The position numbers and the translations under genes were made by a program. From NCBI GenBank assembly GCA_947044365.1, contig OX345652.1, positions 1,705,001-1,769,000 of the forward strand: DNA of 64,000 nt, given 5' to 3'. This DNA is from Petrosia ficiformis (Eukaryota; Porifera; Demospongiae; Haplosclerida; Petrosiidae). Below are positions 1 to 64,000 of the stretch, in pieces. The stretch's first letter is position 1. Every line of letters starts with the position of its first letter. The notes beneath the pieces were generated by a model, which saw only the letters and a program-made list of their open reading frames with translations, had not been told where the DNA came from and made no database searches.

Positions 1-489
1 TATGATTATCACAAGTATTCCAGAGATTCTCTTTACCAGCCAGTAGGCACAAATTAGTTTACATACAGCACCCACTGGTACAGCTGACATTACATGATGT
101 ACCGATTTCTAATATCACAAAATGGAATATGTAATAATAATTATTTTGACACTTGTACTGCTATAATTAACCCTTGCCCGCGTAGGTGGAGCAGAGGGTT
201 ACTGAAATTGTTTTGTCTGTCAGCAAAATTCCAGCAAACCTACAAACATTGGCACTTTGAAAATAATACCAACAGTCGTCAAATCATACAGGGATTAAAA
301 TTAACAAATAGGCTTTTGCTAAAACTTTCTTGTTTTAAAGTTATGACAATTTTTGTAACTCATGGTGGCCATTTAACAACTTTCAGACGATGTCTGGTAG
401 CAAAGTAGTTCACTGAAACACAGCTCATCTTGCTTGAAGCCTATCGCTGTCGAATCACATCTTGAAATGATTCAGAAGTACAATTGAAG
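1..489. other. AT-rich stretch without a supported gene
   Basis: Short open frames here have no recognisable motif, no clean splice boundaries and no homology to other parts of the window. The missing N-terminal exons of the gene that starts at 1441 could lie here or left of the window, but I cannot place one. Confidence 0.4.
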
Positions 490-730
490 TAGTGGCTGCT
501 ACATCTTTGAGCCTCCGCGTAGAGGAGGAAGGGTCTGGTAACACTAGCACTAACAAGTTATATTTAGTAGCAGTAATTCCTGCTACCAACTGCAAACCAT
601 AAAGTATTGTATGTTTATACTAAAATGTCCACCCATCCCAACCAATAATTACATTCCACAAAGATAACTTGTTAGTGCGAGTGTTCCTTCCTCGCCTCCT
701 CTATGCAAAGGGTGTGGCTGCACCAGACTA
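490..730. mobile_element. Foldback element with Mutator-like ends, degenerate left end
   Basis: The right end (about 665-730) finishes in ACCAGACTA and is the inverted complement of the left segment (about 512-562): both carry the GAGGAGG...AAGG block and the CACTAACAAGTTAT block. The ends match those of the elements at 22083-22638 and 52781-53329 (GCATAGAGGAGGAAGG, then GTCTGGT). The left terminus no longer shows TAGTCTGG, so the outer edge is uncertain and no target duplication can be scored. The ~100-bp interior has no gene fragment. Confidence 0.55.
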
Positions 731-1440
731 GGCTCTAAGCTTTCTGCCCATGGCTGGCAATTTCTAGCTCCACCCATTTTTTTTTCATCCAAGTGATTGA
801 AGCTGTTTTGGATTTTAACACTGCACTTGTAATCTTATACATATATCTATATATAACTAGTAGGACTTGGAGTGTAAGTTGTAAACAAATATAACATAAT
901 CTCAGAATAATAATTGTAATAATTATTATTACAGTCAAATATTGCCTTGACGGTAACTAAATAATTCTCAAGTTGTTTCCCAAACCACACTTGTGGCGAG
1001 GGTTCTGCACTGCAAGTGCATTCATTATTTACTATTGATTGACCATAAATGCATGAATATTTAATTTCAAACAACTACCCTCCACATGAAGAACCCTGCT
1101 GAGCATGCCACACGACTGTTAGGCTACAGTGAGGGGATGGGTGTGGTATGAAAATTCAGTATTATTTGAGACTTACATGCAGACCATCTTGTGGTCGGTT
1201 ACAAGTTGTGTCTGCAGCTTCTGCATTAGAGTTGACATTAAGTGTTTTCATGATGCAAGCTACAATATAGTAAGAATGTTGTAGCTACCCTGCTCTTGTG
1301 CCTGCATAATTATGAACAAATGTTGAAGTACAATGCATATTGTGAAATTATTGTAAAAATTGCAATGGGTTCGCCCTCAAAATATAATTTAGAGCCTGAT
1401 TCATACAATATCATTACATTTTATGTGTCATGCCTTGCAG

Positions 1441-4400
1441 GATGTTGCTGAATTAACACCAGACACAGTTCTTATATCAAAACAACCCTTTATTGCTAAC
1501 TTTACATATCATTTAAGGAATTATACTAGGAATACTCCTGATGATGAAATTTTGGGTGATATTGATGTCTCACATTTTGGAATATTACTCTTCAGTAGAG
1601 AGGTATTTAAAAAGTATTAATGATATTCATGCATTTATTGAATTGTGTTTCATATCAATTAAAGTGTATTTTACATTCACAATAACCTCAAACCTAGATG
1701 TGATGTATGTCATACAGTGTACATACAGTTTATCATAAGGTTAATACATAATTTTACTGTGAAATAACTCAATAATGAAGTAATAGATTGAAATTTTACG
1801 GATGCAAAACAAACAGAAAGGAAATTGTATGAGATGGTGCAGGTAAAAATAATTGTTGGTCATTCCAAACTAAAGTCAATTCTAAACATTTTTCTGATCA
1901 TGATGAATGGAGAATGCCCTTTAGAAAATCATCGGTGAATTTAATGTGGGGAGGTGAGGGAGGAAGTACATGTAGGTGGGCTTTGTAATGGCTGTGCATC
2001 ACTTTTTCATATTGTTTATTTGTATCTGATTCTCATGCATTATAAAAAATATCCCAATGTACTGTATTTAAATTCTTGCATTTTTACCTTTTTTCTATTG
2101 GTTATATTAATAATGGAGCTGATATATATGTACTAACACTAAGGAAAACATTTATCTTGTTTCTTATTAGCTTCCATTTTCCTGTATGATCATTCAAGAC
2201 TACATGTAGATGGAAATAGTACAATACTATTATGTCTAGTTACTACATTACTTCAATGTATTTCACATGATTTTATAAACTAGGGTGACTTTGAGTCCAT
2301 ACCACTAATAGCTGAAACATGTATTGGAGGTTATACATTCGGAGTTACTGAAGGGACTCATAATCACAGAACCTGTCAATGTGATAGAAGTGTGAGTGAT
2401 ATATTATTATGTGAAGATGATCAAGATTCTATTATTATTGAGGTACGAAGTAGTCTTTACAAAATGCATTCATTTTACTATTTCTTGTTCAAAACAGGAA
2501 GGTGATTGGGCCATGCATGTTGAAGATGACTCTGTTGGTTTGTTCTTCCACTTGTGTCCTTCTGGATATTGTCGTTGTTATTTTAACACCAGTATTGGGA
2601 TTAGTTCATGTGCAAATGTATATGTAAATTCTGATCCGGATAGACAGTGTGTATGTGAAAGAAAAGGTAAGAGAATAATATTCACTTTTGGAAAACCAAA
2701 TAATTGTTTATCAATTTTAGGTATACTGTGTGGAGAATGTAGGAATAATTTGGGTGTGAGTGTTCTTCTAAATAAGTGTGTCTCATGTGATAAAACAAAT
2801 GTAATACTGATACCAGCCCTAGGTAATAATATATACATAATTATACATAATTATAATATCTTCTTTTGAATTTGTAATTTCCAGGCCCATGCCAAATAAC
2901 TAACTATTGATTAATAGATTATGCATTTTAATTGTATGTAATGCTTTTCCTCGGCTCCTGCAAAACTCTTATCCAATTAATTGGTATTAAATTAGAGGAA
3001 TTATAGTAATTAAGGTACAGAATATGTACTCCATAGTTATTAAATTACTTATACTTTTTTTTAGTGATTCTTGATGTAATAGTGATAATGATAGTAGTAT
3101 TTGTTGATGCTCCTCTACCTAGGTGGAGTTATTCTCTGCTGTTTTATATTCAGGTATGTACTTCTAAACTGCATCACATTATTATGAAAAATATATAATA
3201 TTATTATTATACATACCTGAATTTGTATTTGAATTTATAGGTAGCTCCTCTCGTTTCACTTCATTTTCCACCTTCTTTCAACATCATTGGAAAATATGTA
3301 AGTATTTTCAATATAAGAAAATGAACCTTAGTAAATGCACTGTACTTGCACTGTATTCTTAAGTTCTACAATTATAATTATATTGTAATTTCAAATCCTG
3401 TTTTCCATCCACGGCTGTTCAAACTGTTACATGATTGCTAGAGTCATGTCAATCTCAAATAGCTATATATCACAATGTCTTTTGAATAACTGCACATGAT
3501 TTAACTATTACTATTGTGTAGTCAAAAGTCATTTGCTACTTTCTTTTGTGTTCCGTTGTTCATATCACCATAGTGTGTCATTAAGGTGACACTAGTACTC
3601 TGGTAATTGCCGTAGATCGGGAAATTTTCGTCCTGAAAAAATTTTCGTCAATCACCTTCAACAACGAAAATTAAACAAGCGAAATATTTTCTTCGACAAA
3701 TAATTAGAGTAAGTTTATTCACACGTGTACGTACGTGTCAGTGAGTAGTGTCCAGTGCTAGCTACTATTTGAGAAGATGACTCTACTACGATATATGAAG
3801 CCTGTTGATTGTCTTCCAGATCCCAAGGGACCACTCACGTCTTCTATATCTGCCCAGGCGATAGTAGAGTCTTTGATTACCGCTACAGCATACATGTCTG
3901 TTGCATTACTATGCTCCCGTTGACACTCCAACTTCTCTCCAACAACTGCATCCCAAAGCTCTCTGTATATGTGATACCCTCTGACACAGGACTCCTTCTG
4001 AAACATCTCCATACTCTTTTGAATGTGAAACGTGGGAAGAAAAATTGAAATATTTATGCATAATTACAATTACGTTTACGTTCGTATGTAAAATTTCGCC
4101 CTACACTATTTTCGTCGAGTGATCATAGCGGCGAAAATAAAAACACGTGAAAATTTAACTGGCGAAAAATTTTACCAGCGAAAATTTCCCAATCTACGGT
4201 AGCATTATTGAGGTAATAGTAGAATTGTAGGTACATGTGACTTGTTATTATCTACACACCATTTTTGTGGTCAGAAAGTTTGAAACCAGCAGCTGAAAAA
4301 TGAAATAATTATACCGTATTAATTGTTATGGTACAATACTATAGTAGAAACTCCTATCCCTGCCTAGCCCATAAGCTCGGCTAATATAGTATGTACCATT

Positions 4401-7351
4401 TATTCTAGCTCTTACTTAGAGATTCTAAATATTTAGTGTTGGCTTATATGAAGCATGAACCGAACGGTTTGCAACAGTCATTCTAACTGTAACTGTTTGT
4501 TTTTGAGTCACAGTAGATTTTACACAGTGCAATGCTTATTTCAGAGATCCTAAGAACTCTATTTTCAAAAAAGACTTTTGCTATGTAGACCATGAGAGTA
4601 AACCAAATTAGCTGCAGTAGTTTTGTTGCCTCTATAGCTAACATGAAATGGAGCGCTATCAACACAAGATCATTTCTGTGTGTGGAGGCCAACAAGACGA
4701 TCAAAAGTAATCACGAGTAAGCAGACTTTTAATTTGTTACTCCTGAATATGTTATTACCCAAACACCACCCCAACAATTTATTCCTTTTATTTCCTTTTA
4801 GCTCATGTATGTTTCTAGTGCTTTGAGTTTATACTTTCCATATGATTTCTGTCTCTACAATGGAATCAGTACTCTTGACTCTTATGCTTTAAGATATATA
4901 CCAGTAATCACTGCTTTATTTATAGTACCAATGACAGTAGTACTAAGGTATGTAATTGTATTATTATTTTCTGAAGTATCACTTCAAATTATCTATTTCA
5001 GGTATTGTCTTACTAAATTCAGTCCTATCATATTGTCTACATTTAATGGACATGGAATATGGACTATACTACTGTTATTATATACACACACACTATATAC
5101 AGCAACCACTGTTCTTAATTGTCCAAGAATTCCAAATGAGAATGGATCATTTACTCCAGTATGTATATAATTATATACCTATATCATTTATTTTAGTGAT
5201 ACTGCATAATGTTCAGATAGACTTTTGGAAATCTATACAATAAAGTGGTTATTAATTTTATTTAAAAGGATTTTCTTTGTAATTATATACATGTACTTAT
5301 GTTTTCATAACTAAGCTACGTAATTAATGTTCAGTCAATTAGCAATGTACATAATGTGTTCATTAATAAATTATTTTTATATTTTATTAATGTTGATGGT
5401 TCTGTAAAGTGTTTTTCTGATGGTCATCTTCCTCTCTCATTATTTTCTCTCCTCTGGATCCTAATCAGTGTTTTACTACTTCCAGTTTGTATATTACTAA
5501 CACAAAAAAAATCTAAGGTATGCTATTTTATTTGAATGTATACATGTGCTCATATCGGTTGTTACACACTGACTATGTATATATTTTATTTCTGATAGCA
5601 GTAGTGTAATGTAATTCTAGCATGATAGCACTAAACATAAAAGGGCTGACAATGCCATCATGTAGCATGTTACGTTGTTGTTATAGCAACCACAGGGCCC
5701 GTCTATATATATGTGTGTGTAATTTAATTGTAATATTGGTATACTTTTATTTAGAGACACGCTATTCTCAAAGAACTTGGTTCATCTCTGAAACATCCAT
5801 TCAAGAAGTATTTGGGATTTTGGTGTGCAGTAGAGCTCTTCAGGAGACTATTCATAGTGATATTCATCACAACTTTTCCTGACAATCATGTGAGTATTCA
5901 GTTTATGATTTTATTATGCTAATAACTAAAATATTAATTTCCTGAAGTTTCCTACAAGAAGCTTGGAAAATGATCTTTGATTTAGGGGATTTTGATTTAA
6001 TCATAATTATTGTAATGAATTTGTCTACATGGATAATAATGTTTATTGTTAGCAGGACCACTGAGATGGGATTATGATTACTTTAACCTTAAAGTTGAAA
6101 CCTTTACTTCAAGTGATCACCTCATTATGTTTGTATAATAACAGTACGTGACTGGATTTCAATGAAGTATTCATTATTAATTTAATTTTGTGTAAATAAC
6201 TGACCATGCCTTATATGGGCAAAACATACCCTTTTGCATGCCATTAATAATTAGTCAGTAGGTGAAAGTTTATCTTTGCTCTCTCACCAATCCTGACTAT
6301 TAGTTGTGAATAAGAGTGGTATGAAAGAGTATATACTTTATCTGTAGCTTTATATAATGAAGATGGAGAAAATGGGATGTATATTATAATTATATAATTA
6401 TACTACTTATTATATATAGTAAATTATATATTATATTAATTTTAGTATAATAAATATTATAATTTCAGAGACTGAGTAATATATCAATTTACAATATTAA
6501 TCACTGTAATTATGTAGATAATTAATAACTAGGTGCTTCATAGAAATCATACTATTCTTGGAACTATTACTTTTTTATTACATAAAAGTTTATATTAATT
6601 TTTATTCATACTCATTTTTTATACAGACAATTATTCTTCTATTTCTAATGATTCTCATTTTACTTTATGGCTACCTCAATCCATACAAAGGAAGACTGAA
6701 TAATATACTTGAATTATCCATCTTAATCTTGTTTCTCTTCCTCATACTATTGAGAGCTAATTCTCAGTTGGATGATAAACTACAGAAAGCTCCTCACAAT
6801 ACTTCAGTTAGTATACCTTCTTGTGGAACTGATATAGATCCAGTGACTTCATTTGCCTCTATATTAGCTATTTTCTACTACATACCTTTATTGATTGGTT
6901 TAGTCTGTGTCTGTATATGGAGTACATATATAATGTGAGTTAGCTAATTGTTTATTATCTATATCTATAGGGTTCATTAGTTTTGCATAAGTATTTTTCA
7001 TTTGATAGGTGGGTGTTGAAATGCACCACCTCTTGCATGTGATTTAATTTTATGCTCAAGTGGTGCTTAACTATTATGTTGTTGCAATGTACTTCACTGA
7101 CCATCCCAGTAATAAGTATCTGTGCATATGCATGTTAATATAAGTGAAACATTTATATTTATACTATTCATAATTATTCATTTAGGTGGAAGCTCGTATT
7201 GAAAGTTCAAAAGTTACGACATCTCAGACACCCAATAGAAGTAACAAATGATCGATATGAGCTAATGACAGATTATGACTTGATGGTGAATCATACTATC
7301 AATAATACAGTGTCATCATCAGAACTCTTTAACCCTGAAGAAGAAATATAG
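1441..7351 (+). CDS. Exon-rich multi-pass membrane receptor-like protein, C-terminal part (12 exons, 5' end missing)
   Basis: Twelve exons with matching phases and GT-AG borders: 1441-1602, 2284-2442, 2498-2666, 2721-2822, 3065-3153, 3241-3297, 4802-4947, 5002-5158, 5335-5517, 5755-5889, 6627-6934, 7186-7351, ending in TAG. They encode about 610 residues: a Cys-rich ectodomain (LCPSGYCRC, then GILCGECRNNLG), several hydrophobic membrane segments, a conserved HPFKKYLGFWCAVELFRRL stretch and a polar cytoplasmic tail. The LCGxC module followed by membrane segments matches the layout of the 1231-residue family at 9.6 and 46.6 kb, so I read it as a distant, intron-rich relative. No start codon or signal peptide is visible; upstream exons are missing or unrecognised. 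The border of exon 9 is the least certain. A foldback element (3610-4199) sits in the 1.5-kb intron after exon 6. Ligand and function are unknown. Confidence 0.75.
3610..4199. mobile_element. Foldback transposon with CCGTAGAT ends carrying a HIRAN-like fragment
   Basis: The left end begins CCGTAGATCGGGAAATTTTCG-like and the right end is its inverted complement, ending AATTTCCCAATCTACGG. Both sub-terminal zones (about 90 bp each) are full of GCGAAAATT/AATTTTCGT words in opposite orientation. The flanks (tggtaattg and tagcattat) do not form a clear target duplication. It lies inside an intron of the 1441-7351 gene. The superfamily is not assigned. Confidence 0.65.
3758..4012 (-). pseudogene. 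HIRAN-like domain fragment inside the foldback element
   Basis: An 84-codon open stretch on the minus strand reads VRGYHIYRELWDAVVGEKL, then CQREHSNATDMYAVAVIKD. From memory of the family, this RGYHxYxxxWxAxxGExLxCxRExxNxxDxYAVAVxKD pattern is the first half of a HIRAN-like domain found in many repetitive proteins of sponges and cnidarians. The expected second half (a VGHVPRxxS-type continuation) is absent: after IKDSTIAWADI the reading diverges into unrelated residues. It is therefore a truncated fragment captured in the surrounding foldback element, not a working gene. Domain identity is recalled, not searched. Confidence 0.55.
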
Positions 7352-7442
7352 TGATCTATTCCTACATACCTAATTTTATATTGAAAATATTTTGTCATGT
7401 TTGAATAATGCACAATTTCATTGTGCATGTACTATAATTATA

Positions 7443-7610
7443 CAAGAATAATAAAAAAACATTTTCAATAAAAATGAAAGAAGATGGTAGTGACGTCAAA
7501 ACCCAAAAAGCATGCAAATGAAGTTCAGGAGGCTAACAATTAAAAACACCACTTCCAACAATTTTAAAACCACTTTCATATAACCCTACATAAGTACTTG
7601 CACTGCTACA
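7443..7610. repeat. M1 foldback, left half only
   Basis: It starts ACAAGAATAATAAAAAAAC and carries the M1 landmarks GACGTCAAAACCC, AAAAAGCATGC, CCACTT and ATAACCCTACATAAGTAC in order. The mirror-image right half is missing. The same half-element occurs at 17574-17730, so truncation preceded the segmental duplication. Confidence 0.7.
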
Positions 7611-7974
7611 ATCAGTAGTTGGCATGATAAAGAGTTTGGACTCAGAAGGCTAATCAGTGATAATGGGATAGGTGATCGTGTTATTATATATAGCCGGATG
7701 AAATTATGAATGTATCTAAATAGCTTCGCATGTTTATCTGGCTAATAAGATACACTTTCAAAAATTAATATATAGCTAATTTATATAATTATTAATTATA
7801 TACAAATAACATATCACATGTTTATCTGGGTATAGCCAGATAAAAATGTTCATTTATCTACTTCACATATGTATCTGGCTAATAAGCACATGTATAATAT
7901 TATATAGATAGATACACACAATGATATAATATGCAAACTATTATAAAGTGATTGAACTCGCAACAAACATAATT

Positions 7975-8265
7975 AAAAATAATAAAAACATTTTTAATAA
8001 AAATGAAAGAAAATGAAGGGACCCCAAATCGAATTAAAGGTATGCAAACAAGGTTGGTAGGCTAACATAGGATCCAAAATTAAACAAAACACTTCCATAT
8101 AACCTTACATAAGTACATACACTGCTATAAAGCAAAATACAAAAAATATACTTATGTGGGGTTAGTGGAAGTGGTTTGTTTAATTTTGGGTCCTATGTTA
8201 ACCTCCCGAATTTTTCGCATACTATTGGAGTTTTGATGTACATATATCTTCTTTCACTTGGTCAA
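7975..8265. mobile_element. M1 foldback element, full but diverged
   Basis: The left arm (AATAAAAACATTTTTAATAAAAATG ... ACTTCCATATAACC) is mirrored by the right arm (GGAAGTGGTTTGTTTAATTT, TGGGTCCTATGTTAACCTCC). Its centre contains AAGCAAAATACAAA, as in the other copies. Confidence 0.65.
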
Positions 8266-9579
8266 GCAGCTAACTTTAATAACTTCTAAGGTTTATTTTG
8301 GTACATAGCTAATTTTGTTTTATGACAATAAATCCATGCATATTTTGATAAAAAGTTTGGACTCTGAAGGTAGATCCTATATCTCATAACCAGATAAAGA
8401 TGTGATATGTTATCTAATTATCTATATAAATTGTGCAGCATGTGCATCTACTATCTGTGATCTTATTAGCTACGTAGATAAACATGTGAAGTAGCTATTG
8501 TAATTAAGTTAACCCTTTCCTGCCTATAATTAATGTTTTTTGTTATTAACCAAAATTTTAAGCAACCACTACTTTTAATTCCTTAGTTAGACAGAAGACC
8601 TTCTAAGTAAGCTGTTGATACCAAAAACATGCTTCATTAGCTGCAGGAAAGCAGCAAGACAAATGTGTAGTAGTCAGTGGTGACGCCCATATTTCGCATC
8701 TTTAACACTTCTGTTTGATCTGTAAATTGACTTTTTCACTAATTTAAACTAAATACATGTCTCTTTTGTAGTGTGTGCTTTGTAGTTTCTTCTATATTTA
8801 AAGATTTTATCATGTATTTACCCTTTGCTATTTAGGTTGCAAATCTGCAACCTTAATCGTTAAATAATGCATTATTCAAAAGTTGCATATTTGCAAACTT
8901 CGTCGAGAAAGGGTGAGGGGGCATCTCCAAATTGAAGCTTGTATGCTTGACGTCACGTCTCTGCAAAATGAATGTGCCATTATAAAGATACTGAACTATA
9001 TATGAAGGCTGATTAGTTTGGGGTAACAAACATAATTTATATAATTATAATTATAACTATAACCATTTATCAGCTTCATGAATATATATATATATATGTG
9101 ACATTAATTGTACATGAATAGAAAAAGTATTGATTGACAATTGCATATGTACCTTTTCATATCAAATCTTCTCTTTTCACTACTAAGTCGATACAATGTT
9201 ACCTGTTTGAATCAAAAGTCCACTGGCAAAGTACAGAATACTGTTATGAATATATCGCTCATTTACTACTTCTGGTTGCTAGGCCAGATTTACACTAGCC
9301 ATTCACTATGTATATTTCTGAAACCATCATTACAATTATCCTGAACTAAATTAATTACAATGACTAAACTTAATGAATTATAATTATACATAATTATGTA
9401 TTTACATATATTATTGTTGTAACTATAAACTATAAGGAAAGATAAGTTGTATAAAACATTTTTTCTACTATCATTACAACATAAAACGCATATATATATC
9501 CATTTATATAATCATTATGTTATTACATATAGCCACAACATTTTGCTACAGTTGAAGTTAAAGTAAATATGAAAAAACA

Positions 9580-12500
9580 TCAGTTTGCAAGCATTAGTAA
9601 AGCCTGTCTCATTTCATCATACTCCTCTTTGTCTTCTTCTAATTCTCTCTCTCTAGAGTGATGAGTTTCTTTATTCTCACAAAACCGTGTATTGCACTTC
9701 TTGATTTTTAACTTACCCAAACATTTTGATGATATATTAATCACCAGTATGACAAATACCACTGCTGTCAATGAAGAGGTAATATATGACAGAGTATGTG
9801 TAGCCTGATTTCTTTCTGGTACACGTAACAAAGCAAACATTATCTGTACTGTAATTACAAAGAGACAGAATGAATCTAACCTGTTTAAACCATTCTGCCT
9901 GAAGGGTTTGACATAAGTTTGTAAAACTAGCAAAAGGATTATTGATATTCCTTGAAGAATCAGCATTAAAGAAACATCAACTCCTCTCAGCACTGTGAAC
10001 ACAATATATATGTACACAACTACTAATATTCTCACACCAAACCAATATCCAAGTACATGTTTATAAGGTCCATGAAATGATTCTATGAAGGATCGAAAGT
10101 GATGTAAGCGTTTGCACCTCAAGCAATAGTTCCCAAAAGTGACGATTATTATATACGGAAGTACAAATAAGACTAGTGTCACTATAGCAATGGAGAACAG
10201 TATAATATGCTCCTTATCTTGTAAGTAGACAACACTACCATCTCCATACCATACTGTGATAATGTCATTATTTCCTGTTTTAATATGCGCATATACCAGT
10301 ATGTCAATACTGGTGATTAGCAGTTTTGAAAACGAAAAATGGATGAGTGTGGTCAGTACTTGTACTGATGATGCTGCTGTCTGATTGGAGACATGAGTGG
10401 AGTATCGGCTTAAAACAATAAACATAATTACAATGGTCCACATGTATACTGGAAATATAAACTGTAGTCCTGTCTTTATTGCTGTTGTCATTCCATCATA
10501 AAAGCACAATGGAAATCCAAGGTTGAGATTCATGAGTGATACAAAGATTCTCATTCCTGATATAAACACATTATCATCATCAAGATGGTCAATAGTAGAA
10601 ACAGCAATAATATTATTTGTAAGTATAATACTAGCAAGTGGTCCTTCTGATAATGTGAGTCTAAAGAAGAGTAAAACAGTTACAAGTATCACTCCTATGG
10701 CAGCATACCCTACTAAGGTGAGAAGCCATAGGTTAGAACACCGTCTGCATTCAGTAGTGCCAAATATAATGCTAAGATTATTTATACATTGTCCACAAAG
10801 TACTCCAGTTTTACCATCAATACATATAGAATGCTCTATATCTGATACATTAATTGATATTGTAGTTGATTTACAGTCACCAGATGGACATATGTTAGTA
10901 AATCCAAGTGTGGAATTATTTATTCTACCAAACCATGATCCAATTGGTCGAGTAATAAGCAATGTACTTATGTTACACTCAGCATTTGTAATTACTTTAG
11001 TAATGAAATGATCACACTCACAGATTCCATTGTTAGATAATTGGAATCCAATTGGACAAGGATATACATAAATATGAGCTGACAAGCTTGGTTGATTTCC
11101 TGGTATAGCTAATTGCAAATATCCATTTTCAGGTTGGTTTGTTTTACTGTGTATATTGTATGTAACATTGCTACATCTAAGTCCAGAAAGGGATACCAAG
11201 TCTTGACCCTCCTTCAAAGTTAACAAATCTTGTGATAAACGATGACCATAGTAGTGGTTGGCAGTAATTGAAGCACTAACAGGTGAGTATACTATTAAAC
11301 CCATAGCATCCACTGCTACTATACTGAGTGTGATAGACTTACCAGGGTATGTGTCAATGATTTGAATTGGTGTTCCTGAACTTGTATTATGTAGTCGAAT
11401 TTGATCATCGCTATCATTTGATTTACTGCAGTAGCATATTTCAACAGGTACTGAAGATATGTGTTGTAAACCATTATCTGTTGGTATAGGTTCAAATGTG
11501 GCATTTAACAATACTCTGATATCAAGATCAGTAGAGTAATACTGGGTACAGTTGTATATTAAAGTAGCATAGATACTATTTCCAGCTAACCCAGCTTTGT
11601 TGTTAATAAAGGTCATTATAATGTCTAGATCTTCAAGGTTTGATGTGTTTACACCTAACTGTATAACACACATATTGTCTCCAGGTAGTGGATCGTTTAC
11701 AGCATATATTGCTCCACCATAAAGTAATGCTTTGTTGTTTAGAAATGTTGCATGTAGTGGTGGAATTAAGAATAGATATGACGAATGATAAAGAGATATT
11801 GCTGCTCCATTACTACCACTGTTATTTGTGAAAGTCATCATTCCTTGTATAAACATGTTAGTGTTGTAAACTGCCAGAACTGGACTTTTATTTTCATGAA
11901 AGTAAGTTTCTCCACATATGGTAACATTTTTCCAATTGACAAATGTCATTGCTGCAACTGAAGAGTACAAACTAGCAATATTTGATGAGTGTTGATGCAT
12001 CTCACAACTTACCAAAACAATGGAATGTTCAGCTTTAGGGGATCTCAAAACTGCATACATTCCTGGCTGAAATAAATTTCGGAAGTGTATTATAAACTTC
12101 AAATTCCTTAAGAAGAATTGCTTGAAATCGTTGGTACAGCTTTCATGAATGTCCATATAAAACGCACCACCATACCGGAGTTTTGTTGTTAGATCGCCTA
12201 TATCATCAATGTGCACAGTATCAAAATAAATTGGATGAAAGCTAGGTGAGTCTGTTGTATCACTGCTACAGTTACCGCAAATAAAACTATGAATAGTTAT
12301 ATCAGACCCACCAACTTGATTTGTATCAAGTAAGCCTCCACCGTAGAAATGAGTGTTTGTTACAAAAACTTGTGATTGTTTCATATTATTAAGAAAGAGA
12401 ATTAACATTCCTCCAGTTACTGATCCATAGTTAAAATCACCTATTGTGCTTTGTGTTGTAGTAAAGTTAGCAATATAATCTGTCTGTGTAAAAATAACAG

Positions 12501-13722
12501 TCAATCCACCAGCTCCTACAACAGGTAATTGACAAGCTTCATATTTGGTAAGACCTGATATTGCAGGAATATTATGAATGTTATTAAAGTTTGTTGTAAG
12601 TATTGTTTTCTTTAATATAACCTGAACATAATTATCATTTGTACTTTTGTCTTTATTTTTGAATATTGCTGCAATACCACTGCCTGAACATGAAGTTGTA
12701 TCATCACTGCAGGGACTGCCACCTAGTCCTTCAGACACTATTGTGTTTAGTACTTCAAATGTTCCAAAAGGGTTTAGAATTAAAACAGCATAGCCAAAAT
12801 ACATGCTATCAATATTGACCTGTCTTATTGTTACATTGTTACACAGATTAAACATTAGTACTGCTCTTTGTTTATATAGAAGATGAGGATGAGTATTATT
12901 GAAACTTCTAACAGCTGTGCTTGGAATAATCCCTCCACAACCATGGAAATGAACATTTGCCAATAATAAATTGGTGATGTTTATGAAACCAAACCCAGAA
13001 CCAGGACTACCAACAGGAACACAACGTATAGTGGAGTTTCCATTCACACCCTGAAGAGTGAGGTTGTTGATGTTCTGTACAATGCAATACCCATCAATTT
13101 GATATAATTCATAAGATGACACATTGAGCTTTAGTACCAAATTGTTTGATAGTTGTGTTGAAGTATTACTGCACAGTATTTCATTCAATAGATTGGTATT
13201 AGATATGACGATATCTGTTCCTTGTGTTCCAGTAAGTGTGAATAGAACCAATAACACAAGCCAGACACTGGATAAGTATATAGTTGAGTATAAAATACTT
13301 ATTCTAACTGTGCAATTACTTGAATAAATAGTATGGCAAGGAAACTATAATAAACTTTAGAGTAATTTATTTTTATGTATTGTCTGTTTATGATACCGAA
13401 TAAATTGTACTCAATATGAATATCAATGATAATTATATAATAATTATGTATAAAGGTATTTCATTATGCATGTTGTATGTAAAAAGTGTTTGTGTTCAGT
13501 ATCATAAACAGACAATGCATAATTAAAATTAGTAAAATTGTTTCAAAACATGAAAGCTTTCTCAAGGAACTTGCATGAATGTGAGAGTATCAAACTTATG
13601 TTGAAGCTTAGTTTAGCCAAGAATGTTTTTCAGTTGGTTATACTGTCATAGTAATATTAAAATCAGTTGATGACACAAGACTAGAATAGGCAAAGCAATT
13701 ATAATACAACATACCTGTTCAT
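9580..13722 (-). CDS. Copy A: intact beta-helix/Cys-rich/multi-pass membrane protein, 1231 aa
   Basis: Two exons, complement(9580-13267 and 13715-13722). Exon 1 supplies only ATGAACAG; the donor is gtatgt and the acceptor tatccag. Joining restores the signal peptide MNSVWLVLLVLFTLTGTQG; the 3.7-kb exon alone has no in-frame ATG at its 5' end. The ectodomain to about residue 735 is rich in N-x-S/T sites and beta-helix-like motifs (FTNNSGSNGAA, LLYGGAIYAVND) resembling bacterial Pmp repeats. A Cys-rich module follows (CPIGFQLSNNGICECD, then GKTGVLCGQC), then about eight membrane segments from ~847 to ~1190 and an acidic tail (EEDKEEYDEMRQALLM). The layout suggests a surface receptor or adhesion protein; the membrane domain vaguely recalls TRP/Pkd2-type proteins. 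Ligand and pathway are unknown. A GGSPCSDDTTSCSG pair of Cys here is Ser in copy C. Confidence 0.85.
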
Positions 13723-15050
13723 CTTTGTTGTTTTCACTCTTGTTCTTGTTTTCAGCTGAAGTTGATCACTTGCAACACAGTTATGTATGTAAATGCCTGA
13801 GTTAAAGCATGCAACATTATATACATAGAGATGATGCATTTGTGAGTTTAAAAGTCAATTGACAACTACAATCTATAATTATGAAAGTTGTACACCCACC
13901 ATAAGTTATTGTTTAGACTTTAAAAACTGTTGTTCATACTAACCATAATAAATTTATATCTAAACACATATAGCACAATATGAGTAGTGTTCTGAATCAA
14001 CAGGATTTTGTTATTGGAATTGCTGTTTATATACTATTGTCTATATAATTATAATTGTTTTTCATTATAGTTATTGTATAGTTATTTGAAACAGGATTAT
14101 GAGGCTGCATATACATATCGATCTGGACTCAACAAAATGTGTCCTTTGGTATAAAACATCTTCCAATTCCTATATGAGATAAGTTCAGCGTGAAAACAAA
14201 CAATAACTGCTCAGCAGTGCAGTCAGGTCGATCACACATTTGAGCCTCAGTGGTAAAACCTATTTCATGGCCAGTAATTAACATCACATAATGTGTTTAA
14301 CAAACTGGAAAATGATACAAATGCTGTATATACTATGAATAATCATAGCTATAGATTATAGTTGATCACTCTTGAATCTGTGTTGATCATACTATGATGT
14401 CTAACAGCAACAAAAAGATAATTCCCCTATCAATAATATTGTTAACAATAATTGTTGTCACTTCATAATGAAGTGTATTTATTACCACCTCATGACAAAG
14501 TAGTAACATCTCATGGTGAAGCAGTATCACCTTGCGATGAAGTAATATCACAAACACTTTATACATTGATAATTATGACATTTATCTGCTATACACTTCA
14601 ATAAGGATATAGCTATAGGTAAATGATGCATTTATAATAGAACATACCTATTTGCCTTTTTCACTACTCTTCTTCTTTCAGTTGATTGTTTGATGGTTGC
14701 TGTATTATAAAAACACATGCTTGAAACAACAAGGTATGTGAGTTCAAACATCAATTCATAAACTGAAAAGTGTATGAATGTTGTACACAACATATGTTAA
14801 CATTTATGTTCATACGCTAGCATACTGTCTAAATTTAAGTGGTTGATTTTATAACTATAGAACAACATGCATAGTGCTTTTAAAATTATTGTTTCTATCA
14901 TCATCAGAGAGTACACCGGTAGAGATGGCACTGAACAAAACGGTTCAATTGCAAGTGGTAAGCTAAAATCTCTGCTAATATTATTATACTGATAAGTTAA
15001 ATTATACATATACCTTTTGACATCTAGTCATTTTGTATGACTAACAACAT
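13268..15050 (-). promoter_or_regulatory. Upstream/leader region of copy A, shared with B and C
   Basis: This block holds the intron (13268-13714), the 8-nt coding exon and about 1.3 kb upstream. It is alignable by eye with 28090-30100 (copy B) and, inverted, with 43700-46640 (copy C). Conserved landmarks include a CAGTCAGGTCGATCACAC island near 14220, ATGAAGTAGTAT-like runs near 14510, and a second splice-donor site at 14648. I cannot define a transcription start or a TATA box. Confidence 0.5.
14648..14692 (-). other. Possible alternative/leader exon upstream of copy A
   Basis: On the minus strand the sequence CTGAAAGAAGAAGAG...AAATAG is followed by the donor GTATGTT. It closely resembles the true first exon of the family (CTGAAATTAAGAACAAGAG...ATGAACAG|GTATGTTGT) but lacks the ATG. 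The same duplicate sits upstream of copies B (29845-29890) and C (43930-43977), so the donor has been kept in three places. It may be a non-coding leader exon or a decayed tandem duplicate. Confidence 0.4.
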
Positions 15051-15425
15051 CTTATAGATAACTGAAATTCTTCTTTGAAGATTTGTATTTCTCTGCCTCC
15101 CAGGGATAATGTAGTCCGGCGGCGCGACCACTTTGCATACGAGCGTATGCAAAGTGGGCGCGCCGCCAGACTAGGGATTTTGTTTTCAGGACACATTATT
15201 TTTTAGTGTTTGTTGAACTATCACGATGATTCTAGTACCATTCTAGTCGCATGCATAGTACCATTCTTGTCTACAAGTGTGGAGATGATATCTTCATATA
15301 CTATGAAAGAAGGCGTCTCAACGACTATCTCGAATTTGGACGCCATTTTATTCATTAATCCAGCGACATGAAATTTAATTGCGCATGCGTATTTGTGTCT
15401 TCAGAACTTGGCGTATTAAATTTCT
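14901..15425. repeat. M2 dispersed repeat, copy interrupted by a hairpin element
   Basis: It begins ATCATCAGAGAGTAC, contains the CTGAAATCTCTG-like and CATCTAGT...TATGACTA blocks, then CACGATGATTCTAG, CACCATT-like, GATGATATCTTCA, GGACGCCATTTT and ends near GCGCATGCGT (15381-15390) plus GTGTCTTCAGAAC. Other copies are at 19989, 20219, 30524 and 45151. The 62-bp hairpin at 15112-15173 is inserted in the middle. Confidence 0.6.
15112..15173. mobile_element. 62-bp perfect-arm hairpin: two Mutator-like terminal repeats back to back
   Basis: The arms TAGTCCGGCGGCGCG... and ...GCGCCGCCAGACTA fold on a GAGCG-type centre (TTTGCATACG/CGTATGCAAA). Its tips, TAGTC(C/T)GG and CCAGACTA, match those of the elements at 22083 and 52781. 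The flanks are GGGATAATG on the left and GGGATTTTG on the right, a 9-bp direct repeat with two mismatches. This is a minimal deletion derivative or MITE of that family. It is much more GC-rich than its surroundings. Confidence 0.65.
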
Positions 15426-16431
15426 AAAGCAAGTATATAGTAATAATTAAAAATTATAATATTTATGTATACTGATAATAATAATAATAAATTGTTTAAT
15501 TTTTGGCCATCAAAATTGTCCATATTGAATGCAAAAGCATTAAAATGAATCACCGGGTTTAGGTTTACTCAACTGCTCTGATAAACAATAAATGTTTACT
15601 GTAAACAAAGCAATAACAGGAGTTCACGCTAAAGAATCTATTTTTGTATGGCCACAACATAGATACATGGGCAAGTGCATGGAAAACATTAACCCAAACT
15701 ATGTTGAAATAACCAATGATTATTAACAGTGCATAATGCCCAATAAAATCATTTTCTGTGTATATATAAAAGCAAAGCTGTGCTTCATTTCAGCATGTAC
15801 AGGTATGCAAATTGTTATCTTCCTTCCTTTTCTCATACTGCAACTTACCCACTTTATTGTGCATTATGTTTACATGTTTAAGAATATTGGAAAGAGCCTA
15901 TTTAATGTCTCAGATACGAATTGAAGTAGAAAGTGTATGCATGGCATTAACTCTACAGTGAGAAATGCACTTCATCTTGTATGTTTGTGACATTGTCAAG
16001 CTCTATGTCTAAGACTTGAAATAATGCTATTAATGAAGCTAGAAAGCGTGCTTTATTTTCACCTATAATAATAATATATAATAATTATGTTTATCATTTT
16101 ACATGACATCGACAATGAATCGGCAAGACTAATGCAACTAAACATACCTAATCATACTAGACTCTTTTTTCGTTTCCACCTAGTCCAATATATACTTGTT
16201 TTGCATTGTTTATAGTTATGTATAATTATATATCAGTATGTGTAGCTATTCTGTTTATGTATATACATCATATAGAAATGGCATGTGAGTTTTAATGATA
16301 GTCATCACAAATTTATTCTACCATGTTTTTCTTGCACATAATATACCATTATACAGAGTTTTGATAAAGAGTTTGAGGCAACAAAATATAATTATAGTTA
16401 AATACATATATACATATACATAATATTATAC

Positions 16432-16485
<54 letters not shown>

Positions 16486-16811
16486 TTATATATACGAATA
16501 TAATTCAATAATTATGATGAATAGATTTACAATACATAATTATGTACCTATTTATAATAATTTATTATAAAGTCTTCTCTTTTCACTATTTTCCAAATAC
16601 ATTAGTTCTTCAGTTGCAAGGTCAATTGCTTTTTAAAGCAAATTATATAATTATAATTATAATACTTATATATTATATTATAGTAAAATTAATTACAATT
16701 ATATATTATATGATTATAATTAATTTTACTATAATAATTTCAGAGACTAAGTAATATATGTATGATATTTATTTGTTAATTTATATTCACCTCATGTTTT
16801 TATACATGCAG
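15426..16811. other. Intergenic stretch without a supported gene
   Basis: AT-rich sequence with microsatellites. From about 16530 it is similar to the introns before exon 11 of the 1441-7351 gene and to 60300-60420 (AAAGTCTTC...CAGTTGCAAGGTCAATTGC). No convincing open frame or exon was seen. Confidence 0.5.
16435..16480. repeat. (TA)n microsatellite
   Basis: About 40 bp of uninterrupted AT dinucleotide repeat, visible directly. Confidence 0.9.
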
Positions 16812-17484
16812 ACAATTATTCTTCTATTCCTAATGATTCTCATTTCGCTTTATGGCTACCTCAATCCATAAAAAGGACAACTCAATAATATATTTGAATT
16901 ATCTACCTCAATCTTGTTTCTCTTCCTCTTACTATTGAAAGCTAATTATCTGTTGGATGATAAACTACAAAAAGCTCCTCACAATACTTCAGTTAGTATA
17001 CCTTCTTGTGGAACTGATATAGATCCAGTGACTTCATTCGCCTCTATATTAGCTATTTTCTACTACATACCTTTATTGATTGGTTTAGTCTGTGTCTGTA
17101 TATGGAGTACATATATAATGTGAGTTAGCAAATTGTTTATTATTTATATCTAGGGTTCATTACTTATGTGGTATAATTTTTTTTCAAGTGGGTGTTGAAA
17201 TGCACCAACTCTTGCATGTGGTGCTCAAGTAGTGCTTTAACTATTATGTTGTTGCAATGTACTTCACTGACCATCTCAGTAATTACACGTAGTTTAAAAA
17301 ATAAGCGTCTGTGCATGTTAATAATTATAAGTGGAACTTCACATATATATATTATTCTTTTAGGTGGAAGCTCGTATCGAAAATTCAAAAGTCACGACAT
17401 CTCAGACACCCAATAGAAGTAACAAATGATCGATACAGTGTCATCATCAGAACTCTTTAACCCTGAAGAAGAAATATTATAATG
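16812..17484 (+). pseudogene. Duplicate of the last two exons of the exon-rich receptor, broken
   Basis: It corresponds to exons 11 and 12 of the 1441-7351 gene. The exon-11 copy (16812-17119) has a stop where the parent has Tyr (CCA TAA at 16866-16871), yet the following stretch from LDDKLQKAPHNTS to IWSTYIM is identical in protein sequence to the parent. The exon-12 copy (from 17364) has lost 50 bp after AATGATCGATA, shifting the frame. Upstream exons are absent, so this is a partial duplicate, recent judging by its similarity. Homology continues into the 3' flank and the M1 half-element. Confidence 0.85.
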
Positions 17485-17573
17485 ATCTATTCCTACAAAC
17501 CTAATTTTATATTAAATATATTTTGTCATCTTTGAATAATGCACAATTTCATTTCACTATTCCACTGTAATTA

Positions 17574-17730
17574 TACAAGAATAAAAAAAACATTTTCAAT
17601 AAAAATGAAAGAAGATGGTAGTGACGTCAAAACCCAAAAAGCATGCAAACGAAGTTCAGGTAGCTAACAATTAAAAACACCACTTCCATATAACCCTACA
17701 TAAGTACTTACACTGCTACAATCAGTAGTT
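17574..17730. repeat. M1 foldback, left half only
   Basis: Duplicate of 7443-7610 with the same truncation; it carries GACGTCAAAACCC, AAAGCATGC and ATAACCCTACATAAGTAC. Confidence 0.7.
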
Positions 17731-18119
17731 GGCACGATAAAGAGTTTGGACTCTGAAGGCTAATCAGTGAAATGGGACAGGTCATCATGTTATTATAGCC
17801 AAATGTGATGAATTTATCTAAATAGCTTTGCGTGTTTATCTGGCTGATAAAATACACATTTATAAATTATCTAAAATTATCTATAGCTAATTTATGTAAC
17901 ATATCACATGTTTATCTGGGTAATAACATATACATATGCTTATTATATCTTATTAGCCAGATAAATATGTGAAGTAGGTATAGTTAGATAAATTAACGTT
18001 TTTATCTGGCTAAAATATTATATAGATAGATACACATGATAATATAATATACAAAGAAATATACTATTATAAAGAGATTGAACTCTGAAGCCTGATTAGT
18101 TAGGGCAATAAATATAATT

Positions 18120-18395
18120 ATAAATAATAATGAACATTTCAATGAAAGCAAATGAAGGGACTTCAGAACCTAAAAATATAACAACAAGGTCAGGAGGTTA
18201 ACGTAAGACCCAAAATTAAAAAAAACCACTTCCATAAAACTATTATACAAGTACTTACACTGCTATAAAGCAAAAAACAAAGAGCTATGGTTAGCTATAT
18301 GGAAGTGGTTTGTTTAATTTTGGGTCCTATGTTAACCTCCCGACCTTGTTTTTATATTTTTGGGCTTTGACATCCATACATCTTCTTTCACTTGG
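18120..18395. mobile_element. M1 foldback element, diverged
   Basis: Left arm with GACCCAAAATTAAA and CCACTTCCATA; right arm with GGAAGTGGTTTGTTTAATTT and CATGTTAACC-like sequence. It corresponds to the 7975-8265 copy within the segmental duplication. Confidence 0.6.
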
Positions 18396-18846
18396 TCATG
18401 CAGCTAACTTGGATAACTTCAAAGATTATTTGGGTAGTGACATAATATACAAACCAAATGCCATGCATATGTTGATAAAGAGTTTGGACTCTAAAAGTAG
18501 ATTCTATATCTCATAACCAGATAAAGATGTGATATGTTATCTAATTATCTATATTAATTTAGATAACATTTGCATGTGCATCTTATTAGCTAGATAAACA
18601 TGATATTTTGAAAAGGTATATATTTTATATACTTCACATGTTTATCTGGTTAATAGATACACATGATGATGTAATAATTTTGCAAAATTATAAAGAAACT
18701 GAACTATATGAAGGCCAATCAGTTTGGGGCAACAAACATAATATATAATATAACCATTTATGAATATATATGAAACTTCAGTTGTAGAAAAGGTATTGAC
18801 TGACAATTGCATATGTACCTTTTCATATAAAATCTTTTCTTTCTAA

Positions 18847-19150
18847 GTATAAAAAATAATAAAAAACATTTTCAATGATAATGAAAGATGTAGGGACGTC
18901 AAAACTTAAAAAGCATGCAAACAAGGTTGGAAGACTAAAATAGGACCCAAAATTAAACAAACCACTTCCATATAACCCTACATAGGTACTTACACCACTA
19001 TAAAGCAAAATACAAAGAGCTGTACTTATGTAGGGTTATATGGAAGTGGTTTGGGTCCTATTGTAACCTCCCAAACTTGTTCTCATGCTTTTTGGGTTTT
19101 GACGTCCCCACATCTTGCTCCATTTTTATTGAAAATGTTTTTTTTTGTTA
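18847..19150. mobile_element. M1 foldback element, well preserved
   Basis: The arms run from AATAATAAAAAACATTTTC to GAAAATGTTTTTTTTTGTT, with mirrored GACGTCAAAA/TTTTGACGTC, AAAGCATGC/GCATGCTTT and CCACTTCCATATAACCC/GGGTTATATGGAAGTGG. R2 sequence follows directly. Confidence 0.75.
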
Positions 19151-19154
19151 ACAT

Positions 19155-19520
19155 TGTTTTTTTTTCTGAATGGTGTGAATATTTTTGTAGATATCAGAAA
19201 TACTGGTGTAAGTTATATATCATATGAAATCATTCAATCATAAATGCATTAACGTTTGTTCATCAATGAAGGTCAGTCTTTTGTAATATTTATGAATTAA
19301 TTAATAATTATCATCCTCTTTCACCTACAGATGATGTCTATTCTCTATTTCCCTTACAGAACTGTCTGCAGTCCTACAAGATGTCAAACAATCAGTATTC
19401 CAATACTTATCATTATTATAAGAATGTATTTGCTCACAAATTTTGATTCCCAATTCTCTCTCGCTTCCGTGTTCAAATGTGCATGCACATGTGAAATTAA
19501 TTCCACGTAAAACATAATTC
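19155..19520 (+). repeat. R2 dispersed repeat
   Basis: Landmarks are CTGAATGGTGTGAATA, CAGAAATACTGGTGTAAG, TTGTTCATCAATGAAGG, CTCTTTCACCTACAGATGATGTCTAT and ATTTGCTCACAAA. It matches 32632-33060 in the same orientation and 20700-21000 and 45650-46005 inverted. It always abuts an M1 element. Confidence 0.65.
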
Positions 19521-19988
19521 ATTCAAAGAAAAAAGATTGTTTTTCCAACATATTACTTTTTATAGCAGTAATTTTCTGTAATATACAGTACAGTAAAAGG
19601 AAATTAAAAAAAAAGTGCATGAGTTAAATTTCCCATGTTTTTCTTGCTAATAAGGTACACATGTAACCAAATAACATTATATATATAATTATATATTATA
19701 CGTACGTATAAACTTGATGAATATTATTGTAACAAGTATTGTTTGACCAATCAGATTGTTGGATTTAAATGTTGAATTAGATATTACATGAACATAAAAA
19801 AATCTAATGCAGCATTTGAAATCAAGTGATCTCATACATAGTTTAGGTCAGTTGTACACACAGGTCAAGATTAATCTAGTTCCCAATATATGTACTTGAA
19901 ATCATTTAACACCATTAATTAAGATATAAATAATTCAACTTGGTTTTTATGCCCCGTGGGCCATCCCTATAATTGCTTTCCACGAATT

Positions 19989-20218
19989 ATATCAGAGAGT
20001 ACGGTAGTACTCTCTATGTAGGGATGGCAAGGAAAAAAAATGGCCGCCCATACAGTGATGAGCTGAAATCTCTGGTAATATACAGAAACAAGTTTTAATA
20101 CACACATACCTTTTCATATTTAGTGTTTTTATGACTACCAAAACCTTCAAGATGGTCAAAGATTGTCATTAATTTAACGTAGAGAACCGGCAAGTAGCAA
20201 AACTGGCAAAATCTTTAT
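19989..20218. repeat. M2 repeat, truncated tandem copy
   Basis: It starts TATCAGAGAGTACGGTAG with a hairpin (AGAGAGTAC/GTACTCTCT) and runs to CAAAACTGGCAAAATCTTT, where the next M2 copy begins. The two are near-identical over their shared part, so this is a local tandem duplication. Confidence 0.7.
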
Positions 20219-20690
20219 ATCAGAGAGTACGGTAGTACTCTCTATGTTGTAGGGATGGCACGAAAAAATATGGGCACCCATACATTTCAATTGCACTGAA
20301 ATCTCTGGTAATATACAGAAACAAGTTTTAATACACACATACCTTTTTATATCTAGTGTTTTTATGACTACCAAAACCTTCAAGATGGCCAAAGATTGTC
20401 ATTAACATAGAGAACCGGCAAGTAGCAAAACTAGCAAAATCTTCATATTATTATTATTATTATTTTCCAGACAAATCATTTTTTTGTTTGTTAAATTATC
20501 ACTATAATTCTAGCACCATTCCAATCGCATTCATAGTGCTATGAAAGAAGAGAGTTTCGAGGACTACAGGGACATGATCTCAAATTAGACGCCACTTTTA
20601 TCACATAGTTTTTTTAATGCGCATGCGCACTCATAGTTTTACATAGTTTTTTTAATGCGCATGCGCACTCATGTTTTAAGCTATTATGTC
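20219..20690. repeat. M2 repeat with duplicated GCGCATGCGC palindrome
   Basis: Full-length M2 copy. Its distal end carries TGCGCATGCGCA twice (about 20618-20629 and 20655-20666) inside a 37-bp tandem duplication. R2 (inverted) and M1 follow, forming a composite seen again at 45151-46309. Confidence 0.7.
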
Positions 20691-20699
20691 GAGGAAAGT

Positions 20700-21000
20700 G
20701 CAGGTTATGTTGAACATTGAAGTGCTGGAATCATACTAAAATTTGTTAGGAAATACATTCTTATAATAATATTAAAGCCATTGTGACTGACACTACTTCT
20801 TGTAGGATTGCTGACAGTTCTGTAAGTAAAATAGAATATACACATCATCTGTAAGTGAAAAAGAATGATAATCAATTCTTAAATAATTGATATATACAAA
20901 GACTGACCTTCATTGATGAACAAACTTCAATGCATTTATGATTGATTGCTTTCATATGATATATAACTTACACCAGTGTTTTCAGACCATTCTGAAAAAA
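20700..21000 (-). repeat. R2 repeat, inverted
   Basis: Reverse complement of the R2 landmarks at 19155-19520 (CTTCATTGATGAACAAAC, CTTACACCAGT), directly followed by an M1 element. Confidence 0.65.
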
Positions 21001-21014
21001 AAACAATGGAAACA

Positions 21015-21316
21015 AGAATAATAAAAAACATTTTGAATAAAATGAAAGAAGGTGTAGGGATGTCAAAACCCAAAAAGCATGCGAACAAGGTTGGGAGGTT
21101 AACGTAGAACCTAAAATTAAACAAACCACTTCCATATAACCCTAATACATACTTACACTGCTATAAAGCAAAATACAAAGAGCTGTACTTATGTAGGGTT
21201 ATATGGAAGTGGTTTGTTTAATTTTAGGTCCTACGTTAACATCCCAACCTTGTTTGCATGCTTTTTGGGTTTTGACATCCCTACATCTTCTTTCGAAATA
21301 TTTTTTATTATTCTTC
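21015..21316. mobile_element. M1 foldback element
   Basis: Mirrored arms from CAAGAATAATAAAAAAC to TTTTTATTATTCTT; the central loop holds AAAGCAAAATACAAAGAGC. Confidence 0.75.
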
Positions 21317-22073
21317 ATAGCTAATATAATTATTACTAGGAATACGTATGCGCAGACTGCCTCGCTCGCACTACACTATAGTCGATTAATAACCAGAAAG
21401 GTGTGGTTTTAGTTTACACAATGGTATAATTATTTGACTTTGACACTTATAATGGCAGGAAAGAAGATAGAATTTAGTGATTTGTCATCTTGTGATCCTT
21501 GCGATGATGCTAACATACACGGGATTGTCTTGCCTGTCGTTCACTCTCATCTAGATCTCGCTGTTTCTGTTCTCTACCTCTTAATTTCTCCTCTGTCTTG
21601 GCCTTTTCTGTAGCTCCCGCACTTTGCTTCTTTTTCTCAGTGTAGCTAGGCGTCGAAGGCGTGCTGTAGCTCCCTAACTTGTAGGTTCCTCACTCGTTTC
21701 GAGCAGTACGCCATCAACAGTACACGCTTCTTTCTTTTTCTCAGTGTAGCTAGGCGAAGCCGAGGGCCAATATCGAGGTGCGAGGGTCTTATATTCACCA
21801 TATATACTGAGAAGCCATGGTACATATAATATATTCTATAGCTAACAGAAACATCAAAGAAGAACAGGACAATGAACATGAGTAACAGGCTAACACACCT
21901 TACACTTTCAGCGATATGGGGCGAATAGTTCCTGGGAGAAACGCCCATCTATTGGTTCTTTTTTTAAGAGACAAAGAGAGCTTCTTTTGTGTGTTTACTT
22001 GTCGACATAGCCTTCATTCTCTGTAGACTTTTGGTGACTAGATCGACTGCGCATGTGCATGATGTCATACCAG
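21317..22073. other. Intergenic stretch with a small coding-like fragment
   Basis: Apart from the fragment at 21452-21613 it holds a 26-bp direct repeat containing TTTCTCAGTGTAGCTAGGCG (near 21631 and 21732) and is locally more GC-rich than the surrounding DNA. The 100-codon minus-strand frame at 21646-21948 has a hydrophobic stretch but no recognisable family, so I do not call it a gene. Confidence 0.4.
21452..21613 (+). pseudogene. Short gene fragment, MAGKKIEFSDLSS... (53 codons)
   Basis: An ATG frame reads MAGKKIEFSDLSSCDPCDDA, then NIHGIVLPV, before becoming a Leu/Ser-rich tail to a TAG. The start followed by DDANIHG recalls the N-terminus of repetitive nucleic-acid-binding proteins of marine invertebrate transposons, from memory only. 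No body of such a protein follows, so it looks like a captured or truncated 5' end. It may equally be chance. Confidence 0.25.
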
Positions 22074-22082
22074 GGATGATAT

Positions 22083-22638
22083 TAGTCTCGCGGGCCACGA
22101 CCTATATAATCCGAACGAGGAAAGGGTCTGGTGACTCTTGTTGAAAGGTCGTTGGCTACAACCGATTTTGGTCGTGACCAATCAGATTTAGTGATTGCTA
22201 TTTACCGCATTCCACGCTTCGGTGTTAGTTTTCACACTTCTGTATGGAAAATTTCGTCAAAGAAGTTTGGTATAAAGAAATCTATTGAAATAGCAGTAAG
22301 GAAGCTAGGTTATAGTGAAGTTTGCCCTATCTAGGTGACCGTGATACAGAGGTTCATGGAAGGCCGTGATATTTTTGTAAGTCTGCCGACAGGGAGTGGA
22401 AAGTCTCTTTGTTACTGGTCTCTGATTATATCGCTCGCTTCTCCACACTCACTGAGCAACACAAACAAATATCTCCATCCATATTTTCACAGCTACAATA
22501 ATAATTATTAACCACTAATAATTATTGAAAGTGTTAAACTAATTGCGGATGTAATTATCATTCCATTGTGTAACGACCTTTCAACGAGAGTCACCAGACG
22601 GTTTCCTCGTTCGGATTAGGTCGTGGCCCGCGAGACTA
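22083..22638. mobile_element. Mutator-like element with captured RecQ fragment and 9-bp target duplication
   Basis: The terminal inverted repeats are about 70 bp and nearly identical (22083-22153 and 22572-22638), starting TAGTCTCGCGGGCCACGACC. An exact 9-bp direct repeat, GGATGATAT, flanks the element at 22074-22082 and 22639-22647. Long inverted ends, a 9-bp duplication and an internal cellular-gene fragment are the hallmarks of Pack-MULE-type elements. It encodes no transposase, so it is non-autonomous. Confidence 0.8.
22131..22502 (+). pseudogene. RecQ-like helicase N-terminal fragment (Walker A), interrupted by a stop
   Basis: One frame reads ...AVRKLGYSEVCPI, a TAG at 22332-22334, then VTVIQRFMEGRDIFVSLPTG and SGKSLCYWSLII before ending at TAA. 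The spacing of LGYxxxRxxQ, GRDxFVSLPTGSGKSLCY corresponds to the Q motif and motif I (Walker A) of superfamily 2 RecQ-like helicases. Motifs Ia to VI (including the DExH box) are missing, so it cannot be a helicase. It fills the interior of the Mutator-like element. The part before about 22250 is not recognised. Confidence 0.75.
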
Positions 22639-23080
22639 GGATGATATATGGCATATATCCCTGCTGTACTCATGAACGAACTTTGATGTAGTTGGATAAC
22701 TTCCCTGCGGTTGTATAACTGCCCTGTGGTCGGAGATAGATGCCATATATACGCCCTGTCGACTCTTTGATGTTTCTGCTAACTATGGCATATATATATA
22801 TATATAGTATAGCTTACAGCCACATCAAAGCACCGCCAGGTCGTATATAGGCCATATACGACCTGTGATTACATCATAATGATATTCACGAGTCCATAGC
22901 TCATATACAATGATATTCACGAGGCATGCAGGTATGAAACTCATAAATAAACGTATTCATAGCTATGCACATGCACACAGCATGCACATCCATGCTGACC
23001 AGATTCCAAGAAAACGATGTGGAAAAGAAAATCGCCCTACAAAAAATATTCAGACCATTCTGAAAAAAAAAACAATGGAA

Positions 23081-23395
23081 ACAAGAATAATACAAAATAT
23101 TTCCAATAAAATGAAAGAAGATGTAGGGATGTCAAAACCCAAAAAGCATGTGAACAAGGTTGGGAGGTTAACGTAGGACCTAAAATTAAACAAACCACTT
23201 CCATATAACCCTACATAAGTACAGCTCTTTGTATTTTGCTTTATAGCAGTGTAAGTACTTATGTAGGGTTATATGGAAGTGGTTCGTTTAATTTTAGGTC
23301 CTATGTTAACCTCCCAACCTTGTTCGCATGCTTTTTGGGTTTTGACATCCCTACATCTTCTTTCATTTTATTCAAAATGTTTTGTATTATTCTTG
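23081..23395. mobile_element. M1 foldback element with intact termini
   Basis: Clear symmetric termini ACAAGAATAATAC and TATTATTCTTGT. The arms mirror each other throughout except for a short centre with two TACTTATGTAGGG-type words. A short R2 remnant (CAGACCATTCTGAAAAAA) lies immediately left. Confidence 0.8.
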
Positions 23396-23420
23396 TATAA
23401 TATATATAGCATGATGGTGA

Positions 23421-23753
23421 CAATGGCGTAATTGAGTGTTCATTGATGGCAGGGCAAAGAAATTAGTTGTAAAGCAGGAGGTAAAGCAGGGTGGTGGGCG
23501 CAGCCCCTTAGAAGCTGATGGTTTTTTAGAGTTAAAAAGACCAAACTGAGGGGAATTTTAGCTTGTGGCTTTATTTCTGTTATATGGAAAGAGTGATCAA
23601 AAATGGTGTTACAAACACTGATCATGACTGAGATGACAGAATAAGTGTGGGTATTAAAAATTATAATAGTTTTTAAAAATGTTTAAAAAATTTGTGATCC
23701 CTAGGTCCCGGGGCGTGGGGGCTGGGGTTAAGTTATGCCACTGTCTATATATT
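23421..23753. mobile_element. hAT-like non-autonomous element (CARTGGCRTAA ends)
   Basis: Left end CAATGGCGTAATTGAG; right end is the inverted complement of CAGTGGCATAACTTAAC. The 333-bp interior is GC-richer than its surroundings. Flanks (gatggtga and tctatata) do not give a convincing 8-bp duplication, so assignment rests on the ends only. Confidence 0.45.
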
Positions 23754-23915
23754 GTTTATATACGTAAGAGGAGGTATATTTTTTAATATAGACCTGCCTG
23801 ATCACTCTGTGTACACGATGTTACCATCATACAATATAGTATGTTAATAGGTATACTATGTTTTGTGTCCTTGGATGTGATATAACCCTCGCAGTCTCGG
23901 ACTATATCACATCCT

Positions 23916-23981
23916 CAGACACAAAACTCAGGTCCTATATTTTGCATATAGGATCTATTAGCATACTATATAATATACATG

Positions 23982-24014
<33 letters not shown>

Positions 24015-24155
24015 GTATGATGGTGACATCATCCCTCAGACACAAAACTCAGGTCCTATATTTTGGATTTAGGACCTATTAGCATACTATATAATATACA
24101 TGTATATATAATATATATATATATATATATAGTATGATGGTGACATCATCCCTTT
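23916..24155. repeat. Tandem duplication of a 121-bp unit with TA-rich tail
   Basis: Two units begin CAGACACAAAACTCAGGTCC at 23916 and 24037, each containing TTAGCATACTATATAATATACATGTATAT-type sequence and a TAGTATGATGGTGACATCATCC segment. Related sequence occurs at 60090-60230. Confidence 0.7.
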
Positions 24156-24386
24156 GATGTGGTGAGTTCTATATAATGTATATAAAAATAAAAGAATAAT
24201 GTGCAAAATTATTACTGAGCAACAATTATTATAAACTACAATTGACATAATATCCACAAATTAAAACTAAGCTACGAGGAAGAGTATTAACCTAACAAAT
24301 TATTATTATTACTACAAAATTAATTTTAAAAATTAATAGCTACAATGCTACGCTACAGTTTTGAGGTTGAAATATCAAATGTAAAC

Positions 24387-27300
24387 TCAGTCAGCAGGTA
24401 TCAGTAAAGCTTGTCTCATTTCATCATACTCCTCTTCATCTTCTTCATGTATATGTCTCTCTGTCGAGTGACGTGTTTCTCTTTCATCACACAACTGAGT
24501 ATTACATTTCTTGATTTTAAACTTACCCAAACATTTTGATGATATATTAATCACCAGTATACCAAATACCACTGTTTTCAGTAAAGCAGTAATATATGAT
24601 AGAGTTTGTGACGTATGACGCCTTACTGGTTCACATAACAAAGCAACAATAATCTGTACTATAACTATAGACAGAATGAATCCACCCAGTTTAAACCATT
24701 GTGCCTAAAAGGCTTAACGTAGGTTTGTAAGAGTGCCAGAGGGATCACAATTATCACATGAAGAAACAACATTAATGAAACATCGATGCCTCTCAGTGTT
24801 ATGAACACAATATATATGTACACAACTACTAATATTCTCACACCAAACCAATATCCAAGTATATGTTTATATGGTCCATGAAAAGATTCTATGAAGGATC
24901 GAAAGTGATGTAAGCGTTTGCATCTCAAAATGTAGTTCCCAAAAGTGACAATTATTATATACGGAAGTACGAATAAGACTAGTGTCACTATAGCAATTGT
25001 AAAAAGTATGATGTGTTCCTTATCTTGTAAGTAGACAACACTGCCATCTCCATACCATACTGTGATAGTGTCATTATTTCCTGTTTTAATACGTGCATAT
25101 ACCAGTATGTCAATACTGGTGATTAGCAGTTTTGAAAACGAAAGATGGATGAGTGTGGCCAGTACTTGCACTGATGATGCTGCCGTCTGATTAGAGACAC
25201 GAGTGGAATACCAGCTTAAAACAATGAACATAATTACAATGGTCCACATGTATACTGGAAATATAAACTGCAGTCCTGGCTTTATTGCTGTTGTCATTCC
25301 ATCATAAAAGCACAATGGAAATCCAAGGTTGAGATTCATGAGTGATACAAAGATTCTCATTCCCGATATAAACACATTATCATCATCAAGATAGTCAATA
25401 GTAGAAACAGCAATAATATTATTTGTAAGTATAATACTAGCAAGTGGTCCTTGTGATAATGTGAGTCTAAAGAAGAGTAAAACAGTCACAAGTATCACTC
25501 CAATGATAGCATACCCTACTAAGGTGAGAAGCCATAGGTTAGAACAGTGTCTGCACTCAGTAGTCCCAAATATAATGCTAAGTTTATCTATACATTGTCC
25601 ACAAAGAACTCCGTTTTTCCATCAATACATATCGAATGCTCTATATCTGATACATTAATTGCTATTGTAGTTGATCTACAGCTACCAGATGAACATATGT
25701 TAGTAAATCCAAGTGTGGAATTATTTATTCTACCAAGCCATGATCCAATTGGTTGAGTTATACGCAATGTACTTATGTTACACTCAGCATTTGTAACTAC
25801 TTTAGTAATGAGATAATCACACTCACAAATTCCGTCATTAGATAATTGGAATCCAATTGGACAAGGATATACATAAATATGAGTAGACAAACTTGGTGTA
25901 TCTCCTGGTATAGCTAATTCTAAATACCCATGCTTTGTGTGATTAATCTTACTGTGTATATTGTATGTAATATTACTACATCTGAATCCAGTGAGTGGTA
26001 CCAAGTCTTGACCCTTATTCAAAGTCAACGCATCCTGAAATAAATTATGAGTGATGTAGTGATAAGCAGTAACAGAAGCAACAACAGGTGAGTACACTAT
26101 TAGACCCATAGCATCAACAGCTACAAGGCTTAGTGTGATAGACTTACCAGGATATGTCTCAATGACTTGAATTGCATTTGCCAATTTAGTACATTGCAGT
26201 TCATCAATTGTAATTAATCTCTTGCAGTAACATACTTGAACAGGTACAGAAGACAAATGTTGTAAACAATTATCTGGTGGTATAGGTTCAAATGTGGCAT
26301 TTAAAAATTCTCTGATATCAAGAGTAGTTGAGTAATACTGGGTACAGTTGTATATTGATGTAGCATAGATACTATTTCCAGCTAATGCAGCTTTGTTGTT
26401 AATAAAGGTCATCATAATATCTAAATCATTAAGGTTTGATGTGTTTACACCTAACTGTATAACACACTTATTGTCTCCAGGTAGTGGATCATTTACAGCA
26501 TATATTGCACCACCATAAAGTAATGCTTTGTTGTTGAGAAATGTTGCATGTAGTGGTGAAATTAAGAACAGATATGATGAATGATAAAGAGATATTGCTG
26601 CTCCATTACTACCACTATTATTTCTGAAAGTCATATTTCCTTGTATAAACAGGTTAGTGTTGTAAACTGCCAGGACTGGACTGCTATTTTAATGAAAGAA
26701 ACCTCCAGATATGATAACATTTTTCCAGTTAACAAATGTCATAGTTGCTACTTCTGAGTACAAAGTATTAGTAGCAGATCCTTGTACATTGTATTGTGAC
26801 TCACAGGTTTCCAAAAGAATAGAATGGTTAGCTAGCTGTAAGCGATCTCACAACTGCATACATTCCTGAACCAGTTATGGCAGCATAGTTTATTTTAAAA
26901 TTCACTTTCTTCAAGAAGAAATGATATACACTGTTTGCACAGCTTTGATGAATGTCCATATAAAACCCACCACCATATTTGTGTTTTGTAGATTCTGCTG
27001 GCCGGGGATGGATCACCACTACCTGTAATATATACAATATCCATATAAATTGGATCCCACCTAAGAGCAGTTGTGGTATCACTGCTACATTTACCACACA
27101 CAAAACTGTGAATAGTTATACCAGACCCTCCATCTTGATTTGTATTAGCAAATAGGGATCCACTGTAGAAATTGTTATTAGTTAAGGAAACATGTGATTT
27201 TTTCATATCATTAAGAAAGAGAATTAACATTCCTCCAGCTACAGATCCACAGCTTATATCACCTATTGTGCTTTGTGTTGTAGTAAAATTAGCAATGTAA

Positions 27301-28497
27301 TCTGTCTGTGTAAATATAACAGTCAATCCACCAGCTCCTACAACAGGTAATTGACAAGCTTCATATTCTTTGAGACTTGATAATGTTGGAATATTAGGAA
27401 TGTTATTAAAATTTACTTGAACAATCGTTTCTCTCAATATCACCTGTGTATAACTTTCTATCTTACTTAGTCTTTCATTTTTGAATATTGCTGCAATACC
27501 ACTGCCCGGACATAATGTTGTATTGTAACTGCAGAAAATACCACCTAGTCCTTCAGACACTATTGTGTTTAATATTTCAAATGTTCCAAAAGGGTTTAGA
27601 ATTATAATAGCATACCCAAAATACTTGTTACCAATATTGATCTGTTTTATTGTCACATTGTTACACAGATTAAACATTAGTACTGCTCTTTGTTTATATA
27701 GAAGATGAAGATGAGTATTATTGAAACTTCTAACAGCTGTGCTTGGAATTATCCCTCTGCAACCTTCAAAATGAACATTTGCCAATAATGAATCGGTAAT
27801 GTTTATGAAAATAAAGCCAGAACCAGGACTACCAATAGGAACACAACGTATAGTGGAGTTTTGCTTTGCACCCTGAACAGTGAGGTTGTTGATGTTCTGT
27901 ACAATGCAATATCCATCAATTTGATATAATTCATAAGATGACACATTGAGCTTCAATACTAAATTGCTTGGTAGTTGTGTTGAAGTATTACTACACAGTA
28001 TTTCCTTCAATTGATTAGTATTAGATATGACAACATCTGTTCCTTGTGTTCCAGTAAGTGTGAATAGAACCAATAACACAAGCCAGACACTGGATAAGTA
28101 TATAGTTGAGTATAAAACTACTTATTCTAAATGTGGAATTACTTGAATAAATAATATGGTAAGGAAAACAATGAATCTCTAATAAACTTTTGAGTAATTT
28201 TGCTTTAATTAAAATTTATTTTTATGCTTTGTCTGTTTATGATACCGAATATGTTGTACTTAATAGGATAGTTATTGTATTATAATTATGTACCTATATA
28301 TTTTATTATGCATGCTGTATGTATGAAGTGTTTGTATTTGGTATCATAAACAAACAATTCATAGCATAGCAATAAAATTATTTCAAAACATGAAAAGTTT
28401 CTTTTGGAACTGTCACAGTAATATTAAAATCAGTTGATGACACAAGATTTTAATAATAGAATAGGCAAAGCATTTATGATACAACATACCTGTTCAT
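24387..28497 (-). pseudogene. Copy B: disrupted member of the 1231-aa membrane protein family
   Basis: Full-length homologue of copy A. The 8-nt first exon (28490-28497, ATGAACAG plus donor) and the second exon from 28089 are preserved, so the start is intact. The body is broken at least five times: a two-base loss near 27005 (GGCCGGGGATGG), a four-base gain near 26832 (TTAGCTAGCTG), a nonsense change GAA to TAA near 26689, a frame change near 25613, and a four-base loss near 24671 (CTATAGACAGAATG). Copies A, C or E have the unbroken base string at each site. It shares its 3' flank with copy E (GAGCAACAATTATTATAAA), marking a B/E subfamily. It is probably non-functional as one protein. Confidence 0.88.
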
Positions 28498-29120
28498 CTT
28501 TGTTGTTTTCACTCTTGTTCTTAATTTCAGCTGAAGTTGATCACTTGCAAGACAGTTATGTATGTAAATGCCTGAGCTGAAGCATGCAACATTATAATTA
28601 TACATAGAGATGATGCATTTGTGAGTTTAAAAGTCAATTGACAAACTACAATCTATAATTATGAAAGTGGTACACCCACCATAAGTTATTGTTTAGACTT
28701 AAAACTATTGTTCATACTAACCATAATAAATTTATATCTAAACACAATATGCATAGTTTTCTGAACATCATGAATCAACAGAATTTTGTTATTGTTTCAA
28801 TATTAATTATTGCTGTTTATGTACTATTGTCTATATAATTATAATTGTTTTTCATTATAGTTATTGTATAGTTATTTGAAACAGGATTATGTGGCTGCTT
28901 ACACATCAATCTGGACTCAACAAAATGTGCCCTTTGGTATAAAACATCTTCCTATGTGATATGTTCAGAGTGAAAACAAACAATAACTGCTCAGCAGTGC
29001 AGTCAGGTCGATCACACCTTTGAGCCACAGTGGTAGAACCTATTTCATGCCAGTAATTAACATCACATAATGTGTTTAACAAACTGGAAAAGTATCCGAG
29101 TGCTGTATATGTACTATAAT

Positions 29121-29590
29121 TATAGGGAGATTCATAGAGCCACAGGACTCCTCTCATGGGTGAAACCTAAGCCCCACCCATGGCGGAGTCCTTGCTGCCC
29201 CATATATGTCACACCACAAGTGGTGGAAATTCATGATAACTTTCATGCAATGCAAAACAACAGACAAGGTAATAACTACATGCAAACTACCTTGATTTTA
29301 ATGGTAAGGTGTGGGATAGTGGGAAGCAGAGTTACCCTAAACCCAGTCACAAGCATGAGATTAACCTTGGTTAAAGCTCTGCTCTAAACATCATTTAACG
29401 CCTACAGGTTCCTATTTACCTGGAGGGCCCAGACCAGCTGCCCTGGCTGTCCAGTTTGAGGGATATAGCTACCTCCCATGCTTGACCTCACTAGCGACAT
29501 AGTATAAGATCTAGAGGAGTTATGGGAGATTCACAGAGGCACAGGACTCCTCCCATGGGTGAAACCTAAGCCCCATGTCCCCACCCCTTT
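29121..29590. mobile_element. Insertion in the copy B leader with ~50-bp terminal direct repeats
   Basis: Relative to copy A, about 470 bp are inserted between ACTATAATTATA and TGCTATTGATCACTG. Both ends begin GGGAGATTCA(T/C)AGAG and include GGTGAAACCTAAGCCCCA (29125-29177 and 29524-29576). The interior is GC-rich compared with the flanks. It could be a SINE-like or tandem-repeat-type insertion; I see no open frame. Confidence 0.5.
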
Positions 29591-29844
29591 GCTATTGATC
29601 ACTGTTGATCATACTACGATGTCTAAAAAGCAACAAAAAGATAATTCCCTAACAATAATAATTGCTGTCACTTCATAATGAAGTGTATTACTACCTCATG
29701 ACAAAGTATTAACATCTCATGATGAAGTAGTATCATCTCGTGATGAAGTAATATCACGAACACTTTACATTGATAATTATGACATTTATCTGCTCAATAA
29801 TGGATATAGCTATAGGTAAATGAAGCAATTATAATACAACATAC

Positions 29845-29890
29845 CTATTCGTCTTTTCTCACTTCTCTTCTTCTTTCAGTTAATTGTTTG
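29845..29890 (-). other. Leader-exon-like segment upstream of copy B
   Basis: Equivalent of 14648-14692: CTGAAAGAAGAAGAG...GACGAATAG followed by donor GTATGTTGT on the minus strand, without an ATG. Confidence 0.4.
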
Positions 29891-30523
29891 ATGGTTAACT
29901 GTGGTGTATAAATATGCATGTCTGAAACAACAATGTATGTGAGTTCAAATATCAATTGACAAACTGAAAAGTATATGAATGTTGTACACAACATATGTTA
30001 ACATTACTGTTCATACACTAGTAGCTATACTGTCTAAATTTAAGTGGTTGATTTTATAGCTATAGAACTACATGCATAGTGTTTTAAAATTATAACTTTG
30101 TTATTGTTTCACTATGACATGTTATTGTATATCATTTAAACATGTAATAGTTATATGAAACACATAGACATAGTGAGTTTCAAGATGTTTATGAAAGCTG
30201 TGTATAATAATATTATGTTATTGTTAGACTTACCTACTGTTGATCATATTAAGGTCTGTTTTCTTTCCCAATGACCTCATAATTAGGATGTGATGACTAT
30301 ATGTTATATATAATAATTTATAGTTATATATATAGGTATAGTTTAATGTCATAAGTTTTATACTGTTTCTGAGATTAGGTCTCTTCATGTTGACCATGTT
30401 AACAGAGTATCCCCATCAGAACTAACACTTTACAATATGAAGCATGTTAGCCTGTGTCCCTATGCAGGAATCATGTTTTTGAGATATAGTAAATGCCACA
30501 AACACTATGTACAAAAGAGGCAC

Positions 30524-31400
30524 TATCAGAGAGTATGGTAGTACGTTAGTATGTAGGGATGACACTGAAAAAAAAATGACCACCCATACATTGCAAGTGA
30601 TGAGCTGAAATCTCTGGTAATATAATTTTGTACAGATAAGTTTTAATACACACATACCTATTCATATCTAGTGTTTTTATGACTACTAACACCGTCTAGA
30701 TGGTCAAGATTGTCGTTAAAGTAGCGACATAGGTGTAGGAAAGGGGGGCTAAAGCCCCCCAATTTTGTAAATGAACATACTAGGATTACTTTACTTTAAT
30801 GATTCAATTAATATGTATCCATTTTTCTGCATCATAACTACACATGCATGATTCAATGTTATCACATCATGTCATCATAATTTGCACAATCATTGAAGTG
30901 TGAAGAAAGCAATAAAGCAATGAGAGTTTATTGCTTTTTATGATAGATGAATGCACATTTTTGGACATTTTGATTAATTCTCATTTTCCTGCTACACTTT
31001 GCAATCATTCTCTCAAGTTTTCGTTTAGTAATTTTTTAAAGTTCAAATAAATACTGCATGTTATGTTAACTTAAGTGAGTCAGCCCTCCAACTTTAAATT
31101 CATTCCTACTCCTATGGACCGTAGAGAACCGGCGAATAGCAAAACTGGCAAAATCTTCATCATATTATTATTTTTTTCAGACAAATCATTTTTTTGTTTG
31201 TTGAAGTATCACAATGATTCTAGCACCATTCCAGTTCGCATTCATAGTAAAATTCTGGTCTACAAGTATCGAGATGACATCTTCAGATACCATGAAAGAA
31301 TCTACAAAGTCGAATTGGACGCCATTTTCCTAAGTGGAATTAATTACGCATGCGCATTCGTGTACTCGGAACATGGAATGACTATCAATATAGAGGGTCA
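30524..31400. repeat. M2 repeat interrupted by ~370 bp of other sequence
   Basis: The left part (ATCAGAGAGTATGGTAGTAC to GATTGTCGTTAAAG, 30524-30720) and the right part (TAGAGAACCGGCGAATAGC to CGTGTACTCGGAACATGG, 31120-31378) flank a segment that starts GACATAGGTGTAGG with a GGGGGGCT/AGCCCCCC hairpin (30743-30758), probably another insertion. The palindrome ACGCATGCGCAT lies at 31347-31358. Confidence 0.6.
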
Positions 31401-32084
31401 ATAAACCACAACGATTTTCAACACAGAATTCTCAATTCCCATACATAAATGTCACTTTTCAAAATGGCAACTCTCTGATTATTATTATACCTGTGGTGAT
31501 ATGACTGTGTGAAGAGACACCTGCTGTTATTACTGTGATAATCCTGTTGTCAAAAGATGAACAGGAATTGAATTATCAGTAATATTACAACGTATACTAC
31601 AGTGTGAGTATAGAAGTGAAAGTACGCTTTTGCTGTTGATAACTAAATATAATGGAGAAAAGGTAACAACCTTAGCAGAAGATGATGTTGATGTGGTGGT
31701 TGGTAGAGTTGCTGAGAGGTGTGGTTCAATTGACAAATTACTCTCTGATCCACTCGGGTTACAATGTTTCTTGGTTAGCTGGAGTGTGTATATGTGTACT
31801 CATACATTTTCATTTTCATCCCTAATAATTGGCTAATTTCGTAGATTCATACTAAAGCATTTGTCCCACCTGTCACAATGTCTCTATTATTGTTACATCT
31901 ACTAATCAATAATATAATATTATAAATAATATTTTGAATTAGTAGTATTCAATTTGCCATATTTGGATATTTTTATACTTGATTTTTCAACATACATATG
32001 AGTGTTTGGGACCATTTAGAGAAACCATTTTCAATCAATGTTTGTGTTTAGATGCTTGCTATTTGGCGGTTTTGTATGGGAAAC
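31401..32084. other. Intergenic stretch with one exon-like block
   Basis: Contains the possible exon at 31565-31773. The rest is AT-rich with no supported feature. Confidence 0.4.
31565..31773 (+). CDS. Possible isolated coding exon of unknown family
   Basis: Between an acceptor (gaacag) and a donor (TTTCTTG|gttagc) the frame is open for 69 codons and reads LLLLITKYNGEKVTTLAEDD, then VDVVVGRVAERCGSIDKLLS. It is acidic with normal amino-acid use, unlike most chance frames nearby, which are Ile/Tyr/Asn-rich. I do not recognise the domain, find no partner exons, and cannot exclude a transposon fragment. Confidence 0.3.
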
Positions 32085-32300
32085 TACTGAAATTGTGTTT
32101 GTTGTACCATCACAATGATTCTAGCACCATTTGAGTTGCATGCATAGTACAATTCTTGTCTACCAGTGTAGAGATGATATCTTCAAGTACTACGAAAGAA
32201 AGAGTCTCAACGACTGCAAAGATTTGATCTCGATTTGGACACCATTAATCGAGCAATGTGAAATTTAATTGCGCATGCACATTTATGTCTTCAGAACATG
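32085..32300. repeat. M2 repeat, distal fragment
   Basis: Carries CACAATGATTCTAGCACC, GATGATATCTTCAAGTAC, AGAGTCTCAACGACTGC and GCGCATGCAC (32271-32280). The proximal half with the AGAGAGTAC hairpin is missing. Confidence 0.6.
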
Positions 32301-32320
32301 GAGTGTTGGATCATAAGTAT

Positions 32321-32626
32321 ACAAGAATAATAAAAGATGTTGTCAATAAAAATGAAAGCAGATGTAGAGACGTCAAAACACTAAAAGCATGTGAACAAGG
32401 CCAGGAAGCTAACATAGGACCCAAAATTAAGCAAACCACTTCCATATAACCCTACATAAGTACTTACACTGCTATACAAAAGTGGTACTTATGTAGGGTT
32501 ATATGGAAGTAGTTTGTTTAATTTTGGGTCCTATGTTATAGCCTCCCAACCTTGTTCACATGCTTTTTGGGTTTTGACGTCCGGACATCTTTCATTTTTA
32601 TTGAAAATTTTTTTTATTATTCTTGT
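32321..32626. mobile_element. M1 foldback element with intact termini
   Basis: Termini ACAAGAATAATAAAAG and TTTTTATTATTCTTGT, with mirrored CCACTTCCATATAACCC and GGGTTATATGGAAGTAG arms. It lies about 700 bp upstream of the ankyrin/Roc gene. Confidence 0.8.
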
Positions 32627-32631
32627 TTCCA

Positions 32632-33130
32632 TTGTTGTTTTTCTGAATAGTGTGAATATTTTGTAGATTGCAGAAATACTGGTGTAAGCATATCGCATAC
32701 AATCATGATTGCATTAAAGCTTGTTCATCAATGAAGGACAGTCTTTTATATATATCAATTATTTATGAATTAATCATCGTTCTCTTTCACTCACAGATGG
32801 TGTCTATTTTCTATTTCATTTACAGCACTGTCTGCCGTCCCACAAGAAGTAGTGTCAGTCACTGACAGCCATTATGCTCATCATAGCATATAATAATTTA
32901 TTAGTATACAATGGCTTTAATATTCATTATTATAAGAATGTATTTGCTCACAAAAAGTTTATTGCCAAATTTCCACTTCAGCTTCATTTTCAAATGCGCG
33001 TGCGCAATGAAATTCTACGTGGTTCGATTAATGAATGCACTTATGAAAATGGCGACTTTGTAGTCGTTGAGTCAACGGGTTTACTGTACATAGGCATAGA
33101 GCATTATTCTACTGCATAGTAATCGTCAAA
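32632..33130 (+). repeat. R2 repeat plus GC palindrome upstream of the ankyrin/Roc gene
   Basis: Matches 19155-19520 (CAGAAATACTGGTGTAAGC, TTCATCAATGAAGGACAG, ATTTGCTCACAAA) and then carries GCGCGTGCGC near 32996 followed by AAAATGGCGACTTTG. Because it abuts the first exon of a gene, it may overlap its promoter. Confidence 0.55.
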
Positions 33131-33319
33131 TTTCGTTTCCTCATGAAAAGTGGCAATATAACTGATGACTTTCTGCTTGGAGTAGAGTGAACAGTACAGT
33201 ATCTTGCCACGCGGATTCTCGTTTATTTCCGTGTTGGGCTGAGGTCACTAAAACAACTGACTAGGCTAAAGCTCGTAATTTTCTCTTCTCCGTCTTCTGT
33301 TCTTGTTCCATTGTATACC

Positions 33320-33394
33320 GTAAGTGTTATTTATTTCTTGTCTATCGTGATTGTAACTTCATTTGTGTTATAATCATTATATTTATCTCTTCAG
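33320..33394 (+). other. Predicted 5'-UTR intron of the ankyrin/Roc gene
   Basis: A strong donor (CC|gtaagtg) and a pyrimidine-rich acceptor (tttatctcttcag) lie 6 nt before the ATG. The 75-nt length fits the other introns of this gene (58 and 59 nt). Confidence 0.55.
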
Positions 33395-33400
33395 TTAATA

Positions 33401-36400
33401 ATGTCTGATAATACAGTTGAACAGAAGTGTTTAAAGGCGTTTAAGAATGGGGAAAAAGAGGAAGCAATTGGATTGTTACCTGTTGTACTTAATCCTCATA
33501 GACTGAAGGACCATAACCAAAAGACAATTCTTCATTTGGCATGTTATCATGGATGGATTGATATAGTGATGAAGCTCATCAATGAATATCAATTTGATCC
33601 AAAGTGTAGAGATAGTAATGACAACACTCCACTACATTTTGCATGTTTTCAAAAAGATAATCTACATATTATTCAGTACCTGATTGGTGAATGTCGATGT
33701 GATCTGATGAGTAAAAACAATGGTGGTGACATTCCACTACATGTTGCTTGTAGAAAGAGACATATAGAGATGGTTCGATACATGATTGGTGAATGTCAAT
33801 GTGATGCGATGTGTAAGAACAATGGTGGTGACACTCCACTACATGTTGCTTGTAGAAAGAGAGATATAGAGGTGGTTCGGTACCTGATTGGTAAATGTCG
33901 ATGTGATCCGATGGGTAGGAACAATGATGGCGACACTCCACTACATGTTGCTTGCATATATGGAGGCATAAAAGTGATTCGGTACTTGATTGGTGAATGT
34001 CGATGTGATCTGATGTGTAAGAACATTGATGGCAACACACCTCTACATTTAGCTTGTTATGTTGGCCCTAGTATTGCTGTTATCGAATACATTCTCTCTA
34101 CTGGAAAAATCAATCCACTAGCTAAAAATATAATAGAAAAAACTCCAATACAGATGGTAGCTGAATTCAGGAGGGAAAAGGTGAAACAATTGTTTGCTAA
34201 GTTTGGTAAAATCAAGATATCTCATCCAGTTAACTCCTACGTCAATGTAGTTCTATTGGGAAATCCTGGAGCAGGTAAGAGTTCATTAGCTCAGGTCATC
34301 ATACAAAGAGCCAGTGGTGTGTTTGCTTCAGTACGTGGTCTGTTTCAGCATGTAAAGGGAGTGGAGCTTTGTACAGCTGGCATAATTCCTAGTAAACTGG
34401 AACACAGAGAATTAGGAAATGTTATCCTACATGATTCGGCAGGTCATCCAGAATATTATTCCAGTCACATTGCAGTCCTTGAGAATCTAGTACATGGTTC
34501 TGCAGCTGTTTTCGTTATTGTAGTTAATTTAGGTGAGAAAGAAGTATACAATCAACTCCATCATTGGCTGACTATTGTTGAGAACGAATGTAAAAAAGCA
34601 TTAAATCAGTGTCATGTGATTATAGTAGCCAGCCATATTGATGAAGTCCAGCAGAGAAATTTGCTATATATCTACAGACAGTTAGCAAAGATTTCGTCAT
34701 CACGACTTTCTCAACAGAGTATTGAGAACTGCGGTTTAGTACATCTTGATTGTCGTATGCTTGTAGGTGGTGAGCTTTCATCATTTACAACAACCTTATC
34801 CAGTGCATGTCAATCTATTCGTAGTACTAACACAAGGGAAATGAGTCTCTATTGTCACATGTTGTATGCTTTACTTGAAGAGAAGAACGAGAGTGTCTAC
34901 ACACTAGACCAGCTAATTGCTATCTTGAGGCAATCAGAAAATTACATGCCGCTAGAAGTTGAGGCAGTATCAGAGTTACTCTCCTCTCTTCATACAACTG
35001 GTCTGATTGTGTTTCTAAAGAATAACCACGCACCTGGTTATTCATGGGTAGTTGCTCGAAAGGATGTTCTTCTGACTGAAGTAAATGGAGTTCTGTTTGC
35101 TCCAGATAATTTTAAAGAACATCGTGACATAGCTAGTAATGCAGGGATTATTAGTTTATCCAGTCTTTCTCAACTCTTCCCACAATATTCTTCAGATATG
35201 TTAGTTGTATTTCTTCAGTATATGGAGCTGTGTCAGGAGATCAGTCCAGAATTCTTGGCTTTCACTAATCTGATGATAAAAGAGGAAGAATCATCAGATG
35301 AGACGAAGAGATTATTATTCTTTCCTGCTCTTATACGTGACTCAGACAGACCTCAAGATATCCATGAAACCTTTCATTTCGGTTGGTGTCTTCAGTGCTC
35401 TAATCCTCATCAGTTCTTTGTTCCTCGTTTCCTCCATGTTCTTCTTCTTTATCTAGCCTATAATTATGCCATCCCAATCATTGCACGTAGTCAAACTTCT
35501 ATTTCAAGTCTCCATCGTCTTTGTGATATATGGAAGAATGGAATCCATTGGTTAGATACAGGTGGAGTAGAGACTATAGTGGAGTTAGTAGACAATAATC
35601 AGTGTGTTGTACTCCTTATGTCTTGTCAGCAAAATTTCGAAAACAACATGATAAAACTTCGTAAGGAGGTTATTTCAGGGATCACATCTCTTCAGAGACT
35701 TATATGTTGTAGTTTAGAAGTAGAAGAGTTCGTGATTGATCCTGATGACTTAGAGTATCCCATTATTAAACCATCAGAACGAACACTTTATAATATGAAG
35801 TTTATTAGCTCATGTATTCATCAGAAACCATTTGTTCTTGATAGTAAAGGACACAAACTTCGACGTGTACAAGATTTACTACCATTTGAACCTTCTGATA
35901 ACATATATTCTTCGAGAGTGTCTGTATTGAATGGATGTGATCCAGAGGTGAGCTATAATAGTTGTGTATAATTAGTAATGTTCATATTGTTAATCATTTT
36001 AATAGACGCTAAGTGGACACAGTGAGACTAGTCAGATCACTACAGGTATACTAATACAATCAACAATACTAATGTGTGTACTCACTAACTCACTTTACTT
36101 TCAGGATCATCACACACATCAGAGTTAACTGTTCCTAATTCTCCTAAGAACATACTCACAAGACACTTGTCTGATATAACTGATATTGTGTTAGATCCAG
36201 AGAAATTAGCTAATGATCTTCACTCTGCTGGTCTAATAACATTACACATGAAAGATAGAGTATTGACTACCTCAGGTTACCCTCGTTATGAGAAAGTCAG
36301 TATGTTACTGAATGATGTATGGAGGTTACTGAGAGGTGATAGTTATCGTGAGAAATTAATAATATTTTGTGATGTACTGAAGAGACAGAATAATGAAACA

Positions 36401-36442
36401 CTTACTGGAGTAACACAAGATATGTTGAGAGAATTAGGTTAG
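33401..36442 (+). CDS. Ankyrin-repeat, Roc-like GTPase, CARD-like protein (about 974 aa)
   Basis: Exons 33401-35947, 36006-36045 and 36105-36442, phase-compatible. Residues 40-265 hold about six ankyrin repeats (TPLHVACRKRDIEVVRYLIG type). Residues 280-420 form a Roc/Ras-like GTPase: P-loop GNPGAGKSS (287-295), switch-II-like DSAGHPEYY (345-353), and VASHIDEV (409-416) in place of the usual base-recognition N/TKxD. A COR-like region follows (FFPALI, FVPRFLHVLLLYL). The last 90 residues (LDPEKLANDLHSAGLI, YEKVSMLLNDVWRLLRG, KLIIFCDVLKRQNN) resemble a CARD/death-fold module. Such proteins are cytoplasmic sensors or adaptors; the partner is unknown. GAATTAG|gttagt may be a further donor, joining to 36489-36520 (a nine-residue tail) instead of the GGT TAG stop. 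Start is the first ATG after the UTR intron. Confidence 0.85.
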
Positions 36443-36520
36443 TGAATTTATTTTATGTTATATATTTTAACATTCTAGTCTTCTACAGGTTGGTATGTTT
36501 CCTATATACATTTGATCTAG

Positions 36521-38500
36521 TTATCTATAGCCTGTGCTGTCCATTAGTTGACTGATTCCACAAAAATACTGTAACTTCCTAAACTAACTCTTTGACCTTC
36601 AACATAATATCTTTCTGTTCAGTTTCTAGAAGATTTAATAATTACAGGACTCCCTCTTTATACTAACAGTAGTTAATAGCTTAATTTGTAAAAGGTAATT
36701 AAAATAAATGCTGGTAGTCACTGTTGTGAGAGTACTGGTAACTGAAGTTAGTGGCCCTGGACTACCAGGGTTTTCACTTTCCTTTTTAGCCTTATTAACT
36801 ACATGTAGAATTAGCTTTTATTTTCTATTGAGACGAGATTAGCAAAGCATAGTTTAAATATACCCTCAAGTATAGCAAGTATCAGAATGGTTCTTCAAAC
36901 AATAATGTATAATTATAACTCAATATTGATAATTATTACTGAAATAATTAACTATTTAGTATTAGTCGGCCATATCATATGAAATGCCTTCCAGTAACGT
37001 AATTAATTACTTATTTTTAATTATGTAAACTGTCTGTTATACACAGTCTAGGATAGATTACATCATTTACGCCTGAGCCTTGGAAACTGATGTTTTTATT
37101 ATTCACTTTCAAGGCAATAACCTATCCTTAAATACTCACTATTCTACTCTTTGTAATAGCACTACTAATAGTGTATGTTCTTTACAACAAATTTGTTAGC
37201 TTCATGTTCAAAATGGTTGAATAAGGACTATTTAGAGAGAGGTCATTAACTCACTAATTTAATAACAAATAACATTATAAGGTCAAAGAACCAAAACTGA
37301 GTAATTGTAACTTAATTGTGAACACAACTGTACTAATAATGTGACCTCAATTGAAGATATTAATTGTTGACCATATATGGTTATCTCATCTTTTCTATAG
37401 GATTATAATAGTACGCTGTCTTTTCACACTAATGTCTGATCTCTACAGGACTACAGGTATAGTTTAAGTAACATGTACTTGTAGTATTGTGCATGGTAAT
37501 GAAGTAATGGACACAGAATTATTTTCATATCACATTTTTATAATTTATCAACACACTGTGGTACGCAGTATTACCAGTCATGTGTATTACATATCCAAAT
37601 GTTGTTTTGTTAGGTCCTGAAAATGTTTGCCACCTAATTAATTATTTATGAGAAACCTACTTTATTACATCAAGTGAATGGTTTGATATAGATTCATCTT
37701 GTGTAAAACAGAGATGGATCTATAGTCTATCATAAGTATCATTTTATCAGTTTATAGAATAATAATAAGTATAGGAGTTCCCTATTCATACTCTCTGAGA
37801 ACCATTAATATTACTGGAGTTATAACATGTAGAGTAGATTTTACCTGTATACCATTCCTTAAATTAATAACTTTCATTAGTTTAATCTGACTATATAATA
37901 TATATAATTATATAGATCTTAAGGTCAACATTCATCATTCAATTATCACTTCAGTACTACTAAATTAGCATTATTATGGTCTGATTACATATAGTTATTA
38001 ATAGTACATTTTTAATTAGTACCGAGGTCAATTAAACTTTATGAGATATGGGCATATGGGTCTTCTCACTTCAGTTGGTTCTCTCAGTATATATATGAAC
38101 ATTATAACATAGTTACTAATTATACTTTACCTGATATAATACTACTTTATAGCTGACCTTTGATACACTGTTGTTGTAATCTTCTACTCATGTCATATTC
38201 TGAAATAAACGCATCAGTGGAGATGGCACAGAAAAGAGAGTTCGATGTGTCAGACATGGAGGAGCATTCAAATGCCACAGTTCACTGAATAGTGATGGAG
38301 GTTTCACCATTAAGGGTAATTAGGAAAACCCTGATGTTAAATACTTTAGCGGGAAGATTACTTTGCTCAGCAGTCTCCATAGCTGTTCTCTCTATCTGTC
38401 TCTCCCGCACAATCTTCAATCTTTCTTCCCTTTGCTCAGCAGTCTCCACATCTCTTATGTCCCTATGTCTGTCTCTGTCTCTCCAACCTTACTTCTCTTT
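36521..38500. other. Long AT-rich intergenic region
   Basis: No open frame with recognisable content. Short phrases bounded by ag/gt (for example ctctacag|GACTACAG|gtatag near 37448) could be micro-exons of the upstream gene, but cannot be supported. A Ser/Leu-rich chance frame near 38292-38678 is the complement of the STPR-like fragment and its extension. Confidence 0.4.
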
Positions 38501-38502
38501 CA

Positions 38503-38736
38503 TCATCTGTCTCCATAGCTCTTGTCTCTCTCTGTCTCTACCGCATAATCTTCAATCTCTTTTTTTAGGCTTTGCTCAGCAGTCTCCACCTTGCTTATCT
38601 GCCTCTGTCTCTCTCGATCATGACAAGCTCTATCAGTCTCTCTTCTCTTATGTAATCTCACCTCTCTCGCCTCTTTAGTTCCTGCAGCTTGTTTAGCTCT
38701 GTCCCTTTCTCTTCTTCTCAATTTCATAATGAACAA
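38503..38736 (-). pseudogene. Arg-rich STPR-like repeat fragment (transposon-type protein)
   Basis: The minus strand reads MKLRRRERDRAKQAAGTKEA, then REVRLHKRRETDRACHDRER and a VETAEQS motif. Repeating RRxRxRxxxAxETxEqReaRL units are the signature of STPR-type repeats seen in Helitron-like and other repetitive proteins of invertebrates (recalled). Further upstream on the minus strand (to about 38330) the same phrases recur (AEQ, ETDRE) but with stops, so this is a decayed fragment. Confidence 0.45.
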
Positions 38737-38994
38737 TGCCCTTTCTCAAATTTTATTGATAAAATGAAACAGAATATGAGATTTTAAAGTATTTACGGAA
38801 TACGTATGATACAAACAAACAAACATATATACAATGCAAACTTTTCAGCTACCTCCCTAGTGTTGGGCTCGCTCAAGCTCGTCCCAATAATAAATTCATG
38901 AAGCGATCATAGTCCAATGACTCCTAGTGTTAGAATGATTAGTATATGAGAAAATATTATGATGAATTATTCATTAGATTATCTATAACATTAA

Positions 38995-39564
38995 GGTGGT
39001 ACTAGGGAGTGGGCGGATGCAACTCCAATCAGTTTCAAAATAGAATATTATATAATATGACTCTAACCTGGTGTAATAGCAACCTTCATATCTTCTGATC
39101 ATCTTTATATTTGTCTGTAAGCGAGAGAGTGTTGGAAAAATGTCCATTTTTGCAATCGCAATAAGTACAAAACCAAGAAAGCCATGCCCACCAATCATGG
39201 CGTGCACCAAGTACAATGCATTTTGAGAAAACAAATAGAGCCGTTTTCTGAAAATTCATTTTACTTTTATAGTTACAAGAGGCTGAAGAAAGCTGAATTC
39301 TGTAGCTTTTCAGTGAAACCATAAAATTTACCTTTCTAGGCACTATCAAACTCCGATCTTTCTCAGAGAGCAACTACAGTTACCCTGCCAGGGTTTCTCA
39401 CCCGTAGGGTGTGTTTAGCTTTGAAAACATTTAGGCCCAATAATTATACCCCCGGGTGGGTGTGGCTTCCAAAAGATACAGAATTGAACCAGATTGTATG
39501 CAGCAAGAAGCTGGCAAGACTAGACGCTGATTGGAGTTTCATCTACCCCTCCTCATAGTACAAC
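38995..39564. mobile_element. TTAA-flanked non-autonomous DNA transposon
   Basis: TTAA sits directly outside both ends (38991-38994 and 39565-39568). The ends GGTGGTACTAGGGAGTGGGC and, inverted, GGTTGTACTATGAGGAGGGG are imperfect ~45-bp inverted repeats that also share ACTCCAATCAG. TTAA duplications are typical of piggyBac and Kolobok elements. No transposase frame is present. Confidence 0.65.
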
Positions 39565-40098
39565 CTTAAGTAGATTATGTTACCTATAAGAACTGAACCA
39601 ATCAAATATCTTTCAAATGGTGTATAATACAAATGATGTGACCAATAGCCAATGCAATTGATTGTAATAGTCATGTGAATATTTTCTAACTCACACTTCT
39701 TAAATTACCATTGATAATATAAAATAGAGTCCATTTCTCTCGTCTGACTGATCACATTACAGTGATAAAACACTTAAATCACTCTTTAGTGTACACTGTG
39801 TATATTATTATTCACACCCTTGTGTTACATTAATAAAGATTAGGCTCTCTACTTCTGCCTATGTAATTTAACTTGCCTACTTAATATATGATGATTACTG
39901 TGAGGACATGTCTTACCTTCACTTATTTCCTTCACTTACATCACTATATCTCCTGTTTGGAATGTCAGACACACATGTAACAAAGTTTAGACAATTTAGC
40001 AAAGTTACGGTTTAGGCTCATTTCGGCTACTCTCATTTTGCCTAGTTTTGCCACATTTGTATCATATAAAACAACTCTTAATTCTAACAATGACATGA

Positions 40099-40250
40099 AC
40101 AGTAAAAAAACATTTTCAATAAAAATGAGAGATGTAGGGACATCAAAACTCAAAAAGTATGCTAACAAGGTCGGGAGGCTAACATAGGACCCAAAATTAA
40201 ACAAACCACTTCCATATATATTTTGCTTTATAGCGGCGTAAGTACTAGAA
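40099..40250. repeat. M1 foldback, left half only
   Basis: Carries AAAAAACATTTTCAATAAAA, CAAAAAGTATGC and GACCCAAAATTAAACAAACC, then breaks off at the centre (TTTTGCTTTATAGCGGCG). Confidence 0.65.
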
Positions 40251-40434
40251 TCCCATCGAAAAAGATGATATAACTTATACTTATGTATTGATTCATTATT
40301 ATTATTGTTTACTGTAAATGCAGATATACTATAGCTATACAAACAATCTGATCTTGTATCACTAATAATTGAGTAATTAATTTATGTGTTGTGATAGATG
40401 CTGTCTTATTGATTACCTCATCTATTGTTCACAG

Positions 40435-40492
40435 GATCATCACACTAATAACAGTATACCTTTAACTGTTGACTATATTCAGGAATTTACAG
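40435..40492 (+). other. Exon-like block resembling exon 3 of the ankyrin/Roc gene
   Basis: Bounded by acceptor tgttcacag and donor gtatata, it begins GATCATCACAC like the exon at 36105 and, in phase 0, reads DHHTNNSIPLTVDYIQEFT. In the phase used at 36105 it would hit a stop. It may be a linker exon of a duplicated gene copy or a coincidence. Confidence 0.25.
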
Positions 40493-40746
40493 GTATATAA
40501 TTATAATTAATAATTATTTCATTCAATTATGGGAGTTTACAATTTTGTGTTGAAATCGTTGTGGCTTATTGACTCTTTATATTGATACTAAAACTCTATC
40601 AAATTATTGAGATCATTGTCACAGTTGGGTTATACATGTAGCATCGAGTCTAACAGTTTTTGTTGTAGAAGAGACATTTTGTGACCAGATACTAATGTAT
40701 TAGCAGTGGAAACAATAACAATTATAATAACAAAAGATTTCATAGT

Positions 40747-41307
40747 CAGTGGCGGATCCAAGGGGGGTGGTAAGAGTACTGAAGCACCCCCTCTTCAGGC
40801 CTCCAATGATTCTACATATGTGTATATATAGTTTACATGTTGTTCTATTTAATTAAAAGTGACATTACTTTAACCTCACTTTACATAGGTCTTCTGGAAG
40901 CTTTACCACTAATGTTTTAGTTTCCTTGCAACGTTTGCAACATTTCTTCGGCTAATGGCTTGTTCTGTTGGCAGCTATTATGCAATACTTCTAGCCTGCT
41001 AATTAATTATAAATTTATGGGTTGGTCTCCATTGACGTGTTATCACGTGTGTAAAAGGCAATGCTTCTGGTCCAACCAGAAATAAACACAAGAGGATATA
41101 AAAGGCAGTGATTAAAGACAGACTGCTCTTGTTTCGGGTCCGAGGTATCAATGACTGATCAAGCACCATCAAGTAAAGTTCAATAATTATTTCATCGAAA
41201 ATTTAATTTAACGTGACCACACCCCTCATGAATTAATTAAAACTCCCAAAAAAAATTCGGTGCAGACATTCAGAACCCGCCCTTTCTAAATTCTAGATCC
41301 GCCCCTG
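40747..41307. mobile_element. hAT-like element with CAGTGGCGGATCC ends
   Basis: Left end CAGTGGCGGATCCAAGG and right end AGATCCGCCCCTG are inverted complements of the widespread CAGGGGCGGATC-type termini. The flanking 8-mers (TTCATAGT and ATAGATGA) do not match, so a target duplication is not shown. No open frame. Confidence 0.5.
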
Positions 41308-41466
41308 ATAGATGACACTACATCTATAGAGAACAATGTCAATGGTATTGCAAAGTAACAAAAAATGATTTTTGTAAGCTATGTCAAATATATGAAAATG
41401 GAAAGGCGAAATTAAATGAGATTATACTACGTTATTAATACATAAACCACATATATAGCTTTTTGT

Positions 41467-42195
41467 TAGTGTTGCACCGATAAGCCGATATATAATCGGT
41501 ATCTGCCGATATTCACATATCGGTGCTGGATCGGTATCGGCTAATTAATTATCCGATGTCACAAAATTAGTTAATTACCAAAAAATGCTGGGCGGGGTGT
41601 TTAATAAGTACTTCTTGTTACCTTTATAACTCTTATGTTTTGTAAAACTTTGGATTCAAACTTACTTTGTTGGAAAGGTGAGTTGTTAGACAAGCTACGC
41701 ATGTAAAATTTATGTTTCGCTATTAGCAGAAAGAAAGTATGGCGAGCTGTTGAATGCATTGTAGTTCCAAGGCCAACGCCCACATCTATACTCGCTCGTG
41801 TAACTTCCATATTTTAAATGACACAGACTTTTAACTTACTTAGTTTGACAGAAGACCTTCTAAGAAAGCTGTAGATAACAAAATCATGTTTCGTTAGTTG
41901 CGGGAAAGTAGCAAGGTGAGTGTTTGAAATTGCAGTGTTCAACCCACGATAATAATTTGCACGTGTACGACGTTCGTACGGGAAGCGACGTGTGAAAAGA
42001 TCTCAAAGAGAACAACTTTATCTATATAGTACATTTATGTATAATTGTATCTTCATTTTCACTTGTTGATTCATTAATCTTTGTTTGATTATAATTATAT
42101 AAAAAACATCTGTATCGGCATCTGTATCTGCAGTATTTGGAAATAAATATCTGTGTATCGGAATATCGGCAAATTTACAAATCGGTGCAACACTA
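41467..42195. mobile_element. hAT-like element with TAGTGTTGCACCGAT ends and exact 8-bp target duplication
   Basis: The ends TAGTGTTGCACCGAT and ATCGGTGCAACACTA are perfect inverted repeats; sub-terminal zones are full of ATCGG words. CTTTTTGT flanks both ends, an exact 8-bp duplication as in hAT elements. The interior (41620-41950) matches 59030-59220 and partly 8580-8700, so that internal sequence exists outside this element too. No transposase frame is seen. Confidence 0.75.
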
Positions 42196-42539
42196 CTTTT
42201 TGTATTACTACTTCCACACCTAATATTGGAACGACATTACTTTATAATATTCACAGGTATAAAAGAAAATTATTACGAAGAACAGACAAGAAAACTAATT
42301 ATATAATCATTATATATTATTAATTATTATATAATAGTTATTCACAAGTGTTAATATTAATAATTATTAATAAGTTTATAACTGGTAGCTGAATGTTTGT
42401 TTTGTTGTTGTTTACAGATTCAGAAAATTAATTGACAGAAATATTTGTAATTGGTTGGAATAGCAATACTTGTTTGTTGTTATATATGATTGCACTGTAC
42501 AGAATTCAAGTTCAATTTTAAATTCATTTGATTTGACAG

Positions 42540-42710
42540 TCCAATCTTCATTCCTGCAAGCAAACATGGTAGCTACTGATATGTTCAAAGTGAAAACCAG
42601 GCTCAGTAAAATACGCACGATAACTGCTCAGCTGTCAGGTCGATCACACCTTTGAGCCACTATAGATTGATGCCGGTAACATCATATAAAGTGCAATCTT
42701 CATTCATGAA
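42540..42710 (-). repeat. Fragment of the family leader region
   Basis: Contains ATGTTCAAAGTGAAAACC, CAGGTCGATCACACCTTTG and GCCGGTAACATCACATA-like sequence, matching 14170-14290 (copy A leader) and 28920-29080 (copy B leader) in the same orientation. No gene copy is attached, so it is an orphan piece. Confidence 0.55.
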
Positions 42711-42884
42711 TAAAATATCAGTATATAGTACTATAGTACATGCTCAGTCATATCAAGCATAATTTACGTGCTCTTTAATGTCATAATTTAAGTGCTCTTT
42801 GTAGCAATGGCTTAGAGTCTACATAATTAATCAAACTCACTTCTTTATCTCATGATAATCAATATAAATATATTATTGTTTAAG

Positions 42885-43145
42885 CTATTTTGAAATTGAT
42901 TTATAATCAATTTCTTGACCACTTTCATTATCATCAATCTTGTAATAAATCAATTTTCTAATTGATTTCAAAAATAATTTTGTAATCAATTTCATATCTA
43001 ATTTGTAAAAGATTTTATACCAATTACATAACTGATTATATATATAAATTATAGATCAATTAGCAAATACATGATTGCTTAGCTAAATTATTACACAAAC
43101 GATTATGAAATCGATTACAAAATTGATTAAGAAAATCAAAGTGAG
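42885..43145. repeat. Array of ATTGATT/AATCAAT words
   Basis: At least a dozen overlapping GATTGATTT, AATCAATTT and AATTGATT motifs in both orientations with 15-25-bp spacing, giving many small palindromes. No exact unit is repeated, so it is a degenerate array rather than a clean minisatellite. Confidence 0.5.
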
Positions 43146-43929
43146 CTACGTCATGGATCAAGACGATTATATATCTAATATTGAGTTAACTATGCTACTG
43201 TTACATATGTTAGGTAGTCACCACACACGAATTGAATATTGTGAGGTAAAGGTAACCGACTACCTTTAATAAGCGTGTGCTAATTTTATCGACTAGCGTA
43301 ATAATCGCTAAATTTAGCCAATGCAATTAATAGTAAACTTAAGGTATACAATTATATAACTTCTACAAAATTTTGGGGGAAAATATGCTCATGTTTATTG
43401 AAAGAATCAGATATCATGACACAAGCTAATAAGCTTCATATTGTAAAGTGTTAGTTCTGAAGGGGATACTTTGTTAACATGGTCAACATGAAGAGACGTA
43501 ACCTCGAAAACTGTATACTCATTTATGACTATAAATTATTACATAATATATAATGGTATGTCATTGTAAATGTAAACAGAGCATGATCCACAGTGGTTAG
43601 TCTAACAATAAATATGTTGAGTATATAAAGCTTTCATAACTTGAAACTCACTATGTATAATGTTTCATATAACTATATTACACAAGCATTTATATTTAAA
43701 TGATAGACAATAACATGTCATAGTGAAACAATAACAAAGTTATAATTTTAAAAACACTATGCATGTAGTTCTATAGCTATAAAATCAACCACTTAAATTT
43801 AGACAGTATGCTAGTGTATGAACAGAAATGTTGTGTACAACATTGATATATTTTTCAGTTTGTCAATTGATATGTGAACTCACATACATTGTTGTTTCAG
43901 GCATGCATATTTATAAACTACAGTTAACC

Positions 43930-43977
43930 ATCAAACAATCAACTGAAAGAAGAAGAGAAGTGAGAAAAGGCGAATAG
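43930..43977 (+). other. Leader-exon-like segment upstream of copy C
   Basis: CTGAAAGAAGAAGAGAAGTG...GGCGAATAG followed by donor GTATGTTGTATTATA. Same role and alternatives as the segments at 14648-14692 and 29845-29890. Confidence 0.4.
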
Positions 43978-44420
43978 GTATGTTGTATTATAATTGCATC
44001 ACTTACATATAGCTATATCAGTGTATAGCAGATAAATGTCATAATTATCAATGTAAAGTGTTCGCGATATTACTTCATCACGAGATGATACTACTTCATC
44101 ATGAGATGTTAATACTTTCTGACAACAATAATTATTGTTAACTATGAATTTCTGGCAAACATTATTACAATTATTGTAAGTAATGAATAATCCTCAATTG
44201 AGTAATGCTTTCAACTTCAGTGTCTGCAAGGCCAAAGGTTATATGGCAACATTTTTTTTCTACAAGTGGTTTAACCAAATGCGGCTTAATGAGGAAGCTA
44301 GAATAGCAAAGTTGCTAATATTAACCAGCTCCCAGGGACCGACAACTTTACATCCCCTCCAAGGGATACAGTGATGAACACCTCCTCATTTTTGGCATAT
44401 ACTCATAGGTGAAAAAAGCC

Positions 44421-44490
44421 TGTACCTAGTGGGGCTTGAACCTGCAATGTTTGGATTGCAGGCCAGCACTTTAACTAGCAGGCCACTACC
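44421..44490 (-). other. tRNA-like sequence, probable tRNA-derived SINE head
   Basis: On the minus strand a box-A-like TGGCCTGCTAGTTAAAGTGC, a CTGCAAT anticodon-loop-like heptamer (GCA, as in tRNA-Cys) and a good box B (GGTTCAAGCCCC) are correctly spaced, with a CTTTTTTC pol-III-type terminator just downstream. The anticodon and acceptor stems do not pair well, so it is not a working tRNA. Confidence 0.45.
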
Positions 44491-45150
44491 ACTGTTATAA
44501 TAAAAGACTTGTACACAAACATGCTGTTAGAGTTTTATGGCAGCAAGTCGAATAACAAATAGTTTATTAGTTAATACAAAATGAAAGAAGATAGATAACT
44601 AACTTAGTCTAACTATACATAAATGAACTGATTCCTTATATAGAAGGATCTACAGAAACAACTAGAATGTTCTACAAAAACATGTGCATAAGAAACTTCT
44701 TCATACAACAAAGGTATCAAAGCATATCACACAAACACCTACAAACAATCTAGTTTTAAAGTGTTAATTCCAATACATGCATCATGAGAATGATAGTGAG
44801 AGTTTGTTAATATATGGTGAACTGTGGTATCACTCTGATGATTCGTATAAATGCAGTGGTCATTCCTAGAGTAGTAGAAAATGTTGGGGTACTATAGCTT
44901 CCCTAACCCCTCCTGTTCCACCGCCTATCAGATGAATGTTGAAATTTTATAGAGTCCCGCAATTTTCCAAATTATAGGATCTCACTTAGTTAGGGTTCCA
45001 ATATGAACAAATTGGATTTCGTAATCATCCTCCTTCTCACACAATCCAGTCTCCATGCGAAGCTACTTTTATTTCCCAGCCCATCTAGTGTCATTGTGGG
45101 TTCACTTCCTGAGGTTTACATTTTGAATTATGCTTTCAAGTTCTGTTTTA

Positions 45151-45640
45151 TATCAGAGAGTACGGTAGTACTCTCTATGTAGGGATGACACGGAAAAACA
45201 ATGGCCGCCCATACATTTCAATTGCAAGTGATGAACTGAAAGCTCTGGTAATATATACAGACAAGTTTTAATACACACCTACCTATTCATATCTAGTGTT
45301 TTTATGACTACCAACACCTTCTAGATGGCCAAAGATTGTCGTTAAGGCAGAGAACCGGCGAGTGGCAAAACTGGCAAAATCTTCATAATTATTATTAATT
45401 TTTTTAATTTATTTTTTATTTATTTTTATTTTTTTTGTTTGTTGAAATATCACAATGATTCTAGCACCGTTCCAGTCGCATTTATAGTAAAATTCTGGTC
45501 TTAAAGTATGGAGATGATATCTTCACATACTATGAAAGAAGACAGTTTCAAGGACTACAAAGATTTGATCTCGAATTGGACGCCATTTTCCTATGTGGAA
45601 TTTAATTACGCATGCGCATTCGTGTACTTGGAACATGAAG
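45151..45640. repeat. M2 repeat, full copy
   Basis: Starts TATCAGAGAGTACGGTAG (hairpin AGAGAGTAC/GTACTCTCT), includes GAGAACCGGCGAGTGGC and GGACGCCATTTTCC, and ends with ACGCATGCGCAT (45608-45619) and TTCGTGTACTTGGAAC. First part of a 1.16-kb M2-R2-M1 composite. Confidence 0.7.
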
Positions 45641-45649
45641 GTGGAAGTG

Positions 45650-46005
45650 CTTGTTGCATTGGAATTGTAATAATATTTGTGACCAAATGCATTCTTATAA
45701 TAATGAATATAATAATTATTAATATTAAAGCCATTGTATAATAATATTATATACTATGATAACCACTGGAATACTGAATGGTTGACACTACTTCTTGTAG
45801 GATGGCAGACAGTGCTGTAAGTGAAATAGAGAATATACATCATCTGTAAGTGAAAGAGAATGATAATCAATACATAAATACAAAATACTGACTTTTATTG
45901 ATGAACAAATTCTAATGCATTTATGATTGTATAATTTCATAATGATATATAGTATTTCTGTAATCTACAAAAAAATATTCACACCATTCAGGAAAAAAAA
46001 ACAAT
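45650..46005 (-). repeat. R2 repeat, inverted
   Basis: Reverse complement of R2 (CATCATCTGTAAGTGAAAGAG, TTGATGAACAAAT), matching 20700-21000 and placed between M2 and M1 exactly as there. Confidence 0.65.
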
Positions 46006-46009
46006 GAAA

Positions 46010-46309
46010 ACAGGAATAATAAAAAACATTTTCAATAAAAAAAGAAAGAAGATGTAGGGATGTCAAAACCCAAAAAGCATGCAAACAAGGTTGGGAAGCC
46101 AACACAGGACCCAAAATCACTTCTATATAACCCTACATAAGTACAGCTCTTTGTATTTTGTTTTTAAAGCAGTGTAAGTACTTATGTAGGGTTATATGGA
46201 AGTGGTTTGTTTAATTTTAGGTCCCACCCAACCTTGTTTGCATGCTTTTTGGGTTTTGACATCCCTACATCTTCTTTCATTTTATTGGAAATGTTTTTTA
46301 TTATTCTTA
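46010..46309. mobile_element. M1 foldback element
   Basis: Arms from ACAGGAATAATAAAAAAC to GTTTTTTATTATTCTT, centre with TACAGCTCTTTGTATTTTG. Last part of the composite repeat. Confidence 0.75.
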
Positions 46310-46640
46310 ATTATATAGACAATAACAATTAATGGTTACATTGAAACAATAACAAAATACTGTTTGATTCATGATGTTCAGAACACTATGCATATTGTGC
46401 TATTTATGTTAAGATATGAATTTATTATGGTTGGTATGAACAACAGTTATAAAGTATAAACTATAGCTTATGGTAGGTGTACCACTTTCATAAATATACA
46501 TTTTATTTAGTCAATTGTCTTTCAAACACACAAATCATGTACATAATGTTGCATGCTTTAACTCAGGCATTTACACACATAACTGTCTTGTAAGTGATCA
46601 ACTTCAGCTGAAATTAAGAACAAGAGTGAAAACAACAAAG

Positions 46641-49600
46641 ATGAACAGGTATGTTGTATCATAAATGCTTTGCCTATTCTATTATTAAAATCTTGTGTCA
46701 TCAACTGATTTTAATATTACCGTGACAGTTCCAAAAGAAACTTTCATGTTTTGAAATAATTTTATTGCTATGCTATGAATTGTTTGTTTATGATACCAAA
46801 TACAAACACTTCATACATACAGCATGCATAATAAATATATAGGTACATAATTATAATACAATAACTATCCTATCAAGTACAATATATTCGGTATCATAAA
46901 CAGACAAAGCATAAAAATCTATTTTAATGAAAGCAAAATTACTCAAATGTTTATTAGAGATTCATTGTTTTCCTTACTATATTATTTATTCAAGTAATTC
47001 CACATTTAGAATAAGTAGTTTTATACTCATCTATATACTTATCCAGTGTCTGGCTTGTGTTATTGGTTCTATTCACACTTACTGGAACACAAGGAACAGA
47101 TGTTGTCATATCTAATACTAATCAATTGAAGGAAATACTGTGTAGTAATACTTCAACACAACTACCAAGCAATTTAGTATTGAAGCTCAATGTGTCATCT
47201 TATGAATTATATCAAATTGATGGATATTGCATTGTACAGAACATCAACAACCTCACTGTTCAGGGTGCAAAGCAAAACTCCACTATACGTTGTGTTCCTA
47301 TTGGTAGTCCTGGTTCTGGCTTTATTTTCATAAACATTACCAATTCATTATTGGCAAATGTTCATTTTGAAGGTTGCGGAGGGATAATTCCAAGCACAGC
47401 TGTTAGAAGTTTCAATAATACTCATCCTCATCTTCTATATAAACAAAGAGCAGTACTAATGTTTAATCTGTGTAACAATGTGACAATAAAACAGGTCAAT
47501 ATTGGTAACAAGTATTTTGGGTATGCTATTTTAATTCTAAACCCTTTTGGAACATTTGAAATACTAAACACAATAGTGTCTGAAGGACTAGGTGGCATTC
47601 CCAGCAGTGATGATACAACTTCATCTTCAGGCAGTGGTATTGCAGCAATATTCAAAAATAAAGGAAAAAGTACAAATGAAAGTTATGTTCAGGTTATATT
47701 AAAGGAAACAATATTTCGAACAAACATTAATAACATTCATAATATTCCTGCAATATCAGGTCTTACTAAATATGAAGCTTGTCAATTACCTGTTGTAGGA
47801 GCTGGTGGATTAACTGTTATTTTTACACAGACAGATTATATTGCTAATTTTACTACGACACACTGCACAATAGGTGAATTAAACTATGGATCTGTAGCTG
47901 GAGGAATGTTAATTCTCTTTTTTAATAATATGAAACAATCACAAGTTTTAATAGCAAACACTAATTTCTACAGTGGAGGCTTACTTCTTGATACAAATCA
48001 AGTTGGTGGGTCCGATATCACTATTCATAGTTTTATTTGTGGTAACTGTAACAGTGGTAAGACAGACTCACCAATTTATTTCGATACTGTGCACATTGAT
48101 GATTTAAATGATCCAAGATTACAAACAACAACACTCCAGTATGGTGGTATGTTTTATATAGACATTCATGAAAGCTGTACAAACGATTTCAAGCAATTCT
48201 TCTTAAAGAAGTTGAAGTTAACAATACGCTTCCGAAGTTCATTTCAGCCAGGAATGTATGCAGTTGTGAGATCCCCTAAAGCTGAACATTCCATTGTTTT
48301 GGAAAGCTGTGAGATGAAACAAGATTCAATAAATATCGCTAGTTTATACTCTTTAGTTGCAGCAATGACATTTGTCAATTGGAAAAGTATTACCGTATGT
48401 GGAGAAAGTTTTTTTTATGAAAATGAAAGTCCAGTCCTGGCAGTTTACAACACTAACCTGTATATACAAGGAAAGATGACTTTCAGAAATAACAGTGGTA
48501 GTAATGGAGCAGCAATATCTCTTTTTCATTCATCGTATCTATTTTTAACTCCACCACTACATGCAATGTTTCTCAACAACAGAGCATTACTTTATGGTGG
48601 AGCAATATATGCTGTAAACGATCCACTACCTGGAGACAATATGTGTGTTATACAATTAGGTGTAAACACATCAAACTTTGATGATTTAGATATTATGATG
48701 ACTTTTATTAACAACAAAGCTGGGTTAGCTGGAAATAGTATCTATGCTACATTAATATACAACTGTACCCAGTATTACTCTACTGATCTTGATATCAGAG
48801 TATTGTTAAATGCCACATTTGAACCTGTAACAACAGATAATAGTTTACAACATATATCTTCAAAACCTGTTGAAATATGCTACTGCAGTAAATCAAATGT
48901 AACCGATGATAAAATGCTACAACATTGTACAAGTTCAGAAACACTAATTCAAATCATTGACACGTACCCTGGTAAATCTATCACACTGAGCATAGTAGCA
49001 GTGGATGCTATGGGTTTAATAGTATACTCACCTGTTAGTGCTTCAATTGCTACCAACCACTACTATGGTCATCGTTTATCACAAGATTTGTTAACTTTGA
49101 AGGAGGGTCAAGACTTGGTATCCCTTTCTGGACTTAGATGTAGCAATGTTACATACAATATACACAGTAAAACAAACCAACCTGAAAATGGATATTTGCA
49201 ATTAGCTATACCAGGAAATCAACCAAGCTTGTCAGCTCATATTTATGTATATCCTTGTCCAATTGGATTCCAATTGTCTAACAATGGAATTTGTGAGTGT
49301 GATCATTTCATTACTAAAGTAATTACAAATGCTGAGTGTAACATAAGTACACTGCTTATTACTCGACCAATTGGATCATGGTTTGGTAGAATAAATATTT
49401 CCACACTTGGATTTACTAACATATGTCCATCTGGTAACTGTAGATCAACTACAATAGCAATTAATGTATCAGATATAGAGCATTCTATATGTATTGATGG
49501 TAAAACAGGAGTACTTTGTGGACAATGTATAGATACTCTTAGCATTATATTTGGCACTACTGAGTGCAGACACTGTTCTAACCTATGGCTTCTCACCTTG

Positions 49601-50734
49601 GTTGGTTATGCTGCCATTGGAGTGATACTCGTGACTGTTTTACTCTTCTTTAGACTCACATTATCAGAAGGACCACTTGCTAGTATTATACTTACAAATA
49701 ATATTATTGCTGTTTCTACTATTGACTATCTTGATGATGATAATGTGTTTATATCAGGAATGAGAATCTTTGTATCACTCATGAATCTCAACCTTGGATT
49801 TCCATTGTGCTTTTATGATGGAATGACAACAGCAATAAAGACAGGACTACAGTTTATATTTCCAGTATACATGTGGACCATTGTAATTATGTTTATTGTT
49901 TTAAGCCGGTATTCCACTTATGTCTCCAATCAGACAGCAGCATCATCAGTGCAAGTACTGGCCACACTCATCCATCTTTCGTTTTCAAAACTGCTCATCA
50001 CCAGTATTGACATACTGGTATATGCACGTATTAAAACAGGAAATAATGACACTATCACAGTATGGTATGGAGATGGTAGTGTTGTCTACTTACAAGATAA
50101 GGAGCACATAATACTTTTCACAATTGCTATAGTGACACTAGTCTTATTCATACTTCCATATATAATAATTGTCACTTTTGGGAATTATTTCTTGAGATGG
50201 AAACATTTACATCACTTTCGATCCTTCATAGAATCATTTCATGGACCTTATAAACATGTACTTGGATATTGGTTTGGTGTGAGAGTAATAGTTGTTGTGT
50301 ACATATATATTGTGTTCACAACACTGAGAGGGGTTGATGTTACTTTAATGCTGTTTCTTCAAGTGATGGCAATGATCCCTTTGCTAGTCTTACAAACTTA
50401 TGTCAAACCCTTCAGGCAGAATGGTTTAAACAGGTTAGATTCATTTGGTCTCTTCGTAAATATAGTACATATTATGTTTGCTTTGTTACTGGTACCAGAA
50501 ATAAATCATGCTTCACATACTCTGCCATATATTACTGCTTCATGGACTGCAGTGGTATTTGTTATATTGGTGATTAATATATCATCAAAATGTTTGGGTA
50601 AGTTTAAAATCAAGAAATGCAATACACGGTTTTGTGAGAATAAAGAAATTCATCACTCTAGAGAGAGAGAATTAGAAGAAAACAAAGAGGAGTATGATGA
50701 AATGAGACAGGCTTTACTAATGCTTGCAGACTGA
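46641..50734 (+). CDS. Copy C: intact beta-helix/Cys-rich/multi-pass membrane protein, 1231 aa
   Basis: Exons 46641-46648 (ATGAACAG) and 47047-50734, intron 398 nt with gtatgt donor and tatccag acceptor. The junction codon AGT keeps the frame and yields MNSVWLVLLVLFTLTG, a typical signal peptide; the large exon has an in-frame TAA at 47012 and no ATG before GTGTTATTG. Layout as in copy A: glycosylation-rich beta-helix-like ectodomain (LLYGGAIYAVND near 517), Cys-rich module at ~738-845 (CPIGFQLSN, GKTGVLCGQC), about eight membrane segments ~847-1190, acidic tail ending YDEMRQALLMLAD. Residues before ~175 follow copy B (NQLKEIL, VQGAKQNST), later ones follow copy A (NQPENGYLQLAIPG), so it is a mosaic. 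Two Cys of copy A (near 180) are Ser here. A surface receptor/adhesion role is inferred only. Confidence 0.87.
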
Positions 50735-51559
50735 GTTTATATGTATCTCAACAGTAATTTGTTTTTTCATAATTATTTTAACTTCAACTGTAGGAAAATG
50801 TTGTAATAATAGTAATAATGTTTAATGTTACGACAGTATGTGTGAATATACATAATAATAATAATGTTATATATATATTTTTAGATTTACCGCTGTAATT
50901 AATTTTACTTGAAGATATAGTGATAGGCTCCGAAGCATAATTATATAATATATACATATACATATAATTATAATTATAATTATATAGTGGGCTAACTCAG
51001 AATCAAACACTGGAAAGTGTCAAAAAATTCCACGTAGAATTATTATTTTGGAACTTCTGTGGACAGTAAAATGAATGATATATTCATAACAGTATTCATA
51101 CTTTGCCACTGGACTTTTGAATCAAACAGACAACATTAGAACTAATATACTTAGTAGTGAAAAGAGAAGTAGAGCTTATATGGAAAGGTGCATGTGTATG
51201 CATTTGTCAATCAATTTTTTATTGACAATTCAATTCATATACATCTATATTCATGAAGTTATTAACTGGTTATATAATTACGTTTGTTGCCCCAAACTGA
51301 TTAGCCTTCAGAGTTCAATCTCTTTATAATAGTACATTAAAACTTATACTACTACCTATGTATATACCACAGATCCATGCCCACCCTTCCTCTCAATGGG
51401 CCTGGACCTGGACCCAACAGTCACATTAATCCTAAATTACTGTACACTATTGAAAAAGTTACTGTTTCTACATAATTATTCAAGTGTTGAGTAAACAAAA
51501 TGTGAAAATCGAATATGAATTATATAATTATAGTGTACAATGAAATTCTGCATTATTAA
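50735..51559. other. 3' flank of copy C, inverted duplicate of 9040-9579
   Basis: No coding content. CAGTATTCATACTTTGCCAC and GGACTTTTGAATCAAACAG are the inverted counterparts of 9180-9250. A polyadenylation site cannot be chosen confidently, although AATAATAATAATG-rich sequence is plentiful. Confidence 0.5.
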
Positions 51560-51810
51560 AAAATGACAAATTATATAATATGAGGTTTGTAGGAATAGAT
51601 CACTGTAATATTTCTTCAGAGTTAAAGACATACAATTCTGATGACACACTGCATGGTTTATTGATATTATGATTCACCATCAGGTGAATTACCTTTAATT
51701 ATTGGGATGGTTAGTGAAGTACATTGTAACATCGTATAATAGTTAAAGCACTACTTGATTAAATCACATGCAAAAGGTGGTGCATTTGTCCACTCACCTA
51801 TCAAATGAAA
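51560..51810 (-). pseudogene. Inverted remnant of the last exon and intron of the exon-rich receptor
   Basis: On the minus strand 51580-51690 matches the last exon of the 1441-7351 gene (GAATCATA...CAATAAACCATGCAGTGTG; TAGTGATCTATTCCTACA-type stop region) with deletions and substitutions. 51690-51800 matches its preceding intron (GTGGTGCATTT/AAATGCACCACC, TGCAATGTACTTCACTAACC). The order is rearranged relative to the parent. Clearly non-functional. Confidence 0.65.
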
Positions 51811-51820
51811 ATAAATAATA

Positions 51821-52135
51821 AAATAAGATTTTTAATAAAAATGAAAGAAGATGTAGGGATGTCAAAACCCAAAAAGCATGTGGACAAGTTCAGGATAGTA
51901 TAACACAGGAGGTTAATGTAAGACTCAAAATTAAACAAACCACTTGCATATAACCCTACATAAGTGCAGCTCTTTGTATTATGCTTTATATATAGCAGTG
52001 TAAATATTTATGTACGGTTATATGGAAGTAGTTTGTTTAATTTTGGGTCCTACATTAATTTTGGGTCCTACATTAACTTCCCGTTTTCACATCCCCACAC
52101 TTCTTTTCATTTTTATTGAAAATTATTTTAATTAT
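51821..52135. mobile_element. M1 foldback element
   Basis: Arms from AATAATAAAATAAGATTTTT to ATTGAAAATTATTTTAATTA, with an ATTTTGGGTCCTACATTAA duplication in the right arm. Confidence 0.7.
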
Positions 52136-52780
52136 GTTGTTGTCCCAAATGGATCAGCCTTCAGAGTTCAATCTCTTTTTTAATAGTATATTTGTTCGTA
52201 TATTATATCATCATCTGTATCTACCTATATATATATAATATTATAGCCATGCAGATAAAGTTTTATTTATCTAACTACCTACTTCACTTGTGTATCTGAC
52301 TAATAAGATATATGCAAATGTACAATTATAATCATGTTATTACCCAGATAAACATGTGATATATATATGTTAGCTATATCAATTTTAGATAATTATGAAT
52401 GTGTATCTTATTAGCCAGATAAACATGTGAAGTATACACAGCTATTTAGATAAATTCATAATTACATCTGGCTATGATAACATGATGACCTGTCCATTAT
52501 CACTGATTAGCCTTCAGAGTCAAAACTCTTTATCAAAACATGTATAATGGAATTTGTTTTGTATATTATGTTATCATGTGTCTTTAATCAAAATTTAGTT
52601 TATATATATATTACATAATTATATATGTGTATCTTATTAGCAAGAAAAGCCATGGAAAATAAATTTGTGATGACTATCGTTAAAAACTCACATGCCATTT
52701 CTATAATATACAACCAACTAGAGCACGAAGGAGAACATGGACGAGAATGTTGCTATGGCTTCCCAAGGACGGATTTAGGG

Positions 52781-53329
52781 TAGTCTGGCATAGCCACACC
52801 CTTTGCATAGAGGAGGAAGGGTCTGGTGACTTATGTAAGGTAATGTTATGTTCTGTATCAACATTCCTGCTACATTGTTATTTTGTAATTACGTAGGCGT
52901 GATTAGCATTCTTAAACAAAAAGATGGCGAAATACATAGCATTAGCTCTTGGATACCCGACTTTAAAGAGCGAGCAAATACAAATAGTATCGATGTTTAT
53001 GACTGGAAGAGATGTGTTTGGAATACGTCCAACAGGCTACGGAAAAAGCCTTTGTTTTGCTATTCTTCCTCTGTTTTGATGCAGAGGCAAACTCCAGGTA
53101 GCATTGTTGTTGTTGTAACACCACTGATAGCCATCATGGAAAACCTGGAAGAATACACCAAGAAAGGTGTAAATACTCATATGCAATACTCATCCATTTC
53201 ACGTGTTTTCATGTGTTAAAGCCAGCTCCACCTTAATGCCTTAATTTGCATTCCATTTTCACAAGCGTCATTTACATAAGTCACCAGACCCTTCCTCCTC
53301 TATGCGAAGGGTGTGGCTACGCCAGACTA
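52781..53329. mobile_element. Mutator-like element with captured RecQ fragment and 9-bp target duplication
   Basis: About 60-bp inverted ends, TAGTCTGGCATAGCCACACC at the left and the complement of TAGTCTGGCGTAGCCACACC at the right, continuing through GAGGAGGAAGGGTCTGGTGAC. GATTTAGGG flanks the element at 52772-52780 and 53330-53338 (9 bp, exact). No transposase. Same family as 22083-22638, 15112-15173 and 490-730. Confidence 0.8.
52924..53190 (+). pseudogene. RecQ-like helicase N-terminal fragment with a frameshift
   Basis: From ATG at 52924: MAKYIALALGYPTLKSEQIQ, then MFMTGRDVFGIRPTGYGKSL and CFAILPLF before TGA. After a frame change, TPGSIVVVVTPLIAIMENLE continues the same family. These are the Q-motif region, motif I (Walker A, PTGYGKS) and motif Ia (TPLxAIM) of a RecQ-like helicase. 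The DExH box and everything downstream are missing. It is a captured, decayed fragment. Confidence 0.8.
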
Positions 53330-53650
53330 GATTTAGGGGGGGGGTTTGTGGGGTTGCAACCCCCCCAAAACATTTGAACTTTGAAAGACTTACACACAAT
53401 CCCCACTGACAGAAGAACACTTTTCAGACATGGCTGTGATAGCTATGCATTACCAGAAGAGAATTCAAGTAGAAGACATTTTGAAGGCTTTCATTTAACA
53501 ACATCCGAGGCGCATCTTCATGGTGTTAGAGGACCTTTTCTTTTGTTAATTAATTTATCACGCCCTTTATGAATAATTAATTAGCTAAAATTTTGTGCGC
53601 CGAGATAAACCCCACCATACAATAAATCCTGTATCCACCCCCTGGCTTCC

Positions 53651-54001
53651 GTACCTGGAACACCAGAGCTGTCTATTGTTAACTGTCATGTAATGCATGG
53701 GCAATTGTGTTTTTGTATATTTTTGTCTATTCTGGCTTATTAATAAAGAATTTAAAAGAACTATAATATCAAAGAGAAGACTTCTACCATCTTAGAGCCC
53801 AGTGTGGCTCAATGGAATTACTTCATCAGTCCAGGAAGCATCCTGTGTGTTATACTGAAACAAGGTGGCTGACTAGTTGCTAAATTCCCAATCAGTGAAC
53901 TCAGAATAAATATAATAAAACGCCTGATCGTTCAGAACTATTCTGATATGTCATCTAATTTAGATAACTTATGCATGTGCATCTTATTAGCTTGATAAAC
54001 G
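53651..54001. other. Short intergenic stretch
   Basis: No supported feature. The CAAGCTAATAAGATGCACATG-type words near 53980 belong to the GATAAACATG-rich segmental duplication (compare 18580). Confidence 0.4.
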
Positions 54002-54340
54002 CAGGGGCGGGTCTACAGTGGGGGGGGGGGGGACAGTTAGGGCAATTGCACCCCCCTAAGTTTTCACTTGTATGAAAATTCATTTGAAAATTACAAACAA
54101 TAAATTTTTGTGAGTTGTTTACATACATGACATGAAGGGTGGAGTTAGTTTGCACAACTGGTCAGTCAATTTACCCACTGATAATTCTTCGTCTAAATTT
54201 GGACGGAGGCTATCTCATTGCGCATAGCCTAAATTAAGTGACCACACCCCTCATGAATAATTAATACAAAACAAATTTTCGCGGCGCGCTTTGCACGCCG
54301 AGTTTGCCCTACCTTCACCAAATTTCTAGACCTGCCCCTG
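54002..54340. mobile_element. hAT-like element with CAGGGGCGGGTC ends and exact 8-bp target duplication
   Basis: Ends CAGGGGCGGGTCTA and TAGACCTGCCCCTG are inverted repeats; GATAAACG flanks both sides exactly. 339 bp, with a poly-G run at 54019-54032 and no transposase frame. Confidence 0.75.
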
Positions 54341-54559
54341 GATAAACGTCCTATTTTCAGAAGCTATATATATTATATACTTTACATGTTTATCTGGTTA
54401 ACAGATACACATGATGATGTAATATACAAAATGAACATGCCGTTATAAAGAAACTGAACTATATGAAGACCGATCAGTTTGGCGCAACAAACATAATATA
54501 AATATGTAACCATTTATAAATACCTTTATAACTTCAATTGTAGAAAACATATTGATTGA

Positions 54560-55256
54560 CAATGATGATTTGAAAGATCGCTGTATGGTACAGCCTTCCA
54601 TAATAAGTCCATCAATATCACCTTTCAACCACAGGTCCAGTCATCTCTCTATACAATTAATATGATCCTTTGTTTTGATGGTTTCTGTAAAATTATTGTA
54701 GGGAGTGGCATTGGTGCTTTAAAAGCAATAGATTCTAATAGTGATCGATCTGCATTAAACCGATTAGCTAACTCAGAAACAAATGATTTTCCAGCAAATA
54801 AATATTCCTGCACCATTTCATAATTTCATCATAGGCTCACTATTAATTATAAAAGTGACTCCATCTATATCACCCCACATATAGCTTGGTTCTTGAGACA
54901 TATCAGAAAATTTGGGTAAATTGAAAATGTCAGTCAGACCAGGACTAAAAATGGCAAAAGTCTCAGAGGTGTCATGACTATCATCACACATCTTAGGAGT
55001 AATTGCATTGCACTGAGAAATTACCACCACTTACACAAAAAGGTATAGGCTTATCACTATTATCAGATGGAATGATATTCAGGCATCTCTTGGGAAAGTT
55101 CCTCGATGGCCAACGATCTACACAACTACGACCTGCCTTGACACAAGCACAACGCTTAAATCGACCATTCCTCATACAGGAACAACAACTTGGCATTCTG
55201 AAACCACACTCAAAGTTCCAACAGATAAGATGTATTGAAGTCGCCACAGAGAACAC
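54560..55256 (-). pseudogene. Decayed LINE-type (non-LTR retrotransposon) fragment, region before the reverse transcriptase
   Basis: The minus strand shows, in order and across several frame changes: a Cys-rich motif (NGRFKRCACVKAGRSCVDRW, PSRNFPKRC), EPSYMWGDIDGVTFI, GKSFVSELANRFNADRSLLE with SIAFKAPMPLPTIILQKPSK, and LWLKGDIDGLIMEGCTIQR. From memory this order (CVKAG..C, WGDxDG, GKxFVxEL, LLLQKPSxxSK, RRLxLWxxGDxDxLxxEGRTIQ) precedes the reverse transcriptase domain in abundant LINE-like elements of marine invertebrates. The polymerase itself is not present. Stops and frameshifts make it dead. Confidence 0.6.
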
Positions 55257-55594
55257 TTACAGTTCACACAGAGACCAACTTATAGCCCTGCTATCAGCCA
55301 TTTTATTATTGCATACTCCTGTTCAATACCCCATGCACATATATATATATTTCTGAAGCAATCATTATATCCTGATTACAATGGCTAAACATAATAAATT
55401 ACAATTATGTATTTACACATATTGTTGTTGTAACTATAAACTATGAAGAAACATAAAACATTTTTTTACTATCATTACAACATAAAACACATAATATGTA
55501 TTTATATATCATTATGCTATTACATAGCCAAAACAATACAGATGAAGTTAAAGCAATTATGAAAAAACAAATTATTGTTGAGATACATATAAAC

Positions 55595-57678
55595 TCAGTC
55601 TGCAAGCATTAGTAAAGCTTGTCTCATTTCATCATACTTCTCTTTGTCTTCTTCTAATTCTCTCTCTCTAGAGTGATGAGTTTCTTTATTCTCACAAAAC
55701 CGTGTATTGCACTTCTTGATTTTTAACTTACCCAAACATTTTGATGATATGTTAATCACCAATATAACAAATACGACTGCTATCAATGAAGAGGTAATAT
55801 ATGACAGAGTATGTGTAGCCTGATTTCTTTCCGGTACACGTAACAAAGCAAACATTATCTGTACTGTAATTACAAAGTGACAGAATGAATCTAACCTGTT
55901 TAAACCATTCTGCCTGAAGGGTTTGACATAAGTTTGTAAAACTAGCAAAAGGATTATTGCTATCCCTTGAAGAATCAGCATTAAAGAAACATCAACTCCT
56001 CTCAGCACTGTGAACACAATATATATGTACACAACTACTAATATTCTCACACCAAACCAATATCCAAGTACATGTTTATAAGGTCCATGAAATGATTCTA
56101 TGAAGGATCGAAAGTGATGTAAGCGTTTGCATCTCAAGAAATAGTTCCCAAAAGTGACAATTATTATATACGGAAGTACAAATAAGACTAGTGTCACTAT
56201 AGCAACTGTGAAAAGTATAACATGTTCCTTATCTTGTAAGTAGACAACACTGCCATCTCCATACCATACTGTAATAGTGTCATTATTTCCTGTTTTAACA
56301 CGAGCATATACCAGTATGTCAATACTGGTGATGAGCAATTTTGAAAACGAAAGATGGATGAGTGTGGCCAGTACTTGCACTGATGGTGCGGCTGTCTGAT
56401 TGGATTAAAACAATAAACATAATTACAATGATCCACAAGTATACTGGAAATATAAACTGTAGTCCTGTCTTTATTGCTGTTGTCATTCCATCATAAAAGC
56501 ACAATGGAAATCCAAGTTTGAGATTCATGAGTGATACAAAGATTCTCATTCCTGATATAAACACATTATTGTCATCAAGATAGTCAATAGTAGAAACAGC
56601 AATAATATTATTTGGAAGTATAATACTAGCAAGTGGTCCTTCTGATAATGTGAGTCTGAAGAAGAGTAAAACAGTCACAAGTATCACTCCAACGAAAGCA
56701 TACCCTACAAATGTGAGAAGCCATAGGTTAGAACAGTGTCTGCACTCAGTAGTGCCAAATATATTGCTAAGTTTATTTATATATTGTCCACACAGAACTC
56801 CAGTTTTACCATCAATACATATAGAATGCTCTATATCTGATACATTAATTGCTATTGTAGTTGATTTACAGTTACCAGATGGACATATGTTAGCAAATCC
56901 AAGTGTGGAAATATTTAACAAACCCATTCTGCCAAGCCATGATCTAATTGGTCGAGTAATAAGCAATGTACTTATGTTACACTCAGCATTTGTAATTACT
57001 TTAGTAATGAAATGATCACACTCACAAATTCCATTGTTAGATAATTGGAATCCAATTGGACAAGGATATACATAAATATGAGCTGACAAACTTGGTTGAT
57101 TTCCTGGTATAGCTAATTGCAAATATCCATTTTTAGGTTGGTTTGTTTTGCTGTGTATATTGTATGTAACATTGCTACATCTAAGTCCAGAAAGGGATAC
57201 CAAGTCTTGACCCTCCTTCAAAGTTAACAAATCTTGTGATAAACGATGACCATATTAGTGGTTGGCAGTAACTGAAGCACTAACAGGTGAGTATACTATT
57301 AAACCCATAGCATCCACTGCTATTATGCTGAGTGTGATAGACTTACCAGGGTATGTGTCAATGATTTGAATTGTTGTTCCTGAACCTTTACAATGTAGTA
57401 GAAATTTATCATCGGTTACATTTGATTTACTGCAGTAGCATATTTCAACAGGTACTGAAGATATGTGTTGTAAAGTATTATCTGTTGGTATAGGTTCAAA
57501 TGTGGCATTTAACAATACTCTGATATCAAGATCAGTAGAGTAATACTGGGTACAGTTGTATATTAATGTAGCATAGATACTATTTCCAGCTAACCCAGCT
57601 TTGTTACTAATAAAGGTCATCATAATATCTAAATTATCAAGGTTTGATGTGTTTACACCTAACTGTATAACACACTTA
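55595..57678 (-). pseudogene. Copy D: 5'-truncated and disrupted member of the 1231-aa family
   Basis: Homologous to copy A from about residue 555 to the end. Homology stops abruptly near 57678 (ACACACTTATA then unrelated sequence), removing the signal peptide and most of the beta-helix region. A TAC-to-TAA change gives a stop near 57255, and 20 bp are missing near 56407 (GATTGGATTAAAAC against GATTGGAGACATG... in A), shifting the frame in the membrane region. The 3' flank (AGTCTGCAAGCATTAGTAAAG, AAACATTTTTT) is A/C-like. Not functional as a full receptor. Confidence 0.88.
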
Positions 57679-57850
57679 TAGCCTATTTTACATTTATAAT
57701 ATAATAAAATAAGTCAGAGTTGGCTAATCTTAGGAAGTGGCTGACAAGAGAAATAATGTCAAGGTGAAATCTATAGCTTGTATGTGTGGCAACATTCCAT
57801 AGTAAATACACTATAACAGCTTCACATCAATTATTTATGTTGATTGATAG

Positions 57851-59682
57851 TTGGACCTCACTTTCTGTCGAATGCACTAAAGCTGATGTTGATGTAGTTC
57901 AGAATGAGGTGAGTGTATAAATTATATACTGCTGATTATAATTTTATATAATCATATATGTTTTTACATTGGGAAGAAAGAAAAGGATCGATCGACTATA
58001 GAATATGATGATAGTGAGAGCTGTACACTTACACTTGTTGTGATATGTGAACATGCTTTAACACAGATGACAGCTGTACCAGCCCTGATACTATCACAGA
58101 GTTCACAAGTGCTGGTGAAGGTGAACATGGAAAATTATTAAACATCAGTAATGCTGATATCAATTCATAATGTCCAACAGAATCCAACATAGATGATATT
58201 CCAATACTGAACTATTGTTTTTCGGTACTGCAAAAGATCATGTGAGATCAATTACCAAATCCAGCATACTCCAAAGTAGACCACCAGAAAGGTGAATGTA
58301 AATACATAATTATTATAAATAACTTTTATTTATGAAACTAAAACATATTAGGGATGCCGGATGGACACATTGTGAGAGTTAAGATGATTAATATTTTAAA
58401 AAGGAATGAGGTACAACAATCATCGCAGTTAGAATTATAATAATAATTATAATTCTAAAACATTTTAAAGATTGAACTACAGAAAATTGCTGCATCACCT
58501 CAAAGAAGTGTTTTCTTTGAGGTTGTTCGGACAAAGAGAGTTCGTGATAAAGATACACTGCCAGCAATAACATGGCCATTGTCTCATCCAGTAGTGGTAA
58601 TTCAGCTTTTCACACACCCTGTATATAATTTAAATCACCTGTGTATATTATTATAATTTATACCTAAAATGAATATTCATCCTTTGATGTGATGAGGTGT
58701 CTAAATGACGAATACACCTGGTATCACATGACATGTCGACTAGGAGGTAGATAATCGCGAGTTAGATACCTGGGATCACGCGACACGAGGTATATAATTT
58801 TTTGTTATTCACCTAGCCACAACAAGGCAAAAAGGAGGGTTTAGTTGTGATATTGTGGTACAAAAATAACAACATCAAAAAAGTATGGAATTACCGACAC
58901 AGCAAAAGAAAAAATACTTCAACTATTGAAGCCCAGCAGAATGTTATTATTATAACGCTCTGACACCTGCAGCATAATTTTCATTCTTGGCGTACTAATA
59001 GTACTGTAGTATAGAAAGACAGCAAGGCGAGTATGAAGACAACGTTCTCACTTTACTCACCTGCATAACTTCCATATTTTAAACAGCACAGACTTTTAAC
59101 TCACTTATTTTCACAGAAGAGCTTCCAACAAAGCCATAAATATCAAAATTATGCTTCGTTAGTTGTAGGAAAGCACCAAGGCGAGTGTTTCAGTGCTTCA
59201 GCCATAGCCGTCACTTTCTTTCCATACGCAAATTAGAAATTGCGCAATATAAATTTGGCACCAAGAAAAACCACATCCTTGTTTTGTGGGTTTCTTCTGC
59301 TTTGTAGATTAGGTCTAAGACAGTTATAGGTCTTCAGGTCAGGATATTAGTTGTTTTAGTGACCTCGCTTCGCTCGGGCTCTAAAACAACTAATATCCCT
59401 CCCCTCGACCTATAACCTATACATATATAGGTGAATGAAGTATTCTATTACTTGGCTACATCAACAAAACACAAACACATTCCTCCAAAAGTGCTAGTCA
59501 AATCGATTTTATGGCCAGAGGTATTTTGTAATTTTCATATTATATGCTACTGTTATCACTCCTGATTTTTACTATAGGCAATGATAAAAATACTTCAAGA
59601 AACCTTTTCAATTTCAACAGTTCAATCACTGCAGTGTTATCTTGAACATTCCATAGCTCCAATTGGTTTCAAAGATATTTAA
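57851..59682 (+). CDS. Possible multi-exon gene (or remnant) of unknown family
   Basis: Five exon-like blocks with GT-AG borders: 57851-57908, 57977-58120, 58471-58596, 59431-59520, 59578-59682. All internal junctions are phase 0 and the last block ends in TAA. They read WTSLSVECTKADVDVVQNE; KEKDRSTIEYDDSES with LVVICEHALTQMTAVPALIL; IELQKIAASPQRSVFFEVVR with DKDTLPAITWPLSHPVV; VNEVFYYLATSTKHKHIPPK; and AMIKILQETFSISTVQSLQC to FKDI. Blocks three and four both end in an I(T/L)WP motif. I recognise no domain. The start is missing: upstream lies the break of copy D. Repeat DNA (59030-59220) fills the largest intron, so it may be a fragment. Confidence 0.45.
58980..59230. repeat. Dispersed repeat shared with the interior of the 41.5-kb element
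   Basis: Contains ACTTCCATATTTTAAA, CACAGACTTTTAAC, ACAGAAGA-CTTC and TTCGTTAGTTGTAGGAAAG, matching 41800-41940 and, more weakly, 8580-8700. Confidence 0.55.
59342..59398. repeat. Hairpin with perfect 18-bp arms
   Basis: GGATATTAGTTGTTTTAG (59342-59359) is exactly complementary to CTAAAACAACTAATATCC (59381-59398), separated by a 21-nt GC-richer loop (contains CTTCGCTCGGG). The imperfect pairing extends outwards (TATAGGTC / GACCTATA), so it is probably a very short foldback element. Confidence 0.7.
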
Positions 59683-61440
59683 GTTTACTTCGTAATTCAT
59701 AATTCATTTATTTCATAATTCTTTTGTCTGTTTTGGATAGTGTGAAGATTGTAGTGGCAAAATAATGTTTATTGTTATCCATATAGACCTGGTACAATAT
59801 AACAAAAGAGTTCATATTCATGTAGCCAACTCAGGTTTTTACTATATCAGGTAGGGGATAGGATAGAAAACATCATACCTCAATATCTTTTTCTGTTACA
59901 AGAGTTCGTCACCACAGTACTATCTTCGGGAAGTCGCCATTTTACAGCCTGGTTATTTAATAATAGACTAATAATCATTGTGGGCAGGGGCACAACGTTT
60001 TTTTTAAGCATACGCCCTCCACTAACCAGCACGATCACTAACTGGCACGGCACAGACCTTCCATGTGCACAATATGCAGGAGATGTTACCATCATACAAT
60101 ATATTGTATATAGTATGCAAATAGGTTCTATATACTGCATATAGGACCCTCGTTTTGTGTCCTATATATTGTATATAGGACCTGTTAGCGTACTATATAT
60201 ATTACATATATATATTATATATATATACATATAACCAACCACTTATCACCTTAATGATATGATTCAATAAGTATGAAGAGTAGAGTGATTGACATGAGAA
60301 TTACATATATACCTATTTATAATAACTATTATAAAGTCTTCCATATAAAAAATACATTAGTTTTTTCAGTTGCAAGGTCAATTGCTTTTTAAAGTTGCCT
60401 CTGATATGAATAATTTGCATAGACACCTCATCAAACATTCATTTGTTAATTAAACCACACATATAGGTGTATTTGCCAGATATACCACCTGCTGGTTTCC
60501 AGAGAATATATCTCTTGGCCCTACCATCAGGCCTCTGAATATATCCACACAAATGTCCTCTAATGTGGCATATACACCTCCTAACCGTGGTTCTTAAATA
60601 CCTCTCCAGGGCCATGTAATTATATACTGAGAGCTGAAAGTCTGAGGCATATAAACTGAGACTGAGTTGTATAACTACATTATATATATATTATGTTGAC
60701 CAATCAGATTACTTAATTAAAATTCCTGCATTAGATATAATTATATATATACACCTCCCTCAACCTCATTGTATAACCTATACTTGTAATACTTTGGATT
60801 GTAAAATCCAGTTTATAAAAAACAATAATATTTTAGTACGTTGTAAAATTGGGTTAAAAAACAAATTTCAAATGTCTCAGATCATCAAACAAACGGTATA
60901 ATTAAATATGTGAATCAATTATGTAAATGTGTATATACTGTATAAAATATGAAAATGTATGCATGTGAGTAATATTATTAACATGCGTAATAATAATTAT
61001 GTACAAACTTATAAACAACTAATTTACTATTCCTACTACTATACTAACCAATAAATTATTAATTTTGTATGTTTTAACAATTTGTTTTCTCTAGTGATAA
61101 TTATAAGGACAGCTTTTGCATGAGATATTTATGTAGATTTTTCTACCTGATAGCGAGGTAGACCATTAAATGCATTCGTAATAATCCAAATTCTATCATT
61201 TGATACTGAGTTAGCAAACAATGGTTCAGAGCCCCTCTCAAATAAAAAAATATGCATAAATTATTATTGAGCAACAATTATTATAAACCACAATTGACAA
61301 AATATCTACAAAATTAGCTACAAGGAAGAGTAATAAGCTAACAAACTAATTATTATTAAAATTGCTACAAAATTAATTTTAAAAAATTAATAGCTACAAT
61401 GCTACGCTACAGTTTTGAGGTTGAAATATCAAATGTAAAC
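59683..61440. other. Intergenic region with repeat remnants
   Basis: Contains a sequence related to the 23916-24155 tandem repeat (ATATAGGACC, GTGTCCTATATATT, 60090-60230) and a remnant of the intron preceding exon 11 of the exon-rich receptor (CAGTTGCAAGGTCAATTGC, 60368-60390). 61260-61440 is the 3' flank shared with copy B. No supported gene. Confidence 0.5.
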
Positions 61441-64000
61441 TCAGTCAGCAAGTATCAGTAAAGCTTGTCTCATTTCATCATACTCCTCTTCATCTTCTTC
61501 ATGTATATGTCTCTCTGTCGAGTGACGTGTTTCTCTATCATCACAAAACTGAGTATTACATTTCTTGATTTTAAACTTACCCAAACATTTTGATGATATA
61601 TTAATCACTAGTATACCAAATACCACTGTTGTCAGTGAAGCAGTAATATATGATAGAGTTTGCGACGTATGACGCCTTACTGGTTCACATAACAAAGCAA
61701 CAATAATCTGTACTATAACTATAAAGAGACAGAATGAATCCACCCGGTTTAAACCATTGTGCCTAAAAGGCTTAATGTAGGTTTGTAAGAGTGCTAGAGG
61801 GATCACAATTATCACTTGAAGAAACAACATTAATGAAACATCAACCCCTCTCAGTGTTATGAACACAATATATATGTACACAACTACTAATATTCTCACA
61901 CCAAACCAATATCCAAGTTTATGTTTATATGGTCCATGAAAAGATTCTATAAAGGATCGAAAGTGATGTAAGCGTTTGCATCTCAAGAGGTAGTTCCCAA
62001 AAGTGACAATTAGTATATACGGAAGTACGAATAAGACTACCGTCGCTATAGCAATTGTGAAAAGTATTATGTGTTCCTTATCTTGTAAGTAGACAACACT
62101 ACCATCTCCATACCATACTGTGATAGTGTCATCATTTCCTGTTTTAATACGCGCATATACCAGTATGTCAATACTGGTGATGAGCAGTTTTGAAAACGAA
62201 ACATGTATCATCAAGATAGTCAATAGTAGAAACAGCAATAATATTATTTGTAAGTATAATACTAGCAAGTGGTCCTTCTGATAATGTGAGTCTAAAGAAG
62301 AGTAAAACAGTCACAAGTATCACTCCAATTATAGCATACCCTACTAAGGCGAGAAGCCATAGGTTAGAACAGTGTCTGCACTCAGTAGTGCCAAATATAA
62401 TGCTAAGTTTATCTATACATTGTCCACACAGTACTCCAGTTTTACCATCAATACATATAGAATGCTCTATATCTGATACATTAATTGTTATTGTAGTTGA
62501 TTTACAGTTACCAGATGGACATATGTTAGTAAATCCAAGTGTGGAATTATTTATTCTACCAAGCCATGATCCAATTTGTCGAGTTATAAGCAATGTACTT
62601 ATGTTACACTCAGGACTTGTAACTACTTTAGTAATAAAATAATCACACTCACAAATTCCATCATTAGATAATTGGAATCCAATTGGACAAGGATATACAA
62701 ATATATGAGTAGACAAACTTGGTGTATTTCCTGGTATAGCTAATTCTAAATACCCATGCTTTGTGTGATTAATCTTACTGTGTATATTGTATGTAATATT
62801 ACTACATCTGAATCCAGTGAGTGGTACCAAGTCTTGACACTTATTCAAAGTCAACGCATCCTGAAATAAATTATGAGTGATGTAGTGATAAGCAGTAACA
62901 GAAGCAACAACAGGTGAGTACACTATTAGACCCATAGCATCAACAGCTACAAGGCTTAGTGTGATAGACTTACCAGGATATGTCTCAATGACTTGAATTG
63001 CATTTGCCAATTTAGTACATTGCAGTTCATCAATTGTCTTGCAGTAACATATTTGAACAGGTACAGAAGACAAATGTTGTAAACCATTATCTGTTGGTAT
63101 AGGTTCAAATGTGGCATTTAAAAATTCTCTGATATCAAGATCAGTAGAGTAATACTGGGTACAGTTGGATATTGATGCAGCATAGATACTATTTCCAGCT
63201 AACCCAGCTTTGTTGTTAATAAAGGTCATCATAATATCTAAATTTTTAAGGTTTGATGTGTTTATACCTAACTGTATAGCACACATATTGTCTCCAGGTA
63301 GTGGATCATTTATAGCATATATTGCACCGCCGTAAAGTAATGCTTTGTTGTTGAGAAATGTTGCATGTAGTGGTGGAATTACGAATAGATATGACGAATG
63401 ATAAAGAGATATTGCTGCTCCATTACTACCACTGTTATTTCTGAAAGTCATCTTTCCTTGTATAAACAGGTTAGTGTTGTAAACTGCCAGGACTGGACTG
63501 TTATTTTCATGAAAGAAACCTCCAGATATGGTAACATTTTTCCAGTTAACAAATGTCATTGTTGCTACTTCAGAGTACAAAGTATTAGTAGCAGATCCTT
63601 TTACATTGTATCGTGACTCACAGCTTTCCAAAAGAATAGAATGGTTAGCTGTAAGCGATCTCATAACTGCATACATTCCTGAACCAGTTATGGCAGCATA
63701 GTTTATTTTAAAATTCACTTTCTTCAAGAAGAAATGATATACACTGTTTGCACAGCTTTGATGAATGTCCATATAAAACCCACCACCATATTTGTGTTTT
63801 GTAGATTCTGCTGGCCGGGGGGTTGGATCACCACTACCTGTAATATATACAATATCCATATAAATTGGATCCCACCTAACAGCAGTTGTGGTATCACTGC
63901 TACATTTACCACACACAAAACTGTGAATAGTTATACCAGACCCTCCATCTTGATTTGTATTAGCAAATAAGGATCCACTGTAGAAATTGTTATTAGTTAA
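61441..64000 (-). pseudogene. Copy E: member of the 1231-aa family with an internal deletion, cut by the window edge
   Basis: Open from the right edge down to about 62210, covering the ectodomain from SLFANTNQDGGSG through the Cys-rich module and the first membrane segment. About 233 bp present in copy B (25144-25382) are then missing: the sequence jumps from GAAAACGAAA to TCATCAAGATAG. This removes the second and third membrane segments and shifts the frame. The downstream part (to 61441) is open in another frame and keeps the acidic tail. It shares B-type residues (NHTKHGYLELAIPG) and the B-type 3' flank. The 5' end lies outside the window. Confidence 0.85.

Follow-up and report, generated by a model that had tools for sequence, protein, structure and literature searches.

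The 64-kb stretch of sponge DNA analysed here (the window; positions 1705001–1769000 of contig C17, in a genome of 191 Mb in 29 contigs) contains one gene five times, as copies A, B, C, D, and E. A first-pass annotation had claimed, from the letters alone, that copy C joins a B-type 5′ part to an A-type 3′ part, and the locus therefore raises the question of whether this mosaic is real, and if so by what route and in which direction the sequence moved. The features that bear on the answer are given below in window coordinates unless stated otherwise.

9580–13257, minus strand: exon 2 of copy A, an intact frame of 1225 codons, A-type
24382–28079, minus strand: exon 2 of copy B, broken by four frame changes and one stop (from tblastn frames and projection), with a B/E-type body
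27574–28552, minus strand: the matching tract in B, the likeliest donor (98% identity over 977 bases, the best non-self match in the genome)
46300–46585, plus strand: copy C's own 5′ flank, with no close match to any other copy
46586–47562, plus strand: the putative converted tract in C, B/E-type
46641–46648, plus strand: exon 1 of copy C, ATGAACAG, the predicted start of the signal peptide, in a gene model read from the sequence
46649–47046, plus strand: putative intron 1 of copy C, with donor GTATGT and acceptor CCAG before 47047
47047–50734, plus strand: exon 2 of copy C, with an uninterrupted frame (1225 codons, counted from 47057)
47594–50734, plus strand: the A-type body of C, blocks v1-s1-v2-s2-v3-s3-v4, as assigned by diagnostic sites, the body tree, and the AU test
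47591–47801 (v1), about 47954–48404 (v2), 48824–49274 (v3), and 50312–50734 (v4): the high-dS blocks in C
55595–57679, minus strand: copy D, 5′-truncated and with a broken frame, with an A-type 3′ part
61433–64000, minus strand: copy E, B/E-type, open until about residue 895, where a deletion of about 233 bases breaks the frame
G000:C17:1769389–1770371, beyond the end of the window: the 5′ tract of copy E

Copies A, B, and C have in common a tiny exon 1 followed by a long exon 2, an arrangement read from the sequence, and in the predicted gene model the two exons jointly encode an N-terminal signal peptide. Copy D starts abruptly at 57679 within block s2, its 5′ half being absent. The lesions of copy B lie opposite C positions 48115, 48278, 49507, and 50450 (frame changes) and opposite residue 455 (the stop); in the alignment none of them is found in E, and the shift near 50450 is peculiar to B. 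Copy B thus decayed after it separated from E, and it may still have been intact as a donor. Elsewhere in the window, 33401–35971 on the plus strand holds a frame of 856 codons, unrelated to the family, that encodes ankyrin repeats and then a Roc/Ras-like GTPase domain.

A search of the genome returned at least 39 family matches, 16 of them (copy C included) being full-length, free of stops, and ≥81% identical, and the family is grouped on C17 at 1.09–1.19, 1.55, and 1.71–1.83 Mb and on C13 at 3.65–3.72 Mb. Those relatives of copy C that carry a name come from sponges: P0049 of another species, Amphimedon queenslandica, described as “TRP C-terminal domain-containing”, aligns over its full length at 37% identity, and remoter ones come from Ephydatia muelleri and Dysidea avara. 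The family is a large sponge group that combines a beta-helix ectodomain with a multi-helix membrane domain. The ectodomain fits the right-handed parallel beta-helix fold; fold comparison of the membrane part, for which a TRP-like fold was considered, gave no distinctive match, and a profile compared with the sequences of solved structures returned no matches. Further relatives were not found in the genome-contig and viral-contig collections searched. Identity as an adhesion GPCR was considered but found no support, there being no Pfam match to GPS/GAIN or 7tm_2 in A or C (up to E 0.1) or in P0049, P0017, P0020, and P0056 (up to 0.05).

Our analysis confirmed that copy C has an A-type body and a 5′ part of B type. 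We defined a diagnostic site as one at which B and E share a base and the A-type copies share a different one. Copy C has the B/E base at all 18 of the 18 such sites in 46586–47562; in 47594–50734 it agrees with the A-types at 184 of 191, with B/E at 5, and with neither at 2; the left flank holds only one such site, at which C has the B/E base. The tree of the 5′ coding block (b5) is ((B,C)96,E)100, and the body tree joins B with E at 100 and places C inside the A-type clade at 100, so that C groups with B and E in the 5′ block and with the A-types in the body with UFBoot support of 100 each. Both trees comprise 22 of 29 projected copies, leaving out D (which has no 5′ part), C17_1167, C17_1093, C17_1149, C13_3700, C13_3713, and C13_3684. 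The AU test rejects C with the A-types in b5 (0.0004, on the 22-copy set, which was used because in the unrooted 8-copy tract set the constraint “C with A-types” amounts to a mere split of B and E from the rest) and rejects C with B and E in the body (3.7e-12). Protein paralogues, a smaller set, do not fix the direction: in b5 they allow B/C to join P0014 (AU 0.172) or P0003 (0.357) and also, against the grouping above, allow C to join A, P0002, and P0003 separately from B (0.074); a pairing of B and P0014 that excludes C is rejected (0.0057). The residue strings that the first-pass annotation had cited hold up as well: NQLKEIL, VQGAKQNST, NVHFEGC, and EILNT are common to B and C against A, and past residue ∼180 C follows A. 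The “A-type” 3′ part of C includes v3, a block in which A's type prevails (19 of 23 sequences) and B and E deviate.

The likeness between B and C is bounded on both sides. They differ at 15 of 977 positions (1.5%) in 46586–47562, versus 29 of 267 (10.9%) to the left of ∼46586 and 317 of 1631 (19.4%) in v1–v3. The closeness extends to silent sites (dS 0.008 in the coding part) and to intron 1, where B and C are 2.3% different versus 15.6% for A and C by BLAST projection (a local misplacement near 46745 in the MAFFT alignment inflates the B-C intron count to 15/398). In C the tract contains 55 bp upstream of the start codon, exon 1, intron 1, and the first ∼170 codons of exon 2. Genome-wide, the only close matches to the whole tract are B (98%) and E (96%); the next long matches have 86–87% identity over bases ∼140–975, C17_1813 has 97% identity over the first 143 tract bases, and other matches reach at most 92% over shorter pieces. 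For the body of B (v1–v3), E is the single near match (97%), the next long match having 81% identity and a 460-base piece on C1 having 90%.

Breakpoints were judged by change-point, shuffle, and AU tests. To the left of 46586, the sites that sort A, B, and C as a triplet divide into 26 AB, 7 AC, 5 BC, and 1 other, and in 46586–47590 into 82 BC, 9 AB, 8 AC, and 2 other, a change of pattern that places the left boundary between 46576 and 46614. The flank beyond it is not B-like (A-B 7.1%, A-C 12.9%, and B-C 10.9% different): its matches in the genome have at most 82% identity, except for pieces of 36–47 bases at 87–94%, and it is unlike the flank of B and of the other copies. The B matches that had been quoted as 5′ flank lie instead inside intron 1. 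On the right, the best split of the triplet falls at 47528–47531 (2-lnL interval 47521–47564; chi-square 172.5) and was reached by 0 of 200,000 shuffles; the boundary itself is at 47562–47594, adjoining block v1, where B and C are 21% different. The proposed significant breakpoint near 47600 was thus recovered, but the idea that it is the single switch accounts for the right edge only and overlooks the boundary on the left.

Two further observations concern the surroundings of the tract. Residues 183 and 190 of C (47603–47626), immediately to the right of it, are serines, and A and B keep both cysteines of the CSDDTTxC loop; C may have jointly lost a disulphide here. A repeat family of ∼300 bp occurs at 7968–8259, 18852–19144, 21012–21315, 23037–23404, 32312–32662, 46014–46306, and 51804–52135, several of its copies being self-inverted and the one at 46014–46306 lying directly upstream of the flank of C; judged by its sequence, it looks like a small inverted-repeat transposon.

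From A, B, and C alone, the direction of exchange would be misread. Copies A and C differ at 309 of 4215 positions (7.3%) with no change point along the intron and gene, and silent differences between them are spread evenly across nine blocks (p = 0.44). Divergence of A-B and of B-C, on the other hand, changes at 47593–47594, 49235–49237, and 50318–50331, and at the left edge A-B shifts from 0.049 to 0.127 and B-C shifts too, with A-C steady. In terms of dS, A/C/D versus B/E stands at 0.37–0.52 in v1, v2, v3, and v4 and at 0.03–0.20 in the intervening blocks and in the A-B comparison of the 5′ block, while A-C is 0.04–0.15 throughout. Uniform identity of C to A is what the first-pass annotation had named as the refutation of its mosaic; it is indeed seen, yet it misleads, and other copies in the genome uphold the mosaic. 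With a uniform A-C and an A-B that changes at both edges, the window alone would make B the recipient, a reading that is reversed by copy E, since its 5′ part carries the tract and ∼7% is near what usually separates copies in this block.

Distances to copy E carry the argument on direction. Within the tract B and E differ at 32 of 977 positions (3.3%) and C and E at 30 of 977 (3.1%); in v1–v3 B and E differ at 48 of 1621 (3.0%) and C and E at 301 of 1621. In b5, E is 1.8% different from C and 2.6% from B, and C is 6.6–9.5% different from the A-types (A, C17_1790, C17_1813, C17_1831, C17_2343, and C17_2330); in the intron E is 5.0% different from C and 4.5% from B, and C is 11.3–17.3% different from the five A-types with aligned intron. 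The agreement between tract and body for B and E is expected if both inherited the tract together with their bodies, and the equality of C-E and B-E in the tract is expected if C took it from B. A single B-to-C transfer also accounts for a B-C tract distance that is half that of B-E. Copy C is nested within B/E with UFBoot of 96 (b5) and 85 (tract), although the AU test does not reject a (B,E) pair that excludes C (0.109), and only two clean derived sites unite B and C against E. By parsimony, and with copy E outside the window as the only pointer, we infer with moderate confidence that the direction was from B to C.

We thus consider it probable that copy C is a chimera produced by one gene conversion from B after the duplication that separated B and E. 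On this explanation, B and E would first have separated from a common copy, after which ∼1 kb of the 5′ end of B would have been copied, without crossing-over, onto the equivalent stretch of C, bringing with it the bases immediately upstream of the start codon, the first exon and its signal peptide, the first intron, and the first ∼170 residues of the beta-helix ectodomain. The transferred piece would end near 46586 on the left and at 47562–47594 on the right, where failure of homology at the divergent block v1 may have halted the tract, and the remainder of C would have kept its A-type sequence and its open reading frame. The first-pass annotation had offered gene conversion or unequal recombination; the former stands, and non-crossover conversion appears likelier than unequal crossing-over because the tract is bounded, the flanks are distinct, and B (minus strand) and C (plus strand) lie head to head, an orientation in which simple crossing-over would turn the intervening segment around.

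The most serious alternative, which we regard as unlikely, is that the C lineage gave the 5′ tract to the ancestor of B and E and later gave it again to B, so that B and E are the mosaics. The patterns within the window are what it predicts, namely an A-C comparison without a change point, homogeneous silent A-C differences, and a left edge that shifts A-B and B-C but not A-C. In b5, moreover, the B/C/E group adjoins C17_1831 (UFBoot 80), the sister of C in the body (88), and a position of B/C/E outside the rest of the family is rejected (AU 0.0054), unlike that of the B/E body, which implies that B/E once took the block from the main family. P0014, from another record, pairs a B/E-type body with a different 5′ block, nearer A's (93%) than B's (86%), and it too speaks against B as the source. 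However, this alternative requires two transfers, the first of which must coincide with the B-E duplication since the C-E and B-E distances in the tract equal that of the B-E body, and the C-A distance that inspires it is near that between most copies for the block. A transfer from B to C remains the better account of the present tract, and the position of the B/E 5′ block within the family, where its body is not, indicates that exchange at this block probably happened more than once.

Two other explanations are far less credible. A crossover between the inverted copies B and C could have inverted ∼28.6–46.6 kb and swapped their 5′ flanks, local repair then evening out the ends; the head-to-head arrangement allows for this, and the flank of B is nearer to that of A than the flank of C is, as if A-like bodies once had it. 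Nevertheless, a near-identical tract of ∼1 kb with bounds on two sides needs conversion anyway, and the blocks far upstream are about equally alike among A, B, and C (86–89%), the sign of a swap being absent, which makes the inversion very improbable. We give marginally less credence still to the proposal that no exchange occurred and that uneven selection or an assembly error gave C its B-like 5′ end. The block does have a conserved coding part, 16 of 17 proteins forming one cluster, but the likeness of B and C is equal in silent and intron sites, for which selection at the protein level offers no explanation.

The proposed conversion from B to C concerns a family whose blocks have conflicting histories. 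When trees of seven separate blocks, from 14 proteins, were tested on one another's data, AU rejected 39 of 42 combinations at 0.05; those that survived were s2 and s3, each on the tree of the other (0.086 and 0.053), and v3 data on the s2 tree (0.060). Judged by sequence comparison, C17_2330 (L031, G000:C17:2330200–2334000) is a second clear chimera, with an A-type body and a B/E-like tail (v4 distance of 6.7% to E, 18.0% to C, and 19.2% to A), and P0012 joins another v2 type to an A-type v4. Block v2 (residues 300–449 of C, the middle of the beta-helix) forms 10 clusters among 20 sequences and varies in length between A, B, and C; in each of b5, s2, and s3, all sequences but the distant P0017 fall into a single cluster. 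Mean dN/dS, taken from 120 pairwise comparisons among 16 copies, was 0.86 in v1, 0.84 in s1, 0.77 in v2, and 0.27 in the membrane core, and no block had a mean above 1 that would indicate positive selection. Single 20-codon windows do pass 1, the highest value, 2.90 at residues 661–680, being given without a significance test.

Architecture and variability suggest a recognition role for the family, and the chimera may alter ligand recognition. It is conceivable, though quite doubtful, that these are sponge recognition receptors for which copies nearby, whether intact or in decay like B and E, store sequence, conversion rewriting blocks and yielding new surface types within populations; equally doubtful is the extension that the blocks so rewritten, in intact genes, are the N-terminal part of the beta-helix, the hypervariable middle, the beta-sandwich, and the C-terminal tail. 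The idea of decaying copies as a store is weakened by the finding that the lesions of B are absent from E; B need not have been broken at the time of donation. Should the proteins function in recognising microbes or in telling self from non-self, the family would be a testable genetic source of sponge individuality.

Gene conversion among clustered paralogues is well known and commonly shuffles the outer parts of clustered families, and the mosaic of copy C is a new case of this known process. Less usual is a large family of sponge membrane proteins that exchanges block by block, with block edges roughly at structural parts and a highly diverse v2; a description of the family was not found in the literature searched, which omits bioRxiv preprints and many subscription papers. 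In avian immunoglobulin and trypanosome VSG genes, templated conversion from donor copies is somatic or programmed; here too a neighbouring copy donates sequence, but the sponge case gives no sign of a somatic or programmed process. A parallel in arrangement is the Sp185/333 (SpTransformer) family of the purple sea urchin, whose clustered two-exon genes consist of mosaic blocks and whose diversification is attributed to gene conversion and recombination (PMC1988830). Those genes are smaller than 2 kb (PMC3091723) and are described by the presence or absence of elements (PMC1831783). Compared by description and not by sequence, the sponge genes are likewise clustered (the C17 and C13 arrays) and have conflicting block histories; unlike Sp185/333, their full-length copies keep all blocks, though of alternative types, and encode a protein with a membrane domain. 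In the hsp70 genes of Stratiomyidae, conversion tracts are reported between neighbouring clustered copies, some of them inverted pairs, that also take in 5′ regions (PMC3071340). The exchange between B and C resembles these in joining neighbours and in involving the 5′ region; whereas conversion there keeps coding sequences alike, in the sponge family divergent ectodomain blocks persist beside similar ones.
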